A stretch of DNA of 64,000 nt from Sulfitobacter aestuariivivens (GTDB lineage: Bacteria; Pseudomonadota; Alphaproteobacteria; Rhodobacterales; Rhodobacteraceae), in assembly GCF_014763045.1 (NCBI RefSeq), contig NZ_JACTAG010000001.1, positions 1,736,001 through 1,800,000 of the forward strand, read 5' to 3'. Below are positions 1 to 64,000 of this stretch, one piece after another. A program made the translations under genes and the position numbers. The notes beneath the pieces were generated by a model. It did no database searches. It was not told the origin of the DNA and saw only the letters and a list, made by a program, of their open reading frames with translations. Each line of letters opens with the position of its first letter. Position 1 is the stretch's first letter.

Positions 1-245
1 ATGACGGTGAGGATGGCGAGGTCGTCGGCCAGATCAAGGAATTGCTCGACAGCCGCGTGCGTCCGGCAGTGGCTCAGGACGGGGGCGATATCACCTTTCA
101 CGGGTTTGATCGCGGCGTCGTCTATTTGCACATGCAGGGCGCCTGCGCGGGTTGCCCGTCGTCCACACTCACGCTGAAGATGGGCATCGAAAACCTGCTG
201 CGCCACTATATCCCCGAAGTCACCGAAGTCCGTCCGGTCGCCTGA
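1..245 (+). CDS. NifU-family Fe-S biogenesis protein (3' part)
   Basis: The frame is already open at the window edge (codons run from base 3), so the N-terminus is missing. The visible 80 residues match the NifU C-terminal domain: a segment reading [13 protein letters not shown], then the CAGCPSS motif whose two cysteines (CxxC) bind a transient Fe-S cluster, then the conserved [11 protein letters not shown] helix. In the family this domain hands Fe-S clusters to apo-proteins in the cytoplasm. The product is probably the NfuA/NifU-like scaffold common in alphaproteobacteria, but the lost N-terminal domain prevents a firm symbol. Confidence 0.9.
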
Positions 246-250
246 CCGTC

Positions 251-667
251 ATGCCGGTCACGGGGCAGTGCTATTGTGGGGCCGTGCGCTTTGCGACGGC
301 GGAAGACCCGCAAACGGTGGCCTATTGCCATTGCGCCGACTGCCGCCGCTGGACAGGTGCGCCGATGCCCGCCTTTGCAGCCTTTGCTATTGAAGATCTG
401 AGGCTCAACGCAGATGTGACCGAAATCACGCACGCGTCCGGCGTTGCGCGTCGCAACTGTCCGGCGTGCGGTTCTCCACTGACGGCGCGGTTTCCCTATC
501 TGCCAGACCAGATCTACGTGCCGGTCGGCCTGCTTGACGATGCGAAAGACCACCCGCCAGTGGTCCATTGTCATGTCGACGCCGCCTTGCCATGGGTGCA
601 CACAGACGATGATCTGCTGAATGAAAATGGTAGTGCGCGCGATACGCTAGGCCTCAGCCGCAAATGA
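251..667 (+). CDS. GFA (glutathione-dependent formaldehyde-activating) family protein
   Basis: A 138-residue protein with the zinc-binding pattern of the GFA/CENP-V fold: GQCYCGAVRF near the start (two Cys), CHCADCRRWTG about residue 30, and CPACGSPL about residue 75. Family members bind structural and catalytic zinc. Only a few are shown to bind glutathione, so the enzymatic role here is unknown. I chose the ATG at 251, 5 bases after the preceding stop, because the cysteine motif follows at once. An upstream in-frame extension would only read through the NifU gene. Confidence 0.85.
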   Translation: MPVTGQCYCGAVRFATAEDPQTVAYCHCADCRRWTGAPMPAFAAFAIEDLRLNADVTEITHASGVARRNCPACGSPLTARFPYLPDQIYVPVGLLDDAKDHPPVVHCHVDAALPWVHTDDDLLNENGSARDTLGLSRK

Positions 668-680
668 AGAACCTGCCGTC

Positions 681-1319
681 ATGATCCTCGGTTTCAGTAC
701 ATCGGGCCCCTATTGCGGGGCAGCGCTATACGCAGATGGCGATGTGATTGCCGGCCTGCACGAAGAACTGGCCAAAGGGCAGGCAGAACGCCTGATGCCT
801 ATGATTGAAGAGGTCCTGGCCGATGCCGGTGCCTCTTACGCGGACCTCGATGCGATCGGCGTCGGTGCAGGTCCGGGCAATTTCACTGGCATCCGCATCG
901 CGGTCTCGGCGGCGCGCGGATTGGCGCTGGGGCTTGGTATCCCGGCGGTGGGCGTTTCCATGCTGGAAGCGCTGGCTTTGGGTCATTCCGGCCCTGCCCT
1001 GACCAGCATCGCGGCAGGCCGCGACCAGCTTTACCTCCAGCGATTTGCACCCGGTGCGGCGCGCGGACCGGAACTGGTGCCCTTCGATGCCATTGAGGGA
1101 TGGCACCTGCCCGACCTGACGTGCATCGGCAACCGGGCGGCAGATATTGCGGCCCGTCTTGAGGTGGCGGATGGCCCCGCGCCGTTCTATCCAGCCTCCG
1201 CCGTGGCGCGCATTGCCGCGTCCCGCTGGCAGGACGATCCGCCCCGACCTGCACCAATCTACCTGCGCCCTGCAGATGCAGCACCGCCCCGCGATGCACC
1301 ACCCAAGATCCTGCCGTGA
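681..1319 (+). CDS. tsaB: tRNA threonylcarbamoyladenosine biosynthesis protein TsaB
   Basis: A 212-residue ASKHA-fold protein. It opens with ILGFSTSGPYCGAALY (the family has LaIDTS here) and carries the hallmark GAGPGNFTGIRIAVSAARG near residues 60-80. In bacteria TsaB partners with TsaD and TsaE to transfer threonylcarbamoyl to A37 of ANN-decoding tRNAs. It has no catalytic metal site of its own. It overlaps rimI by 4 bases, the usual tsaB-rimI pairing, which supports both calls. Length is normal for alphaproteobacteria. Confidence 0.93.
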   Translation: MILGFSTSGPYCGAALYADGDVIAGLHEELAKGQAERLMPMIEEVLADAGASYADLDAIGVGAGPGNFTGIRIAVSAARGLALGLGIPAVGVSMLEALALGHSGPALTSIAAGRDQLYLQRFAPGAARGPELVPFDAIEGWHLPDLTCIGNRAADIAARLEVADGPAPFYPASAVARIAASRWQDDPPRPAPIYLRPADAAPPRDAPPKILP

Positions 1320-1753
1320 CACCACGGGCGCTTGCCAGTCTCCACCGTGCGGCGTTTACCGTCGATCGGGCCTGGTCCGAGCGCGAGTTTGCAGAGCTTT
1401 TGGACGCCCCGCACGTCGCACTGCACCCGCATTCCCACGGATTTGCCCTGTCGCGCACCGTTGCGGGCGAAAGCGAGCTTTTGACCCTCGCCGTCGATCC
1501 GGCCTGCCAGCGGCAGGGAATCGCGTGGGAGCTGCTAAAAGACTGGTTGGCCAGTGCCACGCCGCATGCCGACACGGCTTTCCTTGAAGTCGCGGCAGAT
1601 AACGGCCCGGCGATTGCACTCTACCTGCAGGCAGGCTTTGCCGAGATCGCCAGACGCCCGTCGTATTACCACCGTCAAATGGGCGAAAAGGTGGATGCGT
1701 TGATCTTTCAACGGGCGCTGACCCGTGGTCACAGCCCTGAAACCGTGTTCTGA
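1316..1753 (+). CDS. rimI: Ribosomal-protein-S18-alanine N-acetyltransferase (GNAT)
   Basis: A 145-residue single-domain GNAT acetyltransferase. The acetyl-CoA loop is TLAVDPACQRQGIAWELL (residues about 60-77), followed by FLEVAADNGPAIALYLQAGF, which is typical of RimI. RimI acetylates the N-terminal alanine of ribosomal protein S18. The start is a GTG at 1316 overlapping the tsaB stop, so translation is probably coupled. The substrate is inferred from the tsaB neighbourhood and could be another protein N-terminus. Confidence 0.85.
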   Translation: MTPRALASLHRAAFTVDRAWSEREFAELLDAPHVALHPHSHGFALSRTVAGESELLTLAVDPACQRQGIAWELLKDWLASATPHADTAFLEVAADNGPAIALYLQAGFAEIARRPSYYHRQMGEKVDALIFQRALTRGHSPETVF

Positions 1754-1767
1754 GACCATAAAAGCGG

Positions 1768-1797
1768 TTGACCCTCCCCCCCGGCTACGCCCTAAAT
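1768..1797 (+). promoter_or_regulatory. Candidate sigma70-type promoter of the BMP transporter operon
   Basis: TTGACC at 1768-1773 and CTAAAT at 1792-1797 are separated by 18 bp. They lie about 75 bp before the substrate-binding-protein start, in the only gap ahead of the operon. The -35 match is good and the -10 match is moderate, so this is inference. Confidence 0.4.
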
Positions 1798-1871
1798 TGG
1801 GGCAGATCATTTGATCCTGGGCAAAAGGCCGCTGCTGGCCCTGCCCCAACATGAAAACCTGGGAGTTACCT

Positions 1872-2876
1872 ATGACCCTTATGACCAAATTTTTGGGCGC
1901 TGTTGCTGGCGTTGCGCTCAGCGCAGGTGCTGCACTGGCCGAACCCGCGCTGATCTTCGACCTTGGCGGCAAGTTTGACAAATCCTTCAACGAGGCGGCC
2001 TTTAACGGCGCCCAGCGTTGGGCCGAGGAAACCGGCGGCACCTTCCGCGAGATTGAGCTTCAGTCCGAAGCCCAACGCGAGCAGGCGCTCCGCCGCTTTG
2101 CCGAAGCGGGCGCCAACCCCGTGATCACCACGGGCTTTGCCTTTGCCGATCCGGTGAACGCGGTTGCGGGTGACTATCCCGACACCAAGTTCGTCAACAT
2201 TGACGGCTGGATGCCCGAAGTGCCTGCAAACGTGCAGTTGATCGGCTTTCAGGAACACCAGGGCTCGTACCTTGTTGGCATGATGGCCGCGATGGCCTCC
2301 AAGTCCGGCAAGGTCGGCTTTATCGGTGGCATGGACATTCCGCTGATCCGTCACTTTGGCTGCGGCTATGCCCAAGGTGCCAAGGCTGTGAACCCTGATA
2401 TCGAAGTCATTGCGAACATGACCGGCACAACACCATCGGCATGGAATGACCCGGTGAAAGGGTCCGAGCTGACCAAGGCGCAGATCAGCCAAGGCGCTGA
2501 CGTGATCTATGCCGCCGCGGGTGGTACAGGCGTGGGCGTGCTGCAGACAGCCGCTGACGAAAACATCCTGTCCATCGGTGTCGACAGCAACCAGAACCAC
2601 CTGCACCCGGGCAAGGTCCTGACCTCCATGCTCAAGCGTGTCGACGTAGCGGTGTACGATTCCATGAAAGCGGGCGTTGACATGGAAACCGGTGGTTTCA
2701 CTACGCTGGGTCTGGCCGAAGACGGTGTTGGCGTGGCGATGGATGAAAACAACGCAGAGCTTGTCAGCGCCGACATGAAGGCTGCTGTGGAAGAAGCGCG
2801 TCAGAAAATCATCGACGGCGAGCTTGAGGTCGTAGCCTACTACGCAAACGACAGCTGCCCGGCGCTGGACTTCTAA
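1872..2876 (+). CDS. BMP-family ABC transporter substrate-binding protein
   Basis: A 334-residue periplasmic protein of the BMP (basic membrane protein/PnrA-like) family. It has a cleavable signal peptide (about 22 residues ending AGAALA), then the family opening EPALIFDLGGKFDKSFNEAAF. The typical GFIGGMDIP and AAGGTGVGVLQ segments follow. There is no lipobox cysteine, so it should be a soluble periplasmic receptor. Characterised relatives bind purine nucleosides, which suggests but does not prove the ligand. I prefer ATG 1872 because GGGAGT sits just upstream; an in-frame ATG at 1851 lacks a site. A terminator-like hairpin separates it from the rest of the operon. Confidence 0.9.
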   Translation: MTLMTKFLGAVAGVALSAGAALAEPALIFDLGGKFDKSFNEAAFNGAQRWAEETGGTFREIELQSEAQREQALRRFAEAGANPVITTGFAFADPVNAVAGDYPDTKFVNIDGWMPEVPANVQLIGFQEHQGSYLVGMMAAMASKSGKVGFIGGMDIPLIRHFGCGYAQGAKAVNPDIEVIANMTGTTPSAWNDPVKGSELTKAQISQGADVIYAAAGGTGVGVLQTAADENILSIGVDSNQNHLHPGKVLTSMLKRVDVAVYDSMKAGVDMETGGFTTLGLAEDGVGVAMDENNAELVSADMKAAVEEARQKIIDGELEVVAYYANDSCPALDF

Positions 2877-2900
2877 GGCCGAATTGCACAAGGTGAACCT

Positions 2901-2930
2901 AGGGCCGCGCTGAGAAATCGGCGCGGCCCT
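2901..2930 (+). terminator. Intra-operon hairpin after the substrate-binding-protein gene
   Basis: Perfect 10-bp arms AGGGCCGCGC (2901-2910) and GCGCGGCCCT (2921-2930) enclose a 10-nt loop, followed only by TTTG. It probably acts as a partial terminator or 3' stabiliser that lets the binding protein be made in excess of the membrane parts. Confidence 0.65.
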
Positions 2931-2950
2931 TTGCCAACGGGGGACACGAC

Positions 2951-3289
2951 ATGGCTGGCAGCATCGAAAACTTCTTTTTTGCCTGGGGCGCGCCGGATGA
3001 CCGGCGCGACGCGATCATCAAAGAGGCCGTTGCCGACGATGTCGCCTACGAAGATCCACGCGGCGCGGTCGCTGGCGTACAGGCGCTTTGCGACTATGTG
3101 GCCCAGTTTTCGGCAAACGCCCCCGGTGCGGCGGCCGAAGTCGCTGACACAAACGAAACAGATGGAATACACGCGGTGCGCGTCCGGTTCTTCGGCGAAG
3201 GTTGGGAACAGTTCGGTCAGTACAACGTGCATCTGAACGACGAGGGACGGATGTCGAAAATCACCGGCGTGGCGGAAAAGAACGCATGA
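2951..3289 (+). CDS. NTF2/SnoaL-like small protein in the BMP operon
   Basis: A 112-residue cytoplasmic protein with no signal peptide. The pattern (helical start with FFFAWGAPDDRRDAIIKEAVADDVAYEDPRG, then GVQALCDYV, then a beta-rich C-terminus with FGQYNVHLNDEGRMSKITG) looks like the NTF2/SnoaL fold used by small isomerases and ligand-binding proteins. It overlaps the next ATPase gene by 4 bases (ATGA), so the two are translationally coupled. Function is unknown. Acting on the imported substrate is an inference from position only. Confidence 0.7.
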   Translation: MAGSIENFFFAWGAPDDRRDAIIKEAVADDVAYEDPRGAVAGVQALCDYVAQFSANAPGAAAEVADTNETDGIHAVRVRFFGEGWEQFGQYNVHLNDEGRMSKITGVAEKNA

Positions 3290-4887
3290 CCAGCACCGCC
3301 CCCGCCATTGAACTCAAAGGGATTTCCAAAGCCTTCGGCCCGGTTCAGGCCAACAAGGATATCTCCATCCGCGTGATGCCCGGCACGATCCACGGGATCA
3401 TTGGTGAAAACGGCGCGGGAAAGTCCACGCTGATGTCGATCCTATATGGCTTCTACAAGGCCGACGCGGGCGAAATTTTCATCGGCGGGCAAAAAACCGA
3501 AATTCCGGACAGTCAGGCCGCGATTGCCGCAGGCATCGGCATGGTGTTCCAGCACTTCAAGCTGGTTGAGAATTTCACGGTTCTGGAAAACATCATTCTG
3601 GGGGCTGAAGACGGCCGGATGCTGCGCCCGTCGCTGGCCAAGGCCCGTGCGAGCCTGCTGGAATTGGCCGAAGACTATGGGCTGCACGTCGAACCTGATG
3701 CGCTGATCGAAGACATCGGCGTGGGCATGCAGCAGCGGGTGGAAATCCTCAAGGCGCTCTACCGTCAGGCCGATATCCTGATCCTTGATGAACCAACAGG
3801 TGTCCTGACCCCGGCAGAAGCCGATCAGCTTTTCCGCATTCTGGGCCGCCTGCGGTCCGAGGGTAAGACCATCATCCTGATCACCCACAAACTGCGCGAG
3901 ATCATGGATATCACCGATACCGTATCGGTCATGCGGCGCGGTGAGATGACGGCAACCGTCAAGACCTCTGAAACCTCGCCGCAAGAGCTGGCAGAGCTGA
4001 TGGTGGGCCGCAAGGTTCTGTTGCGGGTCGACAAGACCCCAGCCAAACCCGGCGAAGTCGTCTTGGACATCAAGGGCCTGAAAGTCGTTGACGATCAGGG
4101 CGTTGAGCGATTGCGCGGCATTGATCTGCAGGTCCGTGCCGGCGAAGTTGTGGGCATTGCAGGGGTCGCTGGCAACGGACAGTCAGAGCTGCTGGAAGTG
4201 TTGGGCGGCTACGAACAGGGCACAGGAAGTATCACCCTGAACGGTCACTCGCTTGATCTGACCGGCAAGGAATCCGATGGCCGTTCGCGCCGCCGCCGGG
4301 GCATCGCCCATGTGCCCGAAGATCGCCAGCGCGAAGGCCTGATCATGGATTTTCAGGCTTGGGAAAATACCGCCTTTGGCTATCACCACGATGACGCCTA
4401 CCGCGCCGGGATTTTGATGAACAACGCCGCCGTGCGCGCGGATACCGCCACCAAGATGGAGCGGTTTGACGTTCGCCCCCCAATCCCATCTTTGGCGGCC
4501 AAGAATTTTTCGGGCGGCAACCAACAGAAAATCGTGTTGGCGCGCGAGATTGAGCGGAACCCCGATCTGCTGCTGGTGGGTCAACCCACACGCGGCGTGG
4601 ACATCGGCGCGATTGAATTCATTCACCAGCAAATCGTCGCGTTGCGCGATCAGGGCAAGGCGATCCTGCTGGTCTCGGTCGAGCTTGAGGAAATCCTGGC
4701 ACTCAGCGACCGCATCGCCGTGATGTTCGATGGCCGGGTCATGGGCGAACGCCTACCCGCCGAGACTGATGAGAAAGAACTTGGCCTGCTGATGGCCGGG
4801 ATCACCGACACCGATCACCCACATTCGGTAGAAGAGATCGAAGCGAATCTCGCCCACGCGGGCGGCGACGCGCACAAGGAGGTCTAA
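3286..4887 (+). CDS. BMP-type ABC transporter ATP-binding protein (tandem NBDs)
   Basis: A 533-residue protein with two fused nucleotide-binding domains, as in sugar/nucleoside importers. Domain 1 has Walker A GENGAGKST, a degenerate signature around GVGMQQRVEIL, and Walker B LILDEPTGVL. Domain 2 has a degenerate Walker A (GVAGNGQSE), signature FSGGNQQKIVLA, and an unusual Walker B, LLVGQPTRGVD. Such asymmetry is usual in this family, where one site is weak. It powers uptake with the two permeases downstream. The ATG at 3286 overlaps the preceding stop; longer upstream readings run through that gene and are not real. Confidence 0.92.
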   Translation: MTSTAPAIELKGISKAFGPVQANKDISIRVMPGTIHGIIGENGAGKSTLMSILYGFYKADAGEIFIGGQKTEIPDSQAAIAAGIGMVFQHFKLVENFTVLENIILGAEDGRMLRPSLAKARASLLELAEDYGLHVEPDALIEDIGVGMQQRVEILKALYRQADILILDEPTGVLTPAEADQLFRILGRLRSEGKTIILITHKLREIMDITDTVSVMRRGEMTATVKTSETSPQELAELMVGRKVLLRVDKTPAKPGEVVLDIKGLKVVDDQGVERLRGIDLQVRAGEVVGIAGVAGNGQSELLEVLGGYEQGTGSITLNGHSLDLTGKESDGRSRRRRGIAHVPEDRQREGLIMDFQAWENTAFGYHHDDAYRAGILMNNAAVRADTATKMERFDVRPPIPSLAAKNFSGGNQQKIVLAREIERNPDLLLVGQPTRGVDIGAIEFIHQQIVALRDQGKAILLVSVELEEILALSDRIAVMFDGRVMGERLPAETDEKELGLLMAGITDTDHPHSVEEIEANLAHAGGDAHKEV

Positions 4888-4888
4888 G

Positions 4889-6022
4889 ATGGACGTCATG
4901 CCCAAGTGGGCCGAAGTTGTTCTGGTTCCGCTGATTTCGCTGCTACTGGCGGCTGTCATCTCTGCCCTCGTGATCCTTGCCATTGGCGAAGATCCGATTG
5001 CCGCGGCGTCGCTGATGGTTGAAGGGGCCGTCGGCTCTGTGCGCGGCTGGGGCTATACGCTCTATTACGCGACCAACTTCATCTTTACCGGTCTGGCCGT
5101 TGCTGTGGCCTTTCATGCCCGGCTCTTCAACATCGGTGGCGAAGGTCAGGCGATGTTGGGCGGTCTGGGTGTAGCGCTTGCGTTGCTTTATGTGCCTTGG
5201 CCACACTGGACCATCGGCCTGATCGCCGCGACCGGCATGGCGGCGGCCTTTGGCGCGCTGTGGGCGCTGATCCCGGCCTATCTGCAAGCCAAGCGCGGCA
5301 GCCATATCGTGATCACGACCATCATGTTCAACTTCATCGCCTCGGCCCTGCTGATCTGGATGTTGAACGAATTCCTGAAACCCGTCGGCTCGCAAGATCC
5401 CGCTTCTGCACGGTTCGCCACGCATCTCGACCTGCCCACGCTCAATGGTTGGCTGGCCTCCATGGGCATCAAGGCATCAAAGGACGATAGCGTGAATGTG
5501 ACGTTCCTGGTGGCGCTGGCCTGCGCTGTGGGGGTCTGGGTGCTGATGTGGAAAACGCGCCTGGGCTATGAAATCCGGGCCTTCGGGCACTCGGAATCGG
5601 CGGCCAAATACGCCGGCATCAACCCGGTAAAGATCACCGTTGTGGCGATGCTGATTTCCGGCGGGCTTGCCGGGCTCATGGGCATCAACACCGTCATGGG
5701 AGAGGCAGAGCGGCTGGTCCTGAATTCGACCGAAGGGGCAGGTTTCATCGGCATTGCCGTGGCCCTGATGGGGCGCTCGCACCCCCTTGGCGTGGTGATC
5801 GCAGCCATATTGTTCGGTTTTCTCTATCAAGGTGGTGCCGAACTCGCGCTTTGGACATCGATCCCACGCGAACTGATCGTGGTCATTCAGGCCCTCGTGA
5901 TCCTGTTCACTGGCGCGCTGGACAACATGGTGCGCATGCCGCTTGAGCGGATGTTCCTTGCCTCCAAACGTCGCCGGGAAGCAGCTAAGCCGGAACGCAA
6001 GCCAGTGGAGCCCGCGGAATGA
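4889..6022 (+). CDS. BMP-type ABC transporter permease 1
   Basis: A 377-residue integral membrane protein with about 8-10 hydrophobic segments. It has the EAA-like region GEGQAMLGGLGVALAL and the conserved stretch FGHSESAAKYAGINPVKI typical of COG4603 nucleoside/BMP permeases. It starts one base after the ATPase stop. The C-terminus is a basic cytoplasmic tail (SKRRREAAKPERKP). It should form the translocation channel with permease 2, but the lysE-type gene lies between them. Confidence 0.9.
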   Translation: MDVMPKWAEVVLVPLISLLLAAVISALVILAIGEDPIAAASLMVEGAVGSVRGWGYTLYYATNFIFTGLAVAVAFHARLFNIGGEGQAMLGGLGVALALLYVPWPHWTIGLIAATGMAAAFGALWALIPAYLQAKRGSHIVITTIMFNFIASALLIWMLNEFLKPVGSQDPASARFATHLDLPTLNGWLASMGIKASKDDSVNVTFLVALACAVGVWVLMWKTRLGYEIRAFGHSESAAKYAGINPVKITVVAMLISGGLAGLMGINTVMGEAERLVLNSTEGAGFIGIAVALMGRSHPLGVVIAAILFGFLYQGGAELALWTSIPRELIVVIQALVILFTGALDNMVRMPLERMFLASKRRREAAKPERKPVEPAE

Positions 6023-6645
6023 TGGAATACCTCCCAAACCTGCTGCTGGCCTGGGGCCTGATGAGCATGGGTTTCATCAGCCCGGGGCCAAACATCATGG
6101 CTGTCATCGGCACGTCGATGGCAAAGGGCCGCCGCGAGGGGCTGGCACTGGCCACCGGCATTGGGTGCGGCACGGGTCTATGGGCCGTACTGACCGTGCT
6201 CGGCTTCTCTTCGCTGATCTCACAGTATGCCTACGCCGTTCTGGCGTTGAAAGTGCTGGGCTGCGCCTATCTGCTCTACCTCGCGTGGGGCGCATTCAGT
6301 TCGGCCATGCGCCGCTATGAGCCTGAGCCAAACGCGATCGAGCTTGCCTCGACAGGGCTCTACCTGCGCCGCGGGCTGACGGTGCAGATGACCAACCCAA
6401 AGGCCGCGTTTTACTGGATCGCTATCGCAGCGGTCGGTGTGCCGCAGGGCGCGCCGCTGTGGGTGCCCCTGCTTCTGATCGGCGTGGCGGCGGCGCTTTC
6501 CATTACGGTACACTGGCTTTACGCGCTGGCGTTCTCCACCAATCGGGCGGTCCGCCTCTACACGGCGAGCCGACGTCCGGTTCAGGCAGGCATCGGCGCG
6601 TTCTTCGTCTTTGCCAGCTACAAACTTGCCACGTCAAAGGTCTAA
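6019..6645 (+). CDS. LysE/RhtB-family exporter inside the importer operon
   Basis: A 208-residue membrane protein of the LysE/RhtB family, with about six hydrophobic helices and the family N-terminal motif SPGPNIMAVIGTSMAKGRREGLALATGI at residues 20-47. Family members export amino acids or related small metabolites. The start overlaps the permease stop by 4 bases, and the next permease begins 3 bases after its stop, so it is truly part of the operon. The exported substrate is unknown. It may be a homoserine, lysine or purine-derived compound. Confidence 0.88.
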   Translation: MMEYLPNLLLAWGLMSMGFISPGPNIMAVIGTSMAKGRREGLALATGIGCGTGLWAVLTVLGFSSLISQYAYAVLALKVLGCAYLLYLAWGAFSSAMRRYEPEPNAIELASTGLYLRRGLTVQMTNPKAAFYWIAIAAVGVPQGAPLWVPLLLIGVAAALSITVHWLYALAFSTNRAVRLYTASRRPVQAGIGAFFVFASYKLATSKV

Positions 6646-6648
6646 GCC

Positions 6649-7617
6649 ATGGATTATCTGACGCTTATTCAATTGCTCGACAGCACGGTGCGCCTTGCCA
6701 CCCCGCTGCTGTTGGCCTGCCTTGCAGGGCTCTTTAGCGAACGCGCGGGCATCTTCGATATCGGTCTTGAAGGCAAGATGCTGGCAGCGGCCTTTTTCTC
6801 TGCCGCTGTTGCGGCACTCTCGGGCAATGTCTGGGTCGGGCTGCTGGCGGGCATCGGGGCCTCCATGGTGCTGAGCGCCGTGCACGGGCTGGCTTCGATC
6901 ACGTTCCGGGGCAATCAGCTGATCTCGGGTGTGGCAATCAACTTTCTGGCTGCTGGGATGACCGTCCTCATAGCGCAGGACTGGTTCCGCCAGGGTGGGC
7001 GCACGCCGTCTCTTTCCGGTGGTGCGCGCTTTGATTCCATTACCCTGCCGGGGGCAGATGCGATTGCGGACACACCGTTCATCGGCCCGCTTTATGCTGA
7101 ACTGATCTCGGGTCATTCCATTCTGGTCTATATGGCACTGGCAGCGGTACCGCTGACCTGGTGGCTGCTGTTTCGGACCCGCTTTGGGCTGCGTCTGCGC
7201 GCGGTTGGCGAAAATCCGGCTGCGGTTGATACGGCTGGCGTCTCTGTGGTCGCACTGCGCTATGCGGCCGTCGCGATCTGCGGCCTTTTGTGCGGTATCG
7301 CCGGGGCCTATCTGTCAACAGCGCTACAGGCCGGTTTCGTCAAGGATATGTCTGCAGGACGCGGATTTATCGCACTGGCGGCGTTGATCTTTTCCAAGTG
7401 GAGACCCTGGCACGCGCTTTACGCCTGTCTGCTGTTTGGCCTGTTCGGTGCGCTGGAAACCCGCCCTGATGTGATCGAGGCGGTGACGACGCTCAAGGTC
7501 AACAGCGCGCTACTGGGGGCACTGCCCTATGTGATGACCGTGATCATCCTTGCGGGGTTCATCGGCAAGGCGATCCCGCCGCGCGCAGGCGGAGAGCCCT
7601 ACGTCAAGGAACGTTGA
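6649..7617 (+). CDS. BMP-type ABC transporter permease 2
   Basis: A 322-residue permease of COG1079 type with about nine hydrophobic segments. The conserved block GIFDIGLEGKMLAAAFFSAA lies near residues 35-55, and LRAVGENPAAVDTAGVSV near 183-200. It is the heterodimer partner of the permease at 4889-6022. It is the last gene of the operon; the following 124 bp hold no gene before the next transporter. Confidence 0.9.
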   Translation: MDYLTLIQLLDSTVRLATPLLLACLAGLFSERAGIFDIGLEGKMLAAAFFSAAVAALSGNVWVGLLAGIGASMVLSAVHGLASITFRGNQLISGVAINFLAAGMTVLIAQDWFRQGGRTPSLSGGARFDSITLPGADAIADTPFIGPLYAELISGHSILVYMALAAVPLTWWLLFRTRFGLRLRAVGENPAAVDTAGVSVVALRYAAVAICGLLCGIAGAYLSTALQAGFVKDMSAGRGFIALAALIFSKWRPWHALYACLLFGLFGALETRPDVIEAVTTLKVNSALLGALPYVMTVIILAGFIGKAIPPRAGGEPYVKER

Positions 7618-7741
7618 CCGGTGCCGCGCAACGACATGCCCTGATGGCAATAAGGCCAGATCAGGGGGCACTATCGGTCCTCTTTGCTGCGCAGCAGCAC
7701 CGATGGTTGATTTCATCTGAGCCTTTGGGATAAGGGGGCAC

Positions 7742-8653
7742 ATGCAAATCTATCTGCCCATTGCCGAAGTATCGGTGAACGCCTTCCTGCTCCTCGGCTT
7801 GGGCGGTCTTGTGGGCGTTTTGTCGGGCATGTTCGGCGTGGGGGGCGGCTTTCTGATGACGCCGCTCTTGTTCTTTATCGGCATCCCGCCTGCCGTGGCC
7901 GTGGCGACCGAAGCGAACCAGATCGTGGCGTCCTCCTTTTCCGGGGTTTTGGCACATTTCAAGAGAAAGACGGTGGATCTCAGGATGGGCACCGTCCTGC
8001 TGATCGGGGGCCTGATCGGGGCCGGGCTTGGCGTTTATGTCTTCAATATTCTGAAGGCGATGGGACAAGTCGATCTGCTGGTCAAACTGTGTTACGTGCT
8101 GTTTCTGGGCATCATCGGCGGGTTGATGTTCTTTGAATCCCTCAACGCCATTCGCAACACCAAGAAGGGCAAACCGCCCCCGCGCAAAAAGCACAACTGG
8201 ATCCACGGCCTGCCCTTCAAGATGCGGTTCCGGACCTCAGGGCTTTATATCTCGGTCATCCCACCGGTGCTGGTGGGTATCAGCGTGGGCGTGCTGGCCG
8301 CCATCATGGGCGTCGGCGGCGGGTTCATCATGGTTCCCGCGATGATTTATCTGCTGGGCATGCCGACCAAAGTCGTGGTGGGCACCTCGCTTTTTCAGAT
8401 CATCTTTGTCACGGCCTTCACGACCATGCTGCACGCCACCACCAACTATACGGTTGATGTGATGCTGGCTGTTCTGCTGCTGGTCGGAGGCGTCATCGGC
8501 GCGCAGGTTGGCACGCGCATCGGCGTCAAGATGAAAGCCGAACAACTGCGCATCCTTCTGGCGATCATGGTGCTGGCGGTCTGCGGCAAGCTGGCGCTGG
8601 ATCTGCTTTTGCAACCGGCAGAGCTTTATTCGCTGGGCGCGGCGGGCCACTGA
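7742..8653 (+). CDS. Sulfite exporter TauE/SafE (TSUP) family permease
   Basis: A 303-residue membrane protein with two repeated halves, each holding the TSUP glycine-rich motif: GVLSGMFGVGGGFLMTPLL near residue 25 and GVLAAIMGVGGGFIMVPAMI near residue 185. Family members move sulfite, sulfonates or other anions, and direction and substrate vary. It overlaps the next gene by one base (TGATG). That pairing with a TIGR02186 protein is recurrent in alphaproteobacteria, which suggests a shared complex. Confidence 0.9.
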   Translation: MQIYLPIAEVSVNAFLLLGLGGLVGVLSGMFGVGGGFLMTPLLFFIGIPPAVAVATEANQIVASSFSGVLAHFKRKTVDLRMGTVLLIGGLIGAGLGVYVFNILKAMGQVDLLVKLCYVLFLGIIGGLMFFESLNAIRNTKKGKPPPRKKHNWIHGLPFKMRFRTSGLYISVIPPVLVGISVGVLAAIMGVGGGFIMVPAMIYLLGMPTKVVVGTSLFQIIFVTAFTTMLHATTNYTVDVMLAVLLLVGGVIGAQVGTRIGVKMKAEQLRILLAIMVLAVCGKLALDLLLQPAELYSLGAAGH

Positions 8654-9414
8654 TGCGGTTCCTTGCCCTCATAGCCTTCTGGATCTTCACCGCAACGGCC
8701 CTTCTTGCCGAAGACGTGGTGCTGGGCATGAGCAGCGATCAGGTATCAATTAACACCAATTTCGATGGCTCCGAAATTCTCATCTTTGGCGCGATCAAGC
8801 GCGAGGAACCCATTCCCAGCGGCAAACCGATTGAGGTCATCGTCACTGTTTCCGGCCCATCCGAACCCGTAACGGTGCGGCGCAAGGAAAAGAAGCTCGG
8901 AATCTGGGTGAATACGGATGCCGTCGAGGTGGACGAAGCGCCATCGTTTTACGCGATTGCGACCAGCACGTTGCTGGGCCTTTCGCTGCGCGACACCGAA
9001 GACCTGCGGCACCGGATCTCTATTCCGCGCGCGATCCGGTCGGTTGGCGCACCGATGAACATCGAAAACGCCGCCGCCTTTACCGAAGCCCTGATCCGGA
9101 TAAAAAAGGCCACCGACCAATATCAATTGGTCGAAGGGGCTGTGAAAGTGGACGAACAAACGCTGTTTCGGACAGCCGTTCAATTGCCCGCCGCGCTAAC
9201 CGAAGGCAACTACAAAACCCGCATTTTCCTGACCCGCGACGGCGAGGTGATCTCAAATCACGAGACCAGCATCTATGTACGCAAGGTGGGTTTGGAGCGC
9301 TGGCTTTATCGGCTGAGCCGCGACAACGCGCTGCTCTACGGACTTATGTCGCTGGCGATTGCCATTGCAGCAGGCTGGGGGGCCTCGGCGGTCTTTTCGA
9401 TCTTCCGGCGCTAG
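8653..9414 (+). CDS. TIGR02186-family membrane-anchored protein
   Basis: A 253-residue protein with a signal peptide (cleavage near TALLAED) and one C-terminal membrane helix (LYGLMSLAIAIAAGWGASAVF). The middle is a beta-rich periplasmic domain containing EILIFGAIKREEPIPSGKPIEV. This matches the alphaproteobacterial TIGR02186/Alph_Pro_TM family, found next to TauE/SafE permeases. It probably assists the permease from the periplasmic side, but no biochemical role is known to me. Confidence 0.85.
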   Translation: MRFLALIAFWIFTATALLAEDVVLGMSSDQVSINTNFDGSEILIFGAIKREEPIPSGKPIEVIVTVSGPSEPVTVRRKEKKLGIWVNTDAVEVDEAPSFYAIATSTLLGLSLRDTEDLRHRISIPRAIRSVGAPMNIENAAAFTEALIRIKKATDQYQLVEGAVKVDEQTLFRTAVQLPAALTEGNYKTRIFLTRDGEVISNHETSIYVRKVGLERWLYRLSRDNALLYGLMSLAIAIAAGWGASAVFSIFRR

Positions 9415-9422
9415 CGCGACCC

Positions 9423-9453
9423 AAAAACGGCGCGCGTGGCGCGGACCACGCGC
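9423..9453 (-). terminator. Terminator of the RecD-like helicase gene
   Basis: Perfect arms GCGCGTGG (9432-9439) and CCACGCGC (9446-9453) with a 6-nt loop. In the leftward direction they are followed by a five-T run, as expected for intrinsic termination after the helicase gene. Confidence 0.7.
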
Positions 9454-9490
9454 ATCAGGTATTTGCAAAAGGGTGAATGGCAGGAAGGTG

Positions 9491-11023
9491 TCAGATTTCG
9501 TCTGGTGCGTCCAGTGTGAGCGGGGCTGCGGGGGTTGCCTTGAGATCATCAATCATCAATGGCCCTGTGGGCTTGGACAGGCGATTGCGTACCACCCAGA
9601 TCAAACGCTCCTGCGCGCGGGTGATGGCAACGTAAGCCAGACGCTTCCACAGGGGCTGTCCGGCCTCCAGACGGCCCATGCGGGCGGCAGCATATAGATC
9701 GGGGGCAAAGACCTGTACCGTTTCCCACTGCGATCCCTGCGCCTTGTGGATGGTCACCGCTGCCCCATGCAGGAACGTGGCCCCCATACGCGCGGCAAAC
9801 GGGATAAAGGGCTCTTCTTCGTCCGGTTTCTCGATCTTCACAATAGAGGCGGCGCTGACCTGCGGATCTTCGGCACCGATCACATGAAGGCGTGAAAAGC
9901 CCGGCTTGCGCCCTTCGCCAAGGTAGATGACCTGCGCGCCCTTGATCAGCCCGCGCGCCTCAAGGTCCAGCCGCTTCTTGCGGTGCTTGAGCGGCAGCTC
10001 GATCCCGTCGCAAATCAGGGGCTCCCCCGCCAGCAGGGCATCGTCCGGCGCGCCATGGACCGAGCGGAAGGCGTTGATCAAGCGGATGCGCGTGGCGTTG
10101 CGCCAGACCAGTACCGGGCTGCGCGCCATGAGATCGACTTCGACCCGGCTTCCCCAGACAACACGGTCGTCTTTGCGGGCAAAATCTTCGATCATCCGCT
10201 CGAAATCTTCAAAGCCAAGGTCGGGATCACCCAGCGCATGGGCCAGATCGAGAATAGGATTGTCCGCATCCTGCCGGTGCACCCGGCTTAAATCCAGCAC
10301 GCGCTGTTCTGGCAATTTTTCAAAGACCATCGTGCCCGATTGGTTGACCGGGGCCAACTGTGCGGGATCACCGAACAACAGCAGCGTTGGAAAGATTTCC
10401 CGCAAATCTTCGTATTGCTTGTCATCCAGCATCGAGGATTCATCGACAAATCCGATATCCAGGGGCTCTTCCCGACGTTTCCAGCCGGTGATGAAATCAG
10501 ACCCCCGCAGGCCGGCGGCGGCCAGTGCGCCAGGAATGGATTTGTTGCCCGCATAAAAGGCCGCGGCACGGTCCAGCGCCAATTCTGTCAACCCCTCGAT
10601 CTCTGGCCGTTCACCGGCACCTGCCAGCCACTCGGCGATACGCTCGTATTCCGGGTCATAGACGGGCGTATAAAGGATGCGATGGATGGTCGTTGCGGGC
10701 ACACCGCGCAGGCGCAAGACAGATGCCGCCTTGTTGGTGGGTGCCAGGATCGCCAGCGTGCGCTTTTCGCGGCGCTTGCGGGACTCGTAATCGCCCGAAA
10801 CGACATCGACCCCGGCCCCTTCCAGCGCCTTGTAAAGCTCGGCCAGCAGCAGCGTCTTGCCCGATCCGGCCTTGCCGGTCACCGCCATCACCTGGTCCGC
10901 GCCTCCGGGGGAGGGCATCAACAGGCTGTCCTCGAGATCAATGCCAGCGCTCCGCAGCATTTCCGTGACGCTGTCAAAGGCAGCGGCCTGATCATCAGAG
11001 TAGGTAACGGCGGGAAGAGTCAT
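9491..11023 (-). CDS. ATP-dependent RecD-like DNA helicase
   Basis: A 510-residue superfamily 1 helicase. Walker A is VTGKAGSGKTLL (about residue 50), motif Ia is LAPTNKAASVL, Walker B is FVDESSMLDD, and motif III is FGDPAQLAPVN. The C-terminal UvrD_C_2-type end has TIHKAQGSQWETVQVF and YVAITRAQERLIWVV. It resembles RecD2/Dda-type 5'-3' helicases and lacks the extra N-terminal OB region of full RecD2. It is widespread in Rhodobacterales and stands alone here, so a housekeeping repair or replication-restart role is likely. It is followed by its own terminator. Confidence 0.88.
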   Translation of the reverse strand: MTLPAVTYSDDQAAAFDSVTEMLRSAGIDLEDSLLMPSPGGADQVMAVTGKAGSGKTLLLAELYKALEGAGVDVVSGDYESRKRREKRTLAILAPTNKAASVLRLRGVPATTIHRILYTPVYDPEYERIAEWLAGAGERPEIEGLTELALDRAAAFYAGNKSIPGALAAAGLRGSDFITGWKRREEPLDIGFVDESSMLDDKQYEDLREIFPTLLLFGDPAQLAPVNQSGTMVFEKLPEQRVLDLSRVHRQDADNPILDLAHALGDPDLGFEDFERMIEDFARKDDRVVWGSRVEVDLMARSPVLVWRNATRIRLINAFRSVHGAPDDALLAGEPLICDGIELPLKHRKKRLDLEARGLIKGAQVIYLGEGRKPGFSRLHVIGAEDPQVSAASIVKIEKPDEEEPFIPFAARMGATFLHGAAVTIHKAQGSQWETVQVFAPDLYAAARMGRLEAGQPLWKRLAYVAITRAQERLIWVVRNRLSKPTGPLMIDDLKATPAAPLTLDAPDEI

Positions 11024-11065
11024 GGCGCGACACTACGTGAGCGCCGCGCCGGGGACCAGCGGGGT

Positions 11066-11701
11066 TCACCCCGTTTGAGCCCATTCACCCTGCCCTTTTG
11101 CGCCGAATGCATGATTGAACCACTGGCGAGACTGATCCGGGCTGATCCCTGCCTTTTCGGCCACACGCGTCTGCACGTCGTCGCCAAAGCTCCACAGGCC
11201 GACGGCTATCGCATCGCGCCCTTGACCCTGGCTGCCCAGGACCTCAGGTGAGGCCCCGATCATGCGGTAGATCCGCACCATTCGCGCATCAAATACGCCG
11301 ACGAAATGGCGGACGCCAAAACCCCTCATGATTTCGCCGCCCCCCAGCATAAGCGCCGCGGCCACATGTGACCCTGCAGATCTGCTCAGGCAGAATCGGG
11401 TGCATTCCCAAATGTGCGGGCTTTTGATCGGCCCGCTGATCAGGTCGCCAAAATGATCGTTCACCATCACGCTGCCGGTGGTCGGCAAAAACCGCATCGA
11501 TCCACCGTGACTGCCGTCCGGCTGTTCCCAGATCACATAAAGCGGGTTCAGCGCGTCATACCTGTCACGCTCCGCGCCGTTCTCATCCACCAACACGTCC
11601 CATCCCAGTCGCGTCTGAAACTGGTCCGCACGATCGCGGAACATGGTTTTTGCAAGCCTGGAATGGTTGTGGAGTTCTGATCCGTAGACATATCGCAGCA
11701 T
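11066..11701 (-). CDS. luxI: Acyl-homoserine-lactone synthase (LuxI family)
   Basis: A 211-residue autoinducer synthase. The conserved LuxI residues are present: R/F/W in FRDRADQFQTRLGWDV, the acidic pair in ERDRYDALNPLYVIW, the arginine in GSMRFLPTTG, and E/R in WECTRFCLSR. It joins S-adenosylmethionine to an acyl chain from acyl-ACP to make an N-acyl-homoserine lactone. It lies 111 bp downstream of luxR on the same strand. The start ATG at 11701 has the site AGAGGG six bases upstream, and that site lies in one arm of a hairpin. The acyl chain made cannot be read from sequence. Confidence 0.93.
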   Translation of the reverse strand: MLRYVYGSELHNHSRLAKTMFRDRADQFQTRLGWDVLVDENGAERDRYDALNPLYVIWEQPDGSHGGSMRFLPTTGSVMVNDHFGDLISGPIKSPHIWECTRFCLSRSAGSHVAAALMLGGGEIMRGFGVRHFVGVFDARMVRIYRMIGASPEVLGSQGQGRDAIAVGLWSFGDDVQTRVAEKAGISPDQSRQWFNHAFGAKGQGEWAQTG

Positions 11702-11707
11702 TCAAAG

Positions 11708-11731
11708 CCCTCTCGACCGTTAACAAGAGGG
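11708..11731 (-). promoter_or_regulatory. Hairpin covering the luxI ribosome binding site
   Basis: On the coding strand, CCCTCT (11731-11726) and AGAGGG (11713-11708) form perfect 6-bp arms around a 12-nt loop. The AGAGGG arm is the only Shine-Dalgarno-like sequence before luxI and is spaced 6 nt from the ATG. If formed, the stem would mask the ribosome site. Confidence 0.5.
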
Positions 11732-11812
11732 ACGCTATGCGGATGGGTTTAAGGTGCATCTGACCGACCGCGCGCTGGGGCCGGGATGCGCGCAACAGGC
11801 ACAACGCGCCCG

Positions 11813-12544
11813 TCAGACCACGATCAATCCGCGGGTCAATGCACGCGCGACGGCATGAGTGGTGTTGAGCGCGCCGAGTTTGAAACGCGCGCTTTCGATG
11901 TAAACCCTAAGCGTATGTTCGGAAATCGACAGCGTGTCCGCCACCTGCGCGCGGTTGTATCCGATCGCAAGCAACGTCATGGCATCCACCTCGCGCGGGC
12001 TGAGCGCCTGCGCGATATCCGGTGTGCGGCTGGGTTCGAATTCCAACGCCTTTTCATTCAGATAATGGGCAATCAGGATCAGCTCGCGCCGGTGGGTTTC
12101 CGTAAAGGTTTCCCACATCGCATCGTCGCAAGAGTGATTGACCGTAAACAAGGCGAACTGGCCATTAGGGCCACGCACCGGAACCGAAAAGCCCTGATTG
12201 CCGATTCCGTATTCGATGGATTCAGTCTGAAACGCGCGCGTTGCCTTCGATGACCAGTCAAGCTGCTTCCAGTCTACGGGGTGAAACCGCTGGTAACATC
12301 CGCTGACCACCGGATCGATGCGCACATAGTTCTGATCTATGTAGCGTTCCTGCCAGGCGATCGAATAGGTACCACATCCATATTGGTCCCCCGCTGAATC
12401 GACCCAGTGATACGCAACATGGGCGATTGCCAGATGGTCGCGCAACGCAACCGAAATGTCCTGCATGGCTTCAAGCGTGTTCGCTTGCGCCAATCTCTCC
12501 AATATCGCGTCGAGCTGCGATGATGTCCCCCTGAGCCTGGCCAG
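11813..12544 (-). CDS. luxR: LuxR-family autoinducer-binding transcriptional regulator
   Basis: A 243-residue regulator. The autoinducer-binding domain (about 20-160) has AYHWVDSAGDQYG, WQERYIDQNYVRIDPVV and the downstream W. The C-terminal HTH has LSPREVDAMTLLAIGYNRAQVADTLSISEHTL. No ATG fits: the frame has no suitable ATG near the domain start. I propose CTG at 12544, because GGAGGAG (12558-12552) sits 7 nt upstream and the resulting length matches the family. The start lies inside the upstream small ORF. The normal tryptophan of the HTH scaffold is replaced by leucine. Presumed activator of luxI downstream. Confidence 0.85.
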   Translation of the reverse strand: MARLRGTSSQLDAILERLAQANTLEAMQDISVALRDHLAIAHVAYHWVDSAGDQYGCGTYSIAWQERYIDQNYVRIDPVVSGCYQRFHPVDWKQLDWSSKATRAFQTESIEYGIGNQGFSVPVRGPNGQFALFTVNHSCDDAMWETFTETHRRELILIAHYLNEKALEFEPSRTPDIAQALSPREVDAMTLLAIGYNRAQVADTLSISEHTLRVYIESARFKLGALNTTHAVARALTRGLIVV

Positions 12545-12689
12545 CTTTCTTCTCCTCCGACGCGGCGATCTCGGCCAGAGCAACAAGGGCGGTATCATCC
12601 AAATGCTCCGCAAGGGCGGGCAAATCGCGTGACAACGCAAATGTTTTCAGATCGGCCAGAACGTCCAGTATCCAGTCACTTTGCATCAT
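12471..12689 (-). CDS. Small protein upstream of and overlapping luxR
   Basis: A 72-residue ORF that starts at ATG 12689 (a second ATG follows immediately) after a GAGAGAG site. The first part, MQSDWILDVLADLKTFAL, then LPALAEHLDDTALVALAEIA, is helical and resembles small proteins I recall from luxR-adjacent positions in other Rhodobacterales. The C-terminal third is charged and overlaps luxR by 74 bp in another frame. Function is unknown. It could be a leader that couples luxR translation or a small partner protein. No signal peptide or membrane helix is visible. Confidence 0.65.
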   Translation of the reverse strand: MMQSDWILDVLADLKTFALSRDLPALAEHLDDTALVALAEIAASEEKKAGQAQGDIIAARRDIGEIGASEHA

Positions 12690-12708
12690 CAGACTCTCTC
12701 TTAAATAG

Positions 12709-12723
12709 TTAATTATTGGTTAA
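12709..12723 (-). promoter_or_regulatory. CtrA-type binding site (TTAA-N7-TTAA) before the luxR operon
   Basis: TTAA at 12709-12712 and TTAA at 12720-12723 are separated by exactly 7 bp, flanked as GTTAA and TTAAC. This is the full alphaproteobacterial CtrA consensus. It lies 20-34 bp before the small-ORF start in an AT-rich promoter-like gap. Confidence 0.6.
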
Positions 12724-12840
12724 CTCAACCTTAGCATGTGCCAAGGCATTCATAAAATTCGCGGATTTCAACTCCCCCAAAATAGTGAGGGCACCAAAAC
12801 CAAGTCATTGAATTCAAACAGGCGGGACATGGGCCCATGA

Positions 12841-12873
12841 CAAAGCCCGCGAACCGTCTGGCGATTCGCGGGC
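12841..12873 (-). terminator. Terminator of ccr
   Basis: Arms GCCCGCGAA (12845-12853) and TTCGCGGGC (12865-12873) are perfect 9-bp complements. Read leftward after the ccr stop, the stem is followed by TTTG. Confidence 0.65.
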
Positions 12874-12902
12874 GATTGTTCTCGTTCTGGAAACAATAAG
12901 GC

Positions 12903-14183
12903 TTAGGACCGTGCAGCCAGCGCGTCTTCCAAGGTGCGCAACCCGGTTGTTGGGGCCTGCACCAAAACGGACATATTGCCCGGCTTGTGCTCATTGCGCG
13001 CCATCTTCATGTGCGCGTCCGGCAGCTCTGCCCAGGGAAACACTTCGGACATGCATGGATCCAGCCGCCGCTCAAGCATCAGCTGGTTGGCCGCTGCGGC
13101 CTGCTTGAGGTGCGCAAAATGCGACCCCTGCAGGCGCTTCTGGTGCATCCACATGTAGCGGACATCAAACGTCAGATTGTAGCCGGTGGTACCGGCGCAA
13201 ATCACTACCATACCGCCCTTCTTGACCACGAAGGTCGACACCGGGAAGGTAGCCTCGCCGGGGTGTTCAAACACCATGTCCACGTTCACGCCCTTGCCGG
13301 TGATGTCCCAGATCGCCTTGCCGAACTTGCGCGCTTCCTTGAACCAGGTGCCATATTCCGGCGTGTTCACGGTTGGCAATTGACCCCAGCAATCAAAGTC
13401 CTTGCGGTTGATGACGCCCTTGGCCCCCAGATCCATCACGAACTGGCGCTTGCTTTCATCAGAAATCACGCCGATCGCATTGGCACCCGCGGTGTTGATC
13501 AACTGGATCGCGTAGGACCCCAGACCACCGGAGGCCCCCCACACCAGCACGTTCTGACCGGGCTTGAGGTCATGCGGCTCGTGACCAAAAAGCATCCGGT
13601 AAGCCGTGGCGAGCGTCAGCGTATAACACGCCGCCTCTTCCCACGTCAGGTGCTTGGGCCGCGGCATCAACTGCTGGGCCTGCACATTGGTGAACTGCGC
13701 GAAAGAGCCATCCGGTGTCTCATAGCCCCAGATCCGCTGGCTGGGCGAATACATCGGGTCGCCGCCGTTGCAGAACTCATCATCGCCGTCGTCCTGATTG
13801 CAGTGGATGACCACCTCGTCGCCCACCTTCCAGCGCTTGACCTTGTCACCTACCGCCCAAACGATGCCCGACGCATCGGACCCGGCAATGTGGAATTCAG
13901 CGCCATGCCCGTCAAAGGGGCTGATCGGAATGCCGCGCGACGCCCAGACGCCGTTGTAGTTGACCCCAGCCGCCATCACCAGAACCAGCACTTCGTTGCT
14001 GTCCAGCGTCGGCACATCAACCACTTCCTGAACCATCGCCGTATCGGGATCACCATGGCGCTCGCGCCGGATCGTCCAAGCGTACATCTGCTTTGGAACA
14101 TGGCCCATCGGGGGCATTTCGCCCATCTCATAAAGATCTTTCTGGGGCGCATCGTATTGTGCGATTGTGGTGTCGAGTGCCAT
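12903..14183 (-). CDS. ccr: Crotonyl-CoA carboxylase/reductase
   Basis: A 426-residue medium-chain dehydrogenase/reductase that makes ethylmalonyl-CoA from crotonyl-CoA, CO2 and NADPH. This is the committing step of the ethylmalonyl-CoA pathway for acetyl-CoA assimilation. Recognisable parts are the N-terminal VPKQMYAWTIRRERHGDP, GVNYNGVWASRGIPISPFDGHG, the NADP-binding LVWGASGGLGSYAIQL, and FEHPGEATFPVSTFVVKKGGMVVICAG. I chose ATG 14183 because GGGAGG lies just before it and the family start MALDTT follows; the longer reading runs through the promoter. Two copies of the motif shared with ecm lie upstream. Confidence 0.95.
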   Translation of the reverse strand: MALDTTIAQYDAPQKDLYEMGEMPPMGHVPKQMYAWTIRRERHGDPDTAMVQEVVDVPTLDSNEVLVLVMAAGVNYNGVWASRGIPISPFDGHGAEFHIAGSDASGIVWAVGDKVKRWKVGDEVVIHCNQDDGDDEFCNGGDPMYSPSQRIWGYETPDGSFAQFTNVQAQQLMPRPKHLTWEEAACYTLTLATAYRMLFGHEPHDLKPGQNVLVWGASGGLGSYAIQLINTAGANAIGVISDESKRQFVMDLGAKGVINRKDFDCWGQLPTVNTPEYGTWFKEARKFGKAIWDITGKGVNVDMVFEHPGEATFPVSTFVVKKGGMVVICAGTTGYNLTFDVRYMWMHQKRLQGSHFAHLKQAAAANQLMLERRLDPCMSEVFPWAELPDAHMKMARNEHKPGNMSVLVQAPTTGLRTLEDALAARS

Positions 14184-14205
14184 GCCGGCCTCCCTTGCTG
14201 TCCTC

Positions 14206-14222
14206 AAATTGCCGCAACGCAG
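14206..14222 (-). promoter_or_regulatory. Ethylmalonyl-pathway motif, ccr copy A
   Basis: AAATTGCCGCAACGCAG on the plus strand, identical over all 17 bases to the copy at 15781-15797 before ecm. It contains the dyad TTGC-C-GCAA and lies 23 bp before the ccr start codon. It is a candidate binding site for a shared regulator. Confidence 0.6.
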
Positions 14223-14274
14223 AATCGCGGGTGCTGGGCACTGGAATATGAATGGTTGCGCAATAATGCAACCC

Positions 14275-14285
14275 ACAACGCAGCG
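14275..14285 (-). promoter_or_regulatory. Ethylmalonyl-pathway motif, ccr copy B (degenerate)
   Basis: ACAACGCAGCG, a partial copy 61 bp farther from ccr than copy A. It matches the CAACGCAGCG end of the ecm copy. A palindrome TTGCGCAA lies between the two copies. Confidence 0.4.
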
Positions 14286-14296
14286 TTTTTGTAATT

Positions 14297-15688
14297 TTAT
14301 GACTTCGCAGTTGCAGAAAGTACCTTTGCGACCGCAGCATTTTCAGGCAAAAGGTGCGCCACCGATCTGGCATAGAACGCCAGAACGTCTTCGCCACCGG
14401 CTTTGATCTGCCAATAGCCATGATCCAACTCGATGATATCACGCCGTTTCAGGCCAATCAGGCCGCGCTGAACCTCTGCACCAAGATCCTCATTTTCTGA
14501 GGTCCTGTTCTGTGGGGGGGCCTGCTCCATAAGTGCACGCGCGTTTTCAACCATTTCGCTTACCTCCACGCGCTGGTCGCGCAACAGCACCGTTGCGATC
14601 AGAGGAACGGCAAGTATCGGCATGACGTCTGATATGCGGTCGATCAGGGCGGTGGACAGCGCGTCCACATCCGTCATCTGCGCGTCTGCCAACGACAACG
14701 GTGTGCCAAAGGCCACGGCCGCAGATCCGAACCGCGTATCCTTGCCCCGCACCCGCTGCCAGAACTTCTTGAAAAACGCAAAGACGACGACGCTGATCCG
14801 CGCCCCGAACCGCCTGTCCCCACGCTTGCCCGCAGCGATCAACACCCGGTCTTCCAGCACCCGGTCATAGTTGATGGCAACCGGCACAAAAACCAGATCA
14901 CGGCTAGAGTCGGCCTCATAGGCCTCAACCACATAGGCCAGCAACCCCATCTTAGGCGGCTGCAGCGCGCCCGTTACACTCAACCCTCCTTCGGGAAAGA
15001 TCGCCTGTGTCACGCCAGCATGGGTGGCCATATGCACATACCGCGCCAGCACCTTGCGATACAGCGCCCCGCGCGATTTGCGCCGAATGAAATACGCCCC
15101 CCACAACTTGATCATCATCGACAGGGGCCAAACCCGCGCCCATTCTCCGACCGCATAAGACATCGTGGTCGCGCGCGAGGCCAGATAGGTCACCAGCACA
15201 TAGTCCATGTTGGACCGGTGGTTCATGATGAAAACGACGGTACTTTCCTGGGGGATGCCCGCAAGGATGTCGTCATTTTTGTCCGACGTCTTGATCCGGT
15301 AGACCGCGTTGGCCAGAAGCCGCGCAATACGCATCGCAAAGCTGAAATAGGCAAAGGCCGAAAACCCCGGCACGATCTCGCGGGCATATTCCTGCGCCTT
15401 CTGGAACGCGACGTTTTCTGGCACGCCATTTTCCTGCGCGTAGTTCACGATCTCGCGGGTCACCTCGGGATCGTAAATCAGCCGCTGAATCATGTCGTGT
15501 CGCTGGGCCAGCTTAAATGGCTCAATGGGGCGCGTCAGCCGGGTATTGAGCCGCGCAACCGCCCGTTCAAACCGGCGTCTGAAAAACCAGCGCACCGACG
15601 GGATCAGAAAATGGCTCAGCGCGGTCACAGCCGCAAAAAGCACGATCAGAATGAATAGCCAAAGCGGCAGCTGCACGATTTGCGTCAT
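14297..15688 (-). CDS. PlsB-like glycerol-3-phosphate / lysophosphatidate acyltransferase
   Basis: A 463-residue membrane-bound acyltransferase. An N-terminal membrane helix (LPLWLFILIVLFAAVTALS) precedes the catalytic domain. Motif I is FIMNHRSNMDYVLV (the HxxxxD pair), and a glycerol-phosphate binding block reads QAIFPEGGLSVTGAL. It should acylate sn-glycerol-3-phosphate or its 1-acyl form in phospholipid synthesis. ATG 15688 was chosen because the longer reading covers the intergenic region shared with ecm. It is transcribed divergently from ecm and toward ccr. Which acyl acceptor is used cannot be decided here. Confidence 0.85.
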   Translation of the reverse strand: MTQIVQLPLWLFILIVLFAAVTALSHFLIPSVRWFFRRRFERAVARLNTRLTRPIEPFKLAQRHDMIQRLIYDPEVTREIVNYAQENGVPENVAFQKAQEYAREIVPGFSAFAYFSFAMRIARLLANAVYRIKTSDKNDDILAGIPQESTVVFIMNHRSNMDYVLVTYLASRATTMSYAVGEWARVWPLSMMIKLWGAYFIRRKSRGALYRKVLARYVHMATHAGVTQAIFPEGGLSVTGALQPPKMGLLAYVVEAYEADSSRDLVFVPVAINYDRVLEDRVLIAAGKRGDRRFGARISVVVFAFFKKFWQRVRGKDTRFGSAAVAFGTPLSLADAQMTDVDALSTALIDRISDVMPILAVPLIATVLLRDQRVEVSEMVENARALMEQAPPQNRTSENEDLGAEVQRGLIGLKRRDIIELDHGYWQIKAGGEDVLAFYARSVAHLLPENAAVAKVLSATAKS

Positions 15689-15780
15689 GCCGCCCACCCT
15701 TGCAGCAGGGTGGCGCAAGAACAATATCAATCTTGGACCCGCCCGCGACCCAGCCCGCCGGGCGCACTTGTATTCAAGCG

Positions 15781-15797
15781 AAATTGCCGCAACGCAG
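15781..15797 (+). promoter_or_regulatory. Ethylmalonyl-pathway motif, ecm copy A
   Basis: AAATTGCCGCAACGCAG, identical to the ccr copy at 14206-14222. It lies 79 bp before the ecm start, in the divergent promoter gap with the acyltransferase gene. Confidence 0.6.
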
Positions 15798-15831
15798 CGA
15801 ATTGACACTTGGCTAAAGTTTCCCGTATCAA

Positions 15832-15844
15832 CGCCGCAACGCAA
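15832..15844 (+). promoter_or_regulatory. Ethylmalonyl-pathway motif, ecm copy B
   Basis: CGCCGCAACGCAA repeats the core GCCGCAACGCA 47 bp downstream of copy A and in the same orientation, 32 bp before the ecm start codon. Confidence 0.5.
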
Positions 15845-15876
15845 TATTATTTCTCAAGCAACGACACGAGGCCCCC

Positions 15877-17844
15877 ATGTCGACAACGCAGAAAGACCGC
15901 CCCTGGCTGATCCGCACCTATGCGGGCCATTCCACCGCCGCTGCCTCTAACGCTCTTTACAGGTCGAATCTGGCAAAGGGTCAAACCGGTCTTTCCGTGG
16001 CTTTCGACCTGCCGACCCAGACAGGCTATGACAGCGACCACATTCTTGCGCGGGGAGAAGTCGGCAAGGTCGGTGTGCCGGTCAGCCATCTGGGCGACAT
16101 GCGCACGCTTTTTGCCGATATTCCGCTTGATCAGATGAACACATCAATGACCATCAACGCGACCGCGCCGTGGCTGCTGGCGTTGTATATCGCCGTAGCC
16201 GAAGAACAGGGTGCCGACATCACAGCACTTCAAGGCACCGTACAAAACGATCTGATCAAGGAATACCTCAGCCGAGGCACCTATATCTGCCCCCCCGCCC
16301 CTTCCATGAAGATGATCGCGGACGTGGCCGAATATTGCTATTCGAACGTGCCGAAATGGAACCCGATGAACGTCTGTTCCTATCACTTGCAAGAGGCCGG
16401 TGCCACGCCCGAGCAAGAGCTGGCCTTTGCCCTGGCCACGGCCACCGCCGTTCTGGATGCCCTGAAACCGCGTGTCCCGGCAGAAGATTTCCCGGCGCTC
16501 GCGGGCCGCATATCCTTTTTCGTCAACGCAGGTATCCGGTTCGTGACCGAAATGTGCAAAATGAGGGCATTCGTCGATTTGTGGGATGAAATTCTGGAAA
16601 CGCGCTATGGCGTCGAAAATCCCAAGTACCGCCGTTTCCGGTATGGCGTGCAGGTCAATTCGCTGGGCCTCACCGAACAACAGCCCGAAAACAACGTCTA
16701 CCGCATTCTGATCGAAATGCTGGCTGTGACGCTTTCCAAAAAAGCCCGCGCCCGCGCCGTTCAATTGCCCGCCTGGAACGAAGCCCTTGGCCTGCCCCGC
16801 CCCTGGGATCAGCAATGGTCCATGCGGATGCAGCAGATCATGGCCTATGAAACGGACCTACTGGAATTCGACGATCTATTTGACGGCAATCCGGCGGTGG
16901 ACGCCAAAGTTGAAATGCTCAAGCAGGGCGCGCGCGCCGAATTGGGCAATATCGATGATATGGGCGGGGCCATTTCTGCCATTGATTACATGAAGGGCCG
17001 TCTGGTCGACTCCAACGCCGAACGCCTTGGCCGGATCGAGGCGGGCGAAACTGTCGTTGTCGGGGTGAACAAATGGCAGCAGGGCGAACCTTCGCCGCTG
17101 TTGACCGGCGATGGCGGCATTATGGTCGTTGATCCCGCCGTAGAAGCCGAGCAGGTGAAAAAACTGAATGAATGGCGCGCCGACCGCGACGAAGGCATGG
17201 TAAACGCTGCCCTGACCGATCTGCGCAAGGCAGCCGCTGACGGGACAAACATCATGCCCGCCTCTATCGCGGCGGCGAAGGCGGGGGTGACCACCGGCGA
17301 ATGGGCCGCGCAAATGCGCAGCGTACACGGCGAATACCGCGGACCAACCGGCGTGGCTGCCGGACAATCAAACAAGACCGAAGGGTTGGATGATTTGCGC
17401 GATGCTGTCGATATGGTCAGCGACAAATTGGGCCGCCGTCTGAAATTTCTTATTGGCAAACCGGGGCTGGACGGCCATTCAAACGGTGCGGAACAGATTG
17501 CCGTGCGTGCACGCGACTGCGGAATGGATATCGCCTACGAGGGCATTCGGCTGACCCCGTCCGAAATTGTCGAAGCCGCAAGAAAAGACGATGCACATGT
17601 TGTCGGGCTTTCCATTCTGTCGGGCTCACACATTCCACTGGTTGAGGAATTGATGACCCAAATGCAAGAGGCAGGCCTCAGCCACGTGCCTGTCATAGTG
17701 GGCGGTATTATTCCCGATGACGACGCCGCACGCCTCACAGCCATGGGTGTCGCGCGGGTATATACCCCGAAAGATTTCGAGCTGAATACGATTATGAAAG
17801 ACATTGTAACGCTTGCCGATCCGGCGGCTGTTGCAGCAGAATAA
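15877..17844 (+). CDS. ecm: Ethylmalonyl-CoA mutase (coenzyme B12 dependent)
   Basis: A 655-residue mutase converting (2R)-ethylmalonyl-CoA to (2S)-methylsuccinyl-CoA. The N-terminal TIM-barrel has RTYAGHSTAAASNALYRSN, FDLPTQTGYDSDH and TSMTINATAPWLL. The C-terminal cobalamin domain (about 525-650) has the DxHxxG motif in GKPGLDGHSNGAEQIA, then LSILSGSHIPLVEELM and IVGGIIPDDDAARL. It is fused alpha-type, as in MeaA/Ecm, shorter than methylmalonyl-CoA mutase. Location next to ccr and the shared upstream motif support Ecm over methylmalonyl-CoA mutase. Confidence 0.93.
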   Translation: MSTTQKDRPWLIRTYAGHSTAAASNALYRSNLAKGQTGLSVAFDLPTQTGYDSDHILARGEVGKVGVPVSHLGDMRTLFADIPLDQMNTSMTINATAPWLLALYIAVAEEQGADITALQGTVQNDLIKEYLSRGTYICPPAPSMKMIADVAEYCYSNVPKWNPMNVCSYHLQEAGATPEQELAFALATATAVLDALKPRVPAEDFPALAGRISFFVNAGIRFVTEMCKMRAFVDLWDEILETRYGVENPKYRRFRYGVQVNSLGLTEQQPENNVYRILIEMLAVTLSKKARARAVQLPAWNEALGLPRPWDQQWSMRMQQIMAYETDLLEFDDLFDGNPAVDAKVEMLKQGARAELGNIDDMGGAISAIDYMKGRLVDSNAERLGRIEAGETVVVGVNKWQQGEPSPLLTGDGGIMVVDPAVEAEQVKKLNEWRADRDEGMVNAALTDLRKAAADGTNIMPASIAAAKAGVTTGEWAAQMRSVHGEYRGPTGVAAGQSNKTEGLDDLRDAVDMVSDKLGRRLKFLIGKPGLDGHSNGAEQIAVRARDCGMDIAYEGIRLTPSEIVEAARKDDAHVVGLSILSGSHIPLVEELMTQMQEAGLSHVPVIVGGIIPDDDAARLTAMGVARVYTPKDFELNTIMKDIVTLADPAAVAAE

Positions 17845-17855
17845 CGCCTGACACA

Positions 17856-17886
17856 AATTCAACGTTGTGAATTATTCCTCTTTTTT
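17856..17886 (+). terminator. Possible weak terminator of ecm
   Basis: AATTCA (17856-17861) and TGAATT (17868-17873) form a short AT-rich stem. A six-T run begins a few bases later, after a short gap. The stem is weak, so termination here is uncertain. Confidence 0.35.
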
Positions 17887-17927
17887 GATATTGAAAAAAA
17901 CATCAGGGAGAAGAAAAGGAATACTCA

Positions 17928-18272
17928 ATGACGAATGAGCTCAAGACAATGAGCCGAAAAGAGCTGGAAAAGCTCTTGAACGACGTGAAAAAGGCATTGC
18001 AGAATGCCCAGGCCCGCGACCGCAGAGATGCCCGCAAGGCCGCTGAAAAGGCCGCTGCCGAATTCGGGTTTTCGCTGGGGGATCTCGCGGAAGATGCCAA
18101 ACCAGCCCGCAAGACGCGGAAAACAAAAGCGAAAAAGACCGGGCCCAAATCCGCGCCAAAATACGCCAACCCCGCCGACGCGTCCCAAACATGGACAGGC
18201 AAGGGTCGCCAGCCAAATTGGTTTCGCCAAGCGGTTGAAAAGGGCAAGGATCCTGAAAAAATGCGGATCTAA
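17928..18272 (+). CDS. H-NS family nucleoid protein
   Basis: A 114-residue basic protein. The N-terminal half is a charged coiled coil (MSRKELEKLLNDVKKALQ and following), for oligomerisation. A Lys/Ala-rich linker (KTRKTKAKKTG) leads to the H-NS C-terminal DNA-binding motif TWTGKGRQPNWFRQAVEKG. Related HvrA/Spb-type proteins in Rhodobacterales shape chromatin and modulate transcription. It stands alone with its own terminator. Specific targets are unknown. Confidence 0.88.
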   Translation: MTNELKTMSRKELEKLLNDVKKALQNAQARDRRDARKAAEKAAAEFGFSLGDLAEDAKPARKTRKTKAKKTGPKSAPKYANPADASQTWTGKGRQPNWFRQAVEKGKDPEKMRI

Positions 18273-18297
18273 TTCGCTTTCCCGATTTACGAGAAAT

Positions 18298-18323
18298 GGG
18301 CCGCAGATTTTGCGGCCCTTTTT
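18298..18323 (+). terminator. Terminator after the H-NS-like gene
   Basis: GGGCCGC (18298-18304) and GCGGCCC (18312-18318) are perfect 7-bp arms with a 7-nt loop, followed by five T residues: a textbook intrinsic terminator. Confidence 0.85.
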
Positions 18324-18364
18324 GATTCTCATTCGTGATTGCACAAAAGGGTATTTGAACACGC

Positions 18365-18370
18365 TATAAT
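18365..18370 (+). promoter_or_regulatory. Perfect -10 hexamer upstream of deoD
   Basis: TATAAT stands 173 bp before deoD. The only TTG-type -35 candidate (TTGCAC) is 20 bp away, which is too far for a strong promoter, so this is a weak call. Confidence 0.3.
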
Positions 18371-18543
18371 TGTGCTGGCAGTTCTATTTCAAATTTTCGC
18401 AGGTATCCGGCCTCTGATTTCTGAAGATCAAAAGTACGCCCCCGCAGAACTCATAGTGACCTGACATCCCCAGTATGACTTGCCCCTTGTCCCCGCTTCC
18501 CCACGCAGGCAGGTTGGACAGACGCTATTGAAAGGAATTGTCT

Positions 18544-19254
18544 ATGACCGTTCACATTGGTGCCAAAGACGGCGACATCGCCGAAACTGTTCTGATGCCC
18601 GGCGACCCCTATCGCGCACGCTGGGCCGCTGAGACGTTTCTGGACGACGCGCAGCTCGTAAACGAGGTGCGCGGCATGCTGGGCTTTACCGGCACCTGGA
18701 AAGGCAACCGCGTCACCATTCAGGGCTCCGGAATGGGCATGCCGTCCCTGTCGATCTACGCCAATGAACTGATCTCGACCTATGGCGCGCAAACGCTCAT
18801 CCGCATCGGATCCTGCGGCGGGATGCAGCCTCATGTTGGCATCCGTGACGTGATCATTGCCATGACGGCAAGCACGATCACATCGCCCTCTTCCGGCATT
18901 TTCAAGGAATTCAATTTCGCCCCCAGCGCCGATTACGCCCTGCTTGAAGCGGCTGTGAAAGCAGCAAAAGGCAAAGGCAGCACCACCCATGTAGGCGGCA
19001 TCTATTCGTCAGATGTGTTTTATGCCGAACGCCCCGATCTGGACGAACAAATGGTCCGTCACGGCATTCTTGGCGTCGAGATGGAAGCGGCTGAGCTGTA
19101 TACTCTTGCGGCACGGCACAACCGGCGCGCGCTGGCAGTTCTCACTGTATCGGACCATCTGCAAACCGGTGAGGCGCTCCCGTCAGAGGATCGCGAACGC
19201 AGCTTTGGCGATATGGTGGAGATCGCGCTGGAAGCGGCCTTTGCCAGCCCTTGA
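18544..19254 (+). CDS. deoD: Purine-nucleoside phosphorylase
   Basis: A 236-residue hexameric-type phosphorylase. Motifs are the phosphate-binding [14 protein letters not shown] near the start, [16 protein letters not shown] about 90, and the nucleoside-binding [14 protein letters not shown] about 180. It cleaves purine (deoxy)nucleosides with phosphate, giving base and ribose-1-phosphate. ATG 18544 has AAGGA seven bases before it and is preferred to the TTG two codons upstream. Possible functional link: the BMP importer in this window may bring in nucleosides, but the two are 11 kb apart. Confidence 0.93.
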
Positions 19255-19288
19255 GGGCGCGGCAACAGCCGGAGGGTCACGGGGATTG

Positions 19289-20134
19289 TCACGCCCCGTG
19301 GCTACGGTCGTATCCGTTAGCTGGGGGCGGCACCCAGCCGTCCAGCGCGCCGTCAGCGGGGGCAAACGTCTCAACCAAAAGCGGATAGCACGCAGCGCTG
19401 TCTGACGAATGCTCTGCTGAGCAATCTCCACCCGGACAAGCGCTGAGCGCACCCAAAAGATCAATCTCGGCGAAAAATTCAAGGTAATCACCGGGCCTCA
19501 CCGGGCTGGCTTTCATGAAGTATTGGCCGGTATCGCGCGTGAACCCGGTGCACATAAAGACGTTCAGCACATCGTGCACGTGCGTCTCGGCGTCTTGCGG
19601 GGGCATTTCCATGTAGTCGCCCACAGCACGGGACAAATTGGAATGGCAGCAATGATGATACTGCCCGCCTTTCAATAGGTTATGCGTGTAGGGATCACAA
19701 CGCGTCCCGATCACATCATGCACGGAACCGCCAAATTCATCGATCCCGTACCAGCCCAAGGTGTCATGGGTCAGCGTCGCCATGGCGCGCAAGGTGGGAA
19801 AGGACGACCACATCCGCTCTCCGGTGGTGATATGCGTGCCATGCAGCGCCCGGGTCTTGCCGGAATAGAACCGTTCGCTGAGATCGTTCCTATTCCACAG
19901 GTTCAAATCCCCCACCTGCGGCCCGTCTACGGATGTAATCCGAAAGAAATGGCCAGCCGGAACCTCGAAAGTCGCGGCCTCGCGCGGGGGCACCAGCACT
20001 TCGCCCGTCTTGCGCAAATCCGCGCGCGCGGCCGTATAAAGCGCCATGTCCGGTTGCGGCAGGGTTTCCACAGGATAGCAGATCACCGGCGGCACCGCCC
20101 GGCGCGCCTGCGCATCAGAAGGGTCTCGCGTCAT
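19289..20134 (-). CDS. Urea carboxylase-associated family protein (DUF1989)
   Basis: A 281-residue protein of the DUF1989 family. Typical segments are VPAGHFFRITSVDGPQVGDLNLWN, HTLGWYGIDEFGGSVHDVIG, and a Cys/His cluster GGQYHHCCHSNLSRAVGDYM. The C-terminal cysteines (SACPGGDC) may join a metal site. Relatives sit in urea carboxylase operons, and some act as carboxyguanidine deiminase subunits. No urea carboxylase or amidolyase gene is nearby here, so the substrate is open. It converges on deoD with a 34-bp gap. Confidence 0.82.
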   Translation of the reverse strand: MTRDPSDAQARRAVPPVICYPVETLPQPDMALYTAARADLRKTGEVLVPPREAATFEVPAGHFFRITSVDGPQVGDLNLWNRNDLSERFYSGKTRALHGTHITTGERMWSSFPTLRAMATLTHDTLGWYGIDEFGGSVHDVIGTRCDPYTHNLLKGGQYHHCCHSNLSRAVGDYMEMPPQDAETHVHDVLNVFMCTGFTRDTGQYFMKASPVRPGDYLEFFAEIDLLGALSACPGGDCSAEHSSDSAACYPLLVETFAPADGALDGWVPPPANGYDRSHGA

Positions 20135-20210
20135 TGGCTTCTCCGGCTTTGAAACTATGTTAAGCGTGGTACATGCAATCGGATGTGTAAAGAGAGGTCA
20201 CAGCGACAGA

Positions 20211-20495
20211 ATGCTCAGGCAGGTGATCCGCGCAGGCACGCTTTGCCTTTTGGCCGTGATGGCAATGGCGCTGGTGCGCAACCCGCAACACCCCCTGATC
20301 GAGAGGGCGCTGACCTACGGCGTGCTGCCCGCCTTCCTGATGAAGCTCAACGACGAACAAGCCCGCCTTGCCGAGCTTCGCATCGTGTCGACCTCGCCTC
20401 TGATTGTCATAAAGGTGTCAAAGGATCCGACACAGCCCGCCCGGACAGTCCCGCCGAACCGGACCAACGTCGCTGGCGGCGAAATGGATCGATAG
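20211..20495 (+). CDS. Hypothetical small membrane-anchored or secreted protein
   Basis: A 94-residue ORF starting at ATG 20211, divergent from the DUF1989 gene. It begins with a hydrophobic segment (AGTLCLLAVMAMALV), then a soluble tail rich in Pro/Thr. No family is recognised. The ribosome site (GAGAGG) is poorly spaced, and an in-frame longer start at 20157 also exists. It is convergent with the flavoprotein gene. Coding status is plausible, not proven. Confidence 0.45.
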   Translation: MLRQVIRAGTLCLLAVMAMALVRNPQHPLIERALTYGVLPAFLMKLNDEQARLAELRIVSTSPLIVIKVSKDPTQPARTVPPNRTNVAGGEMDR

Positions 20496-20518
20496 CGCGA
20501 CAGACCCCGCGAGCAGGT

Positions 20519-22171
20519 TCAGGCGTTCTGCCCTGCCATCCGCCCCGAAAAGATACAACCGCCCAGAAAGGTGCCTTCCAGCGCGTTGTATCCGTGATAT
20601 CCGCCTCCGCCAAAGCCACAGACCTCGCCCGCTGCATATAGCCCCTCCAGAACGCCACCATCCGGGGTCAGCACCCTGCCCTGAATGTCGGTGTGCACCC
20701 CGCCCAGTGACTTGCGCGTCAGGATATTGAGCCGCACAGCTATCAATGGCCCGTTCATCTTGTTGAGGATCGCATGCGGCTTTGCTGTTCGGATCAACCG
20801 ATCCCCCCGGTAGGCCCGCGCACCCCGGATCGCCGTCACCTGCGCGTCCTTGGAAAACGGATTGGTCAGTTGCATATCGCGTGCCCTGATCTGCGCGCGC
20901 AGGTGATCGGCAGATAGCGGCGCATCCGGTGTGATCTTGTTCATGCCCTCAACAAGCGAGTCAAAATCCCGGGCAACCACGAAATCAGCCCCCTCGCGCT
21001 TGAATGCTTCAACCGCCGGGGTCGCGCCCTTGCCCAAACGCGCCTGCAGGACATCGCGCCACCCCCCGTCGGTCAGGTCCGGGTTCTGCTCTGATCCCGA
21101 CAGGGCAAATTCCTTTTCAATGATCTTTTGCGTCAGAATGAACCACGAATGCTGTCCGGCCTGCAGGATACGCTTGAGTGTGGCCAGCGTATCAAAGCCC
21201 GGCAAACAGGGGGCCTCCATCCGGTCGCCCTTGGCATCAAACCACATCGACGACGGTCCGGGCAGAATGCGAATGCCGTGATTGGGCCAGATCGGGTTCC
21301 AGTTTTCAACCCCCTCGCAATAGTGCCACATCCGGTCTTCGTTGATCAGCCCGGCCCCTGCGGCGGCGGCAATAGCGTGCATCTTGCCATCCACATAATC
21401 CGGCACCCCAGCCACCATCTTGTCTGGCGCGACCCCAAGACGATCCTCTGGCCAGTGTTTGCGCACCAGGTCATGGTTGCCACCAATGCCCCCCGTGGTC
21501 AGCACCACCGCCTCAGCACTGTATTCGAAGTCGCCCTTGACTGCCCGTGACGTGCTTTGCCCCCGCAGCGCGCTGGTGTCTTCCAGAACATCCCCGCGCA
21601 CGCCTGTGACGCGCCCGTCTTGGGTGATCAGCTCCGTCACCCGGTGGCGAAATGCAAGCCTCAGCTGCCCCGCCGCTGCGTACTGCGTCATAAGCTTGAC
21701 GAAGGGTTTGACCACACCGGTGCCGGTGCCCCAGGTGATGTGAAACCGGGGGACTGAATTGCCGTGCCCTGAACCACTCGCGCCGCCCCGTTCGGCCCAG
21801 CCCACCACAGGAAACCAGCGCATCCCGATATCGTGCAGCCAACTGCGCATGCCGCCAGCAGACCACTCGACGAATTTCTCGGCATAGGCACGCGGGTTTG
21901 CATCTTCCGCGCGATCAAACTGGGCCGAGCCCAGCCAGTCGTTCATCGCAAGCTCAGCGGAATCCGTGATCCCCATCCGACGCTGCTCGGGCGTGTTCAC
22001 CATGAAGAGCCCGCCCAGCGACCAGAACGCCTGCCCGCCCAGTGACTGCTGCCCTTCCTGATCCAGCATCAGCACGCGACGCCCCCGCAAGATCGCCTCA
22101 TGCGCGGCTACCATCCCGGCCAGCCCCGCGCCTACGATGATCACATCTGCCTTGTCGTTTCCGGTATCCAT
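20519..22171 (-). CDS. FAD-binding dehydrogenase (KstD / fumarate-reductase-like)
   Basis: A 550-residue flavoprotein. The FAD-binding Rossmann motif is VIIVGAGLAGMVAAHEAILRG at the N-terminus, followed by GGQAFWSLGGLF. The C-terminal FAD motif is LYAAGEVCGFGGGGYHGYNA, with LEGTFLGGCIFSGRMAG. It belongs to the COG3573-like group related to 3-ketosteroid dehydrogenase and fumarate reductase flavoprotein. It lacks a signal peptide, so it is cytoplasmic. The substrate is unknown; family genes are often simply called FAD-binding dehydrogenase. It stands at the head of no clear operon. Confidence 0.85.
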   Translation of the reverse strand: MDTGNDKADVIIVGAGLAGMVAAHEAILRGRRVLMLDQEGQQSLGGQAFWSLGGLFMVNTPEQRRMGITDSAELAMNDWLGSAQFDRAEDANPRAYAEKFVEWSAGGMRSWLHDIGMRWFPVVGWAERGGASGSGHGNSVPRFHITWGTGTGVVKPFVKLMTQYAAAGQLRLAFRHRVTELITQDGRVTGVRGDVLEDTSALRGQSTSRAVKGDFEYSAEAVVLTTGGIGGNHDLVRKHWPEDRLGVAPDKMVAGVPDYVDGKMHAIAAAAGAGLINEDRMWHYCEGVENWNPIWPNHGIRILPGPSSMWFDAKGDRMEAPCLPGFDTLATLKRILQAGQHSWFILTQKIIEKEFALSGSEQNPDLTDGGWRDVLQARLGKGATPAVEAFKREGADFVVARDFDSLVEGMNKITPDAPLSADHLRAQIRARDMQLTNPFSKDAQVTAIRGARAYRGDRLIRTAKPHAILNKMNGPLIAVRLNILTRKSLGGVHTDIQGRVLTPDGGVLEGLYAAGEVCGFGGGGYHGYNALEGTFLGGCIFSGRMAGQNA

Positions 22172-22236
22172 GCGCGTGTCCCCATTTCCTGCAAATCTAC
22201 GCCCTGCTTAGTCAACATGTCGAGCAGAACGCGCCG

Positions 22237-22950
22237 TTAGCTTCCATCCGTCCGTTCATGGCGCCGCCGCCATTGGCGAGCATAGACAGATTCCTCGCCA
22301 TGCTTTCGACCGTGCGCCGCGACGCGCGCATCAACTTCTGCGGGGCTTTCTGCGCGCACTTCGAACCTGCGGATCTGCGACGCGCGCTCGAAAGGGATGA
22401 TCTGGATCATCGGGGTCCCCGCCGGGAGGCGCAGCGCCGGGCGCGTGCTGGTCCACAGGAAAGGTACATTCACCGGCACATCCAGCGCATCGCAATCCAC
22501 AGTGCCATTGAAGGCACTGAAGGGCAGTTCGAAATGGTTGACCGGGTGCACAAAGCTCGCCGACCAGCCCACGGGCAGTGCGACCCGCCAGGGGTTCATG
22601 AACTTCAGTGGAATACGCCCCTCGAACGGCGGATGGCGCGCGCCGATCTGGTCGGGATGATGCATCTCAATGGGCCGCAGCGGTGCGTCGGGCGGCCAGT
22701 GAAAGCGTATCTCGCCCGTGTCCTTGTCGGTCGTCGTCCAGATATCCACCGGCGTGGGGATGATCCAGCCCTGTGCCATCGCGTCCGCCACTGGCAGGCA
22801 GGCGCGCACCGTCAGCCCGGGCAGGCCATGGGCATCGGGGATGCCCATTTCGCGGTCGAGATCTCGAAACCATTCCGGAAGAAAGCGCGCCGCCGGGGCG
22901 GGCTCTGGAATGCGCCCTTCAAGCTCGGGCGGGCAGAGAAACTGGATCAC
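22237..22950 (-). CDS. Conserved hypothetical protein (possibly DUF6065)
   Basis: A 237-residue soluble protein. It begins IQFLCPPELEGRIPEP, continues with FLPEWFRDLDREM, and has a Trp/Pro-rich middle (WPPDAPLRPIEMHHPDQ, FMNPWRVALPVGWSASFVHPVNHFELPF). The pattern resembles an uncharacterised family I associate with DUF6065, though I cannot confirm it. The start is GTG at 22950, overlapping the stop of the upstream 99-residue gene (GTGA), so they are coupled. Function unknown. Confidence 0.6.
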   Translation of the reverse strand: MIQFLCPPELEGRIPEPAPAARFLPEWFRDLDREMGIPDAHGLPGLTVRACLPVADAMAQGWIIPTPVDIWTTTDKDTGEIRFHWPPDAPLRPIEMHHPDQIGARHPPFEGRIPLKFMNPWRVALPVGWSASFVHPVNHFELPFSAFNGTVDCDALDVPVNVPFLWTSTRPALRLPAGTPMIQIIPFERASQIRRFEVRAESPAEVDARVAAHGRKHGEESVYARQWRRRHERTDGS

Positions 22951-23246
22951 GTGTCATCCTTGTCCGGATACATCAGCGCGTGCAGCCCTGCCGCAAGCTC
23001 CTCGCGGCCCAGCTTCCCTGGGGTGTAGCCATCGCCGTAAAGCGCCTGCACCGTCGGGTCGTCACGCTGCTCTTCGAAGGTCGCGCCCAACCTTTCCAGC
23101 GTCTCGGCAACCTGCCAGGTAAAGCCACATTCCCCCATCGCTACGCGGTTCAGATAATGCAGGCGCATGGCCAGCTGGTGGCAGGTCAACCTGAATTCTT
23201 CGGGTGATTTGAAATCAAGACGGGCCTGCGGTTCATCCTCGCTCAT
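22947..23246 (-). CDS. Hypothetical protein, 99 residues
   Basis: The frame MSEDEPQARLDFKSPEEFR is followed by two predicted helices (HQLAMRLHYLNRVAMGECG and VAETLERLGATFEEQ). It ends in an acidic tail overlapping the next gene. ATG 23246 is the start that fits; longer readings are out of context. No signal peptide or known domain is visible. It sits between the sdhB-linked small gene and the DUF6065-like gene, in one leftward run. Confidence 0.6.
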   Translation of the reverse strand: MSEDEPQARLDFKSPEEFRLTCHQLAMRLHYLNRVAMGECGFTWQVAETLERLGATFEEQRDDPTVQALYGDGYTPGKLGREELAAGLHALMYPDKDDT

Positions 23247-23263
23247 GGCAGCACTCCTGTGGG

Positions 23264-23479
23264 TCAAAGTCCGGGTTTGTTCAATCGTGACAGACACGTG
23301 TCCGGTTTGCCAGTGCTGCGAAAGGCCTCTGCCCCGCAGGTCACGCAGTTGTACTTGATCAGCGCACCTTTCGACCCGGCGCGATCCTCGCGCCAGCGGC
23401 AGTTGCGGGTCATGCCATGCCGCCTGTTCCACACCAACACGGCGCCAAACACGACCAGCGCGATCAACAGGTAAAGCAC
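23264..23479 (-). CDS. Small membrane protein with zinc-ribbon-like cysteines
   Basis: A 71-residue protein starting at GTG 23479, 13 bp after the sdhB stop. It has one N-terminal membrane helix (LYLLIALVVFGAVLVW) and a cytosolic tail with cysteines in NCRW, YNCVTCGAEAF and DTCL, which could coordinate zinc. Position at the end of the sdh operon suggests co-expression. No known family. Whether it contacts succinate dehydrogenase is speculation. Confidence 0.6.
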   Translation of the reverse strand: MLYLLIALVVFGAVLVWNRRHGMTRNCRWREDRAGSKGALIKYNCVTCGAEAFRSTGKPDTCLSRLNKPGL

Positions 23480-23492
23480 CGCGTCGGATCCG

Positions 23493-24272
23493 TCAGACAG
23501 TACGTTCGACCATCAGTTTCTTGATCTTGGCAATCGCCGCGGCCGGGTTCAGACCCTTGGGGCAGGTCTTGGCGCAGTTCATGATCGTGTGGCAGCGATA
23601 CAGTTTGAAGGGGTCTTCCAGTTCATCCAATCGCTCGCCTGTTGCCTCATCGCGTGAATCGATGATCCAGCGATAGGCATGCAGCAATGCTGCCGGGCCC
23701 AGGTACCTGTCTCCGTTCCACCAGTAGGATGGGCACGAGGTCGAACAGCAGGCGCACATGATGCACTCATACAGCCCATCAAGTTTTTCGCGATCCTCTA
23801 CCGATTGCTTCCATTCTTTCTTGGGTGCAGGTGTCTCGGTTTCCAGCCACGGCTGGATCGACGCATGCTGGGCATAGAAATGCGTCAGATCAGGGATCAG
23901 ATCCTTGACCACCGGCATATGCGGCAGCGGATAGATTTTCACCACGCCCTTGACTTCGTCCACACCGTACGTGCAGGCCAGCGTGTTGATGCCATCAATG
24001 TTCATGGCACAGGATCCGCAAATCCCTTCGCGGCACGAGCGCCGGAAGGTCAGCGTCGGATCGATCTCGTTCTTGATCTTGATCAGCGCGTCCAGAATCA
24101 TCGGGCCGCAGGATTCCATATCGACGAAATAGGTATCCAGGCTGGGGTTTTTGCCGTCATCCGGGCTCCAGCGATAGATCTGGAACTCCTTGATATCGCT
24201 GGCGCCTTCCGGCTTGGGCCATGTCTTGCCCGTGGTGATCCGGGAATTCTTGGGGAGCGTCAGTTGTACCAT
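23493..24272 (-). CDS. sdhB: Succinate dehydrogenase iron-sulfur subunit
   Basis: A 259-residue subunit. The N-terminal [2Fe-2S] cysteines lie in [16 protein letters not shown]. The [4Fe-4S] and [3Fe-4S] ligands lie in [16 protein letters not shown] and [17 protein letters not shown]. It passes electrons from FAD in SdhA to ubiquinone in the membrane subunits. ATG 24272 (MVQLTL) is chosen over a longer reading that overlaps the methyltransferase gene. It is separated from sdhA by two extra genes, unlike the compact operons of enterobacteria. Confidence 0.97.
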
Positions 24273-24288
24273 GCGGTCTGTCCTCGTC

Positions 24289-25095
24289 TCATCTGCGGCC
24301 CTGACGGGCAAAAAGCGTGTTTCCGTCCGCTTCAAAAGCGGTCTCAAATCCAAGCGCGGTGATCTCTCCGATCAGATCTCTGTTCCAGTCGGCAGCGTGA
24401 CGTGTCTCCATCAGGATGACATCCGGCAGCCAGCCGCCGCCCTGCACCATCGGAGACAGCGCCAGTTCTTCCGCGCCTTCAACGTCGATCTTCAGCACGC
24501 AAATCTCATAGGTGTCGGCATCTTGCACAAAGTCGGTGATCACGCGCACCGGCACCAGTGTGCCCCCCGTGCGCTGCCGGGGTCGGATCGGCATCAGCGA
24601 CGCCTGACCATAGTTGCCCCGTTTGAAATTCAGCATCGCCTCACAAGCGGCCTGTCCCAGCGCACAGCCTTCGATCCGCACCACATCGCCCAAACCATTC
24701 AGCGCCACGTTATGGCCAAGGCGTCCGATCATCACCGGGTTCGGCTCGAACGCAATGACGCGACTGCCGTCGCCAGCGGCCAGCGCAAGCGGCACGGTGA
24801 AGGCACCACAATTGGCCCCCACATCAAGAACCAGCGCGCGGCGGCCCTCAATCCGTTCCACCAGCGCCATCAGGCTGTCCATCTCGGGCGGTTGACCGTC
24901 CAGCCAAATGCGCCGTTCGGTATAATTATCCCGCGGATCGACAAACATCCGCACCCCGGCAAAAGCGATTTCAGCGGGTGGCAGCAACGGCACCAGCTTG
25001 CGCCGCGTCGGCTTGTCTGCCGTCCGAAACGCAGCACGCAGCGCATCAACGCTTGGGTCGGACATGACCGGGCTATGAGGCGATTGCGCGTTCAT
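24289..25095 (-). CDS. FkbM-family methyltransferase within the sdh operon
   Basis: A 268-residue SAM-dependent methyltransferase. The SAM motif is [20 protein letters not shown] (about residue 85-105), followed by [22 protein letters not shown] and the FkbM signature [16 protein letters not shown]. The family methylates sugars, polyketides or proteins at oxygen. The start at 25095 lies 2 bases after the preceding stop and the end lies 16 bases before sdhB, so it is co-transcribed with sdh. Target unknown. Confidence 0.82.
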
Positions 25096-25097
25096 GA

Positions 25098-25421
25098 TCA
25101 GAGCACCACCTGCACCGTCCCACCAACGCAAGAGACCGTTTCAGGACGCGACAACGCAGAGCGCACCGCCGCCACTGTCCCATCGTCAACACCGCGCACG
25201 GCGGCCTTGACGTATTCCTGCACTTCGTCAGCGGTGGAGTTATCGATGATGCAATCGGTAAAGGGCGTGATCAGCTCTTTGGGCACCTGCGGAAACCGCG
25301 TGGCCAGCACCTCGGTCACCACACCCTTGGCGCCTTTGCGCGCAGTCTGGTCAACCGCCTGCTCCACTTCGGTACAGGCGACCAGGAACAGGCCACAAAG
25401 GACAAGCGCCAGAAACCGCAT
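25098..25421 (-). CDS. Small lipoprotein between sdhA and sdhB
   Basis: A 107-residue protein with a lipoprotein signal (FLALVLCGLFLVAC, lipobox LVAC). A helical mature part (EVEQAVDQTARKGAKGVV) follows, with two further cysteines (TDCIID, VSCVGG) that may form a disulfide. The ATG overlaps the sdhA stop by one base (TGATG). A hypothetical gene at this position recurs in rhodobacterial sdh operons as I remember them. Role unknown, perhaps periplasmic. Confidence 0.7.
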   Translation of the reverse strand: MRFLALVLCGLFLVACTEVEQAVDQTARKGAKGVVTEVLATRFPQVPKELITPFTDCIIDNSTADEVQEYVKAAVRGVDDGTVAAVRSALSRPETVSCVGGTVQVVL

Positions 25422-27226
25422 CAATAAACCCGCGCCTTCGGGGCGATCTTTTTGAGGTCGATACCGCCGTCATTGTGGCTGGTCAGCGGGTTCAGATGAA
25501 CGCCGCGATAGCCCAGCGACGCCTCGTTGCCCTTGAACCAGACAAGGCTGTGTTTGCGCCAGTTCTCATCGTCGCGATCTGGATAATCCTCGTGCGCATG
25601 CGCGCCCCGGCTTTCCTTGCGCGCCGCTGCGGCCGTGATGGTGGCCACAGCATTGGGCATCAGGTTGGTCAGCTCAAGCGTCTCCATCAGGTCAGAATTC
25701 CATACAAGGCTCTTGTCGGTGACATGCAGGTCCTCCAGCTTGCCGGCGACGTCCTTCATCTTTTCCTCGCCCTCGGCCAGCGTCTTTTCAGTGCGGAAAA
25801 CGGCAGCATCGGCCTGCATCGTCTTTTGCATCTCAAGCCGCAGATCGGCGGTGGGCACATGACCCTTGGCATAGCGCAAGCCGTCAAACCGGCTGAACGC
25901 GGCCTCGACCGACCGTTTGCTCGGCGTCGGCACAGCACTTTCAGGGTCGACTACATCCTTGGCCCGGATCGCCGCCGCGCGGCCAAAGACCACAAGGTCA
26001 ATCAGCGAATTGGATCCCAGTCGGTTGGCGCCATGCACCGATGCACATCCCGCCTCGCCCACGGCCATCAGACCGGGGCTGATGTTGTCAGGATTATCCT
26101 TGGTTGGGGCCAGCACCTCGCCCCAGTAATTGGTCGGTATGCCGCCCATGTTGTAATGCACAGTGGGTGAAACCGGGATCGGCTCTTTCGTCAGATCCAC
26201 ACCCGCAAAGATGCGCGCGCTTTCCGTAATCCCCGGCAGGCGCAGATCCAGCGTTTCAGGCGGCAGGTGGTTGAGATTGAGATGGATGTGATCCTTTTCA
26301 TCCCCCACACCGCGGCCTTCGCGAATCTCCATTGTCATGCATCGGCTGACCACATCGCGGCTGGCCAGATCCTTGTAGGTCGGCGCATACCGCTCCATGA
26401 ACCGCTCGCCTTCGGAATTGGTCAGGTAACCGCCCTCACCGCGCGCGCCTTCCGTGATCAGACAGCCCGCGCCGTAAATGCCGGTCGGGTGGAACTGCAC
26501 AAACTCCATGTCCTGCAGCGGCAAACCGGCGCGCGCGGTCATGCCGCCGCCGTCGCCTGTGCAGGTATGGGCCGATGTCGCGGTGAAATAGGCCCGGCCA
26601 TATCCGCCTGTGGCCAGAACGGTCATCTTGGCGGCGAAAAGATGCATGGTGCCGTCATCCAGCTTCCAGCACAGCACGCCCTGACATTCGCCATCTTCGG
26701 ACATGATCAGGTCGATCGCGAAATACTCGATAAAGAACTCCGCGTTTTGCTTCAGCGATTGCCCATAAAGCGTGTGCAAAATGGCATGCCCTGTCCGGTC
26801 CGCGGCCGCACAGGTGCGCTGCACGGGCGGGCCTTCACCGAACTCGGTCGTGTGGCCCCCAAAGGGTCGCTGGTAAATCTTACCCTCTTCGGTGCGCGAA
26901 AACGGCACGCCATAATGTTCAAGCTCGTAGACCGCCTTGGGCGCTTCACGTGCGAGGTATTCCATGGCATCCGTGTCGCCCAGCCAATCCGACCCCTTGA
27001 CCGTGTCATACATGTGCCACTGCCAGTTGTCGGGGCCCATGTTGCTCAAGCTCGCGGCGATCCCGCCCTGTGCAGCCACTGTGTGCGACCGCGTCGGGAA
27101 CACTTTGGAAATACAGGCCGTACGCAGCCCCTGCTCTGCCATCCCCAGCGTGGCGCGCAATCCGGCACCGCCTGCGCCGACAACCACGACGTCGTATTCG
27201 TGGGTTTCATAATCATATGCAGCCAT
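25421..27226 (-). CDS. sdhA: Succinate dehydrogenase flavoprotein subunit
   Basis: A 601-residue subunit that oxidises succinate to fumarate. The FAD Rossmann motif is [21 protein letters not shown]. The covalent-FAD histidine lies in [15 protein letters not shown], and the substrate region includes [21 protein letters not shown] and [15 protein letters not shown]. Length matches the family. It follows sdhD by 30 bp in the leftward operon sdhC-sdhD-sdhA. Confidence 0.97.
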
Positions 27227-27256
27227 GTTGTGGCCTCCCGTTCAGGCGAATATTGG

Positions 27257-27628
27257 TCAAAATGCAAGCTTGGCGATGGCAAAGATGCCCACCGCCGCCG
27301 CACCATAGCTGAGGCAGGTCATCAGGATGATCGTGATCTTTTGCGCGATTCCATGCACATAGTCCTCGATTAATACCTGCACCCCGTCATTGAAGTGCTT
27401 GAACCCCACTGCCAGCGTCAGCGCCGCGATGATCGCGGGGAAGGGCCGGCTGTAGTAGGCAAGAATGTCTTCGTAGGTACCGCCCAGCGCGGCCCCGAAG
27501 GTAAAGACGAACAGCGGGATCAGGATCAGCAGCGCGACTGAACTTACCTTCATGGCCCAAAAATGGGCGGTCCCGGTCTTGGCCGAACCCAGGCCCATCG
27601 CACGCTTACGGTCTGTCAGAAATGCCAT
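27257..27628 (-). CDS. sdhD: Succinate dehydrogenase membrane anchor subunit
   Basis: A 123-residue membrane protein with three hydrophobic helices. KHFNDGVQVLIEDYVHG near residue 85 carries the heme and quinone-site residues of SdhD. It anchors SdhAB to the inner membrane. ATG 27628 has a purine-rich site (AGGAGG) 9 bases before it; the longer reading overlaps sdhC. Gap to sdhC is 11 bp. Confidence 0.92.
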   Translation of the reverse strand: MAFLTDRKRAMGLGSAKTGTAHFWAMKVSSVALLILIPLFVFTFGAALGGTYEDILAYYSRPFPAIIAALTLAVGFKHFNDGVQVLIEDYVHGIAQKITIILMTCLSYGAAAVGIFAIAKLAF

Positions 27629-27639
27629 ATCGTGCCTCC

Positions 27640-28023
27640 TTATACGATCAAAACGGTGAGGATGGTCAGGACAACCGCGCCGCCGATACAGGCCCAGCCC
27701 AGCTTTTCGGCTGTGGGAATGTCCAGCGCATACCCATTGTCCCAGATCAGGTGCCGGACACCGGCCAGCGTGTGATACCACAGGCCCAGCACGCTGAAGA
27801 ACAGGATCAGATCACCGAACCAGCTGGTCACAAACCCGTTTACCGTATCGAAATATGCCTGCGAGGTCGCAGCAGCCAGAAACCACCACACGATCAGCAA
27901 GGCCGCGATCAACATCGCGTTGCCTGTGATCCGCGTCAGAATCGAGGTCATAGAGGTCAACTGCGGGCGGTAGATCGACAGATGGGGTGACAACGGGCGA
28001 TTGCCCCGGTTCACGTCAGCCAT
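27640..28023 (-). CDS. sdhC: Succinate dehydrogenase cytochrome b556 subunit
   Basis: A 127-residue membrane subunit. The quinone-site motif RPLSPHLSIYRPQLTSM opens the protein, three helices follow, and the heme ligand lies in WYHTLAGVRHLIWD. It is the first gene of the sdh operon. Two TGTGATCACA-type operators lie 135 and 156 bp upstream in the 172-bp gap, matching the arrangement before sucC. Confidence 0.95.
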   Translation of the reverse strand: MADVNRGNRPLSPHLSIYRPQLTSMTSILTRITGNAMLIAALLIVWWFLAAATSQAYFDTVNGFVTSWFGDLILFFSVLGLWYHTLAGVRHLIWDNGYALDIPTAEKLGWACIGGAVVLTILTVLIV

Positions 28024-28121
28024 GTTAGGTCCCTTCTTAAGTGCTTGGACCATTGATAGCGCTTTTTGCCGGAGTGTCACGTCGCCAAACCGGGAATCCC
28101 TGCGGTTTGTTGGCACATCGC

Positions 28122-28137
28122 CGCTGAATCTTCAGCG
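28122..28137 (-). promoter_or_regulatory. Short palindrome in the sdh promoter region
   Basis: CGCTGAA and TTCAGCG arms flank a 2-base centre at 28122-28137, between the tandem operators and sdhC. A related TTTCC-GCT-GGAAA dyad occurs downstream of the sucC operators, so both promoters may hold a second element. Confidence 0.35.
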
Positions 28138-28158
28138 AAAATCCCCCCGGTTCGCAAA

Positions 28159-28189
28159 TGTGATCACACTTTTGAAAACTGTGATCACG
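28159..28189 (-). promoter_or_regulatory. Tandem TGTGATCACA operators before sdhC
   Basis: TGTGATCACA at 28159-28168 is a perfect palindrome. The second copy at 28180-28189 has one terminal change (plus strand TGTGATCACG). Centres are exactly 21 bp apart, two helical turns. The same pair and spacing occurs before sucC. Confidence 0.7.
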
Positions 28190-28195
28190 TCTGCC

Positions 28196-28870
28196 TCATT
28201 CCGTGCCCAGCATACTCAGCTGTTTTGTTGTCTCGCGCTGCAATTTTCGCCTGATTTGCGCGGGATAATCCTCGAATCCATTCGCGGTGATCACAAAAGC
28301 GCCCTCTCCGAAAATCAGGTTCTCGAAAAAGTAGGCCGTAAGGTCAGTGCTGTCTGTTTCAATTGCCAACGCATTGACGACGACCTGTTTTTCCGCCAGT
28401 GCCGGGCGCATGGATACAGGCGGATCCCCTTCGTTGGACACGCCATCACCTGATACATCGATCACCCGGCGCGCACACGAAGGCACAGCATCAAAAACAT
28501 CAATAGACAGCGCCACCGCCTCTCCGATAGCGGTCGAGAAATTGCGCCAGCGGCGCAGATCGTTCTCAATCTCATCGGCCATGTTCAGCACATCCGCCAA
28601 TGACGTCATTGCCCGCCAGGGGATCGTCTGACGTTGGCGCGACGACCCGGTCCACTGGATCAACGTGACCTGCGCCTGCTGGCTGACGAGCGCATCGGCA
28701 ACCACCCCATCCCGCAGCGCGGCGGCAAGGCCGTCCATCTGGATCCGGTATTCCCGCGTGTCGACAGAACCAGATACATCCACCGCCAGCACCAACGCCA
28801 GCCCACAGGCAGAAACCGGGCCAGATAGCAAAGGGGTCAACAGCCCGGCGAAAAATCCAAAGGCGCGCAT
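28196..28870 (-). CDS. DUF1194 / von Willebrand A-like secreted protein
   Basis: A 224-residue protein with a signal peptide (about 21 residues), then a VWA-type fold. The metal-site (MIDAS) start is LVLAVDVSGSVDTREYRIQ, with a later RVIDVSGDGVSNEG segment. It matches DUF1194, a family common in Rhodobacterales with unknown role. It lies upstream of sdhC on the same strand, but a 172-bp promoter gap separates them. Confidence 0.8.
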   Translation of the reverse strand: MRAFGFFAGLLTPLLSGPVSACGLALVLAVDVSGSVDTREYRIQMDGLAAALRDGVVADALVSQQAQVTLIQWTGSSRQRQTIPWRAMTSLADVLNMADEIENDLRRWRNFSTAIGEAVALSIDVFDAVPSCARRVIDVSGDGVSNEGDPPVSMRPALAEKQVVVNALAIETDSTDLTAYFFENLIFGEGAFVITANGFEDYPAQIRRKLQRETTKQLSMLGTE

Positions 28871-28954
28871 AGCTGCACCCTAGCGCGGCCACCAGGCGGG
28901 TGCATTACACTTTCTGTCCATCCTCAAATGCGCGCACCACCGCGCGCCGCGCCC

Positions 28955-29527
28955 TCAAAGCAGATCGAAGGGCGAATTGCAGTACCTGCGACCACCCGAA
29001 TAGGGCTGGAACGTCTTGGTTGACCTGCTGTAGCTGCGATATTTCTGATCGCACCAGGCATCATGCGCCCGCAAATTGGCCGCAGGGATGTGCCGCCAAC
29101 CGCCATAGGCCCGCTGGACCGGCGCGTGTTGGCGAGGTTGGTTCAGCAACGCCGATCCAAGCCCAAGTACGATCAGCGGGATCACCCAATCGTCACTATG
29201 GCGCCGATATCTGCGCGGGTGATAATGGCGCGGACCGTGTCGCGGACGCACGCCTTCAGACCGCACAGGCCCTCGGTACGGATAGCCACGCGGATAATGG
29301 CGCGGCCGCACTGGACGGGGGTAATAATACCCCGGTGCGTATCCGTTCAGCCGATGGTCGACAGGCACCACATCCGGTGTCGCGGACTTGATGATCTCAC
29401 CCACCGACAGGGTTGGCATGGCAACCCGCGCGCCCATGAGGCCAGCCGCCCCGACGGGCGGTGCCATCAAAGACAGTACAAGCAAAAACGTGCCGGCGCG
29501 GTTCAGAAATGTTTTGTATTTCGGCAT
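28955..29527 (-). CDS. BA14K-like secreted protein
   Basis: A 190-residue protein. It has a signal peptide (FLLVLSLMAPPVGAA), an Arg/His/Pro/Tyr-rich low-complexity middle (residues about 75-110), one hydrophobic stretch (WVIPLIVLGLGSALL), and a C-terminal BA14K-type motif (AWCDQKYRSYSRSTKTFQPY then GGRRYC). Relatives are immunoreactive envelope proteins of Brucella and others. Function here is unknown. ATG 29527 has GAGGAG upstream; the longer reading is less likely. Confidence 0.75.
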   Translation of the reverse strand: MPKYKTFLNRAGTFLLVLSLMAPPVGAAGLMGARVAMPTLSVGEIIKSATPDVVPVDHRLNGYAPGYYYPRPVRPRHYPRGYPYRGPVRSEGVRPRHGPRHYHPRRYRRHSDDWVIPLIVLGLGSALLNQPRQHAPVQRAYGGWRHIPAANLRAHDAWCDQKYRSYSRSTKTFQPYSGGRRYCNSPFDLL

Positions 29528-29755
29528 TGAAGGACTCCTCATAATCAAAAAGTCTCTGCCCCTCGCTACACCACCAATCACACGCCAAAAGCGCAAAGGG
29601 CGGCACAGCCCAGCGCGGCAACCGATTTCTGATAGGTCACGACCGGTCTGCCGTCTGCCCTTTCAGTGTGACCCATCAGGGTCGACTATGGCAATATCAG
29701 ACCCTTGTTATCCGATAACAACGCCGCCAGCGCCGCACCACCGGAGGCATAGACA

Positions 29756-29785
29756 CAAAAAAACGCGCCCTAAGGCGCGTTTTCA
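29756..29785 (-). terminator. Terminator of mdh
   Basis: Arms AACGCGCC and GGCGCGTT enclose CTAA (29762-29781). Reading leftward after the mdh stop, the stem is followed by a long T run. The remaining 230 bp to the BA14K gene hold no gene. Confidence 0.8.
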
Positions 29786-29805
29786 CTTCCCGGAAGAATG
29801 CGGCG

Positions 29806-30882
<1,077 letters not shown>

Positions 30883-30884
30883 TC

Positions 30885-30916
30885 AAAAAAGCCGCCCGGT
30901 GACCGGGCGGCTTTCT
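30885..30916 (-). terminator. Terminator of the PRC-barrel gene
   Basis: GCCGCCCGGT and ACCGGGCGGC make a near-perfect stem centred at about 30900. Six T residues follow in the leftward direction. Confidence 0.85.
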
Positions 30917-30937
30917 CGGGGTCATGCCGTCGCTGGC

Positions 30938-31789
30938 TTAACCGTTGTGCTCGGGCAGCTGCTCAAGCTTTTCTTCTGTGCTGTCGATGTAGATGCGGAA
31001 ATCATCGCCTTCGACGTTCTTGAGGATCTGCAGCTCTTCAAAGGTAACGGCCACTGGCTTTTCGCCGAGCCCCAGGAAACCACCGACATTGATCACCACT
31101 TCGCTGACCTGGCCGTTTTCGCCCATGATCAGGCTGTCGACTTCGCCGACGGTCTCATCGTTGGCGCCATAAACATACGAGCCGGTCAGATCATCCGCCG
31201 TCATCGCCTGCACGGCTTCCATTTCGGCTTCCTGATAGCCCTCACGCTCAACGGCGGGTCGTGTCAGCGGCATGCGCTCTTCAGTTGCCGTCTCGGCATT
31301 TTCGGCCATCTGCTCGGTCTCGGCTTCGGCTTCCTGCAATTCGGCGTTCACCTCTTCGCTCATGTCGCGCTCAAAAGCTGGTGCTTTCTCAAGCATCTCC
31401 TTGGAGGTGTTCACCACCAGGAAGCGATCGTCGCTGTCGCCTTCTTCACGCAGTACCTTGATGCTGTCCATGGACACGCTCACGTCACGCTCGCCCATGC
31501 CCAGAAAGCCACCAACGCCCAAGATAACGGCGCGTACGTCGCCGTTCTGGCTCAGAATGATATCGTTGATCTCACCAATATCGTCCCACTCCTGCTCGGC
31601 ACCATCCGCAACACGGGCGTCCGCGTCGAACTCGGTTTCGGAGTTATAGATCCGCATGCCGATCAGATCGGATGCAAAAAAGTCGGACTGTTCAACTTTG
31701 ATGTCGCCAAAGCCCTTGTTGTCCATTTCGGCGTAAGCTGCACCAGACATGGCCAGCACGACAGCGGTTGTACTTAGGAAGCGTTTCAT
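30938..31789 (-). CDS. Secreted protein with two PRC-barrel domains
   Basis: A 283-residue acidic protein with a signal peptide (MKRFLSTTAVVLAMSGAAYA). Two PRC-barrel repeats lie at about 40-120 and 210-270, marked by the paired phrases VILGVGGFLGMGERDV and VINVGGFLGLGEKPVA. An acidic Glu-rich linker joins them. PRC barrels bind RNA, proteins or membranes in different contexts. A periplasmic stress or envelope role is likely but unproven. It has a strong terminator and is divergent from the second TauE/SafE gene. Confidence 0.85.
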   Translation of the reverse strand: MKRFLSTTAVVLAMSGAAYAEMDNKGFGDIKVEQSDFFASDLIGMRIYNSETEFDADARVADGAEQEWDDIGEINDIILSQNGDVRAVILGVGGFLGMGERDVSVSMDSIKVLREEGDSDDRFLVVNTSKEMLEKAPAFERDMSEEVNAELQEAEAETEQMAENAETATEERMPLTRPAVEREGYQEAEMEAVQAMTADDLTGSYVYGANDETVGEVDSLIMGENGQVSEVVINVGGFLGLGEKPVAVTFEELQILKNVEGDDFRIYIDSTEEKLEQLPEHNG

Positions 31790-31894
31790 TTTAACTTTCT
31801 CCTCTAGGGTTGTTTATCATCTTGACGTGATACCAACTCTGGGCGGTGCTCCTGGTTCCGCGAAAATCGGAAAAAGGAGCACCGCAGTTAATCT

Positions 31895-32656
31895 ATGACG
31901 TACCTCGCCTGGGACCCTGTTTTTTATGCCGTTGCAATACCGGCTGTCATCTTCGCCGGGGTGTCGAAAGCGGGGTTCGGATCAGGGGCCGCTTTCGCCT
32001 CTGCGACTGCGCTGGCACTAGTGGTGGATCCCGGTCTGGCACTGGGGATCATGCTGCCGCTTCTGATGCTGATCGACGTGGCCTCGCTCAAACCTTACTG
32101 GCGTAAATGGAGCGGTCGGGACGTCAGACTTCTGATCTATGGCGGCCTGCCCGGCATCGCGGTCGGGGCCGCGCTCTACAGCGTGGCATCTGCCGACCTC
32201 ATCCGCCTGCTGATCGGCGGTGTCTCTGTGGGATTTGTTCTGTGGCAGGTGTCCCTTGCGCGCGGTTGGATCAGGATCGCACAACAGCGGCTGCCAGATT
32301 GGGCGGGTGTCGTCTTTGGTACGGTTGGCGGCTTTACGACCTTTGTGAGCCACGCGGGCGGACCACCGGTGGCGATGTTCCTGCTCACGCGGGGGCTGAC
32401 CAAAACGCAATATCAAGCCAGCACCGTCCTGCTCTTCTGGGTGCTCAACATCGTGAAATTTGTCCCCTACGCCTACCTTGGCATGTTCACCGCCCAGACA
32501 TTCATGGCCAACCTCGTCCTCGCGCCCTTCGCGCTCATCGGCACATGGCTTGGCGTGCGCGCCCACCAGATCGTGCCCGAGCGCCTGTTCTTTGCAATCA
32601 CTTATATTCTGTTGCTGATTACGGGTGGAAAGCTGATCTGGGACGGGCTGACATAA
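31895..32656 (+). CDS. Sulfite exporter TauE/SafE family permease (second copy)
   Basis: A 253-residue TSUP protein with about eight helices. The first repeat has AGVSKAGFGSGAAFASATALAL and the second has VGGFTTFVSHAGGPPVAMFLL. It is shorter than the protein at 7742-8653 and lacks a TIGR02186 partner. It stands alone, so the substrate is unknown. Confidence 0.85.
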   Translation: MTYLAWDPVFYAVAIPAVIFAGVSKAGFGSGAAFASATALALVVDPGLALGIMLPLLMLIDVASLKPYWRKWSGRDVRLLIYGGLPGIAVGAALYSVASADLIRLLIGGVSVGFVLWQVSLARGWIRIAQQRLPDWAGVVFGTVGGFTTFVSHAGGPPVAMFLLTRGLTKTQYQASTVLLFWVLNIVKFVPYAYLGMFTAQTFMANLVLAPFALIGTWLGVRAHQIVPERLFFAITYILLLITGGKLIWDGLT

Positions 32657-32712
32657 AGCTTTCCCCACCCTGTCGCCCTTCCCTGGCCCGCCCTTGAAAA
32701 CACGCGCCAGAC

Positions 32713-32734
32713 TTCATCTTTCCATTTAAACTCA
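32713..32734. repeat. Single copy of a dispersed intergenic 22-bp repeat
   Basis: TTCATCTTTCCATTTAAACTCA differs at two positions from the right arm of the inverted repeat at 49739-49796. Both copies lie between convergent genes. Confidence 0.5.
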
Positions 32735-32807
32735 AACCCAGCATTCAAATTCCACGATCCCACTCGCGCTGGTGTGCACACGTCGACCCAACGCCATCGT
32801 ATAAATG

Positions 32808-32840
32808 CAAAAAGAGCGCGCCCAAAGGCACGCCCTTTCC
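32808..32840 (-). terminator. Terminator of the 110-residue secreted-protein gene
   Basis: Read leftward, AGGGCGTGCC and GGCGCGCTCT pair with two wobbles around a short loop and are followed by a T run (TCTTTTTG). It lies after the stop at 32861. Confidence 0.6.
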
Positions 32841-32860
32841 GGCTCGAAACATTTGTCTGT

Positions 32861-33193
32861 TCAGGCGTCATCGCCCTGGGGCGGCAGCGCCTCGGCCAAT
32901 TGCTCATACCCCTGCCCCGAGGCAACAAGACAGGTCACCCCATTGGGCTGCGTGACGGTGATTGACCAGCTGCCGGTCTCGTCAGAGGCGAAAACCTCTA
33001 TCACCGCATTGTTCGAACCCAGCCCAATGGACTGGCGCGTCTCGCCGTATCCTTCGGCCAGTCGGGTCACGACGGCCTCGCGCGGGGCGCAATTGCGCGC
33101 GCCTTCCGCTGCCACATCCGTGACGGCAAACAGGTAGAGGGCTGCAGCAGTGGTTAGTGCTGCAAGGTGAAAAATCTTGACGGTACGGTTCAT
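32861..33193 (-). CDS. Hypothetical secreted protein, 110 residues
   Basis: A signal-peptide protein (FHLAALTTAAALYLFAVTDVAAEG) with a small mature domain. Two cysteines (RNCAPREAVV and GVTCLVASGQGYEQL) probably form a disulfide, and the segment GSWSITVTQPNG is beta-like. It resembles short periplasmic proteins seen in Rhodobacterales, but I cannot name a family. ATG 33193 follows the intergenic region well; the longer reading lacks a clear site. Its promoter would be in the 33194-33512 gap. Confidence 0.65.
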   Translation of the reverse strand: MNRTVKIFHLAALTTAAALYLFAVTDVAAEGARNCAPREAVVTRLAEGYGETRQSIGLGSNNAVIEVFASDETGSWSITVTQPNGVTCLVASGQGYEQLAEALPPQGDDA

Positions 33194-33512
33194 GTCGATC
33201 TGCCTTTGTCTCCAAAAGGCTGCGCCCGCGATCATCTGGCCAACCGCTGTTGCGGTGACGACCGGGCGGCCCGGTTCCCAAAACGTCTGCCATTCCACGC
33301 ACCGTTAGGTCTCAGCGGCCCTGCCGAAACGGCCCTCCCGGTAAAATGCGACGACGTGAAGATGACGCATCAGCCCTGAAATATTGGTTAACGCTGCGTA
33401 CGCGACCTGGCGGCGTTGATTTTTGCTGCGCTGCGGCACGATTGCGCTTGAAGTTTTCTGGCAAAAATGCAGGTCTGACGCGCAACAATCTTTCGCGCCC
33501 GAAAGGACGATC
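33194..33512. other. 319-bp divergent intergenic region before mcl2
   Basis: No convincing gene is seen. It should hold the divergent promoters of the secreted-protein gene and of the mcl2-mch operon. It contains CTGCGCTGCGGCA (33426-33438), one mismatch from the reverse complement of the ccr/ecm motif, and a partial CTGCGTACGCG 32 bp earlier. Confidence 0.5.
33426..33438 (+). promoter_or_regulatory. Ethylmalonyl-pathway-like motif before mcl2
   Basis: CTGCGCTGCGGCA matches 12 of 13 bases of CTGCGTTGCGGCA, the reverse complement of the ccr and ecm copies. It lies 74 bp before the mcl2 start. Confidence 0.4.
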
Positions 33513-34370
33513 ATGGCCAAACTCACCCGCCCCCTGCGCTCTGTGCTCTACATCCCCGGCTCCAAGGACCGCGCGCTCGACAAGGCGCGCAGCCTGCCGT
33601 GCGACGCGATCATCTTTGATCTCGAAGACGCGGTCAGCCCCGATGAAAAACGCACTGCCCGCGACACCCTTTCCGCTGCCCTGACGCAGGGGGGCTATGG
33701 CGCGCGTATGAAAGTGATCCGCATTAACGGCCTTGACACAGAATGGGGGGCCGATGATGCCCGCGCCGCCGCCGACATGCGACCCGACGCCATTCTGCTG
33801 CCCAAGGTGAACAGCCCTGCCGACCTTCAGGCGCTGGCCGATATCGTCGGCGACATACCTCTTTGGGCCATGATGGAAACCCCGTCAGGCATGATCAACG
33901 CGCCCGCCATCGCCGCACATGCCAGCCTTCAGGCGATGGTCATGGGCACCAATGATCTGGCCAAGGACCTCTCAACGCGCTTTCGCCCCGACCGCCTGCC
34001 AATGATGACCGCGCTTGGCCTCTGCCTGTTGGCCGCCAAGGCATATGGGGTGGCCATCGTCGATGGTGTCTATAACGCCTTCAAGGATGAAACAGGCCTG
34101 CAAACCGAATGCACCCAAGGCCGTGACATGGGGTTTGATGGAAAAACCCTGATCCACCCGGCCCAATTGGACATCGCAAATGCCGCATTCTCGCCGTCCC
34201 AGGACGAAGCCGACCTCGCCCGCCGCCAGATCGACGCTTTCGAGGCCGCCAAGGCCGCAGGCCAAGGCGTGGCCGTGGTCGACGGCAAGATCGTCGAGAA
34301 CCTGCATGTTGCCACGGCCCATGAAACTCTGGCAAAGCTGGAAGCAATAGAACGCTTGGCATCGGAGTAG
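33513..34370 (+). CDS. mcl2: (3S)-malyl-CoA thioesterase / CoA ester lyase-like
   Basis: A 285-residue HpcH/HpaI-fold protein. It has LRSVLYIPGSKDRALDKARSL at the start, the metal-site region FDLEDAVSPDEK, METPSGMINAPAIA and MGTNDLAKDLSTRF. In Rhodobacter, Mcl2 is a malyl-CoA thioesterase that completes the ethylmalonyl-CoA pathway, and it lies near mch as here. It is shorter than true malyl-CoA lyase (Mcl1, about 318), which favours Mcl2. ATG 33513 has GAAAGGA upstream. Residual lyase activity cannot be excluded. Confidence 0.85.
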   Translation: MAKLTRPLRSVLYIPGSKDRALDKARSLPCDAIIFDLEDAVSPDEKRTARDTLSAALTQGGYGARMKVIRINGLDTEWGADDARAAADMRPDAILLPKVNSPADLQALADIVGDIPLWAMMETPSGMINAPAIAAHASLQAMVMGTNDLAKDLSTRFRPDRLPMMTALGLCLLAAKAYGVAIVDGVYNAFKDETGLQTECTQGRDMGFDGKTLIHPAQLDIANAAFSPSQDEADLARRQIDAFEAAKAAGQGVAVVDGKIVENLHVATAHETLAKLEAIERLASE

Positions 34371-34374
34371 CCCC

Positions 34375-34932
34375 ATGTTCCTGATAATCCTTGGCCTGAT
34401 CCTCTGGGCAGGTGCCCATTTCTTCAAACGGGCGATGCCCGAACAACGCGCCCGCATGGGTGAGGCCGGCAAGGGGCTTGTAACCGTCCTGTTGGTGGCG
34501 GCCATCATTCTGATGGTGCTCGGGTACCGCGGTACCGGTTTCATCCACGTCTGGTCTCCGCCCGCCTTCATGGTCCACATCAACAATGCGCTGATGGTCT
34601 TTGCTTTCTGGACGTTTGGATCTTCCGCAGGCTCGGCCGACAAGGTTTGGCCCGCTAACAAGATCCGCCACCCCCAGCTGACCGCCTTCAAAACCTGGGC
34701 CATCGCGCATCTGCTGGTGAACGGCGATCTGGCGTCGATCCTTCTCTTTGGCGGGCTGCTGGCCTGGGCGGTCGCCAGCGTGATCGTGATCAACAAGGCC
34801 CAGCCTGACTGGACACCCCCTGCGACCGCCGGTCGGGCCAAGAAGATACGCCTTTTTGTGATCACCGTGGTGCTTTTCGTGGTCGTTGCGCTGATCCACC
34901 TTTGGCTGGGTGTGTCGCCCTTCCCCTCCTGA
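34375..34932 (+). CDS. NnrU family membrane protein
   Basis: A 185-residue integral membrane protein with about five helices. It starts MFLIILGLILWAGAHFFKRAMP, a typical NnrU opening, and includes RHPQLTAFKTWAIAHLLVNGDLASI. NnrU was named for nitrite/NO-reduction loci, but most homologues, as here, lie outside denitrification genes and have no assigned reaction. It begins 4 bases after mcl2. Confidence 0.85.
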   Translation: MFLIILGLILWAGAHFFKRAMPEQRARMGEAGKGLVTVLLVAAIILMVLGYRGTGFIHVWSPPAFMVHINNALMVFAFWTFGSSAGSADKVWPANKIRHPQLTAFKTWAIAHLLVNGDLASILLFGGLLAWAVASVIVINKAQPDWTPPATAGRAKKIRLFVITVVLFVVVALIHLWLGVSPFPS

Positions 34933-34942
34933 GGATACCATA

Positions 34943-35146
34943 ATGAAACTCTACCGCTTCCTCTCAGAAGAGGACACATCTGCCTTTTGCCACAAAGTCA
35001 CCGAGGCCCTGAACAAGGGCTGGGCGCTCTACGGCTCTCCGACGCAGACCTGGGATCACAAGGCAGGCGTCATGCGCTGTGGGCAATCCGTGGTGAAGGA
35101 CGTCGAAGGCACCTACACCCCCGACACAAAGCTGAGCGCACACTGA
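34943..35146 (+). CDS. DUF1737 domain-containing small protein
   Basis: A 67-residue protein (KLYRFLSEEDTSAFCHKVTEALNKGW then LYGSPTQTWD) matching the short DUF1737 family. It overlaps mch by one base (TGATG) and follows nnrU closely. A small soluble partner of unknown role. ATG 34943 is preferred to a longer reading that runs into nnrU. Confidence 0.75.
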   Translation: MKLYRFLSEEDTSAFCHKVTEALNKGWALYGSPTQTWDHKAGVMRCGQSVVKDVEGTYTPDTKLSAH

Positions 35147-36177
35147 TGGCAAAAACAAATCCCGGCCGCTTCTTTGAGGACTACACGCTGGGCGAGGTGA
35201 TCCATCACGCCGTTCCGCGTACCGTGAAGATGGGCGAACGCGCCCTCTATCACATGCTCTATCCTGCGCGCCACGCGCTCTATTCTTCGGATCAGTTCGC
35301 GCAAACCTGCGGCCTGCCCTTCAGCCCGCTCGATGACATGATCGCCTTCCACGTGATCTTTGGCAAAACCGTGCCGGATGTGTCGCTGAACGCGGTGGCA
35401 AATCTCGGCTATGCCCAGGGCCGCTGGATCACCCCGGTCTGGCCTGGCGACACCCTGCGCAGCCAGTCCAAGGTCATCGGCCTCAAGCAGAACTCCAACG
35501 GCAAGACTGGCGTTGTCTGGGTCCGCACAACCGGCCTCAATCAGCACGACGAGACGGTCATGGAATACGTCCGCTGGGTCATGGTGCGCAAAAACAACCT
35601 CGACGCCCCGGCCCCGGAAACCGTTGTCCCGGACCTGCCCAAGGCCGTCGATGCGACCCAACTCAGCATCCCCAAGGGTCTCGATTTCACAAACTACGAT
35701 TTCGCCCTCGCCGGAGAGCCCCACCGCTGGGCCGACTACGATATCGGCGAACAGATCGACCACGTGGACGGCGTGACCATCGAAGAAGCCGAACACATGA
35801 TGGCCACCCGCCTGTGGCAGAACACGGCCAAGGTGCATTTCGACACCTCCGCCCGCCCCGACGGGTCGCGCCTGATCTACGGCGGCCACGTGATCTCCAT
35901 GGCGCGCGCGCTGTCGTTCAACGGGCTGGCCAATGCGCAGATGGTGGTGGGCCTGAACGGCGGGGCCCATGCCAACCCCTGCCTTGCGGGCGACACGGTC
36001 CGCGCTTGGTCGGAAGTGCTGGACAAGGCCGAAACGGACGCTCCCGGCGTGGGCGCCATCCGGCTGCGGCTGGTCGCAACCAAGGGCGGAGCGCCCTTCG
36101 CCTTGCGCGGCGAAGACGGCAAATACCTGCCCGAGGTGCTGCTGGATCTGGATTACTGGGCCCTGATGCCGACCTGA
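35146..36177 (+). CDS. mch: Mesaconyl-C1-CoA hydratase (MaoC family)
   Basis: A 343-residue protein with two MaoC/hotdog halves. The first includes PGRFFEDYTLGEVIHHAVPRTV and the second DYDIGEQIDHVDGVTIEEAEH. It hydrates mesaconyl-C1-CoA to beta-methylmalyl-CoA, the step before cleavage to glyoxylate and propionyl-CoA. Length equals Mch of Rhodobacter. Operon with mcl2 supports the call strongly. Confidence 0.92.
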   Translation: MAKTNPGRFFEDYTLGEVIHHAVPRTVKMGERALYHMLYPARHALYSSDQFAQTCGLPFSPLDDMIAFHVIFGKTVPDVSLNAVANLGYAQGRWITPVWPGDTLRSQSKVIGLKQNSNGKTGVVWVRTTGLNQHDETVMEYVRWVMVRKNNLDAPAPETVVPDLPKAVDATQLSIPKGLDFTNYDFALAGEPHRWADYDIGEQIDHVDGVTIEEAEHMMATRLWQNTAKVHFDTSARPDGSRLIYGGHVISMARALSFNGLANAQMVVGLNGGAHANPCLAGDTVRAWSEVLDKAETDAPGVGAIRLRLVATKGGAPFALRGEDGKYLPEVLLDLDYWALMPT

Positions 36178-36291
36178 GGCGCCAGGTCACCCGTAATTCT
36201 TGAGCCCGCGCCAAACCCTGCCCCTAATCCGTCGGAATATTTGATCGGCATCGGCCGAACTGACAATCAATTGTCGCGCAACCATCAAAGA

Positions 36292-36314
36292 AAGGCCCGC
36301 CTAAAGCGGGCCTT
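36292..36314 (-). terminator. Terminator of the Gly-rich small gene
   Basis: AAGGCCCGC (36292-36300) and GCGGGCCTT (36306-36314) are perfect 9-bp arms with a 5-nt loop. In the leftward direction TTTCTTT follows. It may also serve the rightward mch operon. Confidence 0.75.
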
Positions 36315-36387
36315 GCTGGTCATCAATCAAGCTGGATTTCCCCTCTGGAAAGTCAGAGGAACTCACCGGATGCCTGGGATTGAATTT

Positions 36388-36642
36388 CTACTCTTTCGGA
36401 GCAGCCGCAGGACCGGACGAAACCTGCCCGCCTGTCGCGCCTGCATTGCCGCCCCAGCCACCCTTCAAGCCGGCAGCAACCGATGCATCGCCTCTGTCGG
36501 CACCGCCGCCATTTGAAACGTCAGTTGCCATATCTCTGCCTTTGCCTCCGCCTTGGCCATTATTCGCCGCCGAATGACCCTCTGCAAAAGCCGATGTTGC
36601 CAAAGCCAGCGAAGCCACGGTCGATGCTACTAAGATCTTCAT
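36388..36642 (-). CDS. Small secreted glycine-rich protein
   Basis: An 84-residue protein with a signal peptide (ILVASTVASLALATSAFA). A Gly/Ala/Asn-rich mature part (NNGQGGGKGRDM, GLKGGWGGNAGATGG) follows, with no cysteines. ATG 36642 has AAGGGAG upstream, a strong site. It has its own terminator. No family recognised; intrinsic disorder is likely. Confidence 0.65.
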   Translation of the reverse strand: MKILVASTVASLALATSAFAEGHSAANNGQGGGKGRDMATDVSNGGGADRGDASVAAGLKGGWGGNAGATGGQVSSGPAAAPKE

Positions 36643-37108
36643 GTTTTAGTTCTCCCTTGTTTAAGTAAGCCTAGTACGGGCGGGGCCGGGCTTTGGATCA
36701 CAACCAGACGAACTTTCATGTGATGCTAAATGACAAAGCATCGCTTCCTCCACAAATCCGGCATCCAGAAAAATCTGGGAGCAAGATTTTGTTAGATTGG
36801 AATTCCGCACAGCGCTTGCACCCGTAGCGCTGCTACAGCGCAACGACGGCACTCTGCCGCAGCCTGCAAACTGACGTACCCAAGGCAAATCAAATCAAGA
36901 AAACGCACACGCCCACTGCAATCTCCCCGGCAAACCCGCTCAAATCCCACAACAGCTAATTTTTGTGATCACAGCTTTTTCGCGTGTGATCACAAATGTC
37001 GCTTTCCGCTGGAAATGAATCCGATTGTGCGAAAGTGTCGCAGGTAAGCAAAGACTCACCCGCTCCCTACCTTGCGGGCGTCGCCAACAACAGCGGGACC
37101 GAACTGTC
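36643..37108. other. 466-bp gap holding the suc operon promoter
   Basis: No supported gene is present; a 75-residue leftward frame has no domain or site and was rejected. The region carries the paired operators at 36964-36994 and should contain promoters for sucC and, leftward, the Gly-rich gene. Confidence 0.55.
36964..36994 (+). promoter_or_regulatory. Tandem TGTGATCACA operators before sucC
   Basis: Two perfect TGTGATCACA palindromes at 36964-36973 and 36985-36994, centres exactly 21 bp apart, 114 bp before sucC. Orientation and flanks (distal copy followed by G and a T-rich spacer) mirror the pair before sdhC. Confidence 0.75.
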
Positions 37109-38302
37109 ATGAACATTCACGAATACCAGGCCAAAGCCCTTTTGCGCAGCTTCGGGGCGCCTGTCTCTGACGGACGTGTCGTGCTCAAGGCCGAAGATGC
37201 CAAATCCGCGGCGGGCGAAATGGACGGGCCTCTCTGGGTCGTCAAGGCGCAGATCCACGCAGGCGGTCGCGGCAAGGGCAAGTTTAAAGAAGCAGACGCC
37301 GGTGACGCAGGCGGCGTGCGCCTTGCCAAATCGGTCGAGGAAGCAGCAACAGAGGCCAAGCGCATGCTGGGCCGCACGTTGGTCACCCACCAGACCGGGC
37401 CCGTGGGCAAGCAGGTCAACCGCATCTACATCGAAGACGGTTCGGGCATCGAAACGGAAATGTACCTCGCCCTGCTGGTCGACCGCCAGACCTCGCGCGT
37501 GGGCTTTGTCTGCTCGACCGAGGGCGGCATGGACATCGAAGAGGTCGCGGCCAAGACGCCCGAAAAGATCCTGAACTTCGCCGTCGACCCCGCCACCGGC
37601 TACCAACCATTCCATGGCCGCCGCATCGCCTTTTCGCTGGGGCTGCAGGGCAAGGCGGTCAAGCAGTGCGTGGCGCTAATGGGCACGCTTTACAAAGCCT
37701 TCGTCGAAAAAGACATGGAGATGCTCGAAATCAATCCGCTGATTGTCACCGACAGCGGCGACCTCAAGGTGCTCGACGCCAAGATTAGCTTTGATGGCAA
37801 TGCGGTCTACCGCCACGCCGATATCGCAGAATTGCGCGATACCACCGAAGAGGATTCCAAGGAACTGGAGGCGTCCAAATACGACCTGAACTATATCGCT
37901 CTGGACGGCGAAATCGGCTGCATGGTCAACGGCGCGGGCCTCGCGATGGCCACAATGGACATCATCAAACTTTACGGCGCCGAACCTGCCAACTTCCTGG
38001 ATGTGGGCGGCGGTGCGACCAAGGAGAAGGTGACCGAAGCCTTCAAGATCATCACCTCTGATCCCAACGTCAAAGGCATCCTTGTCAACATCTTTGGCGG
38101 CATCATGCGCTGCGACGTTATCGCCGAAGGTGTGGTTGCTGCGGTCAAAGAGGTGGGCCTCAAGGTGCCGCTGGTGGTCCGTCTTGAGGGCACCAAGGTG
38201 CAGGAAGGCAAGGACATCATCAACAATTCCGACGTGGACGTGATCGCGGCGGATGACCTCAAGGACGGCGCGCAAAAGATCGTGAAGGCTGTTAAGGGGT
38301 GA
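37109..38302 (+). CDS. sucC: Succinate-CoA ligase (ADP-forming) beta subunit
   Basis: A 397-residue ATP-grasp subunit. It begins [19 protein letters not shown], has the nucleotide-binding [14 protein letters not shown], the metal/substrate region [20 protein letters not shown], and [23 protein letters not shown]. It converts succinyl-CoA to succinate with ADP phosphorylation together with SucD, which is encoded 2.1 kb downstream after four other genes. ATG 37109 is the family start; the longer reading is not. Confidence 0.97.
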
Positions 38303-38304
38303 GG

Positions 38305-38796
38305 ATGCGCGCCCTCCGAACCTTGCTGACCGTCGCCTTTACCGTGATGGCGACCGGCGCTCTGGCGGCGAATCTGACTTCTGGAGTTCAGGACGCCACG
38401 CAGTTCTGCCTTGGCTATCTGCAGACAGGGCAGGCGTCAGACGCGTTGCTCCGCAAGGGGTTCACGCAAAAGCGGAAGGGTTTCGAAAAATCCTTTGGCC
38501 GCGACCTGCTTCTGGGCCGCAAGAACAACGTTCATGTCAGCCTGCGCAACGGGGGTGGTATGTTGGAATGTCACGTGAAAGTCGGCAGTGGCGGCGTCAA
38601 GGCTTTGAACGGCTTTCTGCGCACCGCGCAGGAAACCGTTCTGGCGCAGGGGTTTCGTCGAGCGCAAATGACCGACAGCCGTGGCCGACAGGTCGATGTG
38701 CTGCAGAAGTCCGGCGTTGCGGTGACGGTTTCGGCCAAAAGTACAAGCGCAACCGGCAGCATCAGTTCGCTGCTGGTCTTCAAGCGGGCAGGTTAG
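38305..38796 (+). CDS. Hypothetical secreted protein after sucC
   Basis: A 163-residue protein with a signal peptide ([21 protein letters not shown]) and a mature part with two cysteines ([11 protein letters not shown] and [13 protein letters not shown]). It is basic in the middle ([12 protein letters not shown]). It begins 2 bases after the sucC stop (a GTG two codons earlier is possible). No family recognised. Periplasmic location is inferred. Confidence 0.65.
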
Positions 38797-38849
38797 CGTG
38801 CCAGCCGGGTGCGCATCAGATGTCGTCCCAAGGGCCAAGGGAGATCCGC

Positions 38850-39344
38850 ATGGTGCGTCCTGAAGTGCTTTTCCTGCTTGCCGCAAGCACGGCTATGGCC
38901 GATCCGCAGCCGGCCATCGCCAGCTTCAACCAATGGTGCTTCAAGGCAGGCCAAACGGCCGCTCAGATCGAAAGCAACATCCAATCTGCTCTCACCGAAC
39001 CTGCGACATTCACCCTGACCTTCTGGGACGACAGCCTTGAGCCGCGCCCTATAGATGCGCCCAAGGGTGTAGAGCGCCGCTGCAGTATCGAGTTTGACGG
39101 CGATCACACAACGCTGGCCATAGACGCGCTGCGACAGCAGATGGCGACCCCTCCGACATTCGGCACACCGATCCCTCTGCCAGACACGCACCATGTCGGG
39201 GACGCGACGGCCCTCATCGAAGGCCGGGAGTTGCTGCGCGGTCGCGTGGCCGTTGTTGAAGTCGGCACCCGTGCAAACGGCACGCGCACTTTCATGAGCG
39301 TAGACCGCCTTTATGACGGACTTGGGCTGCCAGAGAAGGGATGA
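38850..39344 (+). CDS. Hypothetical secreted protein in the suc operon
   Basis: A 164-residue protein with a short signal peptide (PEVLFLLAASTAMADP) and a mature domain holding two cysteines (FNQWCFKAGQTAAQI and VERRCSIEFDGDHTTL). It ends 4 bases into the methyltransferase gene. ATG 38850 has AAGGGAG eight bases before it; an upstream reading overlaps the preceding gene. The arrangement of Cys and length resembles the preceding gene, so the two may be a diverged pair. Confidence 0.6.
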   Translation: MVRPEVLFLLAASTAMADPQPAIASFNQWCFKAGQTAAQIESNIQSALTEPATFTLTFWDDSLEPRPIDAPKGVERRCSIEFDGDHTTLAIDALRQQMATPPTFGTPIPLPDTHHVGDATALIEGRELLRGRVAVVEVGTRANGTRTFMSVDRLYDGLGLPEKG

Positions 39345-40135
39345 AGGACATGACCGCATATCGCGCCTGTCCGAATTGCGACGGCACAACGGCCCGCCCG
39401 CTGCCCGACTATTCGCCTGATGGCTGGGCACTGGGTCAGTGCGACACCTGCGATCTGGTCTATCTGCGCAATCCCCCCGCCTATGAGGCGCTGAAAGAGG
39501 ATTTCGCTTGGGAAAAAACCTACGAGGCCAAGAAAGCCAGGACCAAAGGCTCGACCCCCCTCTCCCCCTATGTCCGCAAGGTGCGCGTGGCGCTGGGCAT
39601 GTCCCGCGACAAGACCCAAAGCTTTCGAAAATGGTTCAGGGATGGCCACGTTCTGGATATCGGGTGCGGCCATGGCGACAGGATCACCCCGCCCATGACC
39701 CCCTACGGGATCGAGCTTTCGACCGAACTGCACAGAATTGCCGACAAACGCATGCGCGCAGCGGGTGGGTTTTGCCTGCATGGCGCCGGTGCCGAAGCAA
39801 TTTGGGACTTTGAAGCTGGCATGTTCGACGGGATCGTCATGAACTCTTATCTTGAGCACGAAGTGGACGCGATGGGCGTTCTGAAAGGCGCACATCGGGC
39901 GCTCAAGCCCCACGGCGGCGTGTTCATCCGCGTACCGAATTACGGCTCTCTCAATCGCCGCGTCATCGGGCCGACATGGTGCGGCTTTCGCTACCCCGAT
40001 CACGTCAATTACTTCACGCTCGACACGCTGACGAACCTCGCAATGCGCGCCGGTTTCACCACCCAACTGATCAATCGGATCACCCGTCCGGTCGACGATA
40101 ATATCTCGGTCCTGCTGCGCAAGGCGGCACCGTAA
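39341..40135 (+). CDS. Class I SAM-dependent methyltransferase with N-terminal zinc ribbon
   Basis: A 264-residue enzyme. The N-terminus has two CxxC pairs (RACPNCDGTTA and GQCDTCDLVYL) like the zinc-binding front of methyltransferase C-family enzymes. The SAM site is HVLDIGCGHGDRITPPM, then YGIELSTELHRIA, and a later DGIVMNSYLEHEVDAMG. Relatives modify sugars or quinone-like compounds. Located between sucC and sucD with overlaps on both sides, so co-transcribed. Substrate unknown. Confidence 0.8.
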   Translation: MKDMTAYRACPNCDGTTARPLPDYSPDGWALGQCDTCDLVYLRNPPAYEALKEDFAWEKTYEAKKARTKGSTPLSPYVRKVRVALGMSRDKTQSFRKWFRDGHVLDIGCGHGDRITPPMTPYGIELSTELHRIADKRMRAAGGFCLHGAGAEAIWDFEAGMFDGIVMNSYLEHEVDAMGVLKGAHRALKPHGGVFIRVPNYGSLNRRVIGPTWCGFRYPDHVNYFTLDTLTNLAMRAGFTTQLINRITRPVDDNISVLLRKAAP

Positions 40136-40155
40136 TGCGACATAAGGAAAGGCAG

Positions 40156-40377
40156 ATGCCCCCACTCTCCTCCAGAAACCGCGTCACCGCCCTGTTGTGC
40201 GGCGCTCTGCTGATGTCCGCCTGCGCCTCTGACAGCACAAAATACGAGGTGCGCAAAGGCCCCCAGGCCATCCACCCCGCCACCCTTGCACCGGGCTATA
40301 GCCCCTGTGGCACGCCGGGCCAGGCGGCCTGCATCCCCTCACAACCGGGCGACGGCTCGGTACCGATCATCGATTAA
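40156..40377 (+). CDS. Small lipoprotein before sucD
   Basis: A 73-residue protein with lipoprotein signal [14 protein letters not shown] (lipobox LMSAC) and a short mature part with two cysteines ([15 protein letters not shown]). I prefer ATG 40156 because AAGGAAAGG lies directly upstream. The ATG at 40135, which overlaps the methyltransferase stop, is an alternative. No family assigned. Confidence 0.6.
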
Positions 40378-40427
40378 CGGGCACAGACTACAGCGCCCCC
40401 TCTCAAACGCACGTCAAAGGAAACCAC

Positions 40428-41315
40428 ATGGCCGTACTCGTAGATGAAAACACCCGCGTGATCTGTCAGGGCCTCACCGGCTCTCAGGGCACCTTCCACA
40501 CCGAACAGGCCATCGCCTATGGCACCAAGATGGTCGGCGGCGTCACACCGGGCAAAGGCGGCCAGACCCACCTCGACCTGCCGATCTACAACTCCGTGCA
40601 TGAGGCGATGCACCAGACGCAAGCCAATGCCTCTGTCATTTACGTGCCGCCCCCGTTTGCAGCTGATTCCATTCTCGAGGCGATCGACGCCGAAATGCCC
40701 CTCATCGTCTGCATCACCGAAGGCATTCCGGTGCTCGACATGATGCGCGTAAAACGCGCGCTCGAAGGGTCAAAATCGCGCCTCGTCGGCCCGAACTGCC
40801 CCGGCGTGATCACGCCTGACGCCTGCAAGATGGGCATCATGCCCGGCTCGATCCATAAACGCGGCAGCTGCGGTGTGGTCTCCCGCTCCGGCACACTGAC
40901 CTATGAGGCGGTCAAACAGACCTCCGACATGGGCTACGGCCAGTCTTCGGCCATCGGCATCGGTGGCGATCCGATCAAAGGCACCGAACACATCGATGTG
41001 CTTGAGATGTTTCTTGCCGATGATGAAACAGAAAGCATCATCATGATCGGCGAAATCGGCGGCTCAGCGGAAGAGGACGCCGCACAGTTCCTCGCGGACG
41101 AACGCAAGGCAGGCCGCTGGAAGCCCACCGCAGGCTTTATCGCAGGCCGCACCGCCCCTCCGGGCCGCCGCATGGGCCACGCAGGCGCCATTGTCGCGGG
41201 CGGCAAGGGCGGCGCCGAGGACAAAATCGATGCCATGCGCGAAGCGGGCATCGTGGTGGCGGATAGCCCGGCGACGCTGGGCGAGGCGGTCAAAGAAGCG
41301 ATCGAAAAAGGCTGA
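40428..41315 (+). CDS. sucD: Succinate-CoA ligase (ADP-forming) alpha subunit
   Basis: A 295-residue subunit. CoA binding: [20 protein letters not shown] at the start and [18 protein letters not shown]. The phosphohistidine lies in [20 protein letters not shown]. It pairs with SucC. Length and sequence are typical. Separation from sucC by four genes is unusual outside this group. Confidence 0.97.
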
Positions 41316-41370
41316 GAGCACACAGGCACCGCGACCACATCAGTCCGCAGCACCAAGAGAGTATCCCCCT

Positions 41371-41835
41371 ATGACCATGGATTTCACTACCGCCGTCAGA
41401 ACATGCCTCACGCAAAAATACGCGACCTTTCAGGGGCGCGCCTCGCGTCCCGAATACTGGTGGTTCATTCTGGCGGTCGTGATCGGCTCCTTTGTGGCGC
41501 TGCTTCTTGGTCCCCTCTCGATCCTCTTCACACTGGCCGTGCTCTGCCCGGCTCTCGCCGTGGGATTCCGCCGTCTGCAGGATACCGGCAGACCCGGCTG
41601 GTGGATTGTGTTCCCCGCAGGGCTTGGCCTGATCAATTCACTGATCGCGCCCGACATGCCCGACGACGCTGCCATTGCCGCCGGGCAATTCCCCAGCACC
41701 GGGTCGGTCCTTTTGTCCGGATTGATCGGCATTGTCGGCCTTGTCGTCTCGCTCGTCTTCCTGTGGTGGCTCACGCGCCCCTCTGATCCTGAAACCAACC
41801 AGTACGGGCCGCCCCCGGCGTCCGTTTCTGACTAA
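41371..41835 (+). CDS. DUF805 membrane protein
   Basis: A 154-residue protein with about four hydrophobic segments. The DUF805 signature FQGRASRPEYWWFILAVVIG lies near the N-terminus, and FRRLQDTGRPGWWIVFP in the middle. The family is widespread with no fixed function. It sits between sucD and sucA. Confidence 0.85.
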   Translation: MTMDFTTAVRTCLTQKYATFQGRASRPEYWWFILAVVIGSFVALLLGPLSILFTLAVLCPALAVGFRRLQDTGRPGWWIVFPAGLGLINSLIAPDMPDDAAIAAGQFPSTGSVLLSGLIGIVGLVVSLVFLWWLTRPSDPETNQYGPPPASVSD

Positions 41836-41864
41836 TCGTCCCGCCCTCGTTGAAAGGTGCTGTC

Positions 41865-44825
41865 ATGACCAAACAAGAAGCCAACGACCAATTCCACGCC
41901 TCCTCGTTTATGGAAGGTGAGAACGCCGACTACCTAGAACAGATGTATGCCCGGTACGCCAACGACCCCAGTGCGGTGGACGAAGCCTGGCGCGCGTTCT
42001 TCAAGGGCATGGGCGACGAAGGCGACACCGCTAAGGCCGAGGCCGAGGGCCCAAGCTGGGCGCGCCGTGACTGGCCGCCAACCCCCGACAGCGAGGTCAT
42101 GGGCGCGCTGACCGGTATCTGGCCCGCACCCGAGGAAGAAAAAGCCGCAGGCGACAAGATCAAGGCTAAGGCCGCTGAAAAGGGCGTGGACGTCTCGGAC
42201 GAACAGGTCCGCCAGGCCGTGCTCGACAGTATCCGCGCGCTGATGCTGATCCGCGCCTACCGCATCCGGGGCCATCTGGTGGCCGATCTGGACCCACTGG
42301 GCATGCGCCAGATGACGCCACATCCGGAACTTGACCCCAAATCCTATGGCTTCACCGACAAGGACATGGACCGCCCGATCTTCATCGACAACGTGCTGGG
42401 GCTTGAGGTCGCGACGCTCAACGAAATTCTCGCCATCGTGAAACGCACCTACTGCGGCACCTTCGCGCTGCAGTACATGCACATCTCCAATCCCAACGAA
42501 GCGGGCTGGCTGAAGGAACGCATCGAAGGGATCGGCAAAGAGATCGAGTTCACCAAGAACGGGCGCAAAGCGATCCTGGGTGCCCTGATCGAGGCCGAGG
42601 GGTTCGAAAAATTCCTGCACGTCAAATATATGGGCACCAAACGCTTTGGCCTTGATGGCGGCGAAAGCCTTGTTCCCGCCATGGAGCAGATCATCAAGCG
42701 CGGCGGCCAGCTGGGCGTCAAGGACATCGTGATCGGCATGCCGCATCGGGGCCGTCTGTCGGTTCTCGCCAACGTCATGCAAAAACCCTACAAGGCGATC
42801 TTCAACGAATTCCAGGGCGGCAGCTTCAAGCCCGAAGACGTGGACGGCTCTGGCGATGTGAAATACCACCTTGGCGCCTCCTCGGACCGCGAATTTGATG
42901 GCAATACCGTGCATCTTTCGCTCACCGCGAACCCCTCGCACCTTGAGGCGGTGAACCCCGTGGTTCTAGGCAAGGCGCGCGCCAAGCAAGATCAGGTCTA
43001 CGACGAAGATCGCTCCGCCGTGGTCCCCATCCTGCTGCACGGCGACGCCGCCTTTGCCGGACAGGGCGTGGTGGCGGAATGCTTTGCGCTCTCGGGCCTG
43101 CGCGGTCACAAGACCGGCGGCACAATGCATATCGTGGTCAACAACCAGATCGGGTTTACCACAGCACCGCATTTCTCCCGCTCGTCCCCCTACCCCACCG
43201 ACAACGCTCTGGTGGTCGAGGCACCCATCTTCCACGTCAATGGCGACGACCCCGAAGCGGTGGTACACGCCGCGCGCGTGGCCACTGAATTCCGCCAGAA
43301 ATTCCACAAGGACGTTGTCATCGACATCTTCTGCTATCGCCGTTTCGGCCATAACGAAGGCGATGAGCCGATGTTCACGAACCCTCTGATGTACAAGAAG
43401 ATCAAGGGCCACAAGACCACCCTCAGCCTCTACGCCGACCGCCTTGTCAAAGACGGCCTGGTCCCCGAGGGCGAGATTGAGGACATGAAGGCTGATTTCC
43501 AAAAGCGCATGAATGACGAATTCGAGGCCGGCAAGGATTACCGCCCGAACAAGGCCGACTGGCTGGACGGCAAATGGTCTCACCTAGACAAGCAGAAAGA
43601 GAAATACCAGCGCGGCAAGACCGCCATCAAGAAAGAAACCTTCAACGATGTAGGCAAGGCGCTGACCACCGCACCGGATGACTTTCCGCTGCACAAAACC
43701 GTGGGTCGCCTGCTCGAAACCAAAGCAAAGATGTTCGACAGCGGCGAAAGCTTTGACTGGGCCACTGCTGAGGCACTGGCGTTCGGCTCCCTGCTGACCG
43801 AAGGCTACAAGGTGCGTCTTGCCGGACAGGACAGCACACGCGGCACCTTCAGCCAGCGTCACTCGGGACTGATCAATCAGGAAACCGAAGAACGGTACTA
43901 CCCGCTGAACCACATTCGCGAAGGACAGGCACAATACGAGGTCATCGACTCGATGCTCTCGGAATACGCGGTTCTGGGTTTCGAATACGGCTATTCGCTG
44001 GCCGAACCCAACGCGCTGGTCATGTGGGAAGCACAGTTTGGCGATTTCGCCAATGGCGCGCAGATCATGTTCGACCAGTTCATCAGCTCGGGCGAAAGCA
44101 AATGGCTGCGCATGTCAGGCCTCGTCTGTCTGCTGCCCCACGGCTACGAAGGGCAAGGTCCCGAACACTCCTCCGCCCGGCTGGAACGCTTCCTGACCAT
44201 GTGCGGCGGCGACAACTGGATCGTGGCAAACTGCACCACGCCCGCCAACTACTTCCACATCCTGCGCCGCCAGATGCACCGGACGTACCGGAAACCGCTG
44301 ATGCTGATGACGCCCAAATCGCTCCTGCGCCACAAGATGGCGGTCAGCACGGCCAAGGAATTCACCACCGGCAGCAGCTTCCACCGCGTGCTCTGGGACG
44401 ATGCCCAGCAGGGCAACTCTGACACCGAACTGGTGGCCGACAACAAGATCAAGCGCGTGGTGATGTGTTCGGGCAAGGTCTATTATGACCTGCTGGAAGA
44501 ACGCGACGCACGCGGGATCGACGACATCTATCTGATGCGGTTCGAACAGTTCTACCCCTTCCCCGCCCAATCGGCGGTCAAGGAACTTGAGCGGTTCAAG
44601 AACGCCGACATGGTCTGGTGTCAGGAAGAACCCAAAAACCAGGGTGCGTGGTCCTTCATTGAACCGAACCTCGAATGGGTCCTGACCCGGATCAAGGCAA
44701 AACACTCCAGACCCACCTACGCAGGCCGGGCCGCCGCGGCCTCGCCCGCCACAGGTCTGGCCTCCGCCCACAAGCAACAACAAGCAGCCCTCGTCGACGA
44801 CGCGCTGACACTCAAAGGAAAGTAA
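41865..44825 (+). CDS. sucA: 2-oxoglutarate dehydrogenase E1 component
   Basis: A 986-residue thiamine-diphosphate enzyme that decarboxylates 2-oxoglutarate and loads succinyl onto lipoyl-SucB. It has YLEQMYARYANDPSAVDEAW (binding-domain start), GMPHRGRLSVLANVMQKPY, GDAAFAGQGVVAEC and MWEAQFGDFANGAQIMFDQF. ATG 41865 has AAAGG upstream; a TTG five codons earlier is not needed. It overlaps nothing and is followed 3 bases later by sucB. Confidence 0.97.
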   Translation: MTKQEANDQFHASSFMEGENADYLEQMYARYANDPSAVDEAWRAFFKGMGDEGDTAKAEAEGPSWARRDWPPTPDSEVMGALTGIWPAPEEEKAAGDKIKAKAAEKGVDVSDEQVRQAVLDSIRALMLIRAYRIRGHLVADLDPLGMRQMTPHPELDPKSYGFTDKDMDRPIFIDNVLGLEVATLNEILAIVKRTYCGTFALQYMHISNPNEAGWLKERIEGIGKEIEFTKNGRKAILGALIEAEGFEKFLHVKYMGTKRFGLDGGESLVPAMEQIIKRGGQLGVKDIVIGMPHRGRLSVLANVMQKPYKAIFNEFQGGSFKPEDVDGSGDVKYHLGASSDREFDGNTVHLSLTANPSHLEAVNPVVLGKARAKQDQVYDEDRSAVVPILLHGDAAFAGQGVVAECFALSGLRGHKTGGTMHIVVNNQIGFTTAPHFSRSSPYPTDNALVVEAPIFHVNGDDPEAVVHAARVATEFRQKFHKDVVIDIFCYRRFGHNEGDEPMFTNPLMYKKIKGHKTTLSLYADRLVKDGLVPEGEIEDMKADFQKRMNDEFEAGKDYRPNKADWLDGKWSHLDKQKEKYQRGKTAIKKETFNDVGKALTTAPDDFPLHKTVGRLLETKAKMFDSGESFDWATAEALAFGSLLTEGYKVRLAGQDSTRGTFSQRHSGLINQETEERYYPLNHIREGQAQYEVIDSMLSEYAVLGFEYGYSLAEPNALVMWEAQFGDFANGAQIMFDQFISSGESKWLRMSGLVCLLPHGYEGQGPEHSSARLERFLTMCGGDNWIVANCTTPANYFHILRRQMHRTYRKPLMLMTPKSLLRHKMAVSTAKEFTTGSSFHRVLWDDAQQGNSDTELVADNKIKRVVMCSGKVYYDLLEERDARGIDDIYLMRFEQFYPFPAQSAVKELERFKNADMVWCQEEPKNQGAWSFIEPNLEWVLTRIKAKHSRPTYAGRAAAASPATGLASAHKQQQAALVDDALTLKGK

Positions 44826-44828
44826 CCC

Positions 44829-46397
44829 ATGACCGAAGTACGCGTGCCCACACTGGGCGAATCCGTGACCGAAGCCACTGTTGCCACCTGGTTCAAGAAA
44901 CCCGGCGACATCGTCGCGGTCGATGAAATGCTCTGCGAACTGGAAACCGACAAGGTCACCGTCGAAGTGCCCTCGCCCGTTGCAGGCACCCTGTCGGACA
45001 TTGTCGCCGCCGAAGGGGATACCGTCGGTGTCGATGCGCTGCTCGCCAATATCTCCGAAGGGGACGCAGGTAATGCCGACGCCCCCAAAGGCAAGGAAGC
45101 CGCCGAAGACCCCGATGCCGCCAGTGGGGCCGCGCGCAATGCAGCGGATGGCGACGTGACCACCGAAAAGGAAGGCGACGACAAGAGCGAAGGCGCAACC
45201 ATCGTCGACGTCATGGTGCCCACACTGGGCGAAAGCGTGACAGAGGCCACCGTCAGCACCTGGTTCAAAAAGGTCGGCGACAGCGTGGCGCAGGACGAAA
45301 TGCTCTGCGAACTGGAAACCGACAAGGTCAGCGTCGAGGTCCCCGCACCCGCCGCCGGTAAGCTCACCAAGATCCTCGCCGAAGAAGGCAGCACAGTCGA
45401 GGCCGGCGGCAAGCTGGCCGAGCTTGCCAGCGGCGACGGCGCCGCCGCCGCAGCCACCGCGCAGGAAGCGGCACCTGCCCCCGCCGCTGCACCATCGGGC
45501 AGTGGCAAGGACGTCGAAGACGCCCCCTCCGCCAAGAAGGCCATGGCCGAGGCAGGCATCAAAAGCGGCGATGTCGAAGGGTCAGGCCGTGATGGCCGCG
45601 TAATGAAGGAAGACGTCGCCAAAGCGGTGGCGGCCGCGTCTTCTAAGGCACCAGAAGCCAGCGCCGCCCCGCGCGCGCCCTCGGCACCCGATGACGAAAG
45701 CCGCGAAGAACGGGTGCGCATGACCCGGCTCAAGCAAACCATGGCCCGCCGCCTTAAGGAAGCGCAGAACACCGCCGCGATCCTGACCACCTTCAACGAG
45801 GTCGACATGACCGAGGTCATGGAAATCCGGAACACCTACAAGGCAGACTTTGAGAAAAAGCACGGCGTGCGCATGGGCTTCATGTCCTTCTTCACCAAGG
45901 CGTGCTGCCATGCCCTGAAGGAAATCCCAGAGGTCAACGCAGAGATCGACGGCACTGATGTGATCTACAAAAACTACGTGCACATGGGGGTTGCCGCTGG
46001 CACACCCACGGGCCTTGTGGTGCCGGTGATCCGCGATGTGGACACGATGTCATTCGCAGGCATCGAAAAAGCGATCGGAGAGATGGGCCGCAAGGCACGT
46101 GACGGCAAACTGACCATGGCCGACATGACGGGCGGCACCTTCACGATCTCAAACGGGGGGGTCTACGGCTCGCTGATGACCGCGCCGATCCTGAACCCGC
46201 CGCAGTCTGGGATCCTTGGCATGGCCAAGATCCAGGACCGCGCCATGGTAATCGGCGGCGAAATCGTGATCCGGCCCATGATGTATATCTCGCTCAGCTA
46301 CGACCACCGCATCATCGATGGCAAAGGCGCGGTCACGTTCCTGGTCCGCGTGAAAGAAATGCTGGAGGATCCCCGCCGGTTGCTGATGGATTTGTGA
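44829..46397 (+). CDS. sucB: 2-oxoglutarate dehydrogenase E2 (dihydrolipoyl succinyltransferase) with two lipoyl domains
   Basis: A 522-residue E2. Two lipoyl domains, at about 2-75 and 130-205, each contain the ELETDKV lipoylation motif. An acidic Ala-rich linker follows each. The E3-binding domain (about 235-270) has [20 protein letters not shown]. The catalytic domain ends with [16 protein letters not shown], containing the DHRxxDG motif. Most enterobacterial SucB have one lipoyl domain; two is the pattern here and possibly in relatives. It starts 3 bases after sucA. Confidence 0.97.
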
Positions 46398-46402
46398 GGT
46401 GG

Positions 46403-46475
46403 CGGCGGGGAAAACCCGCCGGCCCCACGCCCACTTTGGCCAGCTGATAACCGTAGGGCGGGGTTCACCCCGCCC
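46403..46475. repeat. GC-rich palindromes after sucB
   Basis: Two stems: CGGCGGG/CCCGCCG around GAAAA (46403-46421) and GGGCGGGG/CCCCGCCC around TTCA (46456-46475). The core CGGGGTTCACCCCG recurs at the luxI stop (11060-11073). The elements are REP-like and neither has a T run for classic termination. Confidence 0.5.
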
Positions 46476-46500
46476 CCCCACTACCAAAGGTGCCTGACAT

Positions 46501-46884
46501 ATGACCGAAACGACAATCCTCGCCCTTTATGGCCTTCTTGTCCTGCTCACAATTATGCTGCAGGTCCTCGGCTCCCTCCAGTCCCTCTCGATGGGTTACC
46601 TGCTGTCCTCACGCGATGAACCCCGCGAGGTGGGCCGCATGACCGCGCGCATGAACCGTGCGCTGGACAATTCCATCGTGGCGCTTGCCCTGTTCGCCCC
46701 TGCGATCCTGCTGCTCGTGGTGCTGGAACGTACCTCCGCGACGACCCTCATGGTCGCGCAGGTCTTTTTGCTTGCCCGCATCATCTACCTGCCGGTCTAC
46801 GCCCTTGGCGTGCCCGCGATCCGCACACTGGCGTGGCTGGCGGGGTTTGCGGCCACGGCAGTGCTCTACCTGCTCGCCTTGTAA
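46501..46884 (+). CDS. MAPEG family membrane protein (1)
   Basis: A 127-residue protein with four helices. It begins TILALYGLLVLLTIMLQVLGSLQSL and has the family-like RMTARMNRALDNSIVALALF. MAPEG proteins in eukaryotes are glutathione-linked membrane enzymes; bacterial roles are mostly unknown. It lies in the suc block between sucB and lpd. Confidence 0.8.
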   Translation: MTETTILALYGLLVLLTIMLQVLGSLQSLSMGYLLSSRDEPREVGRMTARMNRALDNSIVALALFAPAILLLVVLERTSATTLMVAQVFLLARIIYLPVYALGVPAIRTLAWLAGFAATAVLYLLAL

Positions 46885-46919
46885 GACGGCTTTGGTCCCC
46901 TCGATAAGAAAGTACTGAC

Positions 46920-47183
46920 ATGCAACTCATCAGCCACTATTTCGTGACCGACTTTGCGCCCTGGAAAGCCGCCTTTGACGCAGACGCGGAATCGCGCAGT
47001 CAGGCCGGTTTGACGGTCCTGCAGATCTGGCGCGATGCGGACAGCACGGAACACGCCTTTGTCCTCTGCGAGGTTAACGACCGCGCCCGCGCAGAGGACT
47101 GGACCAAACGCACCGATGCACTGTCCTCGGATGATGGCGGCACCGTAACCCGCGCCTCTCACTTTTTCATCGAAACCGCATGA
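46920..47183 (+). CDS. Hypothetical protein, 87 residues
   Basis: A small soluble protein (MQLISHYFVTDFAPWKAAFDAD, then RSQAGLTVLQIWRDADSTEHAFVLCEVND) with a ferredoxin-like dimeric alpha-beta look. It resembles small cyclase- or antibiotic-monooxygenase-like proteins, but no family is certain. It overlaps the second MAPEG gene by 4 bases (ATGA). Function unknown. Confidence 0.6.
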   Translation: MQLISHYFVTDFAPWKAAFDADAESRSQAGLTVLQIWRDADSTEHAFVLCEVNDRARAEDWTKRTDALSSDDGGTVTRASHFFIETA

Positions 47184-47575
47184 GCGCGGAACTCACAACG
47201 CTCACGCTCGCCTCCGTGCTGCAGGTTTTCCAGTTCGTCGTTTATGCGACCCTGGCAAACCGCGAACTGGGCCCCGGGTTTACCATGTCGCCCCGCGACC
47301 GCCCGCCCTCGCGCGAGATGTCGACACGTACGGCGCGCCTGGGTCGGGCTTATGAAAACCACATCGAATGGCTGCTGCTTTTTGCGATTGCCGTCGGCGT
47401 GACGGAACTCAGCGGGCAGAACTCTGCGCTGACCGCCATCTGCGCGTGGATCTATCTGGCTGCCCGCATCCTTTACGTGCCCGCCTATGCGCTGGGCTGG
47501 CGGCCCTGGCGGTCTGTGATCTGGGCTGTCGGGTTCCTCGCGACCACGATGATGCTGCTCGCGGCCCTTGTCTGA
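47180..47575 (+). CDS. MAPEG family membrane protein (2)
   Basis: A 131-residue MAPEG protein with four helices (TLASVLQVFQFVVYATLAN, then RTARLGRAYENHIEWLLLFAIAVGV). It resembles the first MAPEG gene in layout and lies 295 bp after it, with the small 87-residue gene between. This pair may be an old duplication. Translation is coupled to the 87-residue gene. Confidence 0.8.
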   Translation: MSAELTTLTLASVLQVFQFVVYATLANRELGPGFTMSPRDRPPSREMSTRTARLGRAYENHIEWLLLFAIAVGVTELSGQNSALTAICAWIYLAARILYVPAYALGWRPWRSVIWAVGFLATTMMLLAALV

Positions 47576-47618
47576 TCGGCTTGCACCCCTGGGCCTGCCC
47601 CCCTAGGCTGCGGCGGAA

Positions 47619-47662
47619 ATACCGACGTGATACCGACATAATACCGACGTGATACAGACGCG
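47619..47662 (+). repeat. Four 11-bp tandem repeats before lpd
   Basis: ATACCGACGTG, ATACCGACATA, ATACCGACGTG and ATACAGACGCG follow head to tail at 47619, 47630, 47641 and 47652. They end 26 bp before the lpd start codon. A period of 11 bp equals about one helical turn. Confidence 0.75.
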
Positions 47663-47688
47663 CCAAAATCACCCAAAGGAGACCTCCC

Positions 47689-49077
<1,389 letters not shown>

Positions 49078-49080
49078 CGC

Positions 49081-49689
49081 ATGCGCGACCTTATCCCATT
49101 TGATCAGCTGTCGCGCAGTCTGGCGCCCTTTACGGACCCCAACTTCAAACTGGCTGTCCTGTCGGAACTGATCGAAGCACGTGTTCTGGATTTCGGCGAT
49201 TTTCAGCAGTTTCTGCAATTCATTGAAGGGCAGGACTATGACGACAAGGTGGGGGGCCATGCCCCCTCGGCCCGCGCCTATGATTATCTGGGCCGTTACC
49301 CGCTCCAACAGCGCCATCTCGACGCCCTGACATTTATGGAGCTCGACGGCGGGCTTGTGATCTATGACTACGTCTGGCCGTACTGGGACGGCCAAAGCCG
49401 CATCTTCGACGTGAGCGTGCTTGATGATGTGCGGCTGCTGCCGAACCTTGAACGCCTCAACGTGACATCGATGCTGGCGGGCACTGACCTCAAACCCCTG
49501 CGCACCGCCCGCAAACTGGAACGGGTGACATTGGGGCGGATCGGCACATGGCAGAACCTTGACGCGCTGCTGGGCCTGCCGCGTCTGACCCATCTTTCGC
49601 TTTTCAAGTCAAACCTCAGATCACGGTTTCGCAACCCGGTGCTGCAAGCCCTCAGAGACAAGGGGGTAAATGTTACGATCCTTCGCTGA
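49081..49689 (+). CDS. Hypothetical leucine-rich protein after lpd
   Basis: A 202-residue protein starting 3 bases after the lpd stop. The C-terminal half has a repeat-like rhythm (LPNLERLNVTSM, LRTARKLERVTLG, LPRLTHLSLFKSN) suggestive of short leucine-rich repeats. The N-terminal part is a helical Asp/Phe-rich domain (FGDFQQFLQFIEGQDYDD). No family is recognised with confidence, and there is no signal peptide. It may be a cytoplasmic interaction protein. Confidence 0.6.
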   Translation: MRDLIPFDQLSRSLAPFTDPNFKLAVLSELIEARVLDFGDFQQFLQFIEGQDYDDKVGGHAPSARAYDYLGRYPLQQRHLDALTFMELDGGLVIYDYVWPYWDGQSRIFDVSVLDDVRLLPNLERLNVTSMLAGTDLKPLRTARKLERVTLGRIGTWQNLDALLGLPRLTHLSLFKSNLRSRFRNPVLQALRDKGVNVTILR

Positions 49690-49738
49690 TCACCCAGCCG
49701 GCAAGACAGGGTCGGCGCCTGTATCAACGACAGGGTAT

Positions 49739-49796
49739 TGAGTTTAGTTGGAAAGATGAAAAGAAGGTCCCTACTTCATCTTTCCAAATAAACTCA
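49739..49796. repeat. Long imperfect inverted repeat between convergent genes
   Basis: The left arm (49739-49760) and right arm (49775-49796) are 22 bases each and complementary except one position, with a 14-nt loop. A copy of the right arm with two changes lies at 32713-32734. The rest of the 145-bp gap has nothing else recognisable. Confidence 0.65.
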
Positions 49797-49834
49797 CTGT
49801 CCGCACCGCCGAACCAGGCGCAGCGGGCCCAGGT

Positions 49835-50440
49835 TTACCACATCGTTTTCTTGGCCCGCGCACCCCAGGCGTTATCATAAGGCGCGCCGCCTTCTTGGCC
49901 GCTGGTCATCTCGGCCAGGATCTCTCCGACACTGGGCAGATCGCCGCTTTCGTCAACGCCAGCCCACGTGCCTGCGCGCATCAGGGCCCGCGCGCATTGA
50001 GAGTAGATTTCACCAATAGTGATCACAATTACCGTAGCAGGCTGACGCCCCTTCTTTTCAAACCGCGCGCGCAACGCGGCATCGTCGGTCAGCACCGCAT
50101 GCCCGTTTACGCGCACCACATTGTTGGATCCTGGCACCAGAAACATCAAAGACATCCGTCCGTCTTCAACGATATTGCGCAGCGAATCCAATCTGTTGTT
50201 GCCCCGCCAGTCGGGCATCGCCAGCGTCTTGGGGTCCAGCTCAGCGATGACCGGGCCGTCATCGCCGCGCGGACTGCCGTCAGTACCATTAGCCCCGACT
50301 GTGCTGAGCACGCATAGTTTGGATGCCATGATCCATTTGCGATAAAGCGGCGTCATCTGGTGTGCGACCTTACGCAGCGCAGGCGCGCCGGGGGTGCCAT
50401 ATAGTGCCTCAAGCGCGGCGATATCGGCAATCTTACGCAA
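49835..50440 (-). CDS. PPOX-class FMN-dependent flavoprotein (MSMEG_1061-like)
   Basis: A 201-residue split-barrel flavoprotein of the pyridoxamine-phosphate oxidase class. It has IADIAALEALYGTPGAPALRKVA, RKWIMASKLCVLSTVG and the family signature SPRGDDGPVIAELDPKTLAMPDW. The likely start is TTG 50440, overlapping the plsC stop by 8 bases; an ATG at 50473 would overlap plsC by 41. Substrate unknown; the class reduces or binds FMN/F420. Confidence 0.75.
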   Translation of the reverse strand: MRKIADIAALEALYGTPGAPALRKVAHQMTPLYRKWIMASKLCVLSTVGANGTDGSPRGDDGPVIAELDPKTLAMPDWRGNNRLDSLRNIVEDGRMSLMFLVPGSNNVVRVNGHAVLTDDAALRARFEKKGRQPATVIVITIGEIYSQCARALMRAGTWAGVDESGDLPSVGEILAEMTSGQEGGAPYDNAWGARAKKTMW

Positions 50441-51158
50441 GTTGCTGCCAGCCAGCTTCGACAAGTAACGCATCAGACCGCGTCTCAATCTGTTCCTGCA
50501 ATTGGGTGATGAAAGCCTCTTTGTTCAGCCCTGGTTCAATCGGGTCCAGGAATTCCACCACAGCCACGCCCGGCCTGCGATACAGCCCCCGCCGGGGCCA
50601 GAAGTAACCCGCATTTGTGGCGACAGGGATACAAGGCTGCGCCAACTGGTCATAGAGCACTGCAGTGCCAACCTTGTAAGGCACATGTTTGCCCGGCGCG
50701 ACGCGCGTCCCTTGCGGATAGATCACGATCTGCCCCGGCTCCACCTTGCCGGCGTTCACGTCATCCAGCATCTGTGCGATCGCCTTGCCACGCTTGCCCC
50801 GATTGACCGCGATCATCTGCATTCGCTTGGTGTACTGCCCGATGACGGGCATCCACAGGATTTCCCGCTTCATGATGAACTTGGCCCGCGGCAGCGCTTC
50901 GAAAATCATCATGATATCGAGGAAAGATTGATGCTTGGCCGCGATCAACACCTCGCCGTGTGGCACGTCGCCCCGCACCTCACAGCGCAGACCAATCAGC
51001 CAGCGGGCCGTCCACATGCACCAGCGCGCGTAGCTCCGGCACGCCGTGTAGGCCCCGGTTTTGGAGAACATGGCCCAGGGCGCAAAGGCCAACCCGATGA
51101 TCGGCATCGCAACAATTGCCTGCACAATGTAGAGGATCGACCGAACCCATTGCAGCAT
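50433..51158 (-). CDS. plsC: 1-acylglycerol-3-phosphate O-acyltransferase
   Basis: A 241-residue lysophospholipid acyltransferase. The catalytic HxxxxD is in AAKHQSFLDIMMIFEAL, and the glycerol-phosphate site is IVIYPQGTRVAPGK. An N-terminal membrane helix (ILYIVQAIVAMPIIGLAFA) anchors it. It makes phosphatidate from 1-acyl-glycerol-3-phosphate. ATG 51158 overlaps the ftsX stop (TAATG), so it is coupled to ftsEX. Confidence 0.9.
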   Translation of the reverse strand: MLQWVRSILYIVQAIVAMPIIGLAFAPWAMFSKTGAYTACRSYARWCMWTARWLIGLRCEVRGDVPHGEVLIAAKHQSFLDIMMIFEALPRAKFIMKREILWMPVIGQYTKRMQMIAVNRGKRGKAIAQMLDDVNAGKVEPGQIVIYPQGTRVAPGKHVPYKVGTAVLYDQLAQPCIPVATNAGYFWPRRGLYRRPGVAVVEFLDPIEPGLNKEAFITQLQEQIETRSDALLVEAGWQQLA

Positions 51159-52063
51159 TATGTCAACTCCTTCAACCTGCGCCGCGCGGCTGTGCCCGTG
51201 GCAAAGAATGCCACAGCCCCTGACAGCAATGGCACCACCAACGGCACCAGCCAATGCCAACCCTGAAAGCCAAGACCTGTCAGGAAAGTGCCCGCCTCGC
51301 CGGCATCAGGCAACAAGACCACGGCAAGAACCCCAAGCATCATGCCCGCCGCCGCCCCGAAGAGGGCCCGCAAGGTAAAGCGACGGATAAACGCCTGTGC
51401 GATGTAATCGTCGGTCGCCCCCACAAGGCGCAGCACTGTGATAACCTGCGCATTGGCCGCCAATGCCGCGTGGGCCGCGAGGGTAATCATCGCCGCGACA
51501 GCCGCAGTGATCAGCACGATCGAAATCCACCCCAAGAGCCGCAAACGTGCCGCCGCCCTCACGAGGGGCGCACGCCAGCGGGCGTGATCATCCAGCACCG
51601 CACCCGGCACCTCTGCCGCAAGGCGCAACCGCAGGCCTGCGGGGTCCAATCCGTCCTGGGTCTCGATCACCTCAATCAGGCGCGGCACCGGCAAGGCATC
51701 CAGCGCCAGATCAGGGCCAAACCACGGGGCCAGCAACGCCTGTTGTTCCTCATCCGACAGCGCGCGGGCCGAGGCCACCCCACGCGTTGTCTCCAGAATG
51801 CGCAATGCAGCATCCGTCTGTGCCGCACGCTGGTCCAGCGGTGCCACGATCCGGATCGTCGCGGACCGCGCCAGTTCTTCGCCCCAGCGGTCGGCCAGAC
51901 GGCCCGCCGCCAGCGATAAAGCCAGCGCAAACACCGCCAGAAAGGCCATCGCTCCGGCTGCGAAAAGGGTCAGTTGCGCTGTAAATCCAGAGGGCGGCAC
52001 GACACGATCCGCCTGCCGATCCCCGACAAAAACGCCCCTGAGACTGGCAAGAAAACCCTTCAC
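51158..52063 (-). CDS. ftsX: Cell division ABC transporter permease FtsX
   Basis: A 301-residue membrane protein with four helices: one at about 30-55 and three in the C-terminal half. A periplasmic domain lies between (about 60-170). The end VPLLSGAVAFFATGTAARRRL is typical. FtsX with FtsE regulates septal murein hydrolases at the divisome. It overlaps ftsE by 4 bases (ATGA). Confidence 0.9.
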   Translation of the reverse strand: MKGFLASLRGVFVGDRQADRVVPPSGFTAQLTLFAAGAMAFLAVFALALSLAAGRLADRWGEELARSATIRIVAPLDQRAAQTDAALRILETTRGVASARALSDEEQQALLAPWFGPDLALDALPVPRLIEVIETQDGLDPAGLRLRLAAEVPGAVLDDHARWRAPLVRAAARLRLLGWISIVLITAAVAAMITLAAHAALAANAQVITVLRLVGATDDYIAQAFIRRFTLRALFGAAAGMMLGVLAVVLLPDAGEAGTFLTGLGFQGWHWLVPLVVPLLSGAVAFFATGTAARRRLKELT

Positions 52064-52737
52064 AGGTCCGCCCCCGCCAGTTGGATACGCCGGTTGGAAA
52101 TGCGCAGCACGCGGGCCTGCACATGGGCTTTGGTCGCCCGGATCAACCCCAGATCATGCGTGGCGATCAAAACGGTTTTTCCCATTTTATTCAGTTCTAT
52201 CAAAAGCCTGAGCAGCCGCTGCGACATCTCCCAGTCGACATTACCGGTAGGCTCATCGGCCAGCACCACATCCGGCGACATGATGACCGCCCGTGCCAGA
52301 GCCGCGCGCTGGCGCTCTCCGCCTGACAACTCCGGCGGCAGCGCGTCCGCGCGGTTGGTCAGACCGACCCAATTCATCAATTCATCCAGATCACCGCCCG
52401 CTGCGTCCTCCGCCCGGCCAGAGACGGTAAGCGGCAGGCTGATGTTGTCAGACACCGCCAGATGGTCCAGAAATTTGACATCCTGATGCACCACCCCGAC
52501 CCGGCGGCGCACAATTGCGATGTCATCACGGTCCAGTCCCCGCACATCTGCGCCAAACAGGCGCACATAGCCCGCCGTGGGCAACAACGCGCCGTAACAC
52601 AGCTTCATCAGCGTGGTTTTGCCGGCACCAGATGGGCCGGTAAGAAAATGGAAAGATCCCGGTGCCAGTTTCAGCGAAACTTCAGAAAGCAACTCGCCAC
52701 CGCCATAGCTGTACGCCACATTTTCCAGCTCGATCAC
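52060..52737 (-). CDS. ftsE: Cell division ATP-binding protein FtsE
   Basis: A 225-residue ABC ATPase. Walker A is LTGPSGAGKTTLMK, signature LSGGERQRAALARA, Walker B VVLADEPTGNVD, and the H-loop follows in LIATHDLGLI. GTG 52737 begins IELENVAYSYGGGELL, the family start, with AAGG 8 bases upstream; longer readings run into the promoter gap. It partners with FtsX at the septum. Confidence 0.93.
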   Translation of the reverse strand: MIELENVAYSYGGGELLSEVSLKLAPGSFHFLTGPSGAGKTTLMKLCYGALLPTAGYVRLFGADVRGLDRDDIAIVRRRVGVVHQDVKFLDHLAVSDNISLPLTVSGRAEDAAGGDLDELMNWVGLTNRADALPPELSGGERQRAALARAVIMSPDVVLADEPTGNVDWEMSQRLLRLLIELNKMGKTVLIATHDLGLIRATKAHVQARVLRISNRRIQLAGADL

Positions 52738-52895
52738 GATCGCACCCTTCTTAACGGGCCTGTTGTGCCTCAGCACCGCTTGGGATTCAATGCACCACTT
52801 ATCGCCCTCGCCCTCAGATAGCACTTTTCCTGTATGCAAACACGACATATGGTATTCCGTAACGAGCAAAGAACCCCGGTGCAGCGAGAAAAATC

Positions 52896-53771
52896 ATGCG
52901 GCTGACCTGTCCTAACTGCGATGCACAATACGAGGTGCCGGATGAGGTGATGCCGGTGTCAGGCCGGGATGTGCAGTGTTCCAACTGTGGGCAGACGTGG
53001 TTTCAACATCACCCTGACCACATGCCCGCCGAAGACGACCAGCCACCAGAGCCGCCCGACACCCCGGTTGATGATGACCCCGGGCCAGAGCAGGACTCTG
53101 CATCGGAGCAAGAGCCAGACGAAAGCTCTGAGCAGGAAGATAAGGCGCCCGAACTACCGTCCGAAGGCCCCACCCGACGTGAGCTTGACCCGGCGGTGGC
53201 CAATATTCTGCAACAAGAAGCTGAAACCGAACAGCAAGCGCGGAAAAAGGCGGCCTCAGACCCGCTTGAAAGCCAGCCGGATCTGGGGTTACCCGATACC
53301 GACGAGGCCGACACGCCGCCAACCGAAGAACAGGAGCGGCGCACCGCCGAGGCGCGTCAGCGCATGGCCCGCATGCGCGGAGAGCCTGAACCGATGTCAG
53401 ATGCCGCTGTCACGGCCGCCGCAATCTCGTCGCGTCGTGATCTTTTGCCGGACATCGAGGAAATCAATTCAACCCTGCGCAGCGAAAGCGAGCGCGGCAG
53501 CGGGCCTGACGGACAGGCCGGCTTTGATGCGCCAAGCGAAGTAAAACGCAGATCGGGCTTCCGGCGCGGATTTCTACTGATGATCCTGCTCTTTGTGCTG
53601 CTGTCGCTGCTCTATATTTATGCGCCGCGGCTGTCCCAATCCGTGCCACAACTCGACGGGTTGCTGACATCCTACGTTGCCTGGGTCGATCAACTGCGGC
53701 TTTGGCTCGATGCTCAGATCCAGGGTCTTGCCCAATGGCTTGATGCAAAAGCGTCAGAATCAGGCGGTTAA
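52896..53771 (+). CDS. MJ0042-type zinc-ribbon membrane protein
   Basis: A 291-residue protein. The N-terminal zinc ribbon is LTCPNCDAQYEVPDEV with DVQCSNCGQTWFQ. A long Glu/Pro-rich disordered stretch (residues about 45-190) follows. One membrane helix near the C-terminus (FLLMILLFVLLSLLYIYAP) precedes a short exposed tail. The MJ0042 ribbon is common in Alphaproteobacteria near ftsEX, where it has no fixed role. It is divergent from ftsE with a 158-bp gap. Confidence 0.8.
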   Translation: MRLTCPNCDAQYEVPDEVMPVSGRDVQCSNCGQTWFQHHPDHMPAEDDQPPEPPDTPVDDDPGPEQDSASEQEPDESSEQEDKAPELPSEGPTRRELDPAVANILQQEAETEQQARKKAASDPLESQPDLGLPDTDEADTPPTEEQERRTAEARQRMARMRGEPEPMSDAAVTAAAISSRRDLLPDIEEINSTLRSESERGSGPDGQAGFDAPSEVKRRSGFRRGFLLMILLFVLLSLLYIYAPRLSQSVPQLDGLLTSYVAWVDQLRLWLDAQIQGLAQWLDAKASESGG

Positions 53772-53800
53772 GGCAAGATCCCCTGCATCCTGCCGGGCTC

Positions 53801-56428
53801 TCAGAACCGCTCAAGCAACCGATTGAGGTAATCACGCTCGATCTCAGGACGCGCGGCCTCGCCCGACCGGCGGCGAATTTCGTCCAGTAACTCGCGCGCC
53901 CGATCCGATGCATCCGGCCCCATCGCAAGCGGCGCATCGGTGCTTTCCGCACCCTGTCCGCCCTGCTCGCGGCCCAGAGGGTCACGCGTGTTTGCCCGAC
54001 GGTCGGATTCCTGTGCGCCCTGACCCGGCTGACGTTCCCGCTCTTGCTGGGCCATTGCCTCGCCCAGCGACCGCATGCCCTCCCTCAGCGCTTCCATGGC
54101 CTGCGCCTGATTGTCTATGGCATCTGCCAGGTCACGGTTGCGCAGGGCCTCTTCGGCGTCGTCCATTGCGCGGCCTGCACGGTCCAGCGCATCGCGCGCC
54201 GCGTCGCCCTCTGCGGTCCCTTGCCCCGGCAACCGGCCCTGCTGGCGGCGTAGTTCATCACGCAGCGCCTGCTGACGGTCTGCCAATCCCTGTTCCATGC
54301 CACCTGCGCCGTCCTCACCGCGTTCTGCCTGCTGGTTGCCCTGACCGGGTTGCTGTTGCTCTCCGTTCCCATCGCCCTGACCATTCTGGCCCTCATGGCT
54401 TTGCCCGCGTCCCTCACCACCATTGCGCCCTTCATTGCCCTGGTTTTCACCTGCCTGCGCATTGGGATTGAACTGTTCCTGCAGATCGCGGAAAGCCTGA
54501 TCGCTCAGACCCTGCTGTTCGCGCAGCGTTTCTGCCAGATCATCCATCGACTGCTGACCCGGATTATTGCCACCCTGACCTTGCTGGCCCTGCGTGACGC
54601 GCATGTTCTCCATCATTTCCTGCAGCTGGCGCAGCGCCTCTTCGGCCTCAGCCATACGGCCCTGCTCCATCAGTTCCTGAATGCGGTCCATCATGCGTTG
54701 CAGGTCATCCTGCGTCATCTGCATGCTTTCGCCGCCCTGTGGTTGTCCATTCTGCTCATTCTGCTGCGCCTGCTGGCGGCTCAACTGGTTGAGGTATTCC
54801 TCAGTCGCGCGGCGCAATTCGTCCATCAGCTCCGCAATTTCTTCCTTGGAAGCGCCATTCTTGATCGCCTCATTAAGACGGTCCTGCGCCCGGCGCATCC
54901 GCTCCAGCGCGTCGGCCAGAACGCCCTCTTCCAGCTCAATCGCCAGATCCCACATATCATCGGCCAGCTTTTGCTGCACCTCGTCACCCACACCATAGCG
55001 CGCGTGGATTTCCAGCCGCTTGATCACGTCGCGCAAGCGCAGCGCAGTGGTTTGTGACCGGAACAGATCATCCGGCAAATTGGATACCGCCCGCAGCACC
55101 TGCGCCGTGCGGGGCGCATTGGCGCGCGCCCACAAAAGATCACGCCGCATCTCGATCACCGACGCTGCCGTCGGATCAAAGAACCGCCGACCCGGCAGGA
55201 CCAGATCGGACGGATCCGTCATTGTCTGCTGCTCTGCCGCGTCCAGAACCGACAGGCTGATCGTGACCGGCAGATTTGCCCAAGGGTGTTCCGAGAAGTT
55301 CTCGATCAGGTTTTCCTGAAATTCGGCCCGGCTGCCGGAAATCGGCATCGGCAAAGGCACGACAATGTCCTCGCGCGGCTCAGGATCAAGGGCTAAACCG
55401 TAGCGCCTGTCAACCGAAGCCAGATCAAGCGTGATCCGCGCCTCGCCGGCCTCGACGCCGTAGTCATCCGTGGCCGCGAAGGGCAGCCGTGTCTCACCCA
55501 ATGCAGAAACTTCGGGATCACCCAGCCGCTCTACCTGCGGTGCAGTATCGGCCAGAACAGTCACATCCCAGACACGCCCACCCGGGCCCTGCACGGCGAT
55601 CTGCCCTGTCTCCAGCACCGTGAAATCCTGAACCGGATCTGCTTGAGGCGCCGCTTCACCTTCGGCCACCTGCTGTGCCGGGCGTCCCGAAACGCTTTCT
55701 TCCAGTGTCAGTGCGCCCACTTCACCATAGAAGCGCACGGTAATCAGCGTCCCCTTGGGCAGGTCCAGCGGCCCTTCCGCAAGATCATTGAGGTAGAGCG
55801 TCGGTTTTCCGGTATAGCGTGGCGGCTCCGCCCAGCCTTCCCAAACCGGGCCAGAGGCCAGCGCCGTGCCACCCGGCGCCATGTCGGCCACGGATCCCAC
55901 GCGCCAGATCGACCCGAAAATCAGAGCCACCGCAAAAAACAGCACCGCCACAAATCGTAGCGCATAAGGATCTCGGCGCGACACCCGCAGATCCCCCGGC
56001 ACCGCCTGCGCCTGTGCAGCCCGGTCCGCCATGCGCGCCTTGTGCGCACGCCACACTGCGATAGAGGCGGTATCGTCATCGCCAATGGCCTGATCATCCA
56101 GCAGCGCCTGAATGGGCCGCCCCGGCATGCTTTCATCCAGCCTGGCCATCGCCGCATCACGGGTCGGCACCCGAAAGTGCCGCGCCGCATAGTAAAGCGC
56201 ACCAAGACCGGCCAGACCGGTCACAACCATCGCAACCCAGACCACCTCAACCAGCACCGAATCCTGCACGCCCAGCATCAGGGCGGCCAGGACGATCAGA
56301 CAGACAGTCATCAGCGGCCAGAACGCCTGCACCACCTGTTCTGCCAGCATCCCGCCCCACGTAAGCCGCACAGGCCAGCGCAGCCCCGTCATGGTGCGTC
56401 GCAGATCATTGGGCGTGAAAGAGGCCAT
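53801..56428 (-). CDS. TIGR02302/DUF4175 family large membrane protein
   Basis: An 875-residue protein. Two helices near the N-terminus (about 35-85) and another at about 135-155 are followed by a beta-rich region. The C-terminal 300 residues are Gln/Gly/Glu-rich, coiled-coil-like (EEALRQLQEMMENMRVTQGQ) with low complexity (GQGDGNGEQQQPGQGNQQ). It matches the alphaproteobacterial TIGR02302 family, of unknown role. ATG 56428 (MASFTPNDL) is the likely start. It lies 38 bp after lysA in the same direction. Confidence 0.85.
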   Translation of the reverse strand: MASFTPNDLRRTMTGLRWPVRLTWGGMLAEQVVQAFWPLMTVCLIVLAALMLGVQDSVLVEVVWVAMVVTGLAGLGALYYAARHFRVPTRDAAMARLDESMPGRPIQALLDDQAIGDDDTASIAVWRAHKARMADRAAQAQAVPGDLRVSRRDPYALRFVAVLFFAVALIFGSIWRVGSVADMAPGGTALASGPVWEGWAEPPRYTGKPTLYLNDLAEGPLDLPKGTLITVRFYGEVGALTLEESVSGRPAQQVAEGEAAPQADPVQDFTVLETGQIAVQGPGGRVWDVTVLADTAPQVERLGDPEVSALGETRLPFAATDDYGVEAGEARITLDLASVDRRYGLALDPEPREDIVVPLPMPISGSRAEFQENLIENFSEHPWANLPVTISLSVLDAAEQQTMTDPSDLVLPGRRFFDPTAASVIEMRRDLLWARANAPRTAQVLRAVSNLPDDLFRSQTTALRLRDVIKRLEIHARYGVGDEVQQKLADDMWDLAIELEEGVLADALERMRRAQDRLNEAIKNGASKEEIAELMDELRRATEEYLNQLSRQQAQQNEQNGQPQGGESMQMTQDDLQRMMDRIQELMEQGRMAEAEEALRQLQEMMENMRVTQGQQGQGGNNPGQQSMDDLAETLREQQGLSDQAFRDLQEQFNPNAQAGENQGNEGRNGGEGRGQSHEGQNGQGDGNGEQQQPGQGNQQAERGEDGAGGMEQGLADRQQALRDELRRQQGRLPGQGTAEGDAARDALDRAGRAMDDAEEALRNRDLADAIDNQAQAMEALREGMRSLGEAMAQQERERQPGQGAQESDRRANTRDPLGREQGGQGAESTDAPLAMGPDASDRARELLDEIRRRSGEAARPEIERDYLNRLLERF

Positions 56429-56466
56429 CGGCACATCCTGTCTCAGGGCGTCAGGGCGACATGCCC

Positions 56467-57732
56467 CTACAACCATTCAGGGATGGTATCTCTTTTTATC
56501 ATTTCGTCAAAGGTCGGCCGTGCGCGGATAACCGCGAATTGATCACCCTTCACTAGTACCTCTGGAACAAGGGGCCGCGAATTATATTCGCTAGACATTA
56601 CAGCACCATAGGCCCCGGCAGAACGAAACGCGACCAGATCGCCCGCGCGCAGGGGCGGCATCAGGCGCTGCTTGGCAAAGGTATCACCGGATTCGCAAAC
56701 AGGGCCCACGATGTCGATGGGCTGCGGCTCGACCCCCGGCGCAGGCTCCAGCACGGAAATTATATCATGATAGGCATCATACATCGCGGGTCGAATAAGA
56801 TCGTTCATCGCGCCGTCCAGAATGAGGAAATCGCGCCCTTCGCCCGACTTGACATAAATCACCTCGGACACCATCAGCCCGGCATTGCCCGCAATCAGCC
56901 GCCCCGGCTCGATCTCGATCTCACAGCCCAGATGGCCCAGCGTTTCCTTCACCAGTTTGCCGTAATCCGTGGGCAAGGGGGGGGCCTCGTTCGAACGCGC
57001 ATAGGGTATGCCAAGACCACCGCCCAGATCCAGCCGCGTGATCTGATGCCCATCCGCGCGCAGCACCTCGGTCAATTCCGCCACCTTCTGATAGGCCAGG
57101 CGGTACGGCTCAAGCTCCGTCAGCTGAGAGCCTATATGCACGTCTATGCCAATCACCCGAAGCCCCGGCATTTCTGCCGCCAGGCGATATACCTCGCGCG
57201 CCCGCGCAATGGGAATGCCGAACTTGTTTTCTGATTTACCGGTCGCGATCTTGGCGTGTGTCTTGGCATCCACATCCGGATTGACCCGGATTGTGATCGG
57301 CGCGACCACACCCAGATCCCGCGCAACAGCATCCAGCACGGCCATCTCGGGCTCGCTTTCGACGTTGAACTGCCGAATGCCCCCTTCAAGCGCCAGCCGG
57401 ATCTCTTCGCGCGTCTTGCCGACGCCCGAAAACACAATCCGATCCCCCGGCACACCTGCCGCCTTGGCGCGCAGGTACTCCCCACCCGATACCACATCCA
57501 TCCCCGCGCCAGCCTGCGCCAACGTTTGCAAGACCGCCTGATTGGAATTCGCTTTCATCGCGTAGCAGACAAGGTGATCGAGCCCCTCAAGCGCCTCATC
57601 AAACAACCGGAAATGCCGCAGCAGCGTGGCGGTGGAATAGACGTAGAACGGCGTGCCCACCGAAGCCGCAATCTCGGCCACTGCGACATCCTCGGCAAAC
57701 AGCCTGCCGTCTCGATAAAGAAAATGGTCCAT
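56467..57732 (-). CDS. lysA: Diaminopimelate decarboxylase
   Basis: A 421-residue PLP enzyme that makes L-lysine from meso-diaminopimelate. The PLP lysine lies in LVCYAMKANSNQAVLQ, and other motifs are GVGKTREEIRLAL, FNVESEPEMAVLD, LDLGGGLGIPY, and the substrate cysteine region VGPVCESGDTFAKQR. Length is typical. It follows the small genes after argH, the argH-lysA order common in this order. Confidence 0.95.
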   Translation of the reverse strand: MDHFLYRDGRLFAEDVAVAEIAASVGTPFYVYSTATLLRHFRLFDEALEGLDHLVCYAMKANSNQAVLQTLAQAGAGMDVVSGGEYLRAKAAGVPGDRIVFSGVGKTREEIRLALEGGIRQFNVESEPEMAVLDAVARDLGVVAPITIRVNPDVDAKTHAKIATGKSENKFGIPIARAREVYRLAAEMPGLRVIGIDVHIGSQLTELEPYRLAYQKVAELTEVLRADGHQITRLDLGGGLGIPYARSNEAPPLPTDYGKLVKETLGHLGCEIEIEPGRLIAGNAGLMVSEVIYVKSGEGRDFLILDGAMNDLIRPAMYDAYHDIISVLEPAPGVEPQPIDIVGPVCESGDTFAKQRLMPPLRAGDLVAFRSAGAYGAVMSSEYNSRPLVPEVLVKGDQFAVIRARPTFDEMIKRDTIPEWL

Positions 57733-57775
57733 GTTCTTTTTCTGGCTCTAATATTCCCCGCCGGAGGCTCCCGCC

Positions 57776-58093
57776 CTACCTGACAGGCGCAGACCTCAGG
57801 TACAGGTAAAACGGCAACCCACACGAAACTCCAATACAGAACGTGGCAGGAATGGCAATCAGCGCGCCCCAGTTCCGCCGCACGGCCACTTCGGCGACGA
57901 TCCAGACCGTCAGCGTCACCGCCGCAATCGTCAAATCCCATGTGAGGCCAGAGGTCGCCGCATTGACATGCCAGGCATCGACCATCGCCATCAGGTCCCA
58001 GGTATTGGCCTGAAACCAGCTGATGAAGTAATACATCGGGTGAATGGCGCCCCAGATCGCAAGGGCCAGATAGATCATTCGCAAAGGTGACAT
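57776..58093 (-). CDS. DUF2834 small membrane protein
   Basis: A 105-residue protein with three hydrophobic segments (IYLALAIWGAIHPMYYFISW, LTIAAVTLTVWIVAEVAV, LIAIPATFCIGVSCGLPFYLYL). It matches DUF2834, a small family of unknown function. It starts 3 bases after the preceding small lipoprotein gene and runs toward lysA. Confidence 0.75.
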   Translation of the reverse strand: MSPLRMIYLALAIWGAIHPMYYFISWFQANTWDLMAMVDAWHVNAATSGLTWDLTIAAVTLTVWIVAEVAVRRNWGALIAIPATFCIGVSCGLPFYLYLRSAPVR

Positions 58094-58096
58094 GGT

Positions 58097-58270
58097 TCAG
58101 AACCCGTGTTTGATGCCGATATTCGCGTGGCCGGAAAGATGCACGCCCGGCGTCGTTGTGCTGACTTGCTGGCGGGTGTCACTGCGCCAGCGCTCCTGCC
58201 CATATCCGTCAGGCACCGGGGTCGTGCACCCCGCCACAAGCAAACAAACAAGTGCCGCGATCCGCGTCAT
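58097..58270 (-). CDS. Small lipoprotein 2 of the argH-lysA interval
   Basis: A 57-residue protein with a lipoprotein signal (RIAALVCLLVAGC, lipobox LVAGC) and a short Thr/Gln-rich tail (SDTRQQVSTTTPGVHLSGH). ATG 58270 overlaps the stop of the upstream 60-residue gene (ATGA). Too short for standard family calls, but the signal and coupling support it. Confidence 0.65.
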   Translation of the reverse strand: MTRIAALVCLLVAGCTTPVPDGYGQERWRSDTRQQVSTTTPGVHLSGHANIGIKHGF

Positions 58271-58449
58271 AACCCCAGCCCCAGACTGACCCGGACCGGG
58301 CCTTGCCCAATGGCCAGATTGGTCCCGACATAGGCACCACTTGAGCTGATGGAGACATTTGCATTGCCGGTCGGCTGTACCGGTTCTCCGTCCGCCCCGC
58401 AGGCGGCCAGAAATGTCAGTGCGCAGATCACAGCAAAGATCCGTCTCAT
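58267..58449 (-). CDS. Small lipoprotein 1 of the argH-lysA interval
   Basis: A 60-residue protein with lipobox LAAC in [19 protein letters not shown]. The tail ([17 protein letters not shown]) is beta-like and ends in VSLGLGL. ATG 58449 overlaps the argH stop. It is one of a tandem pair of tiny lipoproteins; function unknown. Confidence 0.7.
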
Positions 58450-59837
58450 CCCAAAGTCTCCTTCCAGCGCGCGATCTGCGCGCGCACCTGCGCAGGCGCA
58501 GTGCCGCCGTAGGATACGCGCGAATTGATGGAGTTTTCGACCCCAAGAACCGTGAAAACGTCGTCCGTGATCCCCGCATGAGCGGATTTCATCTGCTCAA
58601 GGCTCAGATCGGGCAAATCGCAGCCCGCCTTTTCGGCCATCGCCACCAGCGCGCCGGTGATGTGATGCGCCTCGCGGAACGGCAAGCCCAGCACCCGCAC
58701 CAGCCAGTCGGCCAGATCCGTGGCCGTGGAAAATCCGCTGCCCGCCGCTGCCGCCAAGTTTTCGCGATTGGCGGTCATGTCGCGCACCATGCCCTCCATC
58801 GCGGCCAGCGCCAGCATCAGGTTGTCGGCTGCATCAAAAACCTGTTCTTTGTCTTCCTGCATGTCCTTGGAATAGGTCAGCGGCAGCCCCTTCATGACCA
58901 TCATCAACGCCGTGTTGGCGCCAAATATCCGGCCCACCTTGGCCCGGATCAGCTCGGCCGCATCCGGGTTCTTCTTTTGCGGCATGATCGATGATCCGGT
59001 CGAAAACCGATCCGACAGGCTTACAAACCGAAACTGCGCCGACGACCAGATGACCAGTTCTTCGGCCAACCGGCTCAGATGCATGGCGCAAATGCTCGCC
59101 GCCCCAAGAAACTCCAACGCAAAATCCCGGTCGCTGACCGCATCAAGGCTGTTTGCGGCGGGCCGGTCAAAGCCCAGCGCCTGCGCGGTCATCTGCCGGT
59201 CAATTGGAAAGGACGTGCCCGCCAGGGCCGCCGCACCCAGGGGGCTCTCATTCATCCGCACCCGCGCGTCGCGCACCCGGCTCAGATCGCGGCCAAACAT
59301 CTCGACATAAGCCATCATGTGATGACCCCAGGTGACGGGCTGCGCGGTTTGCAGATGGGTAAACCCCGGCATCACCCAATCGGCCCCTGCGTCTGCCTGG
59401 CCCAAAAGGGCGTCGATCAGCTGCAAAAGCCCCTGTTCTGAGGCATCCAACTGGTCGCGCACCCATAGTTTAAAGTCTGTGGCCACCTGATCATTCCGGC
59501 TGCGCGCGGTGTGCAACCGACCCGCCGGCGCCCCGATCAGATCGGTCAGCCGCGCCTCCACATTCATATGGATGTCTTCAAGCGCCGTCGAAAAGGCGAA
59601 CTTTCCGCTTTCAATCTCTGACAAGATTGTGAGCAGCCCTTCCCGGATCGCATCGGCATCGCTAGTCTGCACGATGCCCGTCGCCGCCAGCATGGCGGCA
59701 TGGGCACGCGAGCCAGCGATGTCCTGTGCGGCCATGCGCTTGTCAAACCCGATCGAGGCATTAATTGCCTCCATGATGGCATCGGGTCCGGCGGCGAAAC
59801 GGCCACCCCACATGGTGTTGGAGGTATCGTTGGTCAT
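58446..59837 (-). CDS. argH: Argininosuccinate lyase
   Basis: A 463-residue fumarase-superfamily enzyme that splits argininosuccinate to arginine and fumarate. The signature is [20 protein letters not shown], with [18 protein letters not shown] and [19 protein letters not shown]. The catalytic Ser sits in the signature loop. ATG 59837 (MTNDTS) was chosen; the long upstream reading runs into the divergent tlpA gene and is not real. The start is only 24 bp from tlpA. Confidence 0.96.
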
Positions 59838-59861
59838 ATTGTTAACCCCTTGGAGGGACTC

Positions 59862-60431
59862 ATGAGAACTATAGCGCTGGTAGCGATGTATACGGCCCTT
59901 ATGGCGGGTGCAAACCCCGCACTGGCCGGCAATGAAGCCCTGATGGACCTGCGCGATGGGGATATGAAAAAGCTCGTGATCCACGAGACCCCGCAATCGA
60001 CCACCGATGCTTCGTTTCAGCTGGAAGATGACGGCGGTACGGCGACGCTGGCGGACTATCAGGGCAAATACGTTCTGGTGAACTTCTGGGCCACCTGGTG
60101 TGCGCCCTGCCGCAAGGAAATGCCCCAGATCAACGCCTTGCAAAAGGAGTTTGGCGGCGATGACTTTGAGGTGCTGACAATCGCTACGGGACGCAATTCT
60201 CCAACCGGTATCGTCAAGTTTTTTGAAGAGGCAGGCATCGACAGCCTGCCGCGCCATCAGGATCCGAAACAGGCGGTTGCCAGTCAGATGGGCATATTCG
60301 GCCTGCCGATCACGGTAATCCTGAACCCCGAAGGCAAGGAAATCGCCCGCCTGCGCGGCGACGCGACATGGGACAGCGACAGCGCCAAGTCGATCATCAA
60401 GGCCCTGATTGACCGTCGCACAGAAGGCTGA
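59862..60431 (+). CDS. tlpA: TlpA-family periplasmic thiol-disulfide oxidoreductase
   Basis: A 189-residue secreted thioredoxin-like protein. It has a signal peptide ([18 protein letters not shown]), the active site [16 protein letters not shown] (CxxC), and the cis-proline segment [11 protein letters not shown]. It should keep periplasmic cysteines reduced, for example in cytochrome maturation. GGAGGG stands 5 bases before ATG 59862. It is divergent from argH over 24 bp. Confidence 0.9.
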
Positions 60432-60435
60432 CGCG

Positions 60436-60482
60436 TCGGAAATTTCAGAAAATTTCCGAACCGAATTCTTCCAAAGAATTCG
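60436..60482. repeat. Two consecutive perfect hairpins between tlpA and the Hint gene
   Basis: Stem 1: TCGGAAATTT (60436-60445) and AAATTTCCGA (60450-60459). Stem 2: CGAATTCTT (60462-60470) and AAGAATTCG (60474-60482). Both are perfect with 3-4 nt loops. They lie between convergent stops and may act as a bidirectional terminator without a T tract. Confidence 0.7.
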
Positions 60483-60486
60483 CTCC

Positions 60487-61560
60487 CTAGGCCGCGTGCA
60501 TCAACAACACAGCTTCCGACTGTGACAGATTGCGCCGTGCAAAGTCCCCATAGGTATGTGGATCCAACTCAAGCTCAGGATATGCCGCCAGCAACCGGGA
60601 CCGATCCTGCCCGCTCAGGGTTGACAAGGCGGCTGATGCTGGATGGAAGCTTTCGGTTTCCACCCCGTTTGCCCAGACCACCTGATGCTGCTCCATCAGG
60701 ATATGAATATAGGTGACCTCGCGGATCTGACGATCGACCCTGACCGTGTCGCCATCGACCAGATCTTTCGCAGAAACCAGCACCTCGGGCGTGTTGAAAA
60801 GATCGCGCGCTGCATCACCGCGAATGAGCACCCGATGCTCGGGCGAGACCAGCAATTCGCGGTCCGGCCGGTCATCGCCAAACACATGGGACGAGATCCG
60901 CACAGGCCGCAGCCGTGGCATCGCAAAGAGCCGCGCACCCGTCATCAGACGACTGCCAATCCACTGGATCTCCTGCGGGCCACTGTCCATCGTATCAATC
61001 AGATCACCGGGCCGCAGATCTTCGATCATTCTGGGCCCGACAGGCGTACGGATATGCGTGCCGGGCGTGAAACAGATCACGCCGCCGCTGCTTTCTGAGG
61101 TGCTGTCGCCCGGTCCGGTATCAAGGGTATGATACACCACCCAAAGCTCGCGATTGGCAGGCGGGATCTCATTGAGAAACATCAGCAGCGGGTTTGCCCT
61201 GCCGGGCACATCGATCAATGTGACAGTATAGCTCTGCGCACCATCCGTGACGACAAAGCACCGATCCATCAACGGATCGCGCCTGACATCCCTCTCCGGA
61301 TCCCCAAGCAGCGGCGTATCGCGCTCAAGCGCCGCCCCCACCAGCCGTGTTACCATGTGCGCCGCGCGCCTGCGCAGGTTCTTCGCCGCGTCCGTCCGGT
61401 CCAGCCGCAAAACATCATTGGGCCCGTCCACCTGAACAGGCTCACCTTTCCAAAGCCACGCCGCACCCACTGTCAACGCGTGGAGCGGGGCCAGATCAAG
61501 GCCATCGATCTCTGTTTGCGACCAGCTGATGACGAACGTGCCTCGAAAGCCCGTTTTCAT
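60487..61560 (-). CDS. Hint-domain (intein/Hedgehog-fold) protein
   Basis: A 357-residue protein. An N-terminal region (about 1-160) of unknown fold precedes a Hint domain that starts at the key cysteine of [20 protein letters not shown], continues [18 protein letters not shown], and includes [14 protein letters not shown]. It ends with [16 protein letters not shown]. The C-terminal Asn of splicing inteins is absent, fitting the Hint_2 type, so it may self-cleave or only fold. ATG 61560 is preferred to one 6 codons upstream. Target and role unknown. Confidence 0.85.
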
Positions 61561-61625
61561 TTGCTGCCTCTGCCTCAAGTCTTCTTTTTTATTGGCAGTA
61601 GAATAGCAAAGCTGCGAATCGGCGC

Positions 61626-61672
61626 AAAGATCATATTTGTGTCAAATTCCAATGGGTTGGAATTTGATCTTT
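61626..61672. promoter_or_regulatory. Nested palindromes upstream of the Hint gene
   Basis: A perfect 11-bp dyad, TCAAATTCCAA (61642-61652) and TTGGAATTTGA (61657-61667), with 4 bases between. An outer AAAGATCA (61626-61633) pairs with TGATCTTT (61665-61672). It lies in the 230-bp gap before the Hint gene and after eda; no other gene is seen there. Confidence 0.5.
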
Positions 61673-61790
61673 GTGTGGGTTTCGCGCCACATGCGCACAC
61701 AGCATGTTTGGACACGCCACGCGACAGATACAAAATGTGCTCAAAGCCTTCGGCGCGGCCCACTCCGGCTTAGTCAGCACCAAGGGCTGT

Positions 61791-62435
61791 CTACGCCTGC
61801 GTCAGTGCGCATGCAGCCTTGGCCAACGCGGTAATCCCGTCCCAGTCGCCCGCCTCCATCATGGCCTTTGGCGCGACCCAGGATCCTCCGGCACATACCA
61901 CATTCGGCAAAGACAGGTAGTGCTCCGCATTGGCCATGCTGACCCCGCCTGTCGGACAAAACCCGATCTGCGGCAACGGCGAAGCCAGGGATTTCAGAAA
62001 CGGAACACCGCCCGCAGCTTCCGCCGGAAAGAACTTCAGCATGTCATACCCACGCTCCAGCAGCGCCATCGCCTCTGACGCTGTTGCAGCACCGGGCAGC
62101 GTCGGCAACCCTTCGGCCTCGCAGGCGTCCAGCAGCATTTCCGTCGCCCCTGGCGCGACACCAAAGCGCGCGCCTGCCTGCTTGGCGCGGCGCACATCCT
62201 GAGGGCTCAGCAACGTGCCTGCCCCCACAACACCGCCTGGAACCTGCGCCATCTCGGCAATCACGTCCAATGCCGCATCTGTGCGCAGGGTCACTTCAAG
62301 GGCGGGCAAGCCCCCGGCCACCAATGCCTCGGCCAGAGGCCGGGCGTGGGCCACATCATGCACCACCAGCACTGGAACGATCGGGGCAAGTTCGCAAATT
62401 TCGCGCGCAGCGGCGCTGGCGGCTTGAGGGGTCAT
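61791..62435 (-). CDS. eda: 2-dehydro-3-deoxy-6-phosphogluconate aldolase
   Basis: A 214-residue class I aldolase. It has VPVLVVHDVAHARPLAEALVAGGL, a Glu in LEVTLRTDAALD, and the Schiff-base lysine in YDMLKFFPAEAAGGVPFLK, then GFCPTGGVSMANAEHYL. It cleaves KDPG to pyruvate and glyceraldehyde-3-phosphate in the Entner-Doudoroff pathway. It is 21 bp after edd in the same direction, so an operon. Confidence 0.95.
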   Translation of the reverse strand: MTPQAASAAAREICELAPIVPVLVVHDVAHARPLAEALVAGGLPALEVTLRTDAALDVIAEMAQVPGGVVGAGTLLSPQDVRRAKQAGARFGVAPGATEMLLDACEAEGLPTLPGAATASEAMALLERGYDMLKFFPAEAAGGVPFLKSLASPLPQIGFCPTGGVSMANAEHYLSLPNVVCAGGSWVAPKAMMEAGDWDGITALAKAACALTQA

Positions 62436-62456
62436 GGTGTCTCCATTCTTTGGCTC

Positions 62457-64000
62457 TCAGACACAGCTTGCGCCGGTGTCAGCTGACTGCACAAGCGCGC
62501 GGAAATTGGCAAACAAAGCCCGGCCCTGCCCGTGTTCATTGCCCGACAGATCCGCCTCTACCGGGGCGCGGTCAAGAACACCTTCGGTGACAATCTCAAT
62601 CTCTCCGGCAACCGCATCCACGCGCACCACATCGCCATCCTGCAGCTTGGCGATTGGCCCGCCGCTGACCGCCTCTGGGCAGACGTGAATGGCAGAGAGC
62701 ACCTTGCCAGAGGCCCCGGACATGCGCCCGTCTGTAAGCAGCGCCACCTTCAGTCCCTTGGCCTGCAGGTTCGCCAGCACCGGCGTCAGGCTGTGCAATT
62801 CAGGCATCCCGTTGGCCTTGGGCCCCTGAAAGCGCACCACGACAATCACATCTTGCGTGAACTCACCGGCCTGATAGGCCGCCTTGACGCTTTCCTGATC
62901 GTGGAAAACCCGGCACGGCGCTTCGATCACGTGATGCTCGGGCTTGACCGCCGACACTTTTGAGACCGCCACACCCAGTGACCCACGCAGACGCTTGAGC
63001 CCCCCGGTAGGCTGGAAAGGCGCGCTGGCAGGTCGCAGGATCTTGTCATTCAAGGTCTCGCCGGGGCCGCCTTCCCAGTGCACCGCGCCCTCCCTGATCT
63101 TGGGTTCGCGCGTATACCGCCCAAGCCCCTTGCCAGCGATGGTCTGCACGCCCTCATGCAGCAAACCTGCCTCCAGCAACTGTCCGATCATGAATCCCAG
63201 ACCGCCTGCGGCATGGAAATGGTTCACATCGGCCAGACCATTTGGATATACCCGTGCCAGCAGCGGCGTGACCTCGGCCAGTTCCTCGAAATCCTGCCAG
63301 TCAAGCAGGATGCCGCCTGCGCGTGCCATTGCAACTAGATGAATCAGCAAATTGGTCGATCCACCCGTCGCATGCAGGCCGACGATGCCATTCACAAACG
63401 CCCGCTCATCCAGCACATCGCAGACAGGCGTATATTCATTCCCCAGATACGAAATCGCCAGGGCCCGCTGCGTACCATGCACGGTCAGCGCATCGCGCAG
63501 ATCGGTGCCGGGGTTCACGAAAGACGCGCCAGGCAGATGCAGCCCCATGAACTCCATCAGCATCTGATTGGTATTGGCGGTGCCGTAGAACGTGCAGGTG
63601 CCGGGACCGTGATAGGCCGCCATCTCTGCGGCCATCAGCGCCTCGCGCCCCACCTCGCCTGCCGCGAACTTCTGGCGCACCTGCGCCTTCTCGTCATTGG
63701 GTAGACCGGATGTCATCGGCCCGGCGGGCAAGAAGACCGACGGCAGATGCCCAAAGGCCTGTGCCGCGATCACCAGACCGGGAACGATCTTGTCGCATAC
63801 CCCCAGATAGACGACCGCATCAAAGACATTGTGGCTCAGCCCGACCCCTGCAGCCAAGGCAATCACATCGCGCGAAAAGAGGCTCAGCTCCATGCCCGGC
63901 GTGCCTTGGGTGACGCCATCGCACATCGCAGGCACGCCGCCCGCAACCTGCGCAGTGCCACCCACGTCGCGCGCCGCGTCACGGATAATCTGCGGAAACC
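62457..64000 (-). CDS. edd: Phosphogluconate dehydratase (5' part outside the window)
   Basis: The frame runs to the window end without a start, so the N-terminus is missing; about 514 residues are visible of a family length near 600. Motifs include [22 protein letters not shown], the Fe-S cysteine in [36 protein letters not shown] and [18 protein letters not shown]. It dehydrates 6-phosphogluconate to KDPG using a [4Fe-4S] cluster. It is followed by eda. Confidence 0.95.

Follow-up and report, generated by a model that had tools for sequence, protein, structure and literature searches.

Paired palindromes upstream of sdhC and sucC in Sulfitobacter aestuariivivens as candidate operators of an AkgR-type GntR/FCD regulator

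We take AkgR of Rhodobacter sphaeroides to be the protein RSP_0981. In the passages available from PMC4344238, the GntR protein RSP_0981 is predicted to regulate sdh, sucCD and the 2-oxoglutarate dehydrogenase genes, and those available from PMC6365646 give GTGATCAC as the AkgR site and describe AkgR of R. sphaeroides as an activator. Since GntR control of sdh and suc has been predicted and GTGATCAC printed as an AkgR site in these passages, the system counts as already known. The same parts of PMC6365646 report a Pseudomonas simiae GntR protein, PS417_07240 (32% identical to AkgR), which likewise has a GTGATCAC palindrome near its own gene but differs in that a single palindrome is reported and its role lies in deoxyribonate catabolism, not in TCA genes. 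The locus described here shares with R. sphaeroides AkgR the GntR family, the GTGATCAC palindrome and the predicted sdh and suc targets, whereas tandem sites 21 bp apart and a whole-turn distance to sdhC go unmentioned in these passages. Our literature search, which did not cover the paper that named AkgR, found no description of either property.

The window analysed was a stretch of 64,000 nucleotides of the S. aestuariivivens genome, and its relevant features are collected in Table 1. The initial annotation had described tandem TGTGATCACA-type palindromes before sdhC and sucC, three of the four perfect. Site-by-site comparison bore this out: in each pair 21 bp separate the two centres, and the core GTGATCAC is present in all four operators. 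The pairs lie 136-166 bp 5' of the sdhC ATG (28023, minus strand) and 115-145 bp 5' of the sucC ATG (37109, plus strand).

Table 1. Genes, operators and predicted promoter elements in the window
Feature	Position	Strand	Basis
sdhA, succinate dehydrogenase flavoprotein	25421..27226	-	PF00890, PF02910
sdhC, first of the sdh gene run	27640..28023	-	named from sequence and place beside sdhA
Predicted sdhC -10 box TATCAA, 16 bp spacer	28053..28058	-	predicted
Predicted sdhC -35 box GTGACA (in CGTGACA)	28075..28080	-	predicted
Candidate element ATGTGCCAACAAACCGCAGG between sdhC pair and promoter, possibly LacI-type	28098..28118	-	by eye, weak
Promoter-proximal sdhC operator, AkgR-type (predicted), TGTGATCACA	28159..28168	-	sequence match; kept in relatives
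Promoter-distal sdhC operator, AkgR-type (predicted), TGTGATCACG	28180..28189	-	differs from TGTGATCACA at one base; GTGATCAC core kept
Promoter-distal sucC operator, AkgR-type (predicted), TGTGATCACA	36964..36973	+	perfect sequence match
Promoter-proximal sucC operator, AkgR-type (predicted), TGTGATCACA	36985..36994	+	perfect sequence match
sucC coding sequence (presumably, from its sequence)	37109..38302	+	open reading frame
sucD-like ORF 3' of sucC (presumably, from its sequence)	40428..41315	+	open reading frame
sucA-like ORF, same direction (presumably 2-oxoglutarate dehydrogenase E1, from its sequence)	41850..44825	+	open reading frame

Allowing up to 3 mismatches, the paired pattern gave 4 strand matches in the window, at these 2 places, compared with a mean of 0.01 after shuffling. 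A genome-wide search for the 21-bp pair, as the initial annotation had proposed, returned only sdhC and sucC at 0-1 mismatch, the next best match having 2 mismatches, and the whole genome yielded no other case of two exact cores separated by 2-32 bases. The 4.19 Mb genome has 7 exact copies of TGTGATCACA; four of these lie outside the pairs, one being the promoter of an akgR-type gene, and at the other three (L001, L002, L284) no clear TCA target was found at the locus. The core GTGATCAC is present at 164 genome places, and the AkgR-type regulon given here is incomplete. Single sites with one mismatch were also seen elsewhere in the window (n = 4; 28286, 34857, 35051 and 50018).

Comparison across genomes indicated that the pairs are kept in most of the family. 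Two GTGATCAC cores with 2-32 bases between them were found in 176 of 198 family genomes. In other alphaproteobacterial families the same search gave 24 of 380 genomes, at scattered spacings. Because the pairs are common within the family, rare and scattered outside it, and nearly absent from window shuffles, a chance origin was ruled out; the initial annotation had named poor conservation, or chance recurrence at many unrelated promoters, as outcomes that would undo its reading, and neither was found. Among the matches listed, the spacing of 75 typed family pairs was 21 bp in 62 and 20 bp in 6. The pair stands at sucC in 30 of 31 loci (up to 1 mismatch) and at sdhC in 19 of 21 (exact), counted over L110-L140. 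Two genomes from outside the family, G539 and G594, have the pair at 21 bp.

Where the initial annotation could name no regulator, an AkgR-type GntR/FCD protein is now a strong candidate. This protein, P0002, matches PF00392 (50.4 bits) and PF07729 (FCD; 66.6 bits) and is encoded at G000:C7:571790-572437, on a contig other than that of the sdh/suc cluster. Among the 15 GntR loci of the genome, only the P0002 gene has GTGATCAC at its own promoter. The exact site was found upstream of the regulator gene in 34 of 38 loci, its own included, these being the loci with a readable upstream stretch (L130 and L134 were left out, the gene start falling outside the piece). At E<=1e-70, a cut-off picked once the values were known, a regulator match was detected in 172 of the 176 genomes with the pair versus 3 of the 22 without it, a figure computed for P0002 alone among the 15 GntR proteins. 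Exceptions occur in both directions: G019, G033, G096 and G114 carry the pair with no regulator match at this cut-off, and the ortholog is present without an exact pair in G040 (E 8e-92), G147 and G155, although SucC in G147 was represented only by fragments of a 51% match and in G155 by none. Seven no-pair genomes without a regulator match at E<=1e-70 have SucC at 82-86% identity, so the absence of the regulator is not mere divergence; in the four of these seven for which the stretch upstream of sucC was read, the best site had 6-7 mismatches in 16.

We name an AkgR-type protein as the likely regulator because P0002 is the product of the sole GntR locus with the palindrome and its presence tracks the pair. 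Three characteristics of an AkgR regulon are found together here: a GntR domain of FCD type, the GTGATCAC core, and sdh and suc as putative targets. P0002 is probably the ortholog of R. sphaeroides AkgR, a relationship resting on motif, targets and family, as the 80 loci compared included no R. sphaeroides record. Its best match among PDB chains was E. coli McbR (YncC; 4p9f, E 1.7e-19, residues 19-212), a protein whose targets differ from the TCA operons considered here and for which we have no evidence of orthology to P0002.

At sdhC, the predicted boxes place the transcript start, by arithmetic, near 28046, and 78 bases separate the proximal core GTGATCAC from CGTGAC. In relatives, a gap of about 47, 58, 68 or 78 bp separates the pair from the sdhC -35 box, steps of whole helical turns, and the spacing between the two sites stays at 20-21 bp while this gap varies. 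The -35 box was located by a fixed hexamer, so that promoters without it drop out: 4 of the 31 sdhC promoters read had no usable hexamer, and in about 180 of 394 family genomes, which speak neither for nor against phasing, the sdhC promoter could not be placed (no exact pair, a different -35 hexamer, or a gap <40). None of the 208 rows, 53 of them checked as sdhC, was a mid-phase sdhC promoter; the two mid-phase rows proved on checking not to be sdhC promoters. Rows outside or apart from the classes (N = 53, 65, 76 (twice), 83, 87 (twice), 90, 92 and 97) had suggested that the classes might be noise, a reading that was rejected, since on inspection these rows corresponded to pairs at or near sucC, to the opposite strand, or to a second hexamer behind the normal one. 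As in class I activation, the sites lie 5' of the -35 box and their distances change by whole turns wherever the hexamer was found, which suggests that the regulator can act only when bound on one face of the helix. At sucC, a search for the core promoter showed a C-TTTAT element at a nearly constant offset and no convincing -10.

We consider it probable that each pair serves as a double operator, occupied by two dimers of an AkgR-type GntR/FCD protein that acts as a class I-type activator; the operator position is compatible with activation. The dimers would sit 20-21 bp apart, or two helical turns, on the same face of the DNA and near enough to touch, and because this spacing is rigid they may bind cooperatively. 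The sdhC promoter would be activated from the pair in class I style, the nearer dimer having its centre about 87, 98, 109 or 118 bp before the predicted start depending on the species (about 118 here) and staying in constant helical phase with the -35 box; the proposed contact would be with the C-terminal domain of the RNA polymerase alpha subunit. sucC would be driven from a like pair at a nearly constant distance to its start codon, and the single copy just before the regulator's own start codon probably mediates negative autoregulation. Conservation, co-occurrence and phasing support the earlier proposals of one regulator for both operons, of a dimer-type palindrome and of the use of one DNA face. 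E. coli CRP, as a class I activator, also acts from upstream of the -35 box at distances differing by whole turns, and tandem sites are known for it; it differs in protein family, in having its half-sites apart and in being centred nearer the start, and the phase rule proposed here derives from evolutionary comparison rather than from engineered constructs.

Shared ancestry and the way the -35 box was picked could between them have produced the whole-turn steps as an artefact, but we judge this very improbable. Distances are partly inherited among relatives, the hexamer was fixed, promoters lacking it were lost and the check that a row is sdhC covered 53 of the 208. Against this, the four distance classes need 20 changes on an SdhA tree for 67 promoters, where shuffling gives a mean of 23.0. 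Even if only well-supported branches are counted, the three minor classes require no fewer than 3, 4 and 3 changes and the major class no fewer than 6, counts that overlap; whole-turn distances were reached by several independent changes. Moreover, 56 of 58 rows unseen when the distance windows were set fell inside them and the other 2 were off by 1 bp, and both mid-phase rows of the 208 lay outside sdhC promoters. It is doubtful, though it deserves some weight, that the AkgR-type protein binds while the phasing comes from a third protein lying between pair and promoter, either a LacI-type regulator of central carbon metabolism (e.g. CceR) or a DNA-bending protein, so that the AkgR-type protein has no direct RNA polymerase contact. 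By eye, part of the sdhC promoters have a TTGCGCCAAAAAACCGCG or GTTAGCGC element between the pair and the -35 box; ATGTGCCAACAAACCGCAGG resembles TTGCGCCAAAAAACCGCG, which is seen in the same interval in part of the relatives, and the available passages of PMC4344238 predict LacI-type RSP_1663 on sdh with the motif [AGT]GTTN6-8AAC[ACT]. However, the element is missing or unrecognisable by eye in many of the 67 promoters that are still in phase, and in the few rows compared (L226, L228, L236, L238, L259) the turn gained or lost falls sometimes on one side of it and sometimes on the other.

Repressors are common among GntR proteins, and a site placed directly ahead of the akgR start codon is in keeping with repression of akgR; that the pair is itself a repressor site through which AkgR or another protein blocks sdh and suc is nevertheless very unlikely. 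In the promoters read, 46-79 bp separate the operators from the predicted sdhC -35 box downstream of them, a distance too great for RNA polymerase to be simply blocked. AkgR is, in addition, termed an activator in the passages of PMC6365646. A different regulator on the palindromes, such as a CRP/FNR-family or another GntR protein, appears very unlikely. The TGTGA and TCACA halves are reminiscent of CRP, and the co-occurrence figure covers one GntR protein of 15 and no other regulator. In CRP sites, however, 6 bp separate TGTGA from TCACA, whereas the half-sites are adjacent (0 bp apart) in all four operators, and CRP/FNR sites were rejected because of this adjacency; the promoter site at one of 15 GntR loci, and the tracking of the pair by its protein, argue against another GntR protein.

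Activator phase rules are mostly known from built constructs. We lean towards a rigid two-dimer GntR/FCD activator of class I type that is strict in phase and flexible in distance, with four registers (about 47, 58, 68 and 78 bp) at roughly -87 to -118 and no half-turn register. If this is true, the sdhC promoters of the whole family are a natural helical-phasing experiment, and insertions of 10 or 11 bp should be tolerated where insertions of 5 bp are not. The analysis puts a likely name to the regulator that two TCA operons share across a large alphaproteobacterial family, together with a precise architecture, and the whole-turn steps indicate that evolution appears to have run the phasing experiment several times.

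Re-reading of the window sequence confirmed the proposal of the initial annotation that four palindromes, paired with a 21-bp spacing, lie before sdhC and sucC. Across the whole 4.19 Mb genome, TGTGATCACA occurred at 7 places, and a 21-bp pair at 0-1 mismatch was found in the upstream regions of sdhC and sucC only. The sdhC pair is located in the short gap between the DUF1194 gene and sdhC, because the DUF1194 gene ends 6 bp beyond the distal operator; a single further GGTGATCACA is present at 28286, inside this gene. Two ORFs sit in the sdh run, with sdhA on one side and an sdhB-like ORF on the other. The two genes between mdh and sucC are of the ethylmalonyl-CoA pathway kind, and a similar-looking hydratase ORF was seen beside the pair of family genome G002 (locus L233).

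Features around the two operator pairs (positions in the window)
Feature	Position	Strand	Remark
FkbM-type methyltransferase ORF	24289-25131	minus	PF05050; sdh run
Short lipoprotein-like ORF	25098-25424	minus	no Pfam match; sdh run
sdhC operator pair	28159/28180	minus	
DUF1194 gene	28196-28870	minus	
HpcH/HpaI lyase gene	33423-34370	plus	between mdh and sucC
Mesaconyl-CoA hydratase-type gene	34987-36177	plus	between mdh and sucC
sucC operator pair	36964/36985	plus	

Paired GTGATCAC cores, separated by 2-32 bases, were found in 176/198 family genomes (197 genera, the window's own genome included), and the backwards-read pattern used as a control gave zero pairs in the same set. Among the matches listed (75 forward-strand pairs), the centres were 21 bp apart in 62 and 20 bp in 6; the remaining 7 had spacings of 13, 18 (twice), 24, 27 (twice) and 31. 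Three of these seven were fetched (L025, L032, L033), and neither sdhC nor sucC lay next to any of them. Other alphaproteobacterial families carried a pair in 24/380 genomes (26 pairs, spacings 12 to 39, only 2 at 20-21); five further genomes of that scan were family members, and all five had the pair. The named records L110-L140 were reached via SucC and hence selected independently of the motif. A pair with at most one mismatch preceded sucC in 30/31 of them, L125 having none; sdhC was in reach at 21 of these loci and had an exact pair in 19, the exceptions being L126 (two mismatches) and L137 (no pair). In 49 loci mostly from other orders (L141-L189), no pair was found. Two further counts, 31/33 and 46/47, take in loci fetched for holding a pair and are not independent evidence. 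At L125 (Roseovarius sp. 217), sucC showed 87% identity and the fetched 21 kb contained neither mdh nor the operator pair; this sucC is perhaps another copy or part of a rearranged cluster.

The likely regulator of both pairs is an AkgR-type GntR/FCD protein. RSP_0981 of Rhodobacter sphaeroides, a GntR protein, is presumably AkgR, and Imam et al. (2015) reportedly found TCA genes to be directly activated. Among the 15 GntR-domain loci of the genome, only C7:571790-572437 had GTGATCAC at its own promoter, the sole other match (L060) lying far away, at the end of the retrieved sequence. The C7 locus encodes a 216-residue GntR/FCD protein whose closest PDB sequence is McbR. A survey of regulator promoters covered 41 loci (30 by match to the regulator, 11 named), 38 of which were usable after dropping one without a match and two with the gene start outside the piece. 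Within the 150 bases upstream of the presumed translation start, 34/38 held an exact site, mostly 14-21 bases ahead of the start codon; L100, L129, L135 and L137 had none. The akgR promoter at L086 (G187:C1:3357949-3357969) displayed two GTGATCAC cores 13 bp apart, not one.

With a cut-off (E<=1e-70) chosen after the values were seen, and counting any family-scan pair irrespective of its position relative to sdhC or sucC, a regulator match was detected in 172/176 genomes with a pair versus 3/22 without (Fisher p 9e-20, relatedness ignored). To test whether mere distance accounts for this association, a SucC search was run on 60 of the 198 genomes: every one of the 22 that lack a pair, plus 38 pair-bearing ones. 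Seven of the 22 (G167, G195, G029, G109, G157, G102, G048) encode a SucC of 82-86% identity, yet have no regulator ortholog; SucC was at 71-79% in ten others, at 51% only in two and not found in three. G001, G033, G085, G090 and G120, in which SucC was at 74-79%, have a pair. Thirty sucC upstream regions were fetched; the best match had 6-7 mismatches in 16 in the four no-pair genomes, and a perfect pair was present in 26/26 genomes already known to bear one.

In most of the relatives read, the sdhC pair was followed downstream by a C-preceded GTGAC, with a TA-rich box after it at -10 distance. The hexamer occurred at a gap of 46-79 in 27/31 sdhC promoters read, and no such hexamer was found in the other four (L134, L140, L022, L029). 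We defined N as the number of bases separating CGTGAC from the proximal core, and searched 394 family genomes at N 40-70 and then 71-101; about 180 of these genomes had no placed sdhC promoter. The first range matched in 208 genomes, with N of 46-50 in 13, 56-60 in 176, 67-70 in 17, and 53 and 65 in one each; sdhC identity was confirmed by tblastn for 53 of these rows (37 + 16 more). Both single values were rejected as sdhC promoters on reading the loci: one (G146) was a sucC pair (L043), and at the other (G002) the 3.6 kb fetched lacked sdhC and held a hydratase-type gene like one near the window's sucC. When the 58 rows beyond the 150 listed first served as an out-of-sample check of preset windows (46-49, 56-59, 67-70), 56 fell within them and 2 were off by one base; for the 13 non-modal rows, p was 5e-6 against a uniform draw, relatedness ignored. 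The second range matched in 14 genomes, including true sdhC promoters at N 77-79 in G000 (the window's genome), G055, G197, G219, G231 and G308. Rejected matches were sucC pairs (G199, G333, G150, G296), opposite-strand hits (G260, G038, G390) and a case in which an additional hexamer follows one at the usual distance, N 59 (G273). The class means of N were 47.0, 57.6, 68.6 and 78.1.

An SdhA tree of 67 promoters, enriched on purpose for the minor classes and built by a quick method with many weak forks, required 20 changes to account for the four classes (mean over shuffles 23.0, with no more than 20 needed in 5/200). Well-supported branches alone imposed minima of 3, 4 and 3 changes on classes 47, 68 and 78, and of 6 on class 58; since these per-class numbers overlap, six changes is a more cautious lower bound than the total. 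Under an even draw from 40-84, the four windows catch 0.36 per change, and the chance of a whole-turn fit is about 0.002 for six changes (calculated by hand) and 3e-5 for ten.

A rigid pair combined with whole-turn freedom outside it is as expected if two dimers touch and polymerase is reached flexibly: direct mutual contact would fix the spacing inside the pair, and a flexible contact to RNA polymerase would allow whole-turn freedom outside it. Judging from the predicted boxes, the window's sdhC transcript would start near 28046, and the operator centres would fall at about -118 and -139, compared with about -98 and -119 in the commonest class. In part of the family, the sdhC leader contains, downstream of the pair and upstream of the -35 box, an element of the TTGCGCCAAAAAACCGCG or GTTAGCGC type. 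This is a possible LacI-type (CceR/GapR) site, and it could share in the phasing effect.

Collectively, the data supported the initial reading that one regulator acts on sdh and suc. In the available part of an earlier study, RSP_0981 is a predicted regulator of the succinyl-CoA synthetase, succinate dehydrogenase and 2-oxoglutarate dehydrogenase genes, and the words tandem and spacing are absent from its main text (PMC4344238). The literature searched, available in part, yielded no description of a tandem or phased geometry of AkgR-type sites. Because the literature predicts the targets and shows no such layout, the regulation is known and its geometry appears undescribed, as far as these searches reach. 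The regulatory system itself is already known; the interesting part is the whole-turn rule.
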